From Antedon mediterranea (lineage: Eukaryota; Echinodermata; Crinoidea; Comatulida; Antedonidae): DNA of 64,000 nt. The position numbers and the translations under genes are program-made. Under the pieces are notes generated by a model. The model was given only the letters and a program-made list of their open reading frames with translations. It did no database searches and was not told the DNA's origin. The stretch spans positions 26,275,795-26,339,794 of the forward strand of contig NC_092670.1 of the NCBI RefSeq assembly GCF_964355755.1. Direction: 5' to 3'. Positions 1-64,000 of the stretch are shown piece after piece (position 1 is the stretch's first letter; each line of letters begins with the position of its first letter).

Positions 1-235
1 TCTATCTCTAATTTCAATTATATTACTTGTGGCATCCCCCTGGTCTCTTTAATTGGTCCCCACTACTATTCATTTAATATATTAACGATATCTACATTTC
101 TTTCCATTACTTAATTTTTTTCCTTTCTTTCATTACATTACTTTTAAAAAAAAATCCCTGTTGTCATAGTCTGTAAATAAATGAAGGTTCATTTCGGCCG
201 CGTAATTTACAAATAAAAATCATTCCTCTAGTCAA

Positions 236-335
236 ATGGTGAGTAAAGACGAAGAGACTAACCAAGTAATACATTCAATTTTGCAAAACTTATTAAATAT
301 AATTTTGAAGTTCTTACGAGAGGCAGACGCTTCCG
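236..335 (+). CDS. Candidate first coding exon of the BTB gene
   Basis: An ATG at 236 opens 33 codons without a stop (start MVSKDEETNQ, end LREADAS). They end at a donor, CCG|GTAAAT, at 335/336 and leave one base of a codon. The next exon (2882) begins with the two bases needed, giving Asp and then another Asp-Asp-Gly. The phase match, the acidic start and the lack of any other plausible start close to 2882 support it. No transcript evidence is available, so this exon is less certain than the BTB exons. Confidence 0.6.
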
Positions 336-3300
336 GTAAATATTCCACTCTCATACAAATAGATTCCGAACTAGTTTTTATACTCATCTGCCATTAGAGC
401 ACTGATTGCGTGATGGCATTTTTGTTGTGGATTTGCACTGTTTTTCTCTTTTGTTTTGTGGATCATTTAATCTATTAACATTATGTAGGCCACTGGCCCA
501 AATGTACAATAATAGATAATGAATTTAAGTAGTAACAGCAATTATATCTCCTTTTATATGTGAAAAGGGCAAATCTTACCAAGTTATTGATTTGTTTTCC
601 TCTTTTTGTTGTTCATTAGTAAAATAAATCATTTGAACGAGCGCTGTCTGATAAAAATAGAAGAAAGAAAAATGACAACATTATATTTTAATATATTATA
701 CGGTAATGCATAATCATGGAGGTATAATGTATGATATTGTGTTTTATTACAAAATATTTGAAAACAAATGTCACTTGATTCTAAACCACACCAGCTGATA
801 TCGTACGTAGATTAGACCGACTGTTTGTAACCTGTTCATATTTCATTGAACGAATACAATTAATTATTGAAGTTGAAACTAGTATGAACTAGTATTACAA
901 TAACGTGTATACAAATGTATTGATTTGCGATGAATGGAACATTCCAATCTCTCAGTCTCAGTATTATTTAGTTTAATACAAATAGGTACATTTATGGGTC
1001 CTTGGGGATAAACTTAAAACCTTTAGATAGTATTGAAATACGTTGACAATACTGTAAATACGTAACCATTTTTGGTCGCCAATTTAATCGCAAATGTCAA
1101 AAGTTTGGACCCATTTGTTACAAGTTTCTCTTTCAGGGTATTAATTTTAGATGACTACATAAATCACCGTGTCTATTTATTCGTTTCAGTAAACTACAAT
1201 GCATTATAGTCCTGCGGTACGTACATTTGAAATTACTGTGTATTCGAGAACCATTTGTGGGCACGACTTTGATGGTACGGAAGCGAAGCGAATAATATAG
1301 TACGTCGGTAGTGTAATTTAACATAACATAATAGTACTATACTGCATTGCAATAATGCTGTTTCAAATTCGTCGAAAATATGTTCTCTATTCTGAGAATT
1401 GTCGATACTAACCGCCATGGAGGGGTTGTGGGTTGGGAGTAAAGAGGTGGTATCAACAGGATCGAAATTTGTACTGGGAAGGTTTTAAAGATATATTGTC
1501 CCCCAACACATGAAAAATAAAGATTATTTAAATCAAACTTTGAATATGTTATTTTGAAGTTTTAATCAAGTTAATCACTTCTGTAGAAAAAAAAATTTCA
1601 CTTTCACAAAACAACATAATAAATGGTTAAATTCAACCAAAAATCCATTGGCTGGCTGCCAATTTGACAATATTTTGCTTTAAATTACATTTTTTTCAGG
1701 TAAATATTTTTGTTTAGATCGAATTTCTTATCAAAGTGGATAACTATTATGTGACATTAACATGACATATTCAACAAACAAATATTTCAAAATATTTTTA
1801 GGGGGACAATACATTTTTTAATTACAGTTATCTGGTAGGCTACTGAGAAAAAGATAGACATACTATTGACCTATACACCATCTCAAATACATACATAATA
1901 ATAATTTGACAAGCAACGAACTAAGGTGTATCGTGTTTTGTAAACTAAAGTTAATAGGGTACAGGTACAATGTAAAGCAATGTGTTCTACTTTACTTAGC
2001 TCAGAATTTAATGTGTCAGTTAAAAATAATAGATTTAGTTAAGAGTGAAATTTCACTCTTATCTGGTTACAGTAATTAAACATAAACTGGCTTTATTAAA
2101 AATAATAACTGTTCTCGTGTTTAAATTCACTAAGCAACGATCACAGTCATGTGTTGATATCTGTTGGCGTCTTACATTAAATACAGTAATGTGCAGGATT
2201 AACGTATGAAGTAGAGCGATGAACGACATTGAGCGCAAAACTGTCGAAAAAATGATTTAGCAGTTTCTATCTGTTTTCTCTTGCATCTTTTGCTTTCATC
2301 TACACCTGCCCTATAGACCATATGACACCTTTGGGACACAATCAATTTTCAATCAAAATGCAAAAGGAAATGATATAGTATACAGATATCGGATCTCAGC
2401 ATAAGATTTCCTGTGTTATTAGCCTAAATTTAAAAAAATAAATTTGTTTTGTTGAAATGACGTTTATTGAGTATCATAAATACTAGTTATAACTTGTATG
2501 TAATACATATATAATCAAAACTAATATTTTGTATAGGAACATATTCGAATTGATTTTACTTTTGATAAAATGATAGTGTCAATTATTTCTAGATTGTATA
2601 TTTTAAAATAAAATAAAATTCCAGTTTTATTTTGTTCTTGCAAACTGATTTGATTTTAGAGGATTCAATTTGTATTGATTTTTTTTTGTACGATCAGGTG
2701 AAATAGGTATAGTATAATAGTTTCTTGCTTCGTGTATTAATATGATAATAAATAATTTTCATGGGGAAGTACAACACACAAAGGGATAGATTATTATTCA
2801 ATTATTATTTGTATTGTACTATTATAATTGCAATAATAATAATATAATTTATAAAAAAGTTTTTATTAAAACATCTTGCAGACGACGATGGAACTTTTAA
2901 GAAATCAAACTACGTTTGCCCTAACCGTGGAGTACGAAGCTCAAGATTTGAAAATAAGTCTGGAGTGTCTGACGACTTGTCGTACTTTCAAGAAATGCCA
3001 GAAATATGTGACGTAATATTTATCGTTGGAGATGAAAAAGAACCAATTTGTGGAATTCGCGCGATACTGGCTGCTCGAAGCAGGTTAGTAAATAATAGTG
3101 AATAGTAGAGTAACATTATTTCATTGCGTTGAATATTCATAGGTCTTGAGCAGGTCTAGCAGCAGCTGATGCCGGCATTGTGCCTGCATATGACCCGTTC
3201 TGACAGAAAACCATACCGTGCATTGTAATAGCATATTGCCGGCACACAGCTGTGATGAGAAAAGGGCTGTGATGTGGAAATTCCATTTTTTACTGGTTTG

Positions 3301-6300
3301 AAAAAGAAAACATTCTAATTTATACTAATCCACCCCATTTTTTTGTGAACAATAATAGTATAATAAATTGATTTTCCACTTTAAATTATATATAATTATG
3401 CTTCATGAAGTATTAATAAGCAAACTAAAAGTGTCATAACTGGTACATGTTTAGAATAAATGATGTAATGTTAATTGTTTAAAACCCTTAAAAATAAGAA
3501 AAAATGATTAGTTAGGATTCCCGGTGACCTATGGTTTTAATCGCTCAGCGATTCGACTGGAGGAAGCCATGCCTTCATAAAACAATTTATAATATAAATT
3601 ACGAGAAAAATTGTGCATCTGAAAGCTAGGACCATTATCAAATTTCTGGTATTATTTTGTTTAATAAAATAAATATATAATTTTTAAGATTTAAATAGAA
3701 AAGTTATGTGAACAAACTGCTAATTATTTTTGTTATCGTTTGAGAATCTAATTTGATACGACTTTGATGGCCGAGGTTTTGCTCTATATGAAAGGATTAC
3801 ACATGTTCTCTATACACCTTATTATAGTTTAATTATTCTAAATACCAGTACGATTTTCACATTTTACTTTTAATTATAGAGTTTTCCACAAAATGTTATA
3901 CACACATTGCCGTTCGGATAGCCCAAAAAAGAGAACTAACATGATGAGAAAATTGCGAAAAAGTGGTAGTACTGAAGAATTTGCCGAAAGTAGCCATCCT
4001 CGTACCGTTGTAATAAAAGAATTTGATCCAAACGTGTTTCATCAATTAGTCGAGTATGTCCACACGGGATGTGTAACTTTGCAAGCAGAAACGGTCATTG
4101 GTAGGTATAATTATGTTAAGAAATGTCGATTCACACAAAATAGTGAAACTCTTGTCTGGTAATTAGACAATTATCCCTCGGACAATCACCACTCTAGGAC
4201 ATCTACCCACCAGACGACTACCCATCAGACACTATCCGCCTAGACCCTTTTATCTTCTTATGAAATTATTAAGGCCAAAATGGTAAATATTTTTTTATAA
4301 ACACATACGGTACGATATGTTATGCTATCACTGTCATTATCATTATTTGAAGCACTGTAAAATGTCTATCACTATATTACTCTAATATTTTGTAGGACTA
4401 ATGAATGCAGCTGATCACTATGGTCTAGACGAACTCCGCAGGGCTTGTATCGGATTTATGCATTGTTGTATAAACGAAGATACTGTATGCACGATTCTAT
4501 GCTCAGCTGAAAAATATATACAGTATAAGTCTACAAAATCTCTTGTTCAAAGGGTACTTTAGTCATTACTTTATTTAGATTCTTTTTTCACTGTCAGCTA
4601 TAATATATTAAACTTAAAGTAGTGCGGATCCATGAATGCTCTGAATTTTAAACATATTCCAGTGAATGTATGATGACCTAAATGAAATTAATTTGAGTTT
4701 TTCTGTTGGTAATATTAATTTAGGAATGAACACACACATTTTTCTAATCAGACAGCGAGATATGAGCTACATACATTTGTGCATAATGTACAAAGTAACT
4801 GCAGGGGTGGCGCCAGGATCTTCCCGACGCGGGGGCTACATTCCCCGACGAGGGGGCTATGCGAGCATCACAAGGCTGGGGGCCAGGGGGCCGCCAAGGG
4901 CCCCCGGTGGGGGTCCAGGGGGCGAAGCCCCCGGAAGCAACGCGTTCTAGCGTCATTTGAGGTCATTTTAATCAGATTTAGGGTAGCCATTTTTTCCATT
5001 TTTTATAATGCATAAATAAAATACTGCGTGCAAAAAAACGATGCGCGATTACTGTTTCAATCCATATTTTTCAATTTAAAAAATAAAAGTTCAAAGAAAA
5101 TTTAGAAAAATAGAGTTGGAGGTCCTGGAAATTGGACTTATTATACTTCAAAACATGAAACAAAATATATAAGTCCCTATCATGGTTGTGACTGAGCTAA
5201 GAAATGTTTGAAAAATAGAGATGTTAGGTCCCGGAAAATGCACTTCTTGTACTTCGAAATATGACCAGCTTTATTGTTGGGGCTGAGCTAAGAAAATGTT
5301 TAAAACTAGAGCTGCAGGTCTTCAAAAAATTGCATTTTATACTTTGGAAACATCAGGCCCAGAGGCTTAAAAAACGCAAGCGTAGACCTTTTTCAGTCGG
5401 GGAAATTTTGTATTTTTTGTATTTGTATTAATGACATACAGGACATTGAAAATTTAATAACTTAGCTATAATAAGATGTTGGCTAAGCGAAAATGGCATG
5501 TTTTTTTGTTTAGTAATGGATGAAATATTTATTTTAGGTGCCCCACGGTACAGAAGGTTACTTGTAAATTAAAAAATTGGTGAACATACGAACAATTAAC
5601 ATAATTCGTTTTTGCTGTAGTGTAGCGTACGTCGACACAGTACACGACGTAACCGTCGGTAAACTTCGCCTGGAAAATAACTACAGTACACATTTTTGAT
5701 ATGATATCACGACCCAACGTTGAACGATTCGTACAAAGGGATACCGCCAGACAAGTGCGTACCTATAGCTATTGTTTAGTAGTAAGTTAGATCGCTGGCA
5801 ATAATGAATGCATATAAAGTGCATAATATCACTCTGACGTACTCTCACGGTCAATGAAACGTCTAGGTTTTCTAGGCGCTGAAGCTACGAAGTGAACGCG
5901 AACGAATTATATTCCCCGACAAAAAGTACCCGAACCGTCGGTAAACTTCGCCTGGAAAATAACTACATTACACATTTTGGTCCCTGGATGGAACTTGATA
6001 TCACGCGTCTCGACCCAACGTTGAACGATTCGTACAAAGGGATACCGCCAGACAAGTGCGTACCTAGCTAATGTTTAGTAGTAAGTTAGATCGCTGGCAA
6101 TAATGAATGCATATAAATTGCATAATAGCACTCTGACGTACTATCACGGTCAATGAGACGTCGCGGTTTTCTAGGCGCTGAAGCTACCAAGTGAACGCGA
6201 ACGTTTTTTACTGCATATTATATTCCCCGACAAAAAGTACCCGTGTTCCCTTCGGTAACCGTCGGTAAACTTCGCCTGGAAAATAACTACATTACACATT

Positions 6301-7318
6301 TTGGTCCCTGGATGGAACATGATATCACGCGTCTCGACCCAACGGTGAACGATTCGTACAAAGGGATACCGCCAAACAAGTGCGTACTAGCTATTGTTTA
6401 GTAGTTAGATCTCTGGCAATAATGAATGCATAAAAGTGCATAAAAGCCCTCTGACGTACTCTCACGGTCAATGGAACGTCGTGGTTTTCTAGGCGCTGAA
6501 GCTATATGAAGTGAACGCGAACGTTTTTTACTGTATGTTATATTCCCCGACAAAAAGTACCCGTGTTCCCCGACGGGGGGGCTAGGCTCCCCGACGAGGG
6601 GGCTAGAGCCCCCGTAGCCCCCCCGCTGGCGCCACCACTGAGTAACTGAAGTGCATATAACGTCAATTTGCAAAGAAAAAATACATATAAAGAATATTAT
6701 CTATCTAAAAATCTATATTTGTATACAATGGTAATAGCGTCTTTATAAATGTTTTTATTACAGGCATTAGAATTTATCGATGAAAATGGTGAAGAAGTTT
6801 TAAGTTTACCTGGCTTTTCTTCTTTACCTGAACACGTCGTTCGGCTGATCTTATCACGCGAAGAATTGCGTGCTGAAGAAGTGACAAAATTCTACGCTGC
6901 CGTAGGCTGGAGCAGGCAACTGTGTAAACGAAGACCAGGAACAAAATTGAAAGAAGCCATGTCACCGTTTATAGGTTCTATTGCATGGCACTTTATACCT
7001 GCTTCTGTACTAATGACAGAGGTAAAGCAGTGTGGTGCTGTATCAGATCAAAAAATCATGAACGCCCTGGCTTTTCAGGCTGATCCAAACTGCGTATCAG
7101 AAAATAAACTTACAAAGACTCTAAGCACTATTCATTTACATCGGGACTGTGATAGCAGTTCAATGAATACCAGTAACGTTACTTGGGAAGATGAACAGGT
7201 TTTGAATAGCGACATATCGTGTGCAATGTCGACGTCTTCAGATTTAACTGATACGAGTAGTTCAGGAGGAAGTTTTGGAAAGGGAGATCAGAAAAATGGA
7301 CGAGTTCTTGAAGTTTGA
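236..7318 (+). CDS. BTB-BACK domain protein, serine-enriched protein (gprs)-like
   Basis: Five exons: 236-335, 2882-3083, 3880-4100, 4396-4553 and 6764-7318. All junctions are GT-AG and the phases add up to 1236 nt, 411 residues plus TGA. From about residue 75 the protein reads as a BTB domain (CDVIFIVGDEKEPICG, then AILAARSRVFHKML, then TVVIKEFDPNVFHQLVEYVH). A BACK-type helical region follows (GLMNAADHYGLDELRRAC, EKYIQYKSTKSLVQR, LPEHVVRLILSREELRAEE). The tail, about the last 70 residues, is rich in Ser and Thr. The layout and wording match the animal 'serine-enriched protein' family (Drosophila gprs); this copy is shorter than the fly protein. BTB-BACK proteins commonly dimerise and can act as Cul3 adaptors; that role here is inference. 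Exons 2 to 5 are firm, exon 1 less so. The last intron carries a complete hAT-like element. Confidence 0.88.
856..1300 (+). repeat. Dispersed repeat A, copy 1
   Basis: This stretch in intron 1 of the BTB gene matches, with about 20 percent differences, sequence at 21190-22070 and short parts of 25683-25757 and 35463-35530 (reverse). Shared landmarks are CAAATGTATTGATTTG, ACAAGTTTCTCT and TTCGAGAACCAT followed by TGTGGGCACGAC. No open reading frame. The family ends near a GATGGTACG hairpin, which is degenerate in this copy. Confidence 0.6.
1600..1850 (+). repeat. Dispersed repeat B, copy 1
   Basis: Matches 31690-31890 in the same orientation: TTAAATTACATTTTTTTCAGG, then ATAACTATTATGTGACA, then AGGGGGACAATA. 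Non-coding. The remainder of intron 1 (1850-2881) shows no gene or recognisable element, only AT-rich sequence. Confidence 0.5.
5090..5360. repeat. Degenerate short tandem repeat, shared with 37.9-38.3 kb
   Basis: About 2.5 units of roughly 115 bp carry the words AATAGAG(T/A)TG, AGGTCC(T/C)GGAAA and TACTTC(A/G)AAA(C/A)ATGA. The reverse complement of 37900-38265 carries the same words, so a relative of this transposon probably sits there too. Confidence 0.55.
5652..6563. repeat. Three tandem copies of about 0.3 kb inside the hAT-like element
   Basis: Copies start at ACCGTCGGTAAACTTCGCC at 5652, 5934 and 6258 (periods 282 and 324 bp). Each contains CGACCCAACG(T/G)TGAACGATTC, TAGATC(G/T)CTGGCAATAATG and ATTCCCCGACAAAAAGTACC. 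The copies are close in sequence, so the expansion is probably recent relative to the rest of the element. Confidence 0.85.
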
Positions 7319-7792
7319 TAGAATCACGTAATCAAGCTATATGTCCTAACTCTAGACTACAATGTTACTGTATAGGCCTATCTATTTAGATTTCATTTGA
7401 GTTAATATAAAAAACCACAATAATACGCAATGTAACATAAATCCGTGATGATGTGGTGCCCTGCAATAATTTGCGCTATATTAATTGAACTTTATTGTTG
7501 TTATTATTGTCTTTCTTTCAGGCGTAGCTCGTGCAAATTCTTTAGTTTATAAATATTAGTTTGTCCTTCGGAAATCCAGGCTTTGAACTGCAACATTCTT
7601 AATTGTAGATCGTAGGCCAGTATAGGCCTACTGATATAATAAGATATACATTTTAGTAATAGATGATTTAATTTATATTGTTTCTAACAAGACGTGATTG
7701 CGATAATAAGCCATGATCGATCGGTTGTTTGATACGAATGTAATAATTGTGCACCATCCAAAATTATTTCAATTCTAAGTTTAGTAAATTTG

Positions 7793-7798
7793 AATAAA
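7793..7798 (+). terminator. Poly(A) signal AATAAA of the BTB gene
   Basis: AATAAA lies 475 nt downstream of the TGA at 7316-7318, on the coding strand. It is the first canonical hexamer after the stop that I see, giving a 3' UTR of about 0.5 kb. Confidence 0.6.
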
Positions 7799-7935
7799 GA
7801 TTTTAAACAAATGGAAATTCGCTTTCAAATAGATTTACATATAAGAAATATAATTGTTGTAACTTTATTTCGTTAGGCCTAACTAAACAATGTTTTCACG
7901 ACTAATTTAAAATAACGACATAGGCCTACTACATA

Positions 7936-8795
7936 AAGCTACATTCACACTTCTTCTTATTTCATGGAATGGAAGACGGCGTTGTGTTAAATAACGGCAG
8001 TTATCAGGAATAGTCCTGAACAGGGAGATGAACGCCCCTGCCCACCGATGAGTTTCGGGATCCCTTTGACCCGGAGGGAGAGTACCCGTCAGGGTCCCTA
8101 CCTAGGGTTACAGGTCCCAGGTTTTTAGTTGTTTTAATTAGTGTTCCATGACCTTCTCATCAAAATTAATGTCTCTCATTGTTGTGCTATGTCAACATAA
8201 TGTCAATGACGGCGAAATGTCCCCAATAATGGGGATAGCTATGCAAACAAGTAAGTAACAAGTGTAAATGTAGCTTTAGGTATAAGCTACATTCACACTT
8301 CTTCTTATTTCATGGAATGGAAGACGGCGCCGTGTTAAATAACGGCAGTGTGAATGTAGCTTTAGGTATAAGCTACATTCACACTTCTTCTTATTTCATG
8401 GAATGGAAGACGGCGCCGTGTTAAATAACGGCAGGGTGAATGTAGCTTTAGGTATAAGCTACATTCACACTTCTTCTTATTTCATGGAATGGAAGACTGC
8501 GCCGTGTTAAATAACGGCAGTGTGAATGTAGCTTTAGGTATAAACTACATTCACACTTCTTCTTATTTCATGGAAGACGTCGCCTTGTTAAATAACGGCA
8601 GTGTGAACGTAGCTTTAAGTATAAGCTACATTCACACTTCTTCTTATTTCATGGAATGGAAGACAGCGCCGTGTTAAATAACGGCAGTGTGAATGTAGCT
8701 TTAGGTATAAGCTACATTCACACTTCTTATTTGATGGAATGGAAAACGGCGCCGTGTTAAATAACGGCAGTGTGAATGTAGCTTTAGGTATAAGC
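7936..8795. repeat. Minisatellite of about 85-bp palindrome-ended units
   Basis: Seven units begin GCTACATTCACACTTC (about 7936, 8287, 8370, 8456, 8546, 8628, 8710). Each continues with TTCATGGAATGGAAGAC and GTGTTAAATAACGGCAG, and ends GTGTGAATGTAGC plus TTTAGGTATAA. Each unit is bounded by the inverted pair GCTACATTCACAC / GTGTGAATGTAGC, so single units can form hairpins. The first unit is split by an unrelated insertion. Confidence 0.9.
8000..8257. mobile_element. Insertion splitting the first minisatellite unit, SINE-like
   Basis: Sequence from after AACGGCAG (about 8000) to before GTGTAAATGTAGC (about 8258) is absent from the other six units. It starts with a G/C-rich part (CAGGGAGATGAACGCCCCTG, GGGATCCCTTTGACCCGG) and ends in AAGTAAGTAA, a head-plus-simple-tail layout like a short retroposon. 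No clear tRNA boxes or duplicated target could be read, so the class is uncertain. Confidence 0.45.
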
Positions 8796-8799
8796 TCAG

Positions 8800-10020
8800 T
8801 AGGCCTACCATATTGGTTTATTTCTTGAAGTTTGATAGATGACCTATTCAAACTGTATTTCCTTACTCTAGACTATAATGTTACTATATATCTATTTAGA
8901 TTTTCTTTGTTTTAATTTAAAAAATACACACATACTCAATGTACCATACATCTGTGATGATGATATTATGTACAGTTTAATCCAACAATATAACAAACCT
9001 GTATTAAACTATTATTCTAACTTCTCACAAAATAGGAACCTCGGCCTCCGCAGAATAACAATATGTAAATCGTTTCAGTAATTTCAAGATACACATTTAA
9101 AAATGTTAATATAGGCCTAATTAGTCTTCTCTTTTGAGATGATTTCTAACTACTTAATTGAGTCACATCTCAATTATTCCCAAATAGTCCATTAATTTCA
9201 ATTTCTATTTATTTCCACAATATAACAACATATATTTTATGATAAAACATTATGATAAAATGGTTAGTTAGCCTAGTATAGATACACTTATGATATAAAT
9301 ACAACATAAGGCGGGATTAGTGAATAATGTGAACTGTAAAAGAGAAAAAAATAGACAATCTTTAACAATCAGAGGTAGGTCATTGAAAAAACGTAGAAAT
9401 GAATTCAAAATAATTATTTTAATGACCAGTATTCGTTCTGGATACACTACGTACAACCTCTCTATTGAAATCTACATTTTCTTATACAATTCTGCGGTAA
9501 AAGTAATTCCTAAAAGCAAAAAAATCTGTTTGAAGACTGCATCAAACAAAGACACTGAAGACGAATTTCACAAGGAACAGTTGAATAATTATTTTGTTCC
9601 ATGGTCTTAACAGCGTAGGTGATTTTTTCACAAAATTCTTAACGTATTGCATAGGCCTAGAGGGTTTAAATATATTCTGAAATGGACGAACTATATTATT
9701 ACAGTATATTGGTAAACAATAAGTTTGGGATTACATTGGAAACACATCCAACTGTTGTGATTATAAAACAATCGTCTTCGATGCTTTAATATTAATTCGA
9801 GATAGGCCTACGTGAGACCCCCAATCAAGTTTAGATGACTCCCAAGATATTTGAATTCAAGGCTTCATCGACGGTAACGTACCGAATCAATATAATATGG
9901 TGTTTAAAAGTTTAATTTTACTCCTAGTAAACTCCTAATTTTACACTTCATATTTAATTTCATCCCAATTTATTTATATAAATTATATATTAATTTCTTT
10001 TTGAAGAGTACATACATCGT
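8800..10020. other. Intergenic, nothing recognised
   Basis: AT-rich with several TAGGCCTA words. Open frames here, for example 9320-9610 (plus), have lysine- and isoleucine-rich composition, no domain and no splice support. Confidence 0.5.
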
Positions 10021-10430
10021 TAGGCGATCTAATTACACGATATAAGAGGGTGTCATCAGCGTACATTTAAATGAAGAAGATAAAGCATTTAGGTCAATAA
10101 CAAACACATTATAAAGTTATGGGTCCTAGTACCGAATCACGGGGGACACCAGAAAGCACAGAAGAAGGTGAAAGTTAAAAAAAAACTTCTGAGAATGACC
10201 TAGCAGAAGAAGAAGAAAAGAAGCAAAATGGTACCACCGAATACCGAAACCTTTAAGTTTTCAGAGCAATAATGTATGAAAACTGCGTCAATACGTCGAG
10301 GCCATCAGTACATGAACCTCCTTTTACAAAATCATGTTGATTGGACAGAACAAGACCATTATCATACAAATATAGTCAACTTATTACATATAATATTCTC
10401 AAGCAGCCAACAATCGAGCAGCACAGCAAC
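10020..10430 (-). pseudogene. Decayed LINE reverse-transcriptase fragment
   Basis: Read on the minus strand, three RT landmarks occur in the right order: SNQHDFVKG near 10340, GVPRDSVLGP near 10150-10125 and MYADDT near 10060. Stops and frame changes lie between them. This is a short dead fragment of a non-LTR retrotransposon. Confidence 0.7.
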
Positions 10431-11520
10431 ATTGGCCTAAAGTTTTCAATACGGTTAGACCACTGACCCCCTATGTGAGTTTGAATACCACATAGATGAG
10501 AGGTGATTCATACTTCAGAGATGTTGTCTACAACTATTAGCATTTTAAAATGTTGCCAGAAAGAAGAAAGAAGAACTAGAGATACTATGTTGAATAGAAC
10601 ATGAACCCAGTAAGATGAATTTTGTACTTAAAGATGAGGGTGAATGAATTCGATATCTGGTGCGAGTGTGTACAATTGAGAACAAGTGCTGTTCCGCCGA
10701 GTCGTTATCCAATCAATTTTACACAATACCATCGAAGCCTCGGTGTGGTTAGGGGCGCATTGTTCACGGGAGTCATGAAATTGTCCCCTTCACAATTATT
10801 CGTCAATCGCAATTTTATCAACTTGTTATCAACAAAGATTAAGATGCAAAGTGTTTTATTACGTAATCACAATTAACTGGAAACAGTCGACGCAACAGTG
10901 CTGCAAACATTGTTACCGGTAGTTTCATTTCACGCAACAAAAGGCAAGACAAGAGAAAAACATAGTATGCGGGATGAACCAGGTCAAAGTCTACGGCGAC
11001 TAACGTTGACGAGCAAACCGAGCAGGTTTGTTTTCACCTACGCACTTTGTTGCCACTCGGGAAAAAACTCAAGGACGTAGACACAACACAAGGAGTTGAC
11101 GCAGTACGAATACTTAAGAGCCATTGTCTGTAAGAATCAAAGAAATATCAAAAAGAGTGGCAGACTAACAAAAATGGATTTCTTTCAAATTTTGCACATG
11201 GCTATATATGTGTTGAGAGAAATCAAATATGAAGTATTTTTTATTTCACACGTATATTTCCATGGCAACGGCCAAATTTGTGTTTTTGACAAATTTTGTC
11301 CTTTTTTAAGGTTTTTTAAAATGGATATTGGTACTACTTTGATGAACGATATTTTTGTTTTGTTCATTTAATTATAAAAAATAATTAGTGTATGCATAAT
11401 AACAATGCATTGTGTACCTGTTTCATATTTTTTTATTTTTTTTTTATTTCATACTTTGGGAGATACCATTTATTTAAAAAGGGGTGTTTTTCACTTTTTT
11501 TAAATTGTTCAATGCAACTA
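10430..11520. other. Intergenic, nothing recognised
   Basis: Several short open frames occur (10622-10876, 10898-11080, 11096-11371) but none has a recognisable domain, coding bias or splice context. Long T-runs are present near 11420-11450. Confidence 0.45.
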
Positions 11521-11839
11521 AACTTTACTTTGTTTGTTTGTTTGTTTCTTTATTTCCATTCACAACAAAATAAAACCATTAACATACATAAATATTCATT
11601 ACAAAAATGAAAGAATGGAAAGGGGGAATCTCTGAAGCACAGCTTATAAGTAGAAACCCCCTGTTACAAAACAGTTTATAAATAGTAATATGAAACAAAG
11701 GCACAACGGCATAGGCAAACAAAATGTAACTTTTAAGAAAGTTTCTTTTTTTTTCTTTATCTTAAAAAAACAAAAAAGATTTCTCAGAGAGTAAGATGTA
11801 ATTGTAAAAAGAAAAAAGATAAAAAAAAAAAAACCTGTT

Positions 11840-14800
11840 CTAATCAGAGTATTGCAAAAGTAATTTATTTTTGTATTTTATTTTAAAAGTTATAGGATTC
11901 TTAAGTAACTTAAGAGTCTCAGGTATATCACGCCAAAGTTCAACCCCTTTACTAACTAAACTTAATGATTTTTGAGTGGTTCTTTTAAATTGTGGGTAGA
12001 AATGGTGTTTTTGTCGCGTGTATTTATAGTGGACAGCTGAGCATAAAATGAAATTATTTTGAACAATCACTGGGAGTAAGTTATGAAAAGCTTTATGCAT
12101 TAGAGAAACGGTATATAGTTTTATTAAATTATAAAGATCAAGAGTTTTAAAAAAATTAAAAATTGGTTTACTTGGACTGGTGTATGGGACTTTCATAACA
12201 AGTCTGAGTGCCTTTTTTTGTAATATGTATAAACAATTTAAATTAGTTTTAAAGGTATTACCCCAGACTTCACAACAATATGTAAAATAAGGCAAAACTA
12301 ATGAATTATATAATTTAAATAAAGCTGATGTATTTAGTAAATGTTTTACTTTATAAATAATTCCAATACTTTTAGAAATTTTGGAATGAATATATTCAAT
12401 ATGATACTTCCAATTTAGTTTTCCATCAATAATAACTCCTAAAAACTTTATTTTATTTACCCGTTCAATTGCAACACCACTAATAACTAAATTGGTTGGT
12501 TCATAATTGTTTTTGCGACTAAAAACAATATACTTTGTCTTACTATGATTCAACGTCAATTTATTTACCTTAAACCAAGTATCAATTTTTTTTAGCTCAT
12601 CATTAATAATATTACAGATACATTGCAGGTTCTTACCAGAAAAAAGTATGTTCGTATCATCAGCATAAAGCGTGTATTTCAATAGGGAAGAAGCATTACA
12701 AATGTCATTAATATATAAAAGGAATAAAGTGGGCCCCAAAATAGATCCCTGTGGGATGCCACATAAAATGTCTGATAATTCTGAGGTGGTATCACCACGT
12801 ATTGTCACAAATTGTTTTCTGTTAGAAAGATAATTTTGGATCCATTTATTGGCAATTCCACGAATACCATAAGCTTCAAGTTTTTTTATAAGGATATTGT
12901 GGTCGATGGTATCAAACGCCTTTTTTAAGTCAATAAAAATTCCGATTGTATAGTTAGACCTGTCCATCTCTTTAAGTATATACTCGGAAAAGTGAAGCAA
13001 TGCATGGCTAGTGGACATATTTTTCCTAAAACCAAATTGTCCTGAGTATAGAATGTTAAATTTGTCAATAAATTTCAACAGACGGTTGTTAAATAATTTT
13101 TCAAAAATTTTAGAAAATTGGGGCAGCAAGGAGATCGGTCGATAATTTGAAAAACTACTTTTATCCCCAGCTTTGAAGATGGGAACAATTTTTGCAATCT
13201 TAAGGGTATCTGGGAAAATACCAGTCTCAAGCGAACGATTAAAAATATGTGTCAATGGCTCACTGATTTCGTATATAATGTGTTTAACTATTGACATAGG
13301 TACGTCATCATGTCCGCTGGAATTTTTAGACTTAAATAAGTTCACTTCTGTAATTAATTCTTCTTTGGAAGTGGCCTCTAAAAAAATAGAATTTGGAATA
13401 CGTTTTTTAATATAATCATTGGGACTATCACGACTTGGAAATTGACTTGTTATTTTTTTGGCTAGGTTAGGTCCTACGGTAGCAAAAAAAGTATTGAAAC
13501 CATTTATAGTATCAACAGGATTATCGATAAAATCTTTTGGCAGATTTCCATAATTTCTTGTTTTAATCAGACCATTTATGATACTCCAAGTACCCCTAAT
13601 ATCATTTTGTTTTAATAATAATAAGTTATTATAATATTGTTTCTCAGCATTTCTTAGAATATTTGTTAGCTTATTTTTGTATCGCTTATACTTTTTTGAA
13701 GACAGTTGTGTTCGATCTTTTAAAAAATGTTTATATAGATTATTCTTCTTTTTACATGCATTAATTAGGCCAGGTGTGAGCCAGGGTTTTGAATTACTTT
13801 TTTGTGTCAATTTAATCTTTTGGGGAGGGAAATATTTATTGAATAGGTATATAAAATTACCATTAAAAACATCGTAAGCATTATTTGGATCTTCTTCATT
13901 AAATACACTGTTCCAATCAGTGCAACGCAAATCATTTTTTAAAGCATTCATTTTAACCTCAGTAAAATATCTTTTAGTAATATATTCATGTGCAATACTT
14001 GGCGTAACATTATAATTAATTGTTGTAAAAATTGGTAAATGATCTGTGATATCGTTAATCAAGATACCACTTTTTATAACAGAATGAACATCAGAAGTGA
14101 AACAATTATCTATTAAGGTTGCTGTTGTTTCTGTTATTCTTGTTGGTTTGGTAATTAGAGGAAAAAGTCCTAAACTAAAACTATTATCAATAAAACATTT
14201 AGTGTCCCAATTACTCTCATGTTTAAGTAGATCTATATTCCAGTCACCACATATAAATAACCGCTTATCATTCATGGACTTGACCAAATCTGAAAATGTG
14301 TCGGTAAATATTTTTATATCTGTACCAGGTGCACGATATATACATGATATGTAAATTGGATTAGAATTATTAATATAGACAATAGCAGAAATATATTCAC
14401 AGCAGTCGGGTATCACGGATGACATATTATCAACAACATTATGTTTAAGACTTTCTCTTATAAAAAGAGCAACACCCCCTCCATACTTTTCTTGTCTTGA
14501 AATACTATAAAATACATAGCCATTAATGTGAAAAGTAATCGGATTATCAGGTCGTATCCACGTTTCTGTAATTGCAATTACGTCAGGTGATGCTCCCAAC
14601 TCTGATAAATAATTTTTTATTTTGTCAAAATTTGCACCCATACTACGACTATTAAAATGAATAATAGTAAACTTATTTTTAATATTACATTCTCTACTAA
14701 ATTGTTCATCTGTGTAGTAATTGCACTCCCAATTCATATTATTTAGAATGTTATTATCAGGATCTCTATCTCCGTCAAGATTGCTAGGATTAAACACAGA

Positions 14801-14845
14801 TGATGAAAGGGAGCCTAAATTAAGGTCAATTAAAGATTCTTCCAT
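11840..14845 (-). CDS. LINE ORF2: AP endonuclease and reverse transcriptase, 1001 aa
   Basis: An apurinic-like endonuclease spans about residues 58-280: HFNSRSMG, AITETWI (Glu 94), ICGDWNIDLL (Asp 201) and ITDHLPIF (Asp 268, His 269). Reverse transcriptase spans about 540-800: [45 protein letters not shown] (637-652), GIPQGSILGPTLFLLYINDI (696-715) and the catalytic YADD at 727-730. A C-terminal region with LPYFTYCCEVWGNT follows. No internal stop or frameshift. Enzymes of this type nick target DNA and prime reverse transcription there. The only oddity is the ORF1 duplication just upstream of the ATG at 14845. Confidence 0.93.
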   Translation of the reverse strand: MEESLIDLNLGSLSSSVFNPSNLDGDRDPDNNILNNMNWECNYYTDEQFSRECNIKNKFTIIHFNSRSMGANFDKIKNYLSELGASPDVIAITETWIRPDNPITFHINGYVFYSISRQEKYGGGVALFIRESLKHNVVDNMSSVIPDCCEYISAIVYINNSNPIYISCIYRAPGTDIKIFTDTFSDLVKSMNDKRLFICGDWNIDLLKHESNWDTKCFIDNSFSLGLFPLITKPTRITETTATLIDNCFTSDVHSVIKSGILINDITDHLPIFTTINYNVTPSIAHEYITKRYFTEVKMNALKNDLRCTDWNSVFNEEDPNNAYDVFNGNFIYLFNKYFPPQKIKLTQKSNSKPWLTPGLINACKKKNNLYKHFLKDRTQLSSKKYKRYKNKLTNILRNAEKQYYNNLLLLKQNDIRGTWSIINGLIKTRNYGNLPKDFIDNPVDTINGFNTFFATVGPNLAKKITSQFPSRDSPNDYIKKRIPNSIFLEATSKEELITEVNLFKSKNSSGHDDVPMSIVKHIIYEISEPLTHIFNRSLETGIFPDTLKIAKIVPIFKAGDKSSFSNYRPISLLPQFSKIFEKLFNNRLLKFIDKFNILYSGQFGFRKNMSTSHALLHFSEYILKEMDRSNYTIGIFIDLKKAFDTIDHNILIKKLEAYGIRGIANKWIQNYLSNRKQFVTIRGDTTSELSDILCGIPQGSILGPTLFLLYINDICNASSLLKYTLYADDTNILFSGKNLQCICNIINDELKKIDTWFKVNKLTLNHSKTKYIVFSRKNNYEPTNLVISGVAIERVNKIKFLGVIIDGKLNWKYHIEYIHSKISKSIGIIYKVKHLLNTSALFKLYNSLVLPYFTYCCEVWGNTFKTNLNCLYILQKKALRLVMKVPYTSPSKPIFNFFKTLDLYNLIKLYTVSLMHKAFHNLLPVIVQNNFILCSAVHYKYTRQKHHFYPQFKRTTQKSLSLVSKGVELWRDIPETLKLLKNPITFKIKYKNKLLLQYSD

Positions 14846-14879
14846 AAGTAAGGTTTATATTGGTTGTCTTAATTGCAAT

Positions 14880-15000
14880 ATGATTAAAGAAGATTCACTA
14901 ATCTCCTTCTGTTTCTTTTGATCTTCCTTGAGTTCTTCCAACTGAGAACTGAGGTCCAGTGACTGCTTGCTCTCTTCCAGTTCTTTCTTGGTTAACATAT
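14880..15000 (-). repeat. Duplicated start of ORF1 between ORF1 and ORF2
   Basis: On the minus strand, 15000 down to about 14880 encodes MLTKKELEESKQSLDLSSQL and on to KQKEISESS. It is a diverged copy of the first 37 codons of ORF1 at 15707-15595. It carries an ATG and lies just downstream of the ORF1 stop (15021-15023). Confidence 0.85.
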
Positions 15001-15020
15001 TTGGTACTTGTGTAATAGTT

Positions 15021-15707
15021 TCAACCATTAATGTCAACAGTATTCTTAATATGCACAATTTTTCCATCAATACGTTTAATAAAAATTTTACCATTCCTGG
15101 TCCATGTGGCTTCTACTTTCTTTTGTTTTTTGAAATCTCTGGTACGCTTGAATAACTCCGCATTTGCTCTAGTCAAATGATCATTTATGTAAATATTCTC
15201 TCCTTTCAGTTTTACCTTAGCTTTCATCACTTCCTGTTTCTTTCTTCGCGAACAAAATCTAACAATAGTTAATTTCGACTTACTTTTAGTTGGTAAAATA
15301 TGTACAGCTTCCAAATCACAAGTGTTAACATCAACATTCATTTTCTCTTTAAATAACTTCAACACAGCTTCTTCGATAGACCCACGTTCTTTATCTGCGG
15401 TCTCCTCCACCGACGAAACACCAAGGTCAGCCGATGCAGCTGATGCGTATGAGGAATGCACATATTTTAGCCCCGTAATTAGAACATTATTGTTTCTGCT
15501 GTATTGTTCTAATTCGTTCACTCTATTTTCCAGTAATGAAATTTGCTTACTTTTTTTTCCATTGTCGGCCTCCAATACTTCAATCCGTTTAATGAAAGAT
15601 TCACTAATCTCCTTCTGTTCCTTTTGGCCTTCTTTGAGTTCCTCCAGCTGCGATGTTATAAAGTCAAGCGACTGCTTGATCTCTTCTAGTTCTTTCTTCG
15701 TTACCAT
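15021..15707 (-). CDS. LINE ORF1 protein, 228 aa (coiled coil plus nucleic-acid binding domain)
   Basis: The start MVTKKELEEIKQSLDFITSQ leads into a heptad-rich coiled coil to about residue 70 (ISLLENRVNELEQYSRNNN). The conserved LITGLK follows, then a domain with LEAVHILPTKSK, VRFCSRRKKQEVM, YINDHLTRANAELFKRTR and TWTRNGKIFIKR. This resembles the FP (baculoviral FP-like) ORF1 proteins of CR1/L2-group LINEs. The protein would trimerise and bind element RNA as a chaperone. The ATG at 15707 fits the frame and sits just inside the 5' end of the element. It is separated from ORF2 by about 175 nt, which contain a duplicated piece of this ORF. Confidence 0.85.
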   Translation of the reverse strand: MVTKKELEEIKQSLDFITSQLEELKEGQKEQKEISESFIKRIEVLEADNGKKSKQISLLENRVNELEQYSRNNNVLITGLKYVHSSYASAASADLGVSSVEETADKERGSIEEAVLKLFKEKMNVDVNTCDLEAVHILPTKSKSKLTIVRFCSRRKKQEVMKAKVKLKGENIYINDHLTRANAELFKRTRDFKKQKKVEATWTRNGKIFIKRIDGKIVHIKNTVDING

Positions 15708-15789
15708 GATTGTTTGGGCCTAGCGCGTGTTAATCACGGAGCCGCTAAAAAAACACGTCTACCCACGCCGCATAGCGCCCTCTTCACCA

Positions 15790-17500
15790 TAACGCCCAAA
15801 GTGGTGTATTTTTTTAGCTGATTTATTACAAATAGGTAATTCTAATGTTTAATAATTGATTTCTAAAATAAAATACTGGGGTAATTTTAAAATCTACAAG
15901 CAGTGTTGCGAGAAACATAGGCCTTTTTATAAAAAAAAAACATGGTATATTAGTAGAAACATTTTATTTTCTTTGATTATTTGATTTGAAACTCATTGGT
16001 CAGAAAAATTCTTAATGTTTTATATAGTTCTAGTTGTGTTGTGAGAAAAATTTTTTTTTTTATTATAGATTCTGTAATTCCCAGTTTTAATGTCATTTTA
16101 TAGGTTATATCCTCTGGAAATTTGAATAAATTATCAGATCGTTGTGAATTTTAATCTTTGCAACAGATTACTCCTATCTTATTTTGAAGCTCCTCTTTCA
16201 TTTGATTACTTCTTTTATTTGTTAACCTAAGCAGATCCCAAATGCCCATCCACCACCAATTTCGACTACCAACCCCCCCCCCCCCCGCCAATAACCACAA
16301 AAAGATAAACTGCAACACTTTGTTCGATCATCCTCTATAGAGTGTCAAATGCATGCATTCAAGCACCACCCACGCTGCCGCTACCATCGCCCCAATGAAT
16401 AGACGGATTCAAACTCCTCCATCCCACCCCTCCCCCTTTCTCCAAGCCCCCACCCACCCCAAGTTAAAAATTGCAATGCAAAAGATAGGACATAAAGTTA
16501 AGTTTTTAGACCCTCGCCTTCAACCCCCTAACTATTTCAAAGTCCTGGATCCACCACTTTCCCCTCTCCAAAATAGAACCAATCAAAAGAGTCAATGATA
16601 TACTCAGGTATGTTAATGCTACATAACAAATATTGAAGCCCTGATGTGAAATTTCATTTCATTTAAGGTCAGCATGTAAAATATCACACTTTATTATTAA
16701 ATACTGGTTTTAAATTCTATATTTTTTTTACTGTGATGGTTGGATTCATTAATTAATTATTAATTAATAATTATCTGATAATTATTTAATTTCATTTAGT
16801 TATGCATAGCAACAGTTACTATGGTAACTAAAATTGAGATATTCTTTAGATTTTGCATATTTATCTTATACATTAATTTAAATTTGTAGATTATTAGCAG
16901 GCATGCCTTATTTGCATTTTCAAATTACCGTTTCACAAGGTCATATTCGTAAGCACTTTCTTCTGTGATTATTTTTATTCATGAAAACCCCGTATTTTAT
17001 TTACAGCGGGCACCTCCCGTAAGCCGCACTTTGTAAAGCCTGTTTGTTCTCCCTATCTAATTAGTGCATTTGGTGCTTACCGTAAGCAGCTGCGGGCACC
17101 TTTTTATACTAAAAATGAGATTGTTTGTAAGCGGCCAATCGAAAAATGTGATAATTATTGCATGGACCTATGAATTAGAGGTGCATGTTTATTGTATTTC
17201 TTTATATATTAGCTTTATTTTGAAGAGGTTTTAAAAACATTACTGTGAAGAGATGAGAAAACTACACAGATTTTGACCGACCATTTTTCATATGATAAAA
17301 GTTTTAAAATTTGTCTCAAAAAGCTAAAAAATACTAAACCACCTGATTATAAATAATAATAGGCCTACAATTAGCTGGAAAACTGAGAGGCTCGTTTCGT
17401 TAAGAATATCGTATATAGCCATAATACGTGATTTTGGCCCTTTATTATTAAGGGGTCACCACCCGGCCACTTTTCCAGGTCCCGAGGGTGGCCACTTTCG
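15790..17500. other. Intergenic, low complexity and no gene recognised
   Basis: Includes a poly-C run at 16267-16285, a C-rich stretch to 16600 with a spurious proline-rich open frame (16353-16598), and AT-rich sequence. No splice-supported exon was found. Confidence 0.5.
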
Positions 17501-17514
17501 GGAGGTTCAACTTA

Positions 17515-18130
17515 ATTTTTTTTTAAATATCCTTAGTTACGTAAACAGGTTTAAGATAACACTAAAGGTCAATTGTTTACCTTTATTCAGATTTGTCAAG
17601 ATTTCTTTCTGAGATTATTAGGATTCAGTATTTAAAGTAAATTTGGCAAAAAGTAGAAATGTAAAACTATGTAGAAAAAATGTTTTGTATTTATGAAAAA
17701 CCCCTTATTTTTTTGAAATTTTCGCATAGAAACAGTTACTATGGTAAAATGTTGACCTCATTTGACCTCAAAATGAATGAATTTACAAGATCAAGTTTGT
17801 CATCACTTTAAGATTAATAGAATGCAGTAGAAGTAAAATTGAGAAAAATTACAAATGCAATCAATTCTTTGTATTTATAAAAACGCCATTTTTTACGTTT
17901 TTTTTTAAATTACTTTCCTTAGTTACACATAGAAATGGTTGCTAAGGTAACACTGTAGGTAAAAAATTAAAATTGTTAAGAATTTTTATGAACCATCTTG
18001 TAAATTTTGATCAAACATTAATAGTTGTAGTAAAGTGGGGATCTGTCCTGTTTTGCATTCTGACCCCTTTTGACCTCAAATGACCTATTTACAAGGTCAG
18101 ATTTTTTTGGGGGGTCTTTCTGTATCTCTT
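17515..18130 (+). repeat. Degenerate tandem repeat of about 200 bp, three units
   Basis: Units near 17515, 17715 and 17915 share a T-run, then a (C/A)ATAGAAA(C/T)(A/G)GTT(A/G)CTA(T/A)GGTAA core, then TGACCTCA(T/A)(A/T)TGACCT and ACAAG(G/A)TCA, and a TTTGTATTTAT(G/A)AAAA joint. A further core lies at 16804-16830. Non-coding. The GTTACTATGGTAAC core resembles an RFX half-palindrome by chance or by descent. Confidence 0.55.
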
Positions 18131-20130
18131 TACACAAAATAGATTTAAACATTTATAAAAACCATTGACGGAATTATTTCAAAGTTTAACATTATTTTCC
18201 ATCAACTAAATATTTCAATGCAAAATACTGTTTTTCTGGCAATTAATTGAAATAAACCTGGCAACACATTCTCCTATTTTATCTAAACTATTCGTATGAC
18301 TCTAGTAGCATTATGACAAGCCACATATACATTTTATTATTGGATTAGCCATATTTAAATTGTGTTTCATGTGTTTTTTGTTGATATTTTGTTTGTATTT
18401 TTTTGTATTTTTAGTATTTTCCTGGCAACACAAAACCTATGTACGAAATTTACCCCAGTGTTTTTTTCGTGATTATTGTTGACAAACCTATTGACTATCA
18501 AATTAAAAAACCTCATTTATTTAAAAACACCACTTTGGAAGTTATAGGTACGTTTATGAGGTATACTTTTATAAAAAAAATATTTTTTAAAAACACCCCT
18601 TTTTAAAATAATGGTATCAACCAAACTCCATTTTGTAATTTTTTTTTTTTTTACATTAAATGGAACTCAATACATGTTGTTTACACTGCTATAAACAAAT
18701 ACTGTATAGTGTAAGTATTTTTGGTTAAAATAAGTATACAAGTTTGTACTTTTTCACTATAGAAAATCTGTGAAAAATGGCAAAACATCAAAATTTGGAT
18801 AATTGACCGTTGTCATGGCAACGGAGGCTAAAAATTAAAATGAATGTTGTAGATATGCTTTTTATTGAAATGTCTATTCATGGTAAAAATTTGAGAGAAA
18901 TCCATTTTTTTACATCTGCCACCAAATCTTTGATTTTTACAGACAATGGCTCTTAATCGCTTGTGAATGAAACGGGCGGTTTGAAATTGTTATTACTTTA
19001 AAAAATATTACGGGCATGTCTTTGTTTTTAGATTTTAAAAATAATACTGGTTCCCCAATGCAAAAAAAAAAATGACAGCGCAGAGCATAGCCTGGAGTTT
19101 CTCATTTTTATATGCACATAGGCCTAATTGTTTAAAGAAATAGACAGCCTATATGGTAAAACGAAAAGAAATCTGGCATCCCAAACATTTAATAGATTGG
19201 TTGCCGTCCATTAATTTTTAGTTGCCAAGGAAACAACTAAATTTAACAATATTGATGATTTTACTCCGGAAAATAGAAAAACACTATTACTTATTTTACT
19301 AAGCAGGAGGGAGGGTCCCATCATTAAACTTGGTCTTAAGAAACAAATTAGAGCATATGGTAAGACATTTTGAGCGTTTCAACCGCAAGTAATGCAAAAA
19401 ATCCGTTTGCAGTTGATTTTTGTTCTTCATACCGACCATACGCTTTCTTAGCACGTAATTAATGCAAAAAAATACGTTTCCAGTTGATTTTGTTTTTCAT
19501 ACCGACCATACGCTTTCATTTCCAAACTCTAAATGCAAATTAACAACACACGTGCACGTAAAAAGTGCACTCCCCAATGGGCAATTTAATTAATTTTCAA
19601 CAGAGCGCATCTCACTTATCTGTACTACATTTTCTCTTAAATTTTAATTTGTTCTTGCTCAAACAATTATCTTTCTCATGGGTTACGACCATTTTCATTT
19701 TGATCATCATGTCTATCGTGTATAATTTCATAAGAATATCTTATATATCTGACCATCATATTATAAAAGCTGTTGAAGTTTAGATATGAATTTATGTAAA
19801 AATCGTGCCTTTCGGATGCTGTGACATCTATGATCATTTTAATTTAAAAAGTAGTCTTTTCATCTCTTTCGTCAGAGATATACAAAGTTAAAGGAGCACG
19901 CACCACGCTTCTACAAGTCCAATTATTTTCCGCATATTAATATGATTTTTCTCAGACAATTTTCTTCCGAAATTGACACCTTCGTGTTTGATTGTAATGA
20001 CAATTAGAATATAAATGTGTGGGTCCGGTAATGTCACCTATTCTACATTGTATATACAGTATACTGTACTATTGGTTTAATCAAGGATACTGAGATCGCC
20101 TTGCCAAGATAGGATTGATGTCTCACTGTG
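18130..20130. repeat. Intergenic with one 72-bp direct repeat at 19385-19525
   Basis: Two adjacent copies contain AATGCAAAAAA, CCAGTTGATTTT or GCAGTTGATTTT, and TTCATACCGACCATACGCTT (19387 and 19460). The remainder is AT-rich with no gene recognised; the open frame at 19565-19783 has no domain. Confidence 0.6.
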
Positions 20131-20575
20131 TTTTGTACCCACTTTTTCCACACATTTAGATTTTAAACACGTAGTTACATGTTTAGAGTGTTTAAAACCT
20201 AAACGTGTTTATAGCTACATGTTGTTTTCCTTCACTCGTTTAGCAGTCAACATGTCACTATTATGTTCAGTCAACATGTTTAGGTACACATTTAGCGTTG
20301 CGTGCATATGGTTTTACTGTGGCGGAAAAAAGCTCCACAAATGACAAATTGAACACGTTTAAACCTAAACGTTTCTTTATTTTGCTCCACATGTTTAACA
20401 ATCAACATTTCATTTTCATTTATTCCACATTTATTTAGTCATCAATTACTGATGTGTTGAGTTAGATACAGTCTACATGTTTAGAATGTATCTAGAACCT
20501 AAATATGTTCTTATCTAAACATGTTTAAGGCTAAAATTAAACCACATTTAATGTGTGGAAAAAGTGGGTACAAAA
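20131..20575. mobile_element. Foldback/MITE-like element with perfect 26-bp terminal inverted repeats
   Basis: The left end, 20131-20156 (TTTTGTACCCACTTTTTCCA plus CACATT), is an exact reverse complement of 20550-20575. The interior repeats the words ACATGTTTA(G/A) and CCTAAACGTGTTT several times, giving subterminal repeats. There is no coding capacity. The target duplication is not clear. Confidence 0.75.
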
Positions 20576-20774
20576 TATATGTTTAAAAGATCTAAACACT
20601 ATGTTTACAGTATCTGTATATTCTATGAAACATATTAGGCACATAAATAAAGCGTATGCATCAGGTCATAGGTTGGCATGCATCAACATTTTGTAATCAT
20701 ATTTTATTGTACGTATATGATGCGTTTGCGCGGATTTGTTAAAATTAAATGTCGGAAAAATTATCTTTATCACA

Positions 20775-22072
20775 AGTATCTATATATAAATTTACGTAAG
20801 GGCAAAATTCGGTAAATCGCGCGTTATTTCTAGAATGTTTACTTGATGGTATATAAAGTTGGTTAGAATGTCGGTACTGATTTAAACCACCTGATGTAAC
20901 CCTGTTTACTAATTAAATTTAGTTAGATAATTAGTTATTGACAATTAAAACGAATTTAGGTTCAACGATTTGCCCCAAATAGGGGTGTTTTCCGATCGTG
21001 GTATACACTGTCTAATGGATGTCCTCATGAAAAATACCTGCACACAATAATACGAGGATACTTCGCATTTTCCTATCTCCTCCTACGATAATTGTTTTTA
21101 ATAGCTTAAAACCGGTTGAACAGCTCGAGTACAGTATCATAATGTTGAAGACAGGCCGATTTTCTTTTAAAAAAATACTATTTTGATAGATTTAATATAC
21201 GTTTATACAAATGTATTGATTTGTGATGAATGAAACATTCCAGATTATTTGGTTTAACCATGCTTGCATACCTCCATGGTTTAACGCAAGTAGGTAAATT
21301 TATGGGCCCTTGGAGAATAAACATAAATAGTATTGTAATGCTATACAATACTATAAATAGGTATTAACCACTTTAGATCGCCATTTGAATCACAAATTTC
21401 TTATTGTGTGTGTTGGGACTGTTAGATATAATATAAACAAAAATACAAATAAACTTATTACTGTGAGTGTGGGTAGCCCCTAATTTTAGATTATAAACAC
21501 ATACTAATATAATACTTTATTACTTACAGTTGCTTCTCAACGTTTGTATTAATTAATTATTACAAAAAAATATAAACGTCGTAGTGGTGTATCGTTACAT
21601 GTACTTTACTATTTCAATCGACTATGACAGTGACAATTGTAACAGTTATTAAATCGGAAATGTTTTACTCTATTTAGTGGTATATTATTTATAGGCCTAT
21701 AAAAAAATATTTCGTTACTTAGTGGATAATAAAGAAATATAAAGAATAATTTAATATAAAGAATATATTAAAAAATTGTTCCTCTTTGTATCTATCCTCA
21801 TTCCCAACCCTCAACCCTATAATGTTAGATACAAAACACAAATTGGGTTTGTATAAATAAGTCCAAATCAAACATTTTGACTCATTTTGTGACAAGTTTC
21901 TCTGTTGGAAGTAATTCCCAGGGTGCTAATTTTGGTACACTACATACATCATTGTGTATATTTATTTGTTTCTGTAAACGACAATGTTTTTTACTCATGG
22001 CGATTCGAGAACCATCTGTGGGCACGACCTAGATGGTACGCTCGCTTCGCTCACGTACCATCTAGTTACCTA
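20775..22072 (+). repeat. Dispersed repeat A, longest copy
   Basis: 20775-21250 is matched in reverse complement by 36285-35463, except for a 338-bp insertion in the latter. 21190-22070 matches 856-1300. The right end contains a strong hairpin, AGATGGTACGCTCG...CGTACCATCT at 22031-22064. No open frame. The hairpin end recalls Helitron 3' ends, but the CTRR and terminal TC rules are not clearly met, so the class is left open. Confidence 0.65.
21961..21966 (-). terminator. Possible poly(A) signal of the coiled-coil gene
   Basis: AATAAA on the minus strand, 133 nt beyond the TAG at 22099-22101. It lies inside repeat A, so the 3' end of this gene may be supplied by the repeat. Confidence 0.35.
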
Positions 22073-22098
22073 TAATTTGTCAAAGTGACGATTAAAAT

Positions 22099-25000
22099 CT
22101 AGTTTTGTTTTGTTTCTCTGTAACCTGGTGGTGGTGGTGGTGGAGTAGCTTCAAAATGTGTATAACTGTGCTGTTTAGGCCTACATTTCGAATCGTATAA
22201 CTTTTTATTAGACTTTCGTTGCGGTCGAGCGTACGAAATAGATTTCTGCTTGATGTCTTGTAGTTGACGTAACCTTCGGAGATGTTGTTGTTTTGCTTTG
22301 AGTTCTTCAGAAAAATCCGAGTCGTTGCTCTCAGAGGAACCAGCATCCGGGTCATCTGGTATGCTTAATACATCGTCATCTTGTACAAATTGTGTATTTT
22401 GCCTGGCGGAATATATAGGCATATCATGTTGCTTCTCGTTTCGAGTTTTCATATGATTTTCATTTGATTTGTTAGCCTGACTACCGTGTGAGTTTTGTTT
22501 ATCCATTTCATTTACTCTTTGGGACGTATTACGTTCCTTTGGTACCTTGACATGTTTTGAAACTAAACGCTTCCTTTCAGACCTGTAGTTGGTATTGAAT
22601 AGGTTTGTATTTCCGTTTATAGAGTAATCGGATTGTTCTTGTCTAATGTTATACTCATCGTCATCTGACGTACTGAATTGTTGGTCAATACAGTTTTCCT
22701 GATTATAATAAGTCTTACGATACCGTCCACCATTTTGTGGTGTAAACAAAAGATTGGTACTCTTTTTCTTTGATTTTCCTTTTCCTTTCAAAGACTTTTT
22801 TTTCACCTTATTTACCAGTACATCTGCATTACTTGTAGCATCACTGTACTGTGCTATTAATACGTCATGCTCGTTTGGGAGTTCAGCATTATCCGAATTG
22901 TTATCTTGCTTATGTGATTTGTACGTCTTTATTTTTGACAAAACAATTTCGTTATAAATTATTTCAGGTAGTGACGGGGACACACTTGGGACAACTTGCA
23001 CCCTCTTCTTCAACCTTCTGGGTTTCTTATCAACAACTGGAGATCGAGCATCTGGATTTTTACTAGAGTGATTTAAGACAGTTCCCGGTATCCTGGGTGG
23101 TTTGAAAAATGCTGGATTTCTAGGACCTGATTGGTAGACATACATTTGTTCAGACGACAACTTTGTGTTTAATGTTTTTTCGACTATAGATTCTTGTTTG
23201 ATGTTGTGCTTCAGGTTGGCTTTAGCAACCATAAGGCGTTTTTCGAGGACATGCTGTCTTTCCACTTGTTCTGAAAGATTACGTTCTACTTCCAATATTT
23301 TTGACTGTAGTCGCTGGGAATAGCTACAAGAAATACAAAGATAAATGTTTAATGATGGCGAGAGTTCAAAATTGGACTTAGGTGGTATAAGATGTTAGGT
23401 TATCGCTCAAAAGATTGCGAATTCGAGTCTTGAGTTCTCGCTCTTATATCTTTCCTTATCTTTATCGTTTATTATTATTAAGTATAATAACGTCTCAATG
23501 GGGTTTTTTTTTACAAGACGTAAGTAATGTAAGCATTGTCGCAAGTTCTCTAAGGGTCTTCCAAATCAAACAGACCGCTGATATTTTACCAACTACAACG
23601 GCTATCATGGTAGGAGTTTAGGTTACTAAAACAACTAGATTTAACAGTTCTTTATCAAATAAAAATTAAATTCACAATTAGAATCCAATCAAATTTGAAA
23701 AATATCATGAAAGTACAGTGGTCTAATTTAGGACATCTGCATATCAAGTAGATGGCTTGATGAGCCGTGAAATGTGCAAAAAGTCATATTTGTGCAAACA
23801 TGTTGCCTTCAAATATGCAAACAACCACATTTGTGCAAACACGGCAACCTCAAATGTGCAAACATGGCACCCTCAAATGTGCAAACATGGCACCCTCAAA
23901 TGTGCAAATCTGTAAAAATATATAATCCACTAATGTGCAAACATCACGCCGTTAAATGTAAAAACGATTAGTTTTGACGTTAAATGTGCAAATAAAATTC
24001 TACAAATGTGCAAATCATTTTTTTCAACCTAAATCGTTTATTAAAATGATAACCTAATTCTAGTCAGTCACGGTTTTTTCTAACAATATTTTCAAGATAT
24101 AGCCACTGTAGCTTCTGGCTGAAATAATTTTTTTTTTAAAACCACAATCATGTCCGGGGATGCAGGACTGACACGTGGTCGCTGCTTGCTGGAGATGGAG
24201 ACTTCCATACCATTGAAACCCTTTAAAGTTGTCCTCCTATTTTAAGGAAATTCACAAAACATAACTGAGTATCTTTTGTGAATTTCTTTTAAATTAAGTC
24301 GACAAATTTTGTATATTATTTCATTTAAAATGTATTTCTTTTATGCGCGATTTGGACAATTTATGCAATTTTAAATTTTAAAGATTTTCTTGCGCAAATA
24401 ATTTTCTTTAACAAAGGTAAATGTTATGCGTGAGTTAAAATAGCGCAAAGATTTCGTTGCGCATTTGAATTTGCGCAAGAAATATTCGCGCAATTTTAAT
24501 AACATCTATTCTTTTACCTGCATTTTTATATATGTATACGGATTTCAATGAGCTTTGGTTTTATCAAATACTGAAAAATACCATGCGCGATTTGAATATT
24601 GATGCAAGAAAATCGTGAAAACATTTCAAATTGCATACATTGTTCAAATCGCGCATAACAGAAATAATATAAAATCTAATGAACTCAGTTCATTATGTTT
24701 TGTAAATTTCGTTTAAAATAAGAGGACAACTATTAGGGACTTAAATTTCAACGGTATGAAAGTTACCATCTCCAGAGAAGCAGCGACCACGTGTCAGTCC
24801 AGCATCCCCGGACATTCGGATTGTGGTTTTTTTTTCTCAGAAAACAGATTATTTTAGCCTGTAGGCCTACTACAATATATGAAATGCTATACTTTTAAAA
24901 AATTGTTAGAAAACCCCGTGACTATTTAGATTAGGTTATCATTTTTAATAAATGATTTTGGTTGAACAAAAATGATTTGCACATTTGTAGAATTTCATTT

Positions 25001-28000
25001 GCACATTTAACGTCAAACTGATCGTTTTTACATTTAACGGCGTGATGTTTGCACATTAGTGGATTATACATTTTTACAGATTTGAAGGTACCATGTTTGC
25101 ACAAATGTGGTTTTTTGCACATTTGAAGACAAAATGTTTGCACAAAATGAATGTGGTTGTTTGCACAAATATGACTTTTTGCACATATCACGGCTCAACA
25201 CGGTGAGGAATAAAGACCGAATTGAGTAGGTGCTGGGTAGAGAGCGGGGAAAGTAATTGGTTCGTCTGTGCAAACACTTGACTCTTTCCACAGCGAACAG
25301 CTTGCCGATGTGTTCCATGCTATATTGGAAGACACCAATCATACTCTTTATGGCGATATTATCGTTTCCGTTATCGTTAGAAGTGGTAGGACGCGCAGAC
25401 GAACTGTTATACTGGGGAACCTAATGTAATTCCGTAAAATTGTAATGCTTAATTTGAGAACCAGAAATTCGATCCAATTTCTTGGATCTGACTTCAGTTG
25501 GTAAAAAAACGGCCCGCCCTTTTTAATCTCCGTCGCTAAATTTTCAATTCTTCTCAATAATTTTAGTAAATTCAAATTAATTATTGTTTATTTGGTATAC
25601 AGATATTCGTGTTTTTTTTTGTGTGTGCAAAAACTCTTATTAAGGGGATAATTTTGTTATTTCAGATAGTGTAGTAATTGTATATGTATTCGAGAATCAT
25701 CTGTGGGCATTACCTAGATGGTACACGAGCGAAGCTATCGTACCATCTACAGTAGTTGAGTATTATAATTACACCATATGGTACAAATCTTTAAAATAAC
25801 GCACCTTCTTAATGTTGGTCTCATCTCCATTTCAACATCTAAATCGCTAGTGAGTAGCTCATGATGGAACTCATGTAATTTTGCAGCATTTTTCAATTCC
25901 ATTATATCTTCCTCGGTAGATGATAACGTCTTCTTTAGCTCTACGTACAATAATGAACCATTTTTTGATCGAGAAATTTTGTTGAGAAGCTCGGATTTGG
26001 TTTCATTTAATTCCGTTAATTTAACATACACGTTGTCTTTGATGTCTTTAGCCTTTTCTACATCAGATGAAAGACCATCAAGGCGATTCTGGCGTTTTAA
26101 TAAGTCATTCAACTCTTTTTGTTGTCTGATTAGTTCCTTTTCAAGCGTACCTATGGTAGCAATTACTTGTTTGATTTCTTCGAGTAAGTGAACGACAGAA
26201 CTGTACGATTCATCCACGTCACAGTGTTCAGATGAAACTATCTTAACGGATTGTTCGGAATCTTGATCTGAATCCACGATACTCTTCTCTTGATCACTGT
26301 TCTCATTATTAAACTCCAACCTATCATTGTCTTCATCGTCACTACTACCAATATTGTTGCTATCTACTATCTGATGCCTGTCTTCAACAATATTTGTTGT
26401 TTTCAAATCGAGAATGCCTTTATTTTCTGTTTTCTTGTGGCTTCTATCAGAATATATATAGCCCATCTCCACGTTTCCTTCTTTCATATGATTTGCATCT
26501 ATTAATTTTCTGTTTCTTTTTTTCTGATATGTTTTGGTCATGTCTACATAGTGATCATCCCGAAATCTAATAGCTGTGTCATCATGGTCTTCGTCTTTTT
26601 TTTGTTCACTATTCATTGCAATGTCTTGCTGTCTGTGCTTTGAATTCCAATGCATTGCAACTTTCTCTTCGCTGGCTTTACTTTTGTAAGTTGCAGGTTT
26701 CTCTTCGTGTTGTCTTTCTTCTCGAATTGTTACGGCTTCTGTTCCGATGTTTTGTTCCAAGTACATAGTGGTAGACGGCTCTCTCCGTCTTCCATCAGAC
26801 TTTGCTGCAGCTGCATGTATTTTGTGTTTTGTGCTGCGTGAATGTTGTCTATATTTTTCATCTTGAAATTCTCTATTGGTATCGTTTTCATTAGAATCAA
26901 TTTCTTGAATTCTAATTCCCGACGTTTTATTTTCTATCTGTTCATCATCGAAAGGCTCTGAATTGTTTTTCTCCAATTCTTTAATCAGTACAATAGATCT
27001 ACGTCGTTTTGGCATTAATGACATTTCTCTTTTAAACTGCTCTAGCTTCTTACATAGTTTATCTGAATTAAACCACCATTTCCGAGCAAGTTCAACGGCT
27101 CGAATACTTTTATTTATGATATCAGGCACTAATCTTAGCATATACTCAAAGTTTTTACTGCTATCGTACAGGCGTAATTCTCGAATGGTATCAGGATCAA
27201 AAAAGTTTGTATCTATTTCATCACTTGCCATCAGCTTTTCCCATCGATAATTTACATGATGTATATTCTCGATGGTATCACGCATTTCATTACATTCACT
27301 GTTCAATTTGTCTGGCATGTCATAGTCAATGTCATCTTCATCATCTGTTATGTCTGAATGACTTTTGATATTTGATAGGTTGTCACTTTTCACCTTTGAC
27401 ATACGTTTTCCACCCTTACCAATCATCTCTGGGACGTCATTTAGAGCAACTGGATAAAAGAATTCAAACAGAACAGAGTAAATCTTTTCGGTAAAGTCCC
27501 CCTTAAGGCGGCGCAAGATTGCAATAGTCTGAAAAAAGTCATCAAAATGCTTTACTAGTTCACTATCACAGATGTCAATTCCCTTTTTATGTTGACGATT
27601 GGCTTCACGTTTCACAAGTTCTCGTAGGGCACCTAGAGACGTGACAATTACGTTACTGGGAACCAGATCTCGCAACATGTTGTTGTGTGTTGGACTAAAA
27701 TAAGTACTTTTAACATCATTGATACATTTCTCAAAGTGTGCTAATTGCTTGTGCATCATCACATTTTGTTTTTGTCGAGTTGCGCCTCTCATATGATCAG
27801 GATGGGTCTATATAAGATAAATTAAATAAATTAATTAGTTAATTATTAAATATTCGTGGGTGAAACATGGTCCTACTTATCTATTAGACATGCTTTTTTC
27901 ATAACAAATTATTCAATTATCCATTTACATTGATAATTGTAGGATCATTCTATATATAAAGTCTTATACAAAAAAAATCTACAGTATATGCATGCCTGAG

Positions 28001-28491
28001 TAATGCTTATATTTATAAGATATCTCAGTTCTTTTATTAACGATGAAAATCGAATGATATAATTCGGATCACGCTCAGTCAATTTTAATCAATGTAAATC
28101 AATATCAAGCACCATCGTTACTATGGAAATATTGAATGAATATTTGCCATTTCATCTATGTTAGTTAGGCCTACTGTATACGTTGCTATAATTAAATTGT
28201 ACTAAATCAACTAATTACATTTTAACTAGTACTTTAGTAGCTACAGATAGGTTTATAATAATAATAATATTAATATAATAATAACAATAATAATAATAAC
28301 AATAATAATAATAATAACACTAATAATATTAATAATAATAATAATAATGATAATAATAATAATCTAAATACATAATAGTAGTCCTACATATATTAACCTA
28401 CTGCATCTTAAATTTAAGGAAAAAGACAATAAGCATATTATAAGTAACCAAACAAATAATATAACAAACTCACAAAATAGTCATCACTCAT
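22099..28491 (-). CDS. Large coiled-coil protein, unidentified, probable cilium-associated
   Basis: Three exons on the minus strand: 28491-28474 (MSDDYF, donor GTGAGT), 27807-25805 (donor AAG|GTGCGT) and 23323-22099 (acceptor TTCTTGTAG, stop TAG). Phases 0 and 2 fit exactly, giving 3246 nt, 1081 residues. The N-terminal half is helical (GALRELVKREANRQHKKG, KHFDDFFQTIAILRRLKGD, VELARKWWFNSDKLCKKLEQ). The middle is acidic and charged. A coiled coil at about 545-735 runs across the exon 2/3 junction (TLEKELIRQQKELNDLLKRQ, then KILEVERNLSEQVERQ), which supports the splice. The C-terminal part is basic and disordered, with a six-proline run (TPPPPPPGY) near the end. I do not recognise the family. 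An X-box upstream suggests a ciliary role (inference). Confidence 0.8.
23360..23445 (+). other. Weak tRNA-like segment
   Basis: GTGGTATAAGATGTTAGG followed about 30 nt later by GAATTCGAGTCTT resembles tRNA A and B boxes, but no stable acceptor stem can be drawn. Possibly a worn SINE head within intron 2 of the coiled-coil gene. Confidence 0.2.
23757..25200. mobile_element. 1.44-kb foldback element with arms over 500 bp
   Basis: The left arm (about 23757-24400) and right arm (about 24600-25200) are reverse complements for most of their length. The outer ends are TGAGCCGTGA(A/T)ATGTGCAAAA. Each arm starts with a tandem array of a word (A/T)TGTGCAAAC(A/C) spaced 20-30 bp, then a block with GGACTGACACGTGGTCGCTGC (left) and its reverse (right), then ATGCGCGATTTG near the loop. 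No transposase frame. It lies in intron 2 (23324-25804) of the coiled-coil gene. The target duplication could not be fixed. Confidence 0.85.
25683..25757 (+). repeat. Fragment of repeat A (hairpin end)
   Basis: TATTCGAGAATCATCTGTGG followed by CTAGATGGTAC...GTACCATCTAC repeats the right-end hairpin of the copy at 22010-22066. It sits in intron 2 of the coiled-coil gene, just past the donor of exon 2. Confidence 0.65.
28254..28363. repeat. AAT/TAA microsatellite
   Basis: Imperfect trinucleotide TAA repeat with scattered TAAC and TAAT interruptions, in intron 1 of the coiled-coil gene. Confidence 0.95.
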
Positions 28492-28654
28492 TTTGCGTTG
28501 AATCCCTCGGTATGGTGACCACGATATACTACTGGTATATAGGCTTAAGACAATCGTATTGTCTTATAGTTTTGGCTTCAGTTTTGGAGTCTAGTTCATT
28601 TGTGTTCCGCCTGTTGTGTATTTCTCAAGTATTACGTCTCCTAATGTCAATAAC

Positions 28655-28669
28655 GTTGCCACTGGTAAC
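28655..28669. promoter_or_regulatory. RFX X-box in the promoter of the coiled-coil gene
   Basis: GTTGCCACTGGTAAC fits the RFX consensus GTNRCC-N(0-3)-RGYAAC with near-perfect dyad symmetry. It lies 164 bp upstream of the minus-strand ATG at 28491, the usual position for ciliary genes. RFX control is inference from the motif and its place. Confidence 0.55.
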
Positions 28670-28789
28670 GTACTAACATAACGTTGATATAATGAAGTTG
28701 CCCATGACAGCTTATGCATGAGCGCTTCTCAAAATAATTACTTAATATAGGAAAGTACATTTACGTAGTAGGGTAAATATCTTACAAAT

Positions 28790-28940
28790 TAGCAATATTA
28801 ATAACAATAAGTTAATAACAATACTAAAAATAATAAACAAATAACAGAATAATAATAATAATAATAATTACAATAATAATAACACTAATAATACTAATAA
28901 TAATAATAATAACAATAATAATAACACTAATAATAACAAA
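28790..28940. repeat. Second AAT/TAA microsatellite
   Basis: Imperfect TAA repeat with the same TAACACTAATAAT interruption as the array at 28254-28363, upstream of the coiled-coil gene. The shared interruption suggests both arrays came from one source. Confidence 0.95.
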
Positions 28941-29283
28941 CATAGACAAAGAGTTTATCACTGATTTGTTTCGAAATTTTCTGAAGGAATTGTAGCTAAC
29001 AGACTTAATATTTCATTCATCATCATAAATCAATATATTTGAATAAACGTATATTCTTCGAACCAAATTGTAATTTTCCCTACTGCATGCATCTCTAGGC
29101 CTATAGGCCAAACAGGGTAAAAATTTCCAATGGCTGTCACACGGAGGAGTTCTGGTTCGGATTAATGGGATATCAACATAACTGAATTTGGATTGGGAAG
29201 GATTAAACTGTTAAATCACCCGAGTGCAGGGTGTGTTGATAATAGGGTGGGGGTTGGAGGTTGGTAAATCAACGGGCGTCTGA

Positions 29284-29325
29284 ATTTTAATAACATTATC
29301 CCCATGGGGATAATGTTATTAAAAT
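29284..29325. other. Perfect 42-bp palindrome
   Basis: The arm ATTTTAATAACATTATCCCC, the central AT, and then the exact reverse complement of the arm. No mismatches. No gene overlaps it. Confidence 0.9.
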
Positions 29326-29429
29326 GATTGGAATTGTACAGTGAACACAACGGAAATACCTGTCAAAATAGACAATTATACTGCAAAAATTGTAAATGTG
29401 AAACTTGAACTCCAGTAAGAGTAAGTAAC

Positions 29430-29880
29430 CTTGAGTAAGACCATTTTGAAAATAGAGCTAGTTAGTTCACCGGAAATAGCACTTTACATGAAGTTGTTTT
29501 CACATGACTGTAAGCAGTTACCTACACAAAATAAACGACACCGACGTGGAGCTAAGAAAAGGAATTCTCACAACGTGCCACATGTAATACAGCTTTTTCC
29601 TTTGCTTTTATTAATGTAAATAGATTAACAAAACCTAGATGTTATGAATTTCTTATGAAGGAATAATAATGGAACTATTCCGGTCTTTCTGAATTTCTTC
29701 CAATTTAATAATTTTGTTGAAAAGGCTAAGTAATGATTTAATGATATGTATTCCTCAATTTTAAAGTAATTCATTTGTAATATTGTCCAAACCAGGGGCT
29801 TTGTTATTCTTTGCAAGAGATACTGCATCTTTAACAATATCAAAATCAATAGCAATATCATTTAGGAACTCTCCATTATT
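29430..29880 (-). pseudogene. Short LINE RT scrap
   Basis: On the minus strand near 29800-29760 the frame reads NNKAPGLDNI..NELL, the conserved stretch at the start of LINE RTs. It continues with helix-forming sequence to GIVPLLFL near 29650 and breaks off. It is in the wrong order relative to the fragment at 30.3-30.9 kb, so it is a separate or rearranged piece. Upstream 29430-29620 shows nothing. Confidence 0.55.
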
Positions 29881-30339
29881 ATCAGAATGGACATCGTCAG
29901 AAAGGTTATCTCTAATTTTATATTTTTTTAACTAGGTGATCATCAGTTAGAAAAGGATTACAATCATTCAAATTCATATTGTCTTTACCTAAATTTTCTA
30001 AATACGACTGACTTAATACAATGTTTTATCGTTTTCTTATCAAAAGTGATTTCTTCAGAATCCGTTGTTACCCGTCGTACTATTGCCTTTTAAGTTTGTC
30101 CAGAAATCCTTGCATGAAGGACCTCCTTTATTAGCAATTTCTAAGGAACTATTAATCCCTTTTTCTGTTATTGTATTTTTAGTAAGCGTTTTAACTTTAT
30201 GCCGTTTTTCCAAATATAGGCGTAAACTTCATAAATCAGCAGTATCAATATCTTTGTTATTATTGTTATTGTTAGTGTTGCTATGTCAATGTCAAAAATA
30301 TGAAACAGTATCCCAGTAAGAACATTTTTGAAAGATCGT

Positions 30340-31000
30340 CTGCATATAAGAGTTTCTAATCTGTATTTTTATTAGATTGCTTTGTGGGTTTTAAATTAAT
30401 ACTTAAGTCTTGTATAAAGATATTAAATAAAAGAGATGATAATGGTGACCCCTGTTGTAGGCCTATACCAATTTCATTATTTAGGGAATTCGTTATTTAG
30501 AGAATTTATTATCAATCTTAACAAAATAAGACGTTAACTTTGAATAGGCCTATAGAGTGAATTAATAATCACGTTTAAAATGTCACTTGCAGACCTGTGC
30601 TTTAATTTGTAAGTAAGATATTGTGGTTTATTGAATCAAAAGCACATTTTACGTCTACAAAAGTAATACAAATTCTGCCCCGTTTTTATTAAGATATTTT
30701 GATACAATTGTGTTGAAAATTAATATATTGTCGATACCTAAACTTGGCTTGCTCCTGTTTCAAAATGTTATATTCATCTGTCCAGTCTATGAGTCTATTA
30801 CTGATGATATAGTGGAAAGCCTAGCCATTGTTGGTATCAGTGATCCCTCTAGTTTTGAGGTTTTCCTTTGTTTGTATATTGGTATAATTACAATGGTGAC
30901 CCAACGTTGAGTGAAATTGTCACTGACAAATAGGCCTACTAAATAGAAGAGAAGGTTAACTTTTATACAAAATTTGGGACATTAAATAATATTTCGCTCG
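30340..31000 (-). pseudogene. Decayed LINE reverse transcriptase
   Basis: On the minus strand in order: NRLIDWTDEYNILKQEQAKF near 30800-30740, FVDVKCAFDSINHNIL near 30665-30610 and QQGSPLSSLLFNIFI near 30465-30415. Frames are broken by stops and indels. QQGSPLSPLLFNI wording is typical of RTE- or I-like LINEs and differs from the intact LINE at 11.5-15.7 kb. 31000-31690 has only the unconvincing minus-strand frame 31289-31050. Confidence 0.65.
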
Positions 31001-31689
31001 TGATACCATCAATATCAATATCAGAGGCTTTACCCCTGTAGTTTGTGCTTTAAATGCACTTAGTATCATTTAATTTAATTTCTGTGTTCAATATTTGATT
31101 AGTAGGACAATTTTCCACTACCTTTACAATTGTTTGGTGTTTGCGACTGATTGCTATCTTTGATATAATATAAATTACTAAATTTCGATGCCATTCCATT
31201 AATAATGAGATTTCATTTGATAGATTGTTTTTTTTTCTTCTCAGAGTCAGAATCTTATTAGCGATTTCGTCCATATAACGAATAGACATTAAAAAATATT
31301 ATACAAAATTTGTTTTTGGTATTTAGATTTTTCACGCTGCTGCTTTAGCCCGCTACGTCCCAGGAGGATGACTCATTAAGAAACGGAAAGTAAAGCAGCA
31401 GTTATATAATTATCTAAGGTTGACAGTTTTGCTAAAATGTATACTCGACTGTAATTTATAGGTACCACCAAAAAACGTCTGGGAAAGAGTCTAACGGTTG
31501 AATGACAAATCCCAAAGCATTTGTGGTATTTATGAGTCCCATGATATTATATAATTCGCTGTCAGATGATACTTCATCACACTTTGAATGAAGTATCTAG
31601 GCATGATGAAGTGACCCCCAGACTTGACCTTAGCAATAAAATAAACTAAAGTGATTGAAATGAAACACAGACTCTGTAACAAAAAAATA

Positions 31690-31900
31690 ATATTTGTTCA
31701 CATATAAAAAAAGAAAAGAAATGTTTAATTATAACTCAAAAACCATTGTCTGACAGACAATTTAAGTATTTTTTGCATTAAATTACATTTTTTCAGGTAA
31801 AATAACTATTATGTGACAATAAAATGACACATTCAAACACAAATTTGAAAAAAAAAATATTTTTCAGAGGGACAATATAGCCTATATCTTTAAAACTGTT
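31690..31900 (+). repeat. Dispersed repeat B, copy 2
   Basis: Matches 1600-1850 in the same orientation, including ATTACATTTTTTCAGGTAAA, ATAACTATTATGTGACA and AGGGACAATA. Confidence 0.5.
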
Positions 31901-31957
31901 AGTGTTACGTCAATAAGCGAGCAGCGTTTTTTGTAAGAAATATTTCTTGTTTATTTT

Positions 31958-32014
31958 GTTTTCGGTTGTTTGGTTGTTTTCGGTTATTTTCGGTTGTTTT
32001 CGGTTGTTTTCGGT
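31958..32014. repeat. Short TTTTCGGTTG minisatellite
   Basis: About five copies of a 10-11 bp unit TTTTCGGTTG, immediately left of the foldback element at 32033. Confidence 0.85.
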
Positions 32015-32032
32015 AATTAAACTGACCCGGGA

Positions 32033-33282
32033 GCGATTTTTTTTTTCGTACATAAGTTGGGGACCCCCTCATGAAACGTCACAAAATAAACATGAATAAT
32101 TCATCAGTTAAATTTTCTTGTTCCGTGTGCACCCAAGCGTATAGCAACAAGAAGTGATTACACAAGTGCGGTACGTACGATTCTAGGCCTATCTCCGCTG
32201 TTGAAGAATAGCGGCGTTTTGTGTGGATTGTCGAAATAATCGGCCTTTAGTTTATGGTGTTTTTAATATAATTTATTACTAAAGAATTACATGTTAAAAT
32301 TATAGTTTCTATTAATACTATTAGGCCTAATTATTAGTCTCTAAACCCATTTCTATTCTAGTAGTAGCTGTGTGGATGTGTGTGACGTGTGTGTGTGTTA
32401 GGTATGACCAAAGATAGTTACACTATCTTTGGTAATACTAATATAATAGTTACACTATCTTTGGTAATAGTTACACTATCTTTGGTATGACACAATCCGA
32501 GTAATAAGTCAGCACAATTAAACAATAAACATTACACAAAAATACATTTTTTATTCTCGTGGGTCAAATCTTCCCATCTCATTTTTAAAGTTCCTTTGAG
32601 TACATTGCATATTGTTTGATAATTGATAGCAGAATTAAAAAAATACAGTACACAAATTATACACATTCTTTATTCTTGTGGGTCTAAGCTTTCTTTGGGC
32701 TATGTCCAAGAACGCTTGGGTGCACACGGAACAACAACTGCGATACGATTCTTTCTACAATAATAGGCCTAGGATTCTAGGTCAATTCACGTGATTGCCT
32801 TCGCGCACTCTATTCTTCACACACACGTCCACTATGCAAAATGTGTCGAGGCTAATCGACAGCTAGGCAAAACATTAAACTAAGTAGTAATTGGACATAG
32901 CCCAAAGACACAAGTCACACACACCGTACCCACACAGCTACTACTAGAATATACAGGGGTTTAGAGACTAGTAATTAGGCCTAATAGTATCAATAGAAAC
33001 TATAATTTTAACACGTAATTCTTTAGTAATAAACTATATTAAAAACACCATAAACTAAAGGCTGATTATTTCGACAATCCACACAAAACTCCGCTATTCT
33101 ATTATGAAATCGCACGCGGCAACCACAGCGGAGATAGGCCTACCGCACTTGTGTAATCACTTCTTGTTGCTATACGCTTGGGTGCACACGGAACAAGAAA
33201 ATTTAACTGATGAATTATTCATGTTTATTTTGTGACGTTTCATGATGGGGTCCCCCAACTTATGTACGAAAAAAAAAATCGC
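32033..33282. mobile_element. 1.25-kb foldback DNA element with 8-bp target duplication
   Basis: Ends GCGATTTTTTTTTTCGTACA (32033) and its reverse complement (ending 33282), followed inward by several hundred bp of paired arms (CACAAAATAAACATGAATAA, GTGTGCACCCAAGCGTATAG, TTAGGCCTAATTA). The flanks are ACCCGGGA at 32025-32032 and 33283-33290. The centre carries a nested hairpin series, CCAAAGATAGTTACACTATC. No transposase. It lies directly upstream of the chaperone-gene promoter. Confidence 0.88.
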
Positions 33283-33436
33283 ACCCGGGAGCGTGTTTTG
33301 CACGTGTGTGGCGACCGAAATGCATGACGTCACGACCGAAATGATCGGTATTGCTGTCACGTCTGTGTATAGCCTAGGCCAAATGTAATAAGAGAAATTC
33401 AATCTGTTGTTAAATCTAGCATTTAATCTTGTTGAT
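33283..33436 (+). promoter_or_regulatory. Promoter and 5' leader of the Acl4-like gene
   Basis: The 154 bp between the transposon and the ATG contain CACGTG (33301-33306, E-box) and a perfect cAMP-response palindrome TGACGTCA (33325-33332). No TATA box is seen. Two CGACCGAAAT words flank the CRE. This looks like a short TATA-less housekeeping promoter. Confidence 0.5.
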
Positions 33437-33509
33437 ATGGAAGAAAATAAGAGGAAAAATAAAAAGAAAAAGCACAATAGAAGAGGCCATGCAAAAAGTG
33501 AAAATAAAG
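33437..33509 (+). CDS. First coding exon of the Acl4-like gene
   Basis: An ATG opens 24 codons (MEENKRKNKKKKHNRRGHAK, then SENK) and one extra base before AAAG|GTAGGA. The lysine- and arginine-rich start is usual for this chaperone family. The phase (1) matches both 46287 and 49029. The distance of 13-15 kb to the next exon makes the link an inference. Confidence 0.65.
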
Positions 33510-36500
33510 GTAGGAGGATAGCCTATTATTATTAGGATAGGCCTATCCCTAGCTAGCCTAGGCCTAGGTCCAGGCCTAGCTAGCTGCTAATTTATACTAG
33601 CTAGGCTATAGCTAGCTAGGCCTAGGCTAGGTAGGGGTGCCGGTCAAGGCGGCCCTGAACCGTCTCGGCCAAAGTCGGTCGAAGCGGCCGGCAACCAAAG
33701 TGTCCGCTAGTTCAATAAAGGTAATATGTATGGAACGCCGTGTGCGCTTTGATTGTCGTTGTTTTGTAATCTTTGATTGTCATTGTTTCGACAGGTTTTC
33801 TTTTCCTCGGACGTAAATAACAATCTACATTATTATGTAATTTATTCTCTTTTTTTTAACAGATTGAATGTGATACATTCTTTTTTTAAACGAAATGGCG
33901 AATCGATGATTTACTTACTTTAACTGTTCTAAATGATATATAAAGTCAATAAAATACATTGTGGTGTTTGTATTGTATATTAATATATTATAATATATAT
34001 ATAAGCCAATTATTAAGATTCGAATAATTAAATATATATATTTTTTCAATAAAGTATATCAAAATAATATTTATTTGTTATTGTATATTAATTAATTAGT
34101 AAAGTAACTACTGTTAGTACGTGTTTGCAATCATAATTTAATTACAATAACAGGATGACATCAATTTATTTTTTTAATATCCTAGTAAATTGTTTTATAC
34201 CTTCAGATATATAAATATTGATCAATTTAAAATGAGTTTTAAATAATAAAATAAGATGCAAGTGTCGGTACGATAATTAATTAAGCGAATTTCTGCTAAT
34301 AACTCGACTGGCGGCCGGCCAGAGTGCTGTAGAAGGTCGCGTATTCGTCCTTACGTTGCTTTACTGAAAACAATGTATTACAATGGAATAACACTTAATG
34401 TATAACACACCCTATTATTACTAATCAATAAATAAAAACAATATTCGATAGTACCCGTATGTGTAATTTATGAGATATAAGAATTCGGTAATACCGTACG
34501 TAAATTAATGCAATACTGTATAAAGGTTCGATAGTATGTAAAAGAGATATAAAGATTCGGCTATACCGTACGTAAATTATTATTGCAATAACTGTATAAA
34601 GATTCGATAGTATGTAAAAGAGATTTACAGATTCGGCAATACCGTACGTAATTAATGCAATACTGTATAACACTGTCAGTATAATCTACCCACAGTCACA
34701 GTAATGTTCTTTGTATATTTTGTTTATATCTAACTAACAGTAACCACATTCACAGTAGATAATTTCGATTCAAATGGCGACCAAAAATGGTTAATATGTA
34801 CACCCGGGGGGGGGGGGGGGGGTCACTCTTAAATATTTCCATATGGGGAGGTGCCTCATTTACGGGTATATTTTCGAGGGCCTGGTAGCACAAGTGTGGG
34901 AAAATATGGAGAGTTGGTAGCACAAGTGTGGGAAATGACAGGGTGAAATTAGTAGTTTAAGTCCCTGGCCCGCCCACCCGTGTCAAAATGTCACGATTTA
35001 TCGCCAAATTTTGCAGGTATTTTAGCATACTGGATGCTATAAGCCCGGCTATATAAGCCCATCGCTAAATACCTTTGAATAGGCCTAGAGTTTTCGCATC
35101 AGCAGAAGAACACGAAACATAGCCTAGGACAAAATCATTTAACTGTGACCACTCTTGATCATCGTCGTCATGCACCACCGCGGACACGCGATAAACTTGT
35201 CAAAACACGTTCATGATTTTGCCATGAACGGTCTCTTTGGCCATGCGCAGATCATGCCGGGAACCAGTACAAATATTGCACCCTCTCTGGTGTGGCCTTG
35301 TTTCTGCCGTCTTTTTAGAGAATACTGGATTTTGGTAAATGGTAGTTCAAGTCCGTAGTATTTTTCAGTAAAACAGGTAGCGCAAGTGCCTCATGTCTTG
35401 AAGTGGCTGCTGCACCCCCCCCTCCCCCTTGGTTTATATACAAGTGACCCCCCCCCCCCCCTGAGTCTGAGAGATTGGTAATGTTCTATTCATCGCAAAT
35501 CAATACATTTGTATAAACGTATATTAAATCAAAATAGTATTTTTTAAAGAAAATATAATGATTACAATATTATGATACTGTACTCGAGCTGTTCAACCGG
35601 TTTTCAGCTATTAAAAACAATTATCGTAGGAGGAGATAGGAAAATGCGAAGTATCCTCGTATTATTGTGTGCAGGTATTTTTCATGAGGACATCCATTAG
35701 ACAGTGTATACGAGTATTGCTAAACACCGCAAACCCCGCAAACCTAAAAAAAAACATAGCAGACCCCACCAAACCAACATAAAAGTGATTGAATCACTTT
35801 TATGTTGGTTCGGTGGGGTTTGCTATATTTTTTTGGAGGTTTGCAGGGTTTAGCAATCATTTTTGACCAAAAAATGATGTTTTACCCCAAAAATAATTAG
35901 TTAACAGTAAAAATTTAATATTTTTTTTACATGGATATACCCAGTGGGTTGTATGTACACTACATGATTCAATCACTTTATGTTGGTTTGGTGGGGTTTA
36001 CTATGTTTTTTGGGAGGTTTTCAAGGGTTTGCGGGGTTTAGCAATACCTGTGTATACCACGATCGGAAAACACCCTTATTTGGGGCAAATCGTTGAACCT
36101 AAATTCGTTTTAATTGTCAATAACTAATTATCTAACTAAATTTAATTAGTAAACAGGGTGGGTTACATCAGGTGGTTAAAATCAGTACCGAGATTCTAAC
36201 CAATACCATCGAGTAAACATTTTCGAAATAATGCGCGATTTACCGAATTTTGCCCTTACGTAAATTTATATATAGATGCAATACTGTATAAAGATTCGAT
36301 AGTATGTAAACGAGATATGAAGATTCTGCAATATCGTACGTAAATAATTAATGCAATATTGTATGAAGATTCGATAGGAGAGTGCTCAAGAAACGTCGGG
36401 TCAGTTCAACGTTATTTCCCTTCCCTTCACTGCCAATGTATTTAAAAAAAATATACTGTATATATAAATAAATAAATAGTACGTAAATGAGACATAAAGT

Positions 36501-39500
36501 TTCAATAGTATGTAGATTATGATGCAAACGAAAATTATTAATGATTTGATAGTAAGTAAATATATTTAGTTAGTTAATATTAAAATACAAATAAAATATA
36601 CATTGATTTATCGGCAGGCAAGCTTAATTATTATAAAGATTCGATAGTACATGATTTGGCTTATATTTATTGGTTTGACCATACATACAGCTGTAACTCA
36701 AAAGATTGAAGCGCACATGGCGTTCCATAAAAATGACGATATTAAACTGGCGGCCGCTTTGGTTGGCGGCTGCTTCGACCATACTTCAAGTCAGGTCGGC
36801 CAAAACTACTAATCTGTCAACTCGGCCTCTAGGCCTAAGTCTGTACAGTACAGTATGGATTACGGTAGCTTAGAACGCAAAAAGAAGTGCTAGGCCTATT
36901 ACTAAAAGGCCAGTTAATATAAAAATGGTAGGGTTTAGGATTTGGGCAATTCTCCAATGGCATTGGAAGACCAACAATCATTTTTAGTCGCATGGACGTG
37001 ACTCTATAGTTCACTATGTCGGTCGGTCGGTCTGTCTGTCGGTCTGTCTGTCGGTCCGGTATCACTATACGTTTTATCGCTTTCTGACCTTATCTTGATA
37101 TCAGTTTAATCTAGCTAAGTCAATTTTTCACAGTATATTCCTTATGGCCAGAAATCGATGTGGTTATGTTTTCACGGTGCGCAATAAAAAATTACGCGGT
37201 CTACGCACGATTTAACGAAATCACGTTTGTAATCATATCTTCACAACCATGAATCACAATTAAATAAAAATTGGTACTCAAAAATTTCAGGGCATAAATC
37301 ATCATATGGCAATACAATTACGTGCGTAGCGCATGTCGCATGCGTACGCGCGCTTAAAATTTTCAAAATTTATTTTCGATGAAATAAGAGTACGTTTCAG
37401 GCAATTTTAAGCGTTTACAAAATTGCCATGAGTGCGCAGATTTTTGCGCGCGCACTGCACGTTAAATGTAAGTACGCACTTTTTTTGACCGATTTCTGTT
37501 TTCTTTACTTACTTTTCAACTCGAAATTACGTTATACGAGCACGTCAAAAGTGACAGGCTACGCACGTGTAAATTAAAAAAATATAAATGTTTTTAAACA
37601 TTTCAACATTTTTAAACATGTTCAGTAATTTCGGTCAGTAAACACTAATGAGCACGCGACTGCAGCCATCTATATGGCCTTGTTTAAATCTGCATTAATC
37701 TACACTTTTTTGTCTACTAGGCCTAGGCCTAATATGTGTGGAATTTCGTTACAACTAAAATTGTTGTTTTATTAATTCACATTTCTTCAACAATTGCTTG
37801 TCTTGTTGAATTACTAAACATTACTAAACAAAAAACAACATTTTCAATTAGCCAACATCTAAACTGATTTTCCAGACGGAATGATCTACGCTTGATTTTT
37901 GCTTGCCTTTTTAGGCCTGACATTTTCAAAGACTTAGTACAGACCTGCAGCTTTAGTTTTTAAAATTGTCTTATCCCAGCCCCAACCATAGAGCTGGTCA
38001 TGGATACTTATAAATTTTGTTTCATATTTCGAATGGTAGGGCTGGTTCTGGAGACATAAAATTTCATTTCTTATTTCAATCTAAACTGCAATATCCAGGG
38101 ACTTAGCAGCTCTATTTTCACAATTTTTTTAATGCAGCCCAACCATGGTAGGGCTAGTTCTGGAGACAGTATAATATATATCTTGTTTCATATTTCGAAG
38201 TATAATTATTAAGTCCAATATCCGGGGACCTAGCAACTCTATTTTTCAAAATTTTCTCCATCCATAACAAAGCTTGCGTCGTATGACAAAATTCGCCCTA
38301 TACCTCTCACTGACCATTTTGCAAAAGTAGCCGAAGGTTTTATCGTTCAGTGGTTAATGAGAGATATTTATATAAAACTCAACCCCAACCAATTTGGTAA
38401 TCGCTTATTATCCAAGTAAATGTTCTGAATGTCACCATAATGAAAACAACATTTAATATTGATCCAAAAGTATTAATTAACGAAATTATCAATGTGGTTG
38501 ATTCCGTCAAAATGTTAGGCCTACAGTACATATATTAGTTCAAGATGATCAAACATGCTAATGGTAGAATTTATATGCTCAAACTTTTAGAAGAGTCCGT
38601 TGGGATTGGGAAATTGAGGAAGACCTAGTATTATTAAGGTTTTTTTATTTTTCTACCCTTTTAAGCGATCGATCGATGTGGCTGCATCACATCACAATAT
38701 AAAAATATCAATCCGCGCGTGATGCATGATATTTATAGCAGGCTGCTATAATTATTAGAATCAACTTATTTGTCACAATTTTAACCATTTAAAGACGGAA
38801 AAAAATATCGCAATAGGTCCATATAGTATTATAGTATTTATTTTAACATAAAATGTAGTGTGACCTTAAATTAGGACAAAAAAATATGTAGGTCTAGTGT
38901 TTTTAATATAGGACTAGTAACTGGGGTGGGGGGAGGTTATGGTTTGGGCGAACCCCCTTGAACTTCTTGCTGTATGAGCATACGTCGTCACTCAATATGA
39001 TAACAACTTTATAATTAAGATAAGATATACTAAAATTAAGTGTTTTGTAGAATATTTGGAATTTATCCCCACCTCTCCCAATTGTATCATTTATTATTAC
39101 ATTTGATAACACCCCACACGTTAACAAATCTGTGGAAAAAAAATAATTTTCAAAACTCGACCCATATGATCGCGATTTTGAACAAAAATAGTACCTACCA
39201 AAAAAGATCTAGTGTAAAGTAGTAAGTAAATAAGATCCTCTGATAATTATCACCTGGGCCCATGCACATGTGTGGATATTTTCTGATATTTATTGAAATG
39301 CTATATTTATGTGCTACTTGGTAACACTACCTAACTAATTTAACATACTTTGTACTGTGGACATATTAAGTCAAAATACATCACAGTAAAATAGAAATAA
39401 TATCAAAGAATAGTCAATTAACATATTATGTTCTATTTCTATTTAAAATATTCAAAGTAGGTTATGTCTCCATAGAAGATTTTCATTCAGTATTTTTATG

Positions 39501-42500
39501 AATTTATGTTAGACTATATTTGAATAAGAACACCCCATTACCATAATGTAGTAACATTTGATGTTTACATTTGTTATTGTTAGAGAATCTCAGCTCGTTC
39601 AACTAGAGGCTTAAGGCATAAGGCTAAAAAATGATGCAACTATTAAGATAGACCGATTTGTTGTAATTTTGTTATGAACAATTTTGCACAGCCAACAGAA
39701 TTTGTTTATTTCTAGGAAAAAATTATATTAATATACATTTATATTTATAAAAACATTCAAAGCAATTGCCCTATAATAATCGAATAATTATGTTATAAAA
39801 ATACATATAATAATGTTTGTAAATTCAGTTTTTAGCAAAAAAAAGTACATATGCAGGCAAAAATATTTTTTGTTCTGATTACTAATTATTTTATTTGGGA
39901 TTTGATGAATAAATGCATTTGTACACCTGGGGAGGACTGCAGTAACAGCAGAGGGTAGGGCGCTGTTGGGTGGCACCAACTGGGTCATAAAACCGGCATA
40001 TCCCCAAATACGTTCTGCAGTAGAGGCGAGTTAAAGCCGCCTCTAAATAGGCCTAGCCATGCCCTGCATTAGGCAGCAGTGATGCAGCATTGGTGTCTCT
40101 GCGGAAGATCCATTTCTAGGACAACGGCAAACCTCAGCACACATTGTCAGGCAGGATGGTGATCCCATTTATGGCTGATAGACTGCGGTGAAGAAGGCAA
40201 CGGGAAACCACTATCATTTTTCCAAGAACAATTATGAAGTGTCACAATTCAAAAATGAAAGCTAACGGCATAAAGGGGGTACATCCATTGTATGAAGGAG
40301 GCTCCTCGCCCGGTAGGGTGTCTCATGTGCGACAGGTGGAGCTCGACCGTCATCAAGCTACTGTCCGCAATAGAAGACAAATAATGGTGAATTTATGATT
40401 GATGATTACAAGATGATTTACGCTGGAGGAGACAAACATGAAAAAGGTGTAGGGTTGCTTTTGGATGGTGATATGGCTAAATGTATGCTGGGCTATTGGG
40501 CTGTGAGTGAAAGAGTTATGCTGGTCAAACTGCAGGGACAACCCTTCAATATCTCTATCATAGCGGTTTATGCACCTACAGCTGACAGCACAGATGAAGA
40601 GATAGATAACTTTTATGCGACCTTAGACCAGGCCAAATCCCAATGCAAATCAGATGAGATAAATATCATCATGGGTGATCTGAATGCAAAGGTTGGCCAT
40701 GGACAAGATGGAAACACAGTTGGAGAGCATGGGATGGGTGAAAGAAATGAGCGTGGTGATAGATGGGTGAACTGGTGTAAAGCTAAGGATATGACCATAA
40801 CAAATACATGGTTCAAAGAGCATCCCAGACGAATATACACATGGAAGAGCCCTGGTGATGTGACGAGGAATCAGATTGACTACATTGCAGTAAACAGTAG
40901 GTGTAAAAGGGCAGTGACTCATGCAAAAACATATCCAGGGGCAGATTGTGGAAGTGACCACATTCCAGTGGTTTGCACACTTCAATCAAAGTTAAAAAAG
41001 GTGAAGAAAGCCAAAAATGTACAGAAATTAGACTTTGAGCAGCTAAACAGTCCGGAGATCCGTTTGGAATATTCCATTCAAGTGAAGAATAAGTTTGACA
41101 TCCTTGTAGATGAAGGTGAAGAGATTACGTGGGATGCAATGAGAGACATCCTTGTTGAGACAGCCAAAGAATCCTAAAGCTTGGTTCTCACTAGAACGTA
41201 ATGCAAGGACGTAAACGCAACGCAAGCGTTTTAACCAATGACAAGCGAAGTTATAGACAGTTAGCAATCACAAGCGAATAAGCCATCGCTTGTGATTGGT
41301 CAATTCACTTTCGTTGCGTTACGTCCTTGCGTTGCGTCGCTAGTGGGAACCACGCTTTACCCAAGAAAGAGAGAAGAAGGGAGAACAAATGGGTGTCGGA
41401 AGAGATACTATCAATGATGAGGGATAGACAGAAGATTAGTAGTAGATCAAGTAAAGAATATAAAGATCTAGATAGAGAAATTAAGCAAAAGTGCAGGGAG
41501 GCAAAAGAAAAGTGGCTCAACACCCAGTGTGAGGCGATTGAGAGTGGACTAGAGAACAACAACCACAAGATTTATCAGAGACTTAATGAGATCACTGGAA
41601 GGAAATCTGGCTGCTCAAACTCTGGATGCATTAAGGCAAAGGATGAAACAATGCTTGTTGAAAAGACTGATATTTTGAAAAAATATCTGTCCAGAGTATA
41701 TCAGGGAGCTGTTTTTTGATGTTAGACAAGCAATGCCAAGCTTTCCTGACTCAGAAGAAGGACCAAAGATCTTGAAAGCAGAAGTACGAACAGCAATCAA
41801 GATATTGAGGAAGAATAAGGCGGCAGGACTGGATGGTGTAGTCATTGAGATGATTGAGGCATTAGAAGAGTATGGAGTGGAAAAGTTAACTGAAGTGATC
41901 AATAAGATATATGAGGATGGAAGTTTCCCTGAGGACTTGAGTAAGTCCATTTTTATTGCCCTTCCAAAGAAACCAGGTGCTGTAGAGTGTGAAAAACATC
42001 GTACAATCAGCCTCATGAGTCATGTCACCAAGATCATTCTGAGGATACTACTTATGAGAGCAACAAGTAGATTAAAACCATAGATTGGGAGTGAGCAGTT
42101 TGGTTTTGTAAAGGATTCAGGCACCAGGAATGCCATCTTTGTGATAAGAATGATAACTGAAAGGTAAGTGGAGATGCAGAAAGATGTATACATGTGTTTC
42201 ATAGACTACACCAAAGCATTTGACAAAGTAAGGCATGAGCAGCTATTTCAAGAACTTAGCAAGCTTGACCTACATGGAAAGGATCTTCGATTGTTGCAAA
42301 ATGAGTTTTTATTAGTGTCCAAAAAGGAGAGTCCAACGTGTAACCTTCGAGCAGGAGACCAGTTAATTCAGCAGGTGTCCTCTTTTAACTATCTTGGGAG
42401 CAAAATAACAGATGATGCCAGGTGTGTAACGGAGATAAAGAGAAGGATAGTCCTTGCGAAATCCGCATTTGGAGAAATGGAGAATATCTATGAAGAACTG

Positions 42501-45500
42501 TGCGATGAGTATGGAAACCAGGTTGCGTGTATTAAACTGCTACATCTATCCTGTGCTGATGTATGGAAGTGAAGCCTGGTCAATCACAACTGACCTCAGA
42601 AAAAGATTGGAAAGCTGTGAGATGTGGTTTCTAAGGAGAATGATGAGAATTCCATGGACAGATAGAGTTAGTAATGAAGGTGTATTGATAAGAGCTGGAG
42701 TGTGCAGGAAACTACTGAAGGATATTAGGATTAGACAGATGAGATTCATGGGACATGTGTTGAGGGAAGGGAGGTCTGGAGAACTTGGCATTAACTGGGA
42801 AAATAGAAGGAAGAAGGAGCAGGGGGAGAAAAAGAGTCACTTGGTTGGCCAGCATAGCTGAGTGGATTCGGAATAGAGGCAAGAATACCAAAGAAGTGGA
42901 GTTGCTGAACATGGCAATAGACAGAGAATTGTGGCACAACATGATCGCCAAAGTTTCATGATATGGCACTTCGAGAGAGAGACCTTGTTGAGCAGTATGT
43001 TGACGTGCTCTGGGGATAGTGTCATCATCGTCCTCAAATAGGCGGAGGGGATATGCCCTGGTTTTGGGGCCCCATTGTGTGCCTTCCATCAAGAATAGTG
43101 CAAAATTTTCATCCAACGAAAGTGTATAAGTAATTTTCCACCGTGACCTTGTAGAATCGTGCACACACGCAACAAACACTAAACATAGACTTGAAACGAT
43201 ACGTACATAATAGTAAGACAACGAGTACCTTGACCTTAAGGAAATTTCTTCTTTTTTTTTTACATTTGTGGGTGCTGTTTTACATTTGTGGGTAATGTGT
43301 TTTCACATTTTTGGTTGTTTTCACATTTGTGGTTGTTTTCACATTTGTGGGCGTTCTCACATTTAGTTTAGCTAGTTAGACTTTGTAGGCCTAGCCGGTA
43401 AAGCAGTAATGACGAACACCGTACACCAGCTATAAGCGGTGCAGGTCAACACGGCCCTAAACCGTCTCGGCCCAAAGTCAACTCGGCCCCAAGTCAAGTC
43501 AGCCTCAAGTCAATTTGGCCTCGCGTCATCTCGGCCCCAATTAGTATTTAGCCGGTCAATTCGGCCTCATTAAAGTATGGAACGCAAAGAAGGGCTAATT
43601 AGTAATAGTTGATATTATAATGACGTCAGGATTAGGCTAGTAAGGTTAAGCCTACACATAGGCCTAGAAAAAATAAAACGGAAAATTCAATATGAATTAT
43701 AACACACTCGGTCGTTTTTCGTTTAATTTATTTAAATATTATTAGTTGTGATGTTATTGTTAGTCTTAGTAGGCTATTATTATGTACTAGGAGGCCTATA
43801 TATTTTGATACAAGGATTTTCCCAGAATGAAACGAAATATTCTTAGATATAGATAGATATTATTGGATTACCGTATATTTCGGTGTATAAGTCGCACTTT
43901 TGACACGCAAATTTGACCTCTAAATTAAGGGTGCGTCTTATACACCGAACATAAATGCCTCACCACACAGATTGTACATAGGCCTAGGCTATCGTCACCT
44001 CGTTTGCTAGGCCTGAGTAGGCTAGGCCTGAGTAGGCTAGGCCTAGCTACAGTAACTAACTAACGTAACGGCAACCTGCTTCTGCCTAGTTTTCAAGTCA
44101 TTTTAGCATGATGTTATACTAAATATGATGAACAGATTTGTTCATTATGGCGCTCCGATAAAATTTCATTTGTAAACGTTTACACGTACGATTGGAATAG
44201 TATTTATTTATACAGTAGTTATACGCACGATCGCCGTACCCCCAGCGCAAGCCCTTCTTTTGGTGGTCACATGGTGTACGGTTAGACTTGCTCCAAGTCT
44301 GTATTTAATGTCTTTCTTAAAGTCATTCCACACGTCGTCGTTTTGATTTTTGTCTGAAAATACAGACTTGTGAAACACGTATAGAAATCGATTTGCAGAC
44401 CGCAAACGTCCGATAAGAATGACGTAGGTTATCATACCGTATTTGGCTATATGGCGCGGGCGGTATGTAAATATAGATTTCGAACCAACCAATGATCATT
44501 TTGTTTAAGAATGAAAATATCGAGTAGTTTTCATGTTCTTGGAAAAAAAATCAAATCGAATGTTTACCAGACTACTGGGCATATAAAATCATTTCTAGCC
44601 TTCAGAAACGTTCATCAATGTACAAAAGTACACACGTGTACGTCTCCACACATTGTCTACTCTAAACGTAACATAGCGCATGCGCTACATCTTACTGTAG
44701 TTGTTGAGTCTTTGAAATTCTAAAATATGAATATTAAAACAGCGTACGAGTGAGTAGCCAATCGCATGCGGCTGAAACTAGTCAACTGGATAATCTATGC
44801 ACCAAGAATTCTTGGTGTCAAACCACGTGACTTTTGCGTGTTTCCCCAGACGGAGTATCCAACTCAAGTAATACACCGTATGAAACGCCATATGTGCAAA
44901 AATATTTATATTTTTACTAAAATTAAGACAAAACTCCGTCTGGAGCCCAGACTAGGTGTACGGTATTCGACTAGTATATTCTCTAGGTGATTATAGCATG
45001 GACCTAGCGTACACACTTCTCGGATACATAGATACTAATCGAATACGATTGTCCGTTAAAACGTGCGCCCTCTCGAAATGATCGAGCGAGGCTAGCCCAC
45101 ACACGTACATCGTGTTACACACATGGTCATGCACTCAATGTTGCGGCGAAACTCATGAATAACAAGTTAGAAAGAACTTGTTGAGGCTGGGCGCGGCCGA
45201 GCCTAGGTAAGAAAAAACCTAAATAAAGGACGCCGTTGTAGATATAACAAAATATATTATTACAATAATATTGATTACAATTTAAAAAAACATTGTTTTG
45301 ATGAAATATAAGGTGCGTCTTATACATCGACGATGTATTTTATTGTTAACCGTTTTTGATGTTGTATTGTTTTATGTTTCAAACCTGTTAGTGGCGGTAT
45401 TTATCGCTGTTGGTTTTGATTGAATAAAATAAAATAAAATAAAATAAAATAAAAAATACCGATATTTTACTCTCAGTTAGGGGGTGCGTCTTATACACAG

Positions 45501-48500
45501 GTGCGACTTATACACCGAAATATACGGTACAGTAAAATAAAAATGTTTATAAAAAGTCATATATTTAAAATTATTTATTATTTTACCAATTCGCTTTGCT
45601 TTTTGCGTTCCATACTTTATTGGGGCCGAGTTGAGCAATTATTTTTTGGCCGAGTTGACGTGAGTCCGAGTTAACTTGAGGCCAAGTTGACTTGAGGCTG
45701 AGTTGACGTGTGGCCGAGTTGATGTGGGGTCGACTTGACTTTGGCCGACTTAGCTAGACTTCGGCCGAGATGGATTAGGGCCGAGTTGGATCGAATTCGC
45801 TATAAGCCTAAACCTGACCTTGTCTTGTTGCTAAATGAATTGTCTTCTCTTTTTTGGCAGAATCTGTCAATATAAATTGTGGAAGACCTGGTATTTTCGC
45901 TGAAAAGTTACGGTTCTTTTATTTGTTTACCGTTTCACGTGATCAATCAAAGTGGGTACATCACATCACAATATGAAATACTCAATCTGCACGCGATACA
46001 TTTATAGCGGGCCGCTAACATTATTAAAATCAACTTATTTTTCACATTTTTAACCATTTAAAGATGAAAAAACATTGCTATAGGTCCATATACAGAGTAA
46101 TATTTATTTTTAAACGTAGGTCTTTAAGATTATTCAAAACCTCATTTATTTAGCAAATGTCAGGATAATATCTATATAAATGTTTGATTATTGATTGATT
46201 GATTATGCACTTCAAACATCACATATTCATGTTGTATGCAGTTTACAGTATGACATTTTTAAAGTGGATACACAAATTATTATTAGGTGCTATTCAGCAA
46301 GGGTTAGAAGAAGCATACCGCCAACAGCAGGAAAAAGAAGTTCAATATGTACGTTTTCCAGCAAAATCAAGACGTGGAAAGGTATGGTCACTACACTTTA
46401 ATTATAAGACATTGAATGTTCATATACTTTACAGTAGAATGCGATTTAAGTTCTTAATCAAATGTTTTCGATTTACTGTAAAAATTTTCCTCAGGAAATG
46501 TTGGTTGACAGCAATGGATATAGATACACCCAAAAGGTTGATAAGAGGCGTTCTAATGTGAATTGGCGTTGTTGTGTGAGGAATAAGAATGTTACGTGTA
46601 TGGCTAGTGTACTTGAGCGGGGTGACAAGTTTATTAAGGGGAGACAAGACCACATTTGTGAAACAGGTATTTTTATTATAGTGAATAAAAAAGAAAAAAT
46701 GTATCAAGCATAAACTTCAATATTGATTATTAGGTACTGTAGTTTATTAGTAGTTTAATGCATTTATAATTAATTATGAATACTATAAATATTTTGTCCA
46801 CATACTGTATCCTCATTGACATGTTAAAATCTGCCAAGTGTCTTAAGAGAATAATAATAATATCCTGGATATATATAGCGCCTAATGTAAATGAAATCTC
46901 TAAGCGCTGAACATTACTACCCCAGTCATATTTTTTTGGATCAAACACGTATGGAAACTTACTTCCATAATGCAGCTAGTAATCAGCGCAAAGTTGTGTC
47001 TTGATCTAACCGGGTACCCATTTATACACCTGGGTGGAGAGAGGCAAACGTAATTAAAGTATCTTGCCTACAGATACAAGCAATGCGGTGAGAGTTGGAT
47101 TTGAACTTCGGTCTCACGATCAGTAGTCCAACGTCCAACACACTGCGCCACACGCCCTCAGATATTAAACTTATTAAATGTCAATTGAAATTCTATATTT
47201 TCAACACTAGGCCTAATTATAATTTAAAGTGTATATTATCATTAAAATTTAAAAAAAAATTACAGACCTATATATCTATAGTCTTTATTCTTTATTTAAC
47301 AATGTAAGTTGGCAGGGTACAAAAAGAACTAAATTCCTATGGCTAAAGAGCCTCTACTCTAATAATGGATATTAATTTTAGATTTAACTTATAGAAATAT
47401 TCTTGTAAATATATATTCTGTTGATACAAAATAAATAGTACGTATAGTACCGCGGATAATAAAACTTGGCTCTGGCCTGTTAAAAACAGAGCAGTCGATT
47501 TTTCAACTTATGGAATATTCTCACGACCAACTCATAAAAATTAATACTATTGCACACCATGTAACCCACAATCGTTAAAATATTATTTTAAAATATAATA
47601 TTTTAAAATAGTTCTGTGTCTGTCTGTAATTGTGTTGTGTATTAAAAAGTAAAAAGTAAATTCATTGAAATTAATTGAAATTGGTTTTATTCAAGGTTCA
47701 TCCTTAGAGGAATGGTTTTCGCAACAGTCAGATTTACAATCTGAAGAAGAGAATATATGCCTTCCACTTGCTACTTTCGATAAATTGGTAATTGAAATTG
47801 TTTTTGTGTAATTATATGTTTATACAAAAAATTACATATATTTTCCCCTTTTATTAAGTTTGTTTGTGTCTATTTTTTCAGGAAGTTGAAGAGATTTCAG
47901 AAGAAATAGAGTACATGCATCTTCCAGTAGCAACTAGTCATGGAAAGGTATTGATTGTAGTTTAACCCTCTCAGCACCGAATTTGGAAAATATATTTAAA
48001 AAAAATAAGACTGATTAGGTATTTTGTTTAAACCGTTAATGTTAATTTTAATGCATGTAATATTTTAGTAATTGTTTCCACTAGCCAGATAGATACATAA
48101 TCTAGTCTTTTGCCTTAAAGAGAGCAGATGTTTAAAAAAATAAAAATATATATTTTTTATATCACAGGAAATGTTGATTGACACTAAAGGATACCGTTAC
48201 ACTCAGAAAGCAGATAAGAGGCGTGCTAAGATTAGTTGGCGTTGCTGTGTGCGTAACAAGTACATTATGTGCAAGGCAACGGTCATAGACAAAAATGGCA
48301 AGTTAACAAGAGGAAGACAAGATCACATATGCGTGCCTACTCAAAGTATGAATTTAGTGTATTCCGCTCCGCATATCAAGGGTGTCCAGTTTTCTTAATC
48401 TAGATCAAAGTTTGAAAAAATTATTATTTGTGTGTGTGTTTCTGGTTTTCAAGGAGTCCAGTAGAGAAGTTCACTTTGCCTTTATTGTTAATTCAATGTT

Positions 48501-51500
48501 GAACTTATGTTATTTTGATAATATGTGAAATTAAGTAGATAAAACAACTTCTGTTAATGATTATTATATAATAATTGATGAAATTAATACAAATTTTCAG
48601 TATAATTTTTTTTATTATTTCCCCTTCCATAATAAGTAATTTTGTATAAATTGAGCCACCTATTATTTTTGAAAAACATTACTGTTTTGCAGTCAAAACC
48701 CAGTAACATTTAATCAATTTAATATTTTAATATCAGTAAATTATCTTTCTATATTTTCTAAAATGTGTGTGTGTTTAAAAGTTGATATTAAATATTTCAA
48801 ATCTTTATGCATGTTTTAGTTGCTCAATTTTTTCAAAATGTTTGTCTGTGTTCTGTTTGAATATAGTTTTTGTTAAATTCTTTAAAAAAGGCATTCATAA
48901 TTGTATTAATGTATTAATTGTTTTTTTTGTTTTTTTAAATTTTAATTTACATGAATATTATTAGTGTAGTACAATACAATATTACAAAAATAAATAAAAA
49001 ATTTGCTGTTTGACATATTTTCTTGTAGGTGTTAAAGAAATGACAAAGAAGCTTAAAAAGGATGCACTTTCAGAAGAATCTAAAAAAGATTCTGTTAACC
49101 AAATTCTAGACAAGGTTTGGTAATAATTTTAAAAACAACTACTGTACAACATTACTATTTAAAATAAAAATTCTAACTAAAGAAGGATTGGTGATTTTAA
49201 TTAATTTAAATGTTTCTTTCTCATAAATCTTTCAAAAACCCCTACAAATTTTACTGTACCCATTGATAAAATTGAATATTATGCCAGATGTGTACAGTCC
49301 TTTGCATGAAGACATGTTCTACTGTACCACCAACACTTAAATACTCAGCCACTCGACTCGGGTATGGAAACGCATCTAAAATAGTAAATTTCCTTTAGAT
49401 TTAAATCTAAACTTAATTTTTTCACCATTAGGCTGAAGCGTGTATGGACACTTTTGACTTTGAGATGGCTCAAAAACATTGTCAAGCAGCACTAGAGATA
49501 GAACCAGACAATGTGCGAGTACTGGAGACAACTGGAAATCTGTTGGTGGAAATTGGAGATGTCGAGGGAGCTAAAAAAATATCCTTTAGTTACATTTGTT
49601 TTGTTGCATAACCTTATGAAAATAATAAACGATGAATGGTTGATTTTAATACACCATTTTGCAATGTAAACCCACATTAAAAAAAATGTACTGTAACATT
49701 CTGGTTAAAATCCCTGTGACTGCCTTATAATATTAAATCGTTCTCTTCCTTAACTATTTTAACTGCTTTGGTAGAGCGGTGAGTATTTGTCCCGACTCTG
49801 GCTATACTAAGTACATGTATTTAGGACAGGTGTTTGAAGGTCAGCAGGCTATTGACTGTTTTCACAAAGGAATTGATATTATGTTAAGTGAGAAAAAACA
49901 AAAGGTTAGTGTTTCACAGCATACCATATATGCTATACTTGGGGCAGTTATTCTTTTCTTAGAATGCTAATTTTTAAAAAGGAAACAGTTATGCATTGCC
50001 TTTAAAAGATATATTTTATTAGGATGATATGTTCTTTATAATTGTTATTGAAAATCCATGTTTCTTCCATAGGCAAACAAAACTTCTGAAATTAGTGTTT
50101 TGAATAATGCAATTGCAAGTGCATACTGTTCAATAGCTGAAATGTATCTGACAGATTCATGGTATGTTTTTCTAGCATTGATTTAAACTATTGTATTAAA
50201 TAATTGTTACCACTGGTGAAAGTACCAATTTGATGAACAGTGTAGTATAGCAGAAACAAATGTTGAGTTAGTTTAGGAATAATAGTATGCCTAACAAAGC
50301 ACTTTTAAATAAAGCAATTATTATTATACACATCCTAACATGAGGCATACACATCAGCCTCACAGGAGGCAAACACACCTGCTTCACAGTAACTTTTATT
50401 GCCGTTACGCAATAAATTTGGTAGTAGTCGCTGTTTCTAAAACGCAGTAGACACAACAATTCAACGGTACAAACGTCCGGTATATTCCTTTTATTGTAGC
50501 TGGCTTAACACAATACCACGGCTTACCGGCAAGCTGGCTTAACAACACCACTGCTTGCACCAGTTATAACCTTCAATCTACGTTAACACTGTTTTATACA
50601 CTGTAACACTTGTCCAACTGGTAAACAGTAACTTACTAACATAGATTTCGCATCTCCGTTGCCTTTTATAAGCGGACACATTTGTTATGCAAATTAAAAC
50701 TTTACGGCTGACTAAGCCAACAACACCGCATGGTGTTTAACAATACAGTACTAACTTTACTCTAGCAACAGTAACCATCCAGGCCTAGGCCTAACTCTGC
50801 ACATACATTACTAGGCACCTAAAAGCATAGTATTTCTGGGTGAGACATTAATGTTGACATTTCAGATAAGATTGCCAAATTTGAAAAATTGAAACTTTGA
50901 AACTTTACCTAAACAAGAAAAGAGAAAAACTATTGTTGACAAATATTGTCGGGTACCTGGTAATCTAATGAAATTATATGTTTCCCGGGTAAATAAACAT
51001 ATGGAGTAGAATAAAAAGCTTTTACAAACCGAGGGATTTCAGGGAAGCAGTCCTACAGGACTCCGTTGTGAGGGCCACAAGTGCCATATCCATTTGTATT
51101 GACATTCTGCTAGAAGCAAAAGGAACAAAGAAGGCTCCAAACTACAAGCCACGCTTATTCAATTGTCAATAAAGAACAGATGCATGCAAAAACACACCAG
51201 AACAATTTCTCTTTGGTAATTTGATCTAAAAAAGGTTAATGACAGATTCAAAGCTTGATGGAAAGATTTTTGTCTTGCCAGAACCAACCTCAAGTGGGGA
51301 GATACTCCTTACACGCTCCTTAGCTCCAATTTCTCACATTCACTCCCAAGTACCAGCCAGTACCAGGGGACAGTCTGGTCAGAGGGCAAATGAGTAAGAA
51401 TGTAACTAAACCTAAAGGTATACTTAATAACATGGGCATTTGCCATAGTTATCAATGTATTAAGAATTTTTGTGAGACAAACAACAGGGACAGCCGATTT

Positions 51501-53456
51501 TAAATCCATAGAGAAAATATTGACACAGAATGGAAATTAAAAGGAATATAAAAGAAAAATCATACTACCATTTCCACTGCAAGAAACTATGAGTTTGTCG
51601 CAAAAAGAGATTTAGAATATGAAAGCATGAATATGCATGCATCTAAAGTTTGACGTTTTTTGATTCACATGAACAAATTCGCCTAGTGGAAAACAGCTTT
51701 TACGATTTCATACATGTTTTCAGTGCTGGTTTCCTTAATCCTGAGTACTGCTTTGTCTATTTGGGTTTCCAAATCTATCACATACATTCTTTTGTGAACC
51801 AATTGTTATGCTATTATTTAATGTTGCTTTAATATTACAGTATATCAAATTCTTTTTTATATATTTAAAATAAATTGTTTATTTCTATGTTTCTTTATTC
51901 AAGTTTCGAAGATAAAGCAGAAACCCAGTGTCATGAAAACCTAGAGTCAGCCTTGCAGTACAACCCAAACAACCCTGAAGCATATCAATTGATGGCAAGC
52001 TACTTCCTTAGCACACAGTCCAATCAGGTACATTTTGCATTTATATTTTTGTATATCTTCCATACACTGTAAAACAACATTGCATTTCTCTTTTTTTAAT
52101 TTATTCATAAAATCGACAATTTGTAAAATTGATGATTCATAAACTGTTCGTAAAATTTAAGTTTAATGTTTACTTAAAGAACAAATATAACGTTGGGCAT
52201 AATGAGAGGCAGAGGCAGGATTTTAGAGCCGTTGGTACGAGACTGTAGGTTTGCAATTTAAAAACCTTGTTTTTTTTCAGCATGCTAAAGAAATGATTAA
52301 AAAGAGTATAGCATTGTGGTTGCCAAAACTGAAAGAAATTGAGAGCAGTAAACCAGTTGGTGGCGAGTTTGACCCTGTTGAGGTTTGTCCACTGAGTTAC
52401 CTCAGTCGAATTAGTGCTGTTAAGATTCTTATAGAAGTTGAAGAATTTGATGTAAGTTACCAAAAAAAAATTAAATATCAAAGATTAATAATCTTTTTCT
52501 TATTAATCTTTTTCATATTAATCTTTTTCTTAAAAATCTTTTTCTTATTAATCTGATTGCATTACGTTTTATCTAATGTTGATAATTAACACACTCTAAT
52601 TGCACATTCAACTTTTCTAAACATTTTCAGAATTTGTGCCAAGCGATATTGTAGACTGATCTGCATTTGAAAATCAATTAGTTGGACCACTGCCTTTTTG
52701 AAGGGCCTAGCTTCCCGGCCTAGCATTTGTCAATGATTTACGATAAATAAGTTGAATAAATGTAGGGTGTAAAATAAATAAAATAATATAAATATTGAAT
52801 GTTTTGCATTCATTGAATGGAGAAAAATTGACTCTAATTTGAATTTGGCTCATTAAAATAGAGCAGTTAATTATTCAACTCGTAAAATATTCTCACCATC
52901 CAATTCATAAACATTCATTATTTGTATAAAACTTCTTCTTTCATTTTCATCAATATGTTCCTTCAATTAATCATGTTTATTTGGTTTTACCTTGTTTAGG
53001 TTGCTGAAGAAATTCTACAAATGTTGTTAGAAGAGGATGATGAAGTGATTCAAGTGTGGTACCTCCTTGGCTGGCTCCATTGTTTACAAGACACTGAAGA
53101 AAATAAATCATATGCTAGATATTTTTTACAAAAAGCCAAGAAGGTACTTTAAATTTACTGTAAATGCTTGTGAAATGTGAAGAATAATGAATTAATTCAT
53201 CAGAATCTATAAGAGCCTATTCTAAACTATTCTTTACATACATTTTTCTGCATTTCAGCTCAGTCAAAAGGTTGATGATGATAGCTATGTATCCATGACT
53301 TCACATATTGATGAACTATTAGAGAATGTTGGACCTGGAGATGGGGATACTGAGGATTGGCTACAAAAATCACTTGAAAGAGCAAAGAAAAATGATGATG
53401 ATGTATCAAGTGATGATGAATCAAGTGGTGAGGAAGAAGAGAATATGGAACATTGA
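33437..53456 (+). CDS. Acl4-like TPR chaperone of ribosomal protein L4, with optional FLYWCH exon cassette
   Basis: Canonical exons: 33437-33509, 49029-49114, 49432-49578, 49764-49904, 50073-50161, 51904-52027, 52281-52451, 53000-53143 and 53259-53456; 1173 nt, 390 residues. The start MEENKRKNKKKKHNRR is basic. TPR helices follow: AQKHCQAALEIEPDNVRVLE, GDVEGAKKCFGRAVSICPDS, HENLESALQYNPNNPEAYQL, VIQVWYLLGWLHC. An acidic tail (DDESSGEEEENMEH) ends it. Length, TPR layout and acidic C-terminus fit the family annotated as probable assembly chaperone of rpl4 (yeast Acl4), which escorts new Rpl4 to pre-ribosomes. Phase 1-1 exons 46287-48345 encode two FLYWCH fingers and would give 591 residues if included. 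One intron is AT-AC. The first intron is 12.8 kb (or more) of transposons. Confidence 0.82.
34430..34680. repeat. Minisatellite of about 85 bp, three units
   Basis: The units contain GATTCGATAGTATGTAAAAG, AGATTCGG(C/T)(A/T)ATACCGTACG and AATGCAATACTGTATAA. Two further units lie at 36275-36400, on the far side of the nested repeats, so the array was probably split by insertion. Confidence 0.8.
34800..35462. mobile_element. Possible short element bounded by G-run/C-run inverted ends
   Basis: The left end CCCGGG...GGTCACT (G-run 34804-34822) is mirrored by AGTGACCCC...CCTGAG (C-run 35448-35461). Inside, two copies of GGTAGCACAAGTGTGGGAAA sit at about 34883 and 34917, followed by a TATA-like GGCTATATAAGCCC at 35046. 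A 67-codon open frame 35155-35358 has no recognisable domain. Class unknown. Confidence 0.4.
35463..36285 (-). repeat. Dispersed repeat A, inverted copy with an insertion
   Basis: The reverse complement of about 20775-21250, interrupted by 35712-36049. Shared words include GATACTGTACTCGAGCTG, AGGAGGAGATAGGAAAATGC and CAAATCGTTGAACCTAAATT. Confidence 0.85.
35712..36049. mobile_element. 338-bp MITE with 8-bp target duplication and a known empty site
   Basis: The ends GAGTATTGCTAAACACCGC (35712) and GCGGGGTTTAGCAATACCT (ending 36049) are imperfect inverted repeats. The flanks are GTGTATAC (35704-35711 and 36050-36057). The related repeat A copy at about 21000 has a single GTGTATAC and no insert. 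The interior has a strong hairpin around TAAAAGTGATTGAATCACTT. No coding capacity. Confidence 0.9.
36290..37900. other. Intronic, nothing but simple repeats recognised
   Basis: Contains the remainder of the 85-bp minisatellite (36275-36400), a GTCGGTCTGTC microsatellite at 37018-37058 and AT-rich sequence with many ACGCAC words near 37160-37560. No gene. Confidence 0.5.
37900..38265. repeat. Tandem repeat of about 120 bp related to the hAT-like element interior
   Basis: Three units carry (C/A)CCATGGTAGGGCT(G/A)GTTCT, GGAGACA, TTTCATATTTCGAA and CC(A/G)GGGAC(T/C)TAGCA(G/A)CTCT. In reverse complement they resemble 5090-5360 inside the transposon at 4802-6640. Confidence 0.55.
38276..38630 (+). 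pseudogene. LINE RT fragment with internal deletion
   Basis: 38280-38400 reads YDKIRPIPLTDHFAKVAEGF, then QWLMRDIY and LNPNQFGN, the palm region of an I/Jockey-like RT. After a deletion, 38470-38600 reads EIINVVDSVKMLGLQ and ANGRIYMLKLL, wording from past the YADD core. Stops and frame changes are present. Confidence 0.65.
38630..38850 (+). repeat. Direct duplicate of 45875-46110
   Basis: GAGGAAGACCTAGTATT, CATCACATCACAATAT, TTATAGC(A/G)GG, AATCAACTTATTT and TTTAACCATTTAAAGA occur in the same order and spacing at both places, with about 15 percent differences. Confidence 0.75.
38850..40010. other. Intronic, nothing recognised
   Basis: AT-rich sequence; the short open frames have no recognisable content. 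Confidence 0.5.
40010..42960 (+). mobile_element. Broken RTE-like LINE
   Basis: A 5' region with the usual GGGAAACCAC(T) word (40200) is followed by an endonuclease lacking its first part (40395-41176: YAGGDKHEKGVGLLL, IIMGDLNAKVGHG, WKSPGDVTRNQIDYI, GSDHIPVVC). A 181-bp MITE interrupts the linker. RT then follows at 41733-42300 (KNKAAGLDGVVIEMI, FGFVKDSGTRNAIFVIR, CFIDYTKAFDKVRHEQLF). The catalytic ADD block is deleted at about 42310, and the C-terminal domain (SFNYLGSKIT, YPVLMYGSEAWSI, RRMMRIPWTDRV, RQMRFMGHVLRE) is split over two frames to about 42860. RTE clade by wording; certainly inactive. Confidence 0.85.
41177..41357. mobile_element. 181-bp MITE with TA target, nested in the LINE
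   Basis: The ends AAGCTTGGTTCTCACTAG and CTAGTGGGAACCACGCTT are inverted (16 of 18). The pairing continues inward with CAAGGACGTAA / TTACGTCCTTG and CGCAACG / CGTTGCG. TA flanks both ends (41175-41176 and 41358-41359), as for Tc1/mariner-type MITEs. It interrupts the linker between endonuclease and RT. Confidence 0.88.
43261..43376. repeat. Short tandem array TTTTCACATTTGTGG
   Basis: Six units of 18-20 bp with T(A/C)ACATTTGTGG(G/T) at their core. It is a single arm; I saw no inverted partner nearby. Design-wise it resembles the arm arrays of the foldback element at 23757-25200. Confidence 0.8.
44007..44050. repeat. Minisatellite CTAGGCCTGAGTAGG
   Basis: Nearly three 16-bp units, built around the TAGGCCT word that recurs through the window. 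Confidence 0.85.
45340..45458 (+). repeat. LINE/SINE-like 3' end with (ATAAA)n tail
   Basis: GGCGGTATTTATCGCTGTTGG followed by a run of about seven ATAAA units (45423-45456) looks like the terminal piece of a retroposon, inside the nested DNA element. Confidence 0.45.
45861..45890 (+). CDS. Possible 30-nt micro-exon of the Acl4-like gene
   Basis: TTTTTTGGCAG| precedes AATCTGTCAATATAAATTGT, then GGAAGACCTG|GTATTT. It is phase 1-1, so it could be spliced between 33509 and 46287 (adding ESVNINCGRP). Its right part, however, belongs to the duplicated segment 38630/45875, so it may be chance. Confidence 0.2.
45875..46110 (+). repeat. Direct duplicate of 38630-38850
   Basis: See the shared words given for 38630-38850. 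This copy lies just right of the 9-bp duplication of the 43438-45798 element. Confidence 0.75.
46287..46666 (+). CDS. FLYWCH zinc-finger unit 1 (two exons)
   Basis: Exons 46287-46381 and 46495-46666. The first gives GAIQQGLEEAYRQQQEKE and QYVRFPAKSRRGK. The second gives EMLVDSNGYRYTQKVDKR, WRCCVRNKNVTCMASV and GRQDHIC. FLYWCH hallmarks are the RGK-loop, GYRY, WRC, the second Cys and a His-x-Cys in place of the usual His-x-His. The unit begins and ends in phase 1. An in-frame ATG at 46199 would allow an independent start. Confidence 0.75.
46851..47157 (-). mobile_element. tRNA-derived SINE
   Basis: On the minus strand it starts GGGCGTGTGGCGCAGTG (A box TGGCGCAGTG), then about 35 nt later AAGTTCAAATCC (B box). 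A body with AAATGGGTACCCGG follows, then AGGCGCTATATATATCC and an ATTATTATT tail. It sits in the intron between the two FLYWCH units. Confidence 0.8.
47696..47787 (+). CDS. Linker exon, remnant of a further FLYWCH unit
   Basis: The exon gives SSLEEWFSQQSDLQSEEENI and CLPLATFDKL, between acceptor TTCAAG and donor TTG|GTAATT, entering in phase 1 and leaving in phase 0. Its end (ENICLPLATFDKL) is like the first-half exons of the two FLYWCH units (YMHLPVATSHGK), but no second-half exon follows it directly. Confidence 0.6.
47882..48345 (+). CDS. FLYWCH zinc-finger unit 2 (two exons)
   Basis: Exons 47882-47947 (EVEEISEEIEYMHLPVATSH, GK) and 48168-48345 (EMLIDTKGYRYTQKADKRRA, WRCCVRNKYIMCKATV, GRQDHICVPTQ). 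It has the same exon cut after Gly-Lys as unit 1 and the same residues, so the two units are duplicates. It ends in phase 1 and joins 49029 as ...PTQ-S-VKEMTKK. Confidence 0.78.
48346..49028 (+). other. Intron between FLYWCH unit 2 and the TPR exons
   Basis: AT-rich, no element or exon recognised; donor CAAA|GTATGA, acceptor TTCTTGTAG. Confidence 0.5.
49579..49763 (+). other. U12-type (minor-class) AT-AC intron
   Basis: The intron starts ATATCCTTT right after codon Lys of GDVEGAKK. It carries the branch-site consensus TTCCTTAAC at 49746-49754 and ends in AC at 49763, 10-11 nt past the branch A. Joining gives AKK-CFGRAVSICP in phase 0, a normal TPR helix pair. No GT-AG pair gives this protein. 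185 bp long. Confidence 0.93.
50162..51903 (+). other. Longest TPR intron, no gene recognised
   Basis: 1.74 kb. 50440-50780 has repeated ACACTGTTTTATACACTGTA-like words and could be repeat-derived. No ORF with a domain. Confidence 0.45.
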
Positions 53457-53568
53457 TGTTACTCATTCATACAGTCTAACTATCGAAAAATATTTGTGTT
53501 ATAAAAACTTGAAAGATGAACTAGGAGATTGACTATATTTATCTAATTACACAATTTTAAAAGTATCA

Positions 53569-53574
53569 AATAAA
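53569..53574 (+). terminator. Poly(A) signal AATAAA of the Acl4-like gene
   Basis: 113 nt after the TGA at 53454-53456, followed by an A-rich stretch. Confidence 0.7.
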
Positions 53575-53689
53575 GAAAAAAACTAATAGACTTGGCAGCC
53601 AGAGAATGTATTCATGTGAAAACTACAAAAGGTTTGATGGACTGATTATGTAGATATATAGCCAAGTTTAAAAAATCATGTCAAAAGCC

Positions 53690-54430
53690 AAAAATTGTGT
53701 ATACAATGAAAGCAACTTTATCTTTGTTGCCCGAGACAGTAGCCCCAAGTGACCACTGGAAAATGGTGTTATTCATGTCAAGAGTCACACTGCTAATTCT
53801 ATTTGCATTGCAACTGTTGCACAGTCAAAAATATTATGGACAGTAACTTTATCCTGTAAGTTGCCCCAGACAGTAGCCCAAAAATGCCTGTTGGGCGATA
53901 ATAGATTTAATCATGCGAAGAGCCAGAACGCTAATTTCTTTTACATTGTACCTATTGCACTTTGGGATATACGAAAATACCATTAAAATCAACTTTTTCC
54001 TGTTTCCTCAGACAGTAGCCCAACAATTTCCGATGCCGACCCCTACAAGATTTAATAACTCGAGGAGCCACACAGCATATTGTTTGTATTGCGATATATG
54101 AAAGTACCATTGACAGCAACTTTATTCTGTATGTTGCCCACAAAATCCCCAGCAACTAAGATTTAACCACACGGCTAATTTGTTTTGCATTGTAACTATA
54201 TTAATCTTGGAGTATACGAAAATACCATTGGGATATACAAAATACATGGGAGTCGGCAGCAATTTTTCCTCCAGACAGTTCCCCCAAACATTTACTATAA
54301 TAACTATGATTTAAGCGTATGAAGAGACTACAACTTATTCCACTTTACACAATACGAAAATACAACTTTATTCTCGTAAGTTGGCCCAGACAGATTTCAT
54401 CATGTGAAGAGCTAAGATGGTTAATTCTTT
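53690..54430. repeat. Degenerate tandem repeat of about 130-150 bp
   Basis: Five or more units carry AGCAACTTTAT(C/T)(T/C)T, TTGCCC(A/G)AGACAGTAGCCC, GA(T/A)TTAA(T/C)(A/C)A and ATACGAAAATACCATT. Non-coding, immediately downstream of the Acl4-like gene. Confidence 0.75.
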
Positions 54431-54990
54431 TTTTCTCATTGGAACTGTGCACATTGGTATACACTACAGCTTTGTCCCTTTTACATAAGGATCACCTATA
54501 CTTTGTGACAAGTGACAATTCAATTGTATATATTTTTTTTTTTAAAGTGTTTTGTGTTTTGAAACCATTGAAAAGAAGTCTATTTTAAAATCAAGCCCCC
54601 TGGGCTTCTTTTCAAGAGAGTATGGACTTCTTTTCGAGATAGACTATTTGAATATCAAAGGAACAACGGTTATTTATGATCGAGTTTATATCATACATTT
54701 ATTTTACAGTTTAAAATGGTATTTTGATCACAACTATGTAAGATAAAAAACACTCCATTTCATAGACCATTTTCTTTCGCCCTCGAAACTTCTAACGGAG
54801 GTAAAAAAAACCATAATACCATATGCCTGCGCCTATAAATAATTGTGTTCGTATTTAGTGGGTTTTCAATTTTTTCTTCTAAATGGAAATAGTCTCATTG
54901 TCTTAATAGTATTAATGCTACTTTGAATCTAATTAGTTACACTTTATATTATATTACCTTACAATATTCATGATTTTAACAATACAGATT
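54430..54990. other. Intergenic, nothing recognised
   Basis: AT-rich; short open frames without recognisable content. Confidence 0.5.
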
Positions 54991-54997
54991 CTCCTTC

Positions 54998-56830
54998 TAA
55001 AACATGTCTGTATCTTATCATCAGCCGTTGTCAGTCCACTGCTGGACGAAAGCCTCGGCATGTTTCTGCCGTAGTGAACGATCTCTAGCTGCTCCCTGCC
55101 AATGCACTGTACCCCAATACTTGTCTATTTCATCTCGCCATCTCACTCTTTGTCTTCCTCTATTTCTGCTCCCATCCATGGGTCTCTATGATGTCATTAG
55201 CAAAGTCCATCTATTGTCTGTTTTCCTACTGATATGTCCAGCCCACTTCCACTCACTTAATTTGATAGTTCTCATAATGTCTAGGACTTGTGTTTGTTTC
55301 ACACCCATTCATTTATTTTTCTGTATGTGATTCCAAGCATATTTCTTTCCATGTTGTGCTGTGCTGCTGCTACTTTTCCATTTTATTTGACAGTGTCCAG
55401 GTCACAGCTCCATATGTCATGGTTGGTTAAACACGCATTGATTAAAGACCTTTCTTTTTAGGCTTGACGGTATTTCCCGTCTCATGATGTTGCTCAGTTT
55501 TCCATATTGGCACCAGCCTAATCTGATCCTCCTCTTTATCTCCTGTTCTTGATTCTTTTCTTTCAGGCTAAATCTCTGCCCCAGATAGATATATTCATTA
55601 ACTTCATCAATTTTATTGCCATTAATAGTCACAGATCCATGAGGTATCATGGAATTTGCCATATTCTTCATATTCATTTTCAATCCAAAACATTTGCTGG
55701 CATTTGCAAGGTCTTTAAGCATATCCTCTATTTCACTAATTTGCTCTCCCAGGACAACAATGTCATCTGCAAACCTCAGATGATTACATTTCTCCATTGA
55801 TATCCACTATTTTATCCTCCCACTCCAGTGAGCGAAATATGCCTTCCAAACAGGCTGTAAACAGTTTAGGACGAAATTGTATCGCCTTGTCGGACACCCT
55901 TCTTTATGTGGATTTTCTCGCTTGGTTTGTGCATCTTAACTGTGGTAGTTCAGTTGGTGTAGATGTCCTTGAGTAGGTTAATGTACTTATGATGAATTCC
56001 TTGATATTAAGAGCTTTAGAACTGACTGTGTCTCCACCGAATCAAATGCCTTTCCATAGTCTATGAAGGCCATACAAAGCGGTTTGTTGTATTCTTGGCA
56101 TTTTTCTTTGAGCTGGTTCAGTGTATGAATATGATCCATGGTGGAAAACCCACTCCTAAACCCTGCTTGTTCTCTGGGTTGGTGGCTATCAAGTGAATTT
56201 TCCATTCGATTTGTCAGGATTCTTGTAAACAACTTGATGTTTGAAAGAAGACTAATAGGTCTGTAGTTTTTGAGATCCCCCTTTCTTGAAAAGGATGATC
56301 ATGTTAGCTTCTTTCCACTTCTCTGGCACTTTCCTCTGTGTATAGCTTCGCCAGCTTCTTAGCAATGACATCTTCCCCTCTTTGATTGTGTCAATTAAAA
56401 TCTGGTCCTGGTGCTTTTCCTCGTTTCATGTTTTTGACTGCATGCTGCACCTCCCAATATGTGATGTCTGGAGTTTCTTCTGAGTCTATGGATAATTGAA
56501 GTACTGGCTGCTTTGATAGAGTACTTCATAAAATTCTTCAATCCTCATCAAAATCATGTCTTGATCTGTGATTTCTCTCCCTTTTTTTTTTATCAAGTAA
56601 TGTTATTTTCTGCTTTTTACTTGCAAGTTTCTGCTTTGTTTTCTTTAAACTTCTATTGTTTGTTATTGTTTTTTGAATTTTAAGAGTGTTGTATTTTCTG
56701 ATGTCTTGTCAGAGTTTCTTTCGTATTGTCTTGGATGTTTCTGTATATTCAACATTCTGGAATCCAATTCCATCTCTCTTCATATTCCTCCTTTTCTCCA
56801 TTTGCCGCTTGGTGCGATCTGAGAGTTTGG
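54998..56830 (-). pseudogene. Decayed RTE-like LINE
   Basis: On the minus strand: [40 protein letters not shown] and [14 protein letters not shown] (56232-56010). Then comes LRFADDIVVLGEQ with the FADD variant, NEYIYLGQRFSL and RRIRLGWCQYGKLSNIMRRE (55797-55440). The 3' domain, in broken frames, runs to about 55000. Several frameshifts and stops. It is different from the LINE at 40.0-43.0 kb. Confidence 0.8.
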
Positions 56831-56837
56831 ACTTGTT

Positions 56838-57030
56838 ACAACCGCTAATGTAGAAAACGCCAGCTAATGTAGAAACAACCGTTAGTGTAGAACAATCCAC
56901 CACTAATGTAGTAAAACAGCTTATGTAGTAAATAACAATCAACACCAGCCAATGTACAAACGGTCAACAGCTTATGTAGTAATGAAAATTGCCTCTCAGC
57001 TTATGTAGTTACTATCGCCAGCTAATTTAG
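56838..57030. repeat. Tandem array of CAGCTTATGTAGTAA-like words
   Basis: About nine copies of (C/A)(A/G)(G/C)(C/T)(T/A)(A/T)ATGTAG(A/T)AA with variable 5-15 bp spacers. Like the array at 43261, it is one arm only. Confidence 0.7.
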
Positions 57031-57099
57031 AAAATGTTATATATTTTACAAAAATGTCTAAATCATGTGGAAATGCATCGATCTTTACTTAGATATCAG

Positions 57100-57830
57100 T
57101 CTTTCCACCGCTCGTAAGCAACCAACTTTCTAAAACGACCACACATCGTAAGCAACCATCTCTGTTAAGGGACCGCTTCTCATAATCGATCACCTCACCA
57201 CTTCTCGTAGAGTTCTGCGGTGTGACGTCACAACGGTAGATGGCACTGCGTGGTTGCTAGCGCAACCAAAAATGCGTTCAACGCTATATGTTGATAACCA
57301 CTATAGATTTGTGTTGCTATATATATCTTAGCTTATAATTTTTAACTTAAACTGTAGTTGAAGAATAAATAGATTATTAAAAACAAATATTTAGTGATCT
57401 TTTGAAATTTTAGTTTGTTTTTATTGAAAATTATTAAGTTTTAAAAGACTACTTCAATAAGCCTATTCCAAAACCATTGGTGAACTAGGAGTCACTCAGG
57501 CAGGTTGAACGCATTTTTTGGTTGGCTAGCAACCATGCAGCGCCACCTACCATCCATGCAGCGCCACCTACCGTAAATGACCCCCACTTGTAAATGACCC
57601 CCCTCTATTGAACAACCACCATCTCTGTTAATGGACCGCTTCTCATAATCGACCACCTCTCAGAAGTGATCACCTCCTTGGGACCCCCTTTCATTTATTT
57701 TTTGTCACAGGACATGTGCCTTTATCAAAAAGTTACCGATCAGCCCGTTTTTTTTTTGGTGATAAGAGAGGTGGTTGATTATGAGAAGTGGTCCTTTAAT
57801 AGAGGGGGTGTTCCTTTAAAAGATGTCGTC
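57100..57830. mobile_element. Foldback-like repeat cluster
   Basis: ACCATCTCTGTTAA(G/T)GGACC plus GCTTCTCATAATCGA occurs at 57147 and 57609 in direct orientation, and its core is inverted at 57768-57803 (TTGATTATGAGAAGTGGTCC). An inner inverted pair lies at 57236-57283 and 57505-57551 (GTTGCTAGC(G)CAACC). No coding frame, ends not defined. Confidence 0.5.
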
Positions 57831-58373
57831 ACTGGTCAAAAATAAAGTTTCAACTAGGGCCATATCCGCCCAACAATTTCCGAGATATGAAGTGTATCCC
57901 AAGCCGAAAATGTTTGTGCCGGCTATATGTCAAAGGTCAAAATTGAGGGTTTTATGACAGTTTTATGATTTTTATTACATTAGAACAAACAGCCCAAAAA
58001 TTATTTGTATCGATATAAGGAAGCAAAAAAACACTGTTGGCATAGTTTGCTAGAGGGTGCAGGTAACCCCTTTCTGGCTCCCCAACTATATTGTTTATTT
58101 AATGTATATTTAACATTATATTTAAAAAGAAAAATAATGTTTTAATGGTTGCATCTGGACTGGACTCAATCAAGCTCATCTTAAAATTGCCCCAGAGTTA
58201 AACTTGTGTTCCTCTCCCAATTGATAATGTAGAAAACAGCCACACATCAGTTTCATAAGATTTTATTTACATTTTCATATACTGAGTTTATCAAGTACAG
58301 TATTCTAATTGTCTATTCATGGTTAATAAATAAAACCCAAAATTACCCAATAAGCTCTAAGTTGAGGAATGTA
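57830..58373. other. Intergenic, nothing recognised
   Basis: No open frame, repeat end or splice-supported exon seen. Confidence 0.45.
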
Positions 58374-58602
58374 AATTGTCGTATTCGATTGGGAACTTTC
58401 GTTGTCAACGTAAAGATTCGTTGAGTACTTTTTGTATTCGACTTGTAAATTTGTGCTCAACAGAAAGTCATTCGAATAGAAAACGTTGACAACGAAAGCT
58501 TTTTCGTGAAGAACAATCTCAACGCTCAAAATACTCCGTTAAAGAAGTACTCAACGGAAAAACTGTACTCAACGGTGAAAGTCTAAATCGAATACGACAA
58601 TT
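58374..58602. mobile_element. 229-bp MITE
   Basis: Perfect 17-bp inverted ends AATTGTCGTATTCGATT (58374-58390) and the reverse at 58586-58602. The interior repeats GTACTCAACGG and GTTGACAACG words in both orientations. Target duplication unclear. Confidence 0.8.
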
Positions 58603-58937
58603 GTTTTTACTACAATGTAGAAATTAATTTGATTTAAAGCGAAATTTTTTTTTATACCAAAAACATGTTTACACTACTTTAACTTTCAATAAATATGCAA
58701 AAGAAGATTTTTTTTTAAAATACAGTATTTAAAATTGCACTAATTTTTCAGTATATGTAATATAGTATATCCACTGCCATGATATACTGAAAATGTATTA
58801 ATTAATTTGAAACGATAAGATGAGGAAATCTGTGAGAATGAGAAAAAGTTGCCCACTTTATATCAATCAATTAATTACTCTTCCAACTGAGAATTAAACC
58901 TTTTAATCCAACAGCCAAATGCCTATTTTTTTCATAA

Positions 58938-61883
58938 CCTTACAATGTTTTCTAATTTTTTTTTTTACGGATTTTGATTCTCGATACCATCAGTCAAAAT
59001 AAAGAATTTTGTTACTGGACGGCTGTCAACAGCAACAATTTGCACCCACAGTATGAGTCTTAGGACTACAACAAAATATGGATATTTTTGTGTCATATTT
59101 CACCCCACATTTTTACCCCACATAGAGTATTTCCAATATAGGGTTTCTTGTAGCCCCACATAGAGAACCCAGAAGAGTCCATCAAGGACCAGCCCTTGGG
59201 TTCATTTAGGCAAATCCATAAATGTTCCTTAAAGATCAAGGGTACACATTTAGTTTTATTCCATATTATGGTTAAATCTATGAACTATTTACCCCATACA
59301 GGTATCAGGTCCTTATGTAGTGCACCACATACAAATCCCAAAAGAATTCTTAGAGGGTTAATTCGGGCAAATACATATCCATGGGTTATTTATTTGTATT
59401 GTGTGGACAGGCAACTTTTTCCTGTTTGGGCCAGCCTATTGAGACCAAATGTTTGACTACCCATTTCCATTAATACAGAGCCGGTATGGCCCATAGAGAA
59501 CAGAAAAGATCCTAAATGGATCAAAAAGCTGCCACTTTTTGAGAAAATGTTGCATTATTGGCCCCCTACGATAAATATTCATTATTATTATTTTTTTTTT
59601 AAACGTAGGTCCCAGTCTTGCAGCAGGTATAGATAAACCCAAAAGTAAAATTGATTATGATGGAAGAGAACCCTTCAAAGACAATGTATTCAATTTTGAA
59701 CCCGTGTCATGTGAATGGGTCTTTAGCTATCTGAGCAATCTTCCAACAAATAAAGCTACTGGGTTTGACAATTACCCCCATATATTTATAAAATAGCTGC
59801 TTAAACGATTTCCCCAATTATTAAGCATATTATAAATCATTCGTTTACTACATGCTGTTTTCCTACAAATTGGAAAACTGCAAAGGTAAAACCCATATTT
59901 AAGAAAGGTGATAACTCGAACCCAAGTAACTATCGTCCTATTTCTATACTACCAGTAATTTAAAAAATTATAGAGCGTGCTGTCTTTGATCAACTATATA
60001 CATATTTAAATATTAATAACCTAATATATGTAAATCAATCTGGTTTTCGTCCATCGTACTCTACATCTACAGCACTTGCCAAAATTACTGAAAATTGGTA
60101 CAGTGAAATCGATGAGGGTAGGATGGTCGGTCTATGCATGCTGGATTTCAAAAAAGCATTTGATACGGTAAACCATCACATATTATTGAGTAAATTAAGA
60201 TTATATGGACTTAGTAATTATACAATACAGTGGTTTAAAAGCTACCTTTCTGAAAGATCCCAATTCACAAATGTCAATGATATGTTATCTGAACGTACAG
60301 TCATCAAATGTGGGGTGCCCCAGGGTTCAATCGTCGGTCCTTTGGCTTTCCTTATATATATAAATGATATGCCACGTGTTGTTAACAAGTGTAAACTTAG
60401 TATGTATGCAGACGACACTATTGTATATTATGCATCAGAAAATGAAATTTATCAAACAATAAACTATGAGCTTGAACACATTTATGATTGGCTGAAGAAT
60501 AACAAACTAAGTCTGAACATCTTAAAATTAGAATTTATGCTAATAGGATCAAATCAGAAACTCTCCAAAATTGAAAACAGAGAACGTTCTGTCCACATAA
60601 ATAATATTCAAGTTCCTAGAGTATGCTACAGTAAACATCTTGATGAAACGCTAAGCTGGAAATACCATATTGAATATACTCGTGCGAAGGCTCTAAAAGG
60701 TTTAGGTATGCTTAAACGATGTGGACACATTTTTCAAAATAATATATTAAGAAATATTGCAAATTCTATTATAATTCCACATCTAACTTATTGTAGTGTA
60801 ATCTGGGGTAATTGTGGCTCGAGCTTTCTAAAAAGAGTACAAACTGTACAAAATAGAACAGCTCGAATCATATTTGGCCTATCTTGGGACACACCAAGTA
60901 AAGATGCACTTCAGCAAGTAAATTGGCTTACCCTCTCAACTAAAGATGAGTATGAATGTTGCATGTCAATTTATAAAGTTATGACGGGGCGTGCACCCAC
61001 ATATCTATCAAATCTAGTTAAACAAAATAATTTCAAATATAACTTTAGACATAATGATACAAACCTCAATGTTCCGAAACCTCGCACTGAGTATAAAAAA
61101 CGTAGTATTTCTTATAAGGGGGTTATAACTTGGAATAAACATAATATTGATATCAATAAGATGCCACAATCTCTGAACGTATTCAAAAAAGAAATTGCAA
61201 ACATATTTAAACTGGAAGCCTAATGCTGTATTATTTTTCTCTCTTTTAATGTTTTTGTATAAATGTGTATACACTGTATTATTTGTATATCTTATATTAC
61301 CTATCACATTGTGGAAGAACACCTTTATTTTATGGTGAACGAATTTTATATTTTGTACTTTTGTATAATAATTTCGTGAATAAATAAAGATTTTGATTTT
61401 GATTGATTGATTTATATTATCAAAATATAGAATAAATTTATTAATTATGTCAAAGGTCAATAACCACACTTCTGGTCATTTTCAAGCAAAATCTTCTGTT
61501 AGACTGAATATAAATATATATCTTGGGAACAATTTGCAACTAGTTTTAATTCACTCTAACCTGCCGTTAATTAGATATGGCGGAAAGAGGTCAAAGGTCA
61601 ATTGCTAAAAATGGGGTTTCCAGTCAATTTTACAAAAAAAAAACTGTTAGAGCTAATATAAACATATACAATGTGAACAATTTGACACCAAAATTAACTC
61701 AATATGTCCTGTAAATCCAGAGATATAAACATGTTTGTATGAACATAGCGGCCATTTTGTTTACGCTAATTACGCAAATTGCTCAATGCAGAGAGCCGTC
61801 CAGTAAAGAATTCTTCATTCTGATGGTATCGAGAATCAAAATCAATTAAAAAAAAAAATTTAGAAAACATTGCAAGGCTAACC
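58938..61883. mobile_element. Possible 2.9-kb element with about 75-bp inverted ends enclosing a LINE fragment
   Basis: The left end CCTT(A)CAATGTTTTCTAA, T-run, GATTTTGATTCTCGATACCA, then TTACTGGACGGCT is mirrored at 61799-61883. Between them lie AT-rich repeats and the LINE remnant 59600-61410. No target duplication read. Confidence 0.6.
59600..61410 (+). pseudogene. 5'-truncated CR1/L2-like LINE
   Basis: 59600-60120 is broken by stops and indels (NLPTNKATGFDN, KVKPIFKKGDNSNPSNYRPI, NQSGFRPSYSTSTALAKITE). From 60123 a 366-codon frame is open: MLDFKKAFDTVNHHILLSKL, GVPQGSIVGPLAFLIYINDM, the catalytic YADD, HLTYCSVIWGNCGSSFLKRV, then a C-terminal domain to the TAA at 61223. An AATAAATAAA signal and GATTTTGATTTTGATTGATT tail follow at 61377-61410. 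Endonuclease missing. Not the same family as the LINE at 11.5-15.7 kb. Confidence 0.85.
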
Positions 61884-62084
61884 ATTGGGGTACAACAACC
61901 TGCCAACCAGACTATTCTGATTGACAAACAATTTGCATATGTCCTAACCATAAGACCAGTGGAGCTTTTCTCAAATTCAGTTTAATAGCGACTCTTGAAC
62001 ACTCGGCATGGTACAGCAGAACAGCACTAGTATGTAGTCAATTGACCAATTTGATAAGCCCTCATTTGAATACATAATTTTCAG

Positions 62085-62090
62085 TTTATT
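62085..62090 (-). terminator. Poly(A) signal of the STK16-like gene
   Basis: AATAAA on the minus strand, 43 nt past the TGA at 62135-62133. Confidence 0.6.
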
Positions 62091-62132
62091 AGAATGGCTT
62101 TATCCTTCTTTCACAATGGACACCAAAAGCCT

Positions 62133-62756
62133 TCATACTCTGTTTTCCATTTCAATGGTCATATTGTTTAAACGATCAATTACCCATTCTATGGTGGGAC
62201 GTTCCATAGGTTCCACCACTAGCATAGAAGATATAAGTTCATTGATAGATGGTGAATATCTGCAAAGAAAAATTAATTCTTTTTTTATGAACAAGCAATG
62301 CATTGATAATAAAGTTACAGTTTTTATTTATTTGTTCTTTATACTGGGTGACTATTTCAGTAAAAAAAAACTGTTCTCCCAAAGACAGAATGCAATGCGC
62401 TATTTGATTACCATGATTGGTCAGTTTAATACCAGGGCAATACACATGCACGTAGTAACAACTCAGGACATTTCTGAACAAATAAGAGATTTTACATGGA
62501 TCCCTTGTTAAATCTCAGCAGAATTTTTAGAAATTGTTTTCACACTATTTAACTTCTTACTTTTTGCAGGTGTGAAAATGGTATAAGTGGAGTCAACTCA
62601 AACAACATTGATTATTTTTATTCAATAATCAAACTTACTCAGAGCCTTCTGGAAATTTGAAGTTTCGTCCTATAACTGCCAGATGAATACTGTCACCTTT
62701 TATGTAGATGGGTTCAAATGGTGAATATAAATAAGCCATGTTGAATAGTGTACAGC
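62133..62756 (-). CDS. STK16-like serine/threonine kinase, last two exons (partial)
   Basis: Minus-strand exons 62756-62639 (acceptor CTTTAG, donor GA|GTAAGT) and 62259-62133 (acceptor CTTTGCAG, stop TGA), joined in phase 2. Residues: CTLFNMAYLYSPFEPIYIKG, DSIHLAVIGRNFKFPEGSE, YSPSINELISSMLVVEPMER, PTIEWVIDRLNNM. This is the kinase C-lobe from subdomain IX on (KGDS.xLAV and the invariant Arg of subdomain XI in MERPT). It matches the STK16 layout, a membrane-associated NAK-family kinase at the Golgi and secretory pathway. The catalytic exons lie to the right of the window or were missed. The AATAAA at 62090-62085 (minus) is the likely poly(A) signal. Confidence 0.82.
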
Positions 62757-63159
62757 CTAAAGACTAAAGATATAGAATCATATTGATTATTGTACCAAGA
62801 ATTGATGTATTTGTTAAATGGACACTGTTTGGCTAGGGTGGAAAAAAACAAACATAAAAGGCAGAATAGACCTGATGGCCTCACTGCATGATACTCAAGT
62901 GTTTGCATGTGAGTTGTTGTTTTTCCCCAAGTGTGAAAAAATGCAAGTTTCCCCAATCCGAAAGACAACCATTGCTTCAAAAATCAAGGTCAATGTTGTA
63001 CATCCTTAAATAGTATGTGAGGGATTTGTTTCCAAGTGGAAATACCCTAACCAATGTGGTACAAACTTCCTATTGTCTTGTTGAAATTCTTGATTTGTTT
63101 TTTAAAGGCACTGACATTGAAAGAGAATGTTGGTACCATTGTCATTGGCTTTTGACTGT

Positions 63160-63310
63160 AGGTGCGGGTCATGTCTGACCGATTCAAGGTCAATCCCAGT
63201 AAGTGCAAACTCATGCAGGTATGTTTCGTGAAGGCACTGCCTAATCCCTATATCCTTTGGATTTCCAGACATGTGCTTGAAGTGGTGTCTGAGACGAGGG
63301 TGATTTTGAT
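63160..63310 (+). pseudogene. Small LINE RT fragment
   Basis: FKVNPSKCKLMQVCF and, 20 codons on, RHVLEVVSETRV match the stretch after the YADD core of CR1/L2-like RTs. It ends in divergent sequence. It lies in an intron or upstream part of the STK16-like gene. Confidence 0.5.
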
Positions 63311-63441
63311 TTCTGTGTCTACATGTTATGTTCGCACAATGAAGTTAACATAAGGCCCCTGTTTGGTTTGGCAGCACAACCAAGGACCAAACATACTGAT
63401 TAAAACAAATCCAACAAGCATAATCATTGATGCTTAATACC

Positions 63442-64000
63442 AGGGGCGGATCTAGGATTTTGATATGGGATAAATAATTATCTAGGGGGGGCCCGAAATT
63501 TTTTTTTCTAGACACCCGGAGATAGCATCTAAGGCGTTTTGGCCAGTCGATTCTTGTCATATAATTATCTGAATATAGTGGGTTTTATAGACCATATTTA
63601 ATAACCTTTACGGAACTGGTTTTGTTTTGCGCCTAAAGCCTGTTTTCCCGTCGCGAATTTTTACACATTTTTTGCAAAGTCAAGGCCGGTCACGCACAAC
63701 CGGGCCCGTGTGAAAATTGAAAAAGTTACGGGTTTTGATGCTTCAACCCAGCCGGCCTAGGACATGTTTTCGCTGGTATCTTAATCTAGTTTTTACACTA
63801 AAGACAAACATTAAATTAAATTGTTTTTATGTTAACATTTAGTTTTACTTAGGCCTACACTTGTTATTTTGAAATATCAGACTTTAAAAGAGTACAAAAA
63901 ACATCGTCGCGTTGTAAAAAATCAAGAATTGTCAGCGCGTAGGTATTTTTTGACAAACAATGATGACGTAATTTATGAACTATTTGATTGGTCAGTCAGT
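63442..64000. mobile_element. Left end of an hAT-like element, cut by the window edge
   Basis: CAGGGGCGGATCTAGGATTT at 63442 is a typical CAGNGGCGG(A) hAT terminal repeat, followed by a G-run (63485-63491) and GCCCG. The other end is outside the window. Confidence 0.6.

Follow-up and report, generated by a model that had tools for sequence, protein, structure and literature searches.

New host proteins are known to arise from the DNA-binding domains of transposons. Transposase capture gives rise to host–transposase fusion genes (Cosby et al. 2021, as described in PMC8616336), in which the transposon exons can be used via splicing and the DNA-binding part is often kept. In TMPO (LAP2alpha) and ZNF451, an exonised alternative 3' exon carries its own poly(A) signal, while the original isoform is kept by alternative splicing (excerpts of PMC4495291). 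In the cases considered here, the domains are joined to transcriptional regulators, to nuclear proteins (TMPO, ZNF451) or to F-box genes, or they stand alone. Acl4 is presented in portions of PMC5296656 and PMC4598080 as the dedicated chaperone of Rpl4, and the basic tail of Chaetomium Acl4 binds the importin Kap104. The terms "FLYWCH", "zinc finger" and "isoform" are absent from the main text of both papers, and a search of a limited literature collection found no paper pairing FLYWCH with Acl4.

Here, we describe two FLYWCH modules, A and B, on the host-sense strand in intron 1 of an Acl4-like gene in Antedon mediterranea; the window is the whole stretch of DNA analysed, 64,000 nucleotides long. 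Judged by sequence, the FLYWCH exons of A and B are kin to transposons of a PHD-like/FLYWCH/MULE family that is dispersed in this genome. We suggest, with confidence about evenly balanced, that they represent a captured transposon DNA-binding module that probably supplies alternative exons to transcripts from the Acl4 promoter. The module may be fused to the TPR chaperone; an alternative 3' end (stop at 48397) would fit nearly as well, as would a nested separate gene.

The Acl4-like gene and its FLYWCH modules

The t exons encode a homologue of Acl4 (PDB 4ynw, E 8.6e-25, residues 22–305, the TPR array), and the predicted e1 a very basic tail (MEENKRKNKKKKHNRRGHAKSENK), so that intron 1 separates the basic tail from the TPR fold (Table 1). 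The e1 donor (AAG/gtagga, phase 1) scores 8.7 bits, at the 99.2nd percentile of GTs. Translation confirmed that the predicted splice from e1, ending in phase 1, to t1, starting in phase 1, yields a 390-residue product, as had been proposed. The gene is single copy in the genome, an AATAAA at 53569 follows the t8 stop, and an in-frame ATG is also present within t1. No retrocopy of the chaperone was found in the genome, and viral contigs contained no confirmed relative of either the chaperone or the FLYWCH alignment.

Table 1. Positions of predicted exons and of the intervening repeat in the window
Feature	Positions	Strand	Description
e1	33437..33509	+	predicted first coding exon, Acl4-like gene; 24 codons and 1 base
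A1	46287..46381	+	5' part of module A; tail ...EVQYVRFPAKSRRGK; good 3' donor, phase 0 exit; 5' edge uncertain
A2	46495..46666	+	core FLYWCH exon A; entry phase 0, exit phase 1
SINE-like dispersed repeat	46850..47160 (approximate ends)	+	between A and B; outside cassette
B1	47696..47787	+	predicted acidic exon ahead of module B, SSLEEWFSQQSDLQSEEENICLPLATFDKL; 5' edge uncertain
B2	47882..47947	+	5' part of module B, EIEYMHLPVATSHGK; acceptor 9.2 bits, 99.1st percentile
B3	48168..48345	+	core FLYWCH exon B; entry phase 0, exit phase 1
t1	49029..49114	+	second exon, Acl4-like gene; phase 1 in; acceptor 5.6 bits
t2-t8	49432..53456	+	TPR exons, Acl4-like gene; TPR family profile matches; then stop
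t2	49432..49578	+	Acl4-like gene
t3	49764..49904	+	Acl4-like gene
t4	50073..50161	+	Acl4-like gene
t5	51904..52027	+	Acl4-like gene
t6	52281..52451	+	Acl4-like gene
t7	53000..53143	+	Acl4-like gene
t8	53259..53456	+	Acl4-like gene

The two blocks match the FLYWCH profile (PF04500) with 29.3 and 28.3 bits, against a Pfam cut-off of 23.6. Module A has C26, C35, H53 and C55, which we take to be the metal (zinc) ligands of FLYWCH in the pattern C..C..H.H/C, and the same columns are filled in B. FLYWCH zinc fingers have a four-stranded fold of the WRKY-GCM1-like type. For exon A2, four strands are predicted (pLDDT 65.2); its best Foldseek matches are WRKY domains (E 0.88 and 2.2), with none of 146 matches at E <= 0.001, and a PDB sequence search with the FLYWCH exon gave no convincing relative. 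The original prediction described the modules as blocks; A holds one intron and B two. The A1 tail resembles that of the transposon copy L011 (local score 54 vs 20.3 +/- 4.2 for shuffles). B1 shows weak similarity to B2 (shuffle fraction 0.005) and to A1 (0.024), is not similar to any of four transposon tails (shuffle fractions 0.082–0.861) and has no other genome match at E <= 0.1; with similarity this weak, A1 and B1 were rejected as clear duplicates.

Of 2581 candidates, 40 were scored. In these, the SINE-like stretch recurs with 87–95% identity at at least 39 other places, and the cassette DNA outside it matches no other locus. Because only the SINE-like stretch is repeated among the 40, we rejected the idea that the cassette is a recent high-copy repeat, though weaker matches may lie beyond the scored set.

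The source transposon family and constraint on the modules

Several lines of evidence point to the transposon family as the source of A and B. First, at least 42 further places in the genome match the core FLYWCH exon, and in 30 of the 42 listed the match starts at the same exon edge. Each of the 17 other loci checked, among them several near-identical copies, has an AG at the homologous exon edge. A donor is found at the corresponding position in every one of the 11 loci that extend this far, and it is in phase 1 in all except L035, a damaged copy. Because 10 of 11 transposon loci share the phase-1 donor, the phase-1 exit of A and B is inherited from the transposon. Second, the joined pieces of L013 match the MULE transposase domain with 43.0 bits (cut-off 27.6). 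L016, a more distant frame, reaches 23.4 bits, which is under that cut-off, and the PHD matches in the family (22.2 and 21.7 bits) are under the Pfam cut-off of 24. Third, deletion copies have inverted ends, with a 9-bp TSD in L050 and an 8-bp match in L052; in L051, an 8-bp TSD match was obtained with one of two 5' ends tried and none with the other. This TIR/TSD result rests on the deletion copies, not on the fuller copies L013 and L049. The modules are intruders with an identifiable source, and exon insertion, one of the two explanations offered for the symmetric blocks in the original prediction, is supported.

Queries for the PHD and transposase parts, nine in all and taken from L011, L012, L013, L015 and L016, detected no remnants of these parts in the window at E <= 1, which argues for a captured part rather than an element. 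We suggest that a Mutator-like (PHD-like/FLYWCH/MULE) DNA transposon landed in sense orientation in intron 1, a phase-1 intron, of the Acl4-like gene and that its transposase and PHD parts were then lost. The FLYWCH exon pair, already equipped with the phase-1 donor of the transposon, would have been retained; it is present twice, probably through one insertion followed by duplication.

Two independent insertions, rather than one insertion and a duplication, seem improbable to us; this alternative overlaps the other readings, so that the probabilities do not sum to one. In protein, A is nearest to the transposon copy L011/L002 (68% identity), vs 60% for B, and by path length L011 and L014 are closer to A than B is, all of which would fit two arrivals. 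The nearest DNA identity is 72% over 144 columns and 79% over a stretch of 115 bases. Against two insertions, five residues are common to A and B and absent from the transposon rows compared: E1, M2, R10 and K45 occur in none of nine rows, for which the row starts of L029–L031 were taken from separate locus inspection, and R50 is absent from the eight rows long enough to include that position. A and B also lie on the same strand, and the negative search for PHD and transposase parts in the window speaks against two arrivals as well. Without the long-branched L016, A and B form a sister clade (support 82/86 in protein and 55/80 in DNA). With L016 included, the AU test gives p 0.188 for protein and p 0.040 for DNA, where the tree does not unite A and B and the clade is rejected, a result in favour of two insertions. 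We consider the sisterhood of A and B unsettled.

The substitution pattern bears on whether the modules are functional. For the A–B pair, omega is 0.127 (LRT 28.4), and for the A and B branches jointly, in a test that assumed the two to be sisters, omega is 0.144 (LRT 30.4 against neutral). A alone gives an LRT of 7.1, whereas B alone (omega 0.43, LRT 0.74) is indistinguishable from neutral. Two old fragments decaying without function in the intron would be in line with the fit of B alone to neutral change and with the damaged FLYWCH copies elsewhere (6 of the 42 other matches listed have an internal stop and further ones are truncated). We regard such a relic as quite improbable: A and B are open and have kept every splice dinucleotide and each putative zinc ligand, yet the rest of the element was not found in the window. 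Moreover, when neutral base change was simulated (4000 runs), 0.45% of the runs left A and B both open at 0.2 substitutions per site, and no run did so at 0.4 or above; the joint constraint on A and B likewise speaks against decay. Part of this constraint could stem from a time when the modules still belonged to an active transposon. Altogether, the joint purifying selection on A and B and the negative search for PHD and transposase parts favour co-option.

Splice phase and candidate transcripts

The original prediction held that both blocks begin and end in phase 1, leaving all four combinations in frame. The latter point was borne out, for all four translations are open: the product has 390 residues with neither block and 479, 502 and 591 residues with A, B and both, respectively. 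The phase symmetry itself holds at the 3' ends, where 46666 and 48345 are in phase 1 with the backing of homology, although as sites both donors are moderate (4.9 bits, 93.0 percentile, and 3.4 bits, 86.2nd percentile of GTs). At the 5' ends the acceptors are ambiguous. The acceptor at 46287 is weak (−4.8 bits with a vertebrate matrix, 37.5th percentile of window AGs), and of the ten AGs scanned for the start of A1, six are in phase 1, three in phase 0 and one in phase 2; the top AG, 46328 (4.0 bits), is in phase 0, and the top phase-1 AG is 46242 (2.0 bits). For B1, the top AG is 47728 (4.9 bits), in phase 0, vs 3.8 bits for 47696. Given the weak 46287 and the alternative AGs in other phases, 5' phase symmetry is assumed and compatible with the sequence. 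With about 0.3 of introns in phase 1, two independent phase matches would arise by chance in about 1/10 of cases.

We propose that transcripts from the Acl4 promoter carry the basic tail of e1, from which splicing could lead to FLYWCH A and/or B. After the FLYWCH part, they could continue into the TPR chaperone by an in-frame splice from 48345 to 49029 or end early, because read-through of the B3 donor leads to the in-frame stop at 48397. With that stop and an AATAAA at 48989, the stretch from B3 to t1 leaves room for an independent 3' end. The FLYWCH-bearing product would have a nuclear DNA-binding function. A living host–transposase fusion, in which optional splicing inserts one or two FLYWCH modules after the import tail and ahead of the TPR array, is a rather doubtful version of this scheme.

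A nested separate host gene, made of domesticated FLYWCH exons with their own start and 3' end in intron 1 and never joined to the chaperone, is somewhat unlikely but has several points in its favour. In addition to the weak acceptor at 46287, the stop and the AATAAA, an open frame that runs from 46199, upstream of A1, contains in-frame ATGs, and intron 1 offers six candidate segments from an ATG to a phase-1 donor on the + strand vs two on the opposite strand, used as control. On the other side, the 3' boundaries of both modules match the phase of t1, and B3 retains its donor, for which a terminal exon would have no use. Nor was a convincing first exon or promoter found for such a gene: the CpG-rich region upstream of A1 is largely repeat insertion. 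As a promoter of its own this stretch is unsupported, since ~43869–45529 is a dispersed element, which carries another insertion; CpG stays raised to ~46000.

If the captured module is indeed used from the Acl4 promoter, a ribosomal-protein chaperone would have acquired a transposon domain, tying ribosome assembly to a DNA-binding domain. A living fusion, if it exists, would give a nuclear protein able to bind DNA as well as a ribosomal protein, for example linking RPL4 supply to gene control. The locus also suggests a simple route for such a capture, in which the transposon's own phase-1 donor fitted the phase of the host intron. Because the genome still harbours relatives of the source transposon, the steps are directly comparable.

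Comparison with known systems

The following comparisons draw on parts of the cited papers. Among transposons, Rehavkus elements (PMC6446971) are MULE-like, with a PHD finger and a 9-bp target duplication. The source family resembles them in being MULE-like and in the 9-bp duplication of L050; its PHD matches are under the Pfam cut-off, and the table of PMC6446971 lists no FLYWCH for Rehavkus. A further mark of Rehavkus is a minisatellite ahead of the 3' TIR. Like the Mutator-derived FLYWCH transcription factors of PMC10027918, the locus appears to have recruited FLYWCH from Mutator-like transposons into host sequence; those proteins are predicted transcription factors, whereas the module here lies inside a chaperone gene. 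With the TMPO/LAP2alpha and ZNF451 isoforms (PMC4495291) it shares transposable-element coding sequence within a host gene. In those genes, that sequence is a single large, expressed exon from a DIRS1-like retrotransposon; here, it consists of multi-exon pieces of a DNA transposon and is known from sequence alone.

Acl4 is a TPR protein with a basic, unstructured N-terminal tail. The chaperone here matches it in sequence over the TPR array, and the predicted e1 is strongly basic, as in the described part of PMC5296656. Unlike in Acl4 as portrayed there and in PMC4598080, an optional FLYWCH module could sit between tail and TPR array. Finally, as in the fusions formed by transposase capture (PMC8616336), coding exons of a DNA transposon lie in sense orientation inside a host gene. 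The locus differs from those fusions in that its splicing is predicted, in that a MULE would be the source of the FLYWCH module and in that the module is present twice; and while PMC8616336 stresses domains of transcriptional regulation, the partner here would be a ribosomal-protein chaperone.

The Acl4-like gene and the modules in its first intron

The coding exons predicted for the Acl4-like gene (e1 and t1 to t8) together encode a 390-residue TPR protein; among solved structures its best relatives are those of Acl4 (4ynw, E 8.6e-25, residues 22-305). Searched exon by exon, the genome (354 Mb, 18 contigs; the window is C1:26275795-26339794) contains a single such gene, with nine matches, all inside the window, and no retrocopy of the chaperone gene was found in this search of the whole genome. 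The assignment of e1 is a prediction based on its frame, its donor and the basic 24-residue tail that it would encode, MEENKRKNKKKKHNRRGHAKSENK, which intron 1 (15.5 kb) separates from the TPR array; an in-frame ATG is also present within t1 itself. Just 5' of e1, a CpG-rich stretch carries CACGTG and TGACGTCA motifs (33301-33332), which fits a promoter. The t2-t3 intron (49579-49763) begins ATATCCTTT and finishes TTCCTTAACTATTTTAAC; judged by the consensus, it resembles a minor-class (U12) AT-AC intron.

Predicted coding exons of the Acl4-like gene and of the FLYWCH blocks A and B (window positions)
Feature	Position	Strand	Description
e1	33437-33509	+	predicted first coding exon of Acl4-like gene
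A1	46287-46381	+	block A, intron 1
A2	46495-46666	+	block A, intron 1
B1	47696-47787	+	block B, intron 1
B2	47882-47947	+	block B, intron 1
B3	48168-48345	+	block B, intron 1
t1-t8	49029-53456	+	remaining coding exons of Acl4-like gene

Blocks A and B each encode one FLYWCH finger exceeding the Pfam cut-off. The original prediction held that the blocks are phase-symmetric, so that all four exon combinations stay in frame. All four are indeed open (390, 479, 502 and 591 residues), and for A2 and B3 homology supports the 3' boundary, in phase as well as position; half of the scheme, however, depends on uncertain sites, the 5' acceptors of both blocks. Scored with a vertebrate matrix, the acceptor suggested at 46287 does poorly (-4.8 bits, 37.5th percentile of window AGs). 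Among 10 AGs scanned near the A1 start, six are in phase 1, three in phase 0 and one in phase 2; the highest score belongs to 46328 (4.0), in phase 0, and the best phase-1 site is 46242 (2.0). The B1 start is similarly loose, its top AG, 47728, being in phase 0. Acceptors are strong at B2 (9.2 bits) and B3 (7.9 bits) and moderate at A2 (2.7), and the donors of A2 (4.9 bits, 93.0 percentile) and B3 (3.4 bits, 86.2nd percentile) are moderate relative to window GTs.

A Mutator-like source of the FLYWCH exons

The modules come from a family of intron-containing, Mutator-like DNA transposons. Module A has at least 45 matches in the whole genome, 3 in the window and at least 42 elsewhere; among the matches listed, 30 of the 42 outside the window start where exon A2 starts (residues 23-25), and an AG lies right at this edge in 17/17 other loci read in detail, several of which are near-identical to one another. 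Six larger regions were read (L011-L016). In L011-L015, MULE transposase pieces are encoded in the same orientation as the FLYWCH exon, with a PHD-like finger ahead of them in L012, L013 and L015. The joined L013 pieces reach 43.0 bits for Pfam MULE versus a cut-off of 27.6; the PHD scores, 22.2 and 21.7 bits, stay under the Pfam cut-off of 24. The FLYWCH-MULE frame of L016 is more distant (MULE 23.4, under the cut-off). A donor homologous to those of A2 and B3 is present in 11/11 transposon loci reaching that far and is in phase 1 in 10, the sole exception being a damaged copy (L035). Since A2 and B3 sit in a family with its donor in phase 1, their phase-1 exit is, on this homology, inherited from the transposon.

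Among internally deleted copies with inverted ends, L050 has a 9-bp target duplication and L052 an 8-bp match; in L051, one of the two 5' ends considered gives an 8-bp match. These three MULE copies lie on different chromosomes and are ~81-99% alike by segment; in copies related to them, the FLYWCH exon runs directly into the transposase end.

Elsewhere in the window, LINE-like reverse-transcriptase frames occur at 11840-14854 (-; Pfam RVT_1, E 3.5e-37) and, by sequence reading, at 40374-42861 (+), 55417-56298 (-) and 59964-61223 (+). A probable BTB-BACK gene occupies 2848-7318 (+), with BACK at 6749-7315 (E 8.6e-5); the BTB part is likewise a reading, and the two frames upstream of BACK have no Pfam match at E <= 0.001. 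Two long frames at 22099-27807 (-; 431 and 686 aa), possibly a fast-evolving gene, have no Pfam match at the same threshold.

Kinship of the modules and constraint on them

No match in the window at E <= 1 was obtained with nine queries taken from the PHD and transposase parts of L011, L012, L013, L015 and L016, and, with 40 of 2581 candidates scored, the cassette DNA matches elsewhere only via a SINE-like stretch between the modules. The closest other copies are L014 (72% identical over 144 columns) and L002/L011 (79% identical over a 115-base stretch). A and B have in common E1, M2, R10 and K45, absent from 9/9 transposon rows compared, and R50, absent from 8/8 rows reaching that column. A is nearer overall to L011 (68% protein) than to B (60%), and L011 and L014 also have shorter paths to A than B has. 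With L016 left out, A and B form a moderately supported sister pair (82/86 for protein, 55/80 for DNA); with this long-branched sequence included, they are not (AU p 0.188 for protein, 0.040 for DNA). We prefer, as a reading not proved, one insertion followed by duplication.

Over 72 codons, the A-B comparison gave an omega of 0.127 (dS ~2; LRT 28.4 versus omega 1), with synonymous change saturated. On a five-row tree with A and B fixed as sisters, omega was 0.144 on their end branches (LRT 30.4 versus 1); tested alone, A gave an LRT of 7.1 and B one of 0.74, which is not significant. Part of this constraint may stem from the transposon's own life. In 4000 runs of a neutral simulation of base changes without indels, both blocks were open in 0.45% at 0.2 substitutions/site and in none at >=0.4.

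Possible use of the modules and known counterparts

An extra module in intron 1 would come after an import tail and ahead of an intact TPR fold. Given a phase-1 acceptor (e.g., 46242, 46287 or 47696), the product would be an in-frame tail-FLYWCH-TPR protein; a second form would be a tail-FLYWCH protein terminating at the stop at 48397. The weak acceptor at 46287, ATGs within the frame that is open from 46199 onward and an AATAAA at 48989 speak for a third possible form, a nested gene that starts independently; that the CpG-rich region at 43.5-46 kb is mostly inserted repeat speaks against a clear promoter of its own. First-exon candidates in intron 1 (six on the + strand versus two on the control strand) decide nothing. 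A dispersed DNA element bounded by 31-bp inverted repeats occupies 43869-45529, a short way upstream of A1; it contains a further repeat (~44282-44935) and is the main contributor to the local CpG peak. As for the proposed exon insertion and fusion, the FLYWCH pair in the chaperone gene is real and transposon-derived, and it has probably been co-opted; its fusion to the chaperone is plausible but unproven.

The fold predicted for exon A2 has four strands (pLDDT 65.2), and WRKY domains head its list of structure matches, at statistically weak values (E 0.88). In the literature searched, no paper with both FLYWCH and Acl4 was found. According to PMC10027918, FLYWCH domains stem from Mutator transposases and were recruited independently in several animal lineages, and PMC8616336 describes how, in tetrapods, host genes have captured transposase domains via splicing. 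The locus described here would work much like such host-transposase fusions and is a candidate member of that class, the defining feature of which is a transcript joining host and transposon exons. The form ending at 48397 would be comparable to the terminal exons that PMC4495291 presents for TMPO and ZNF451.
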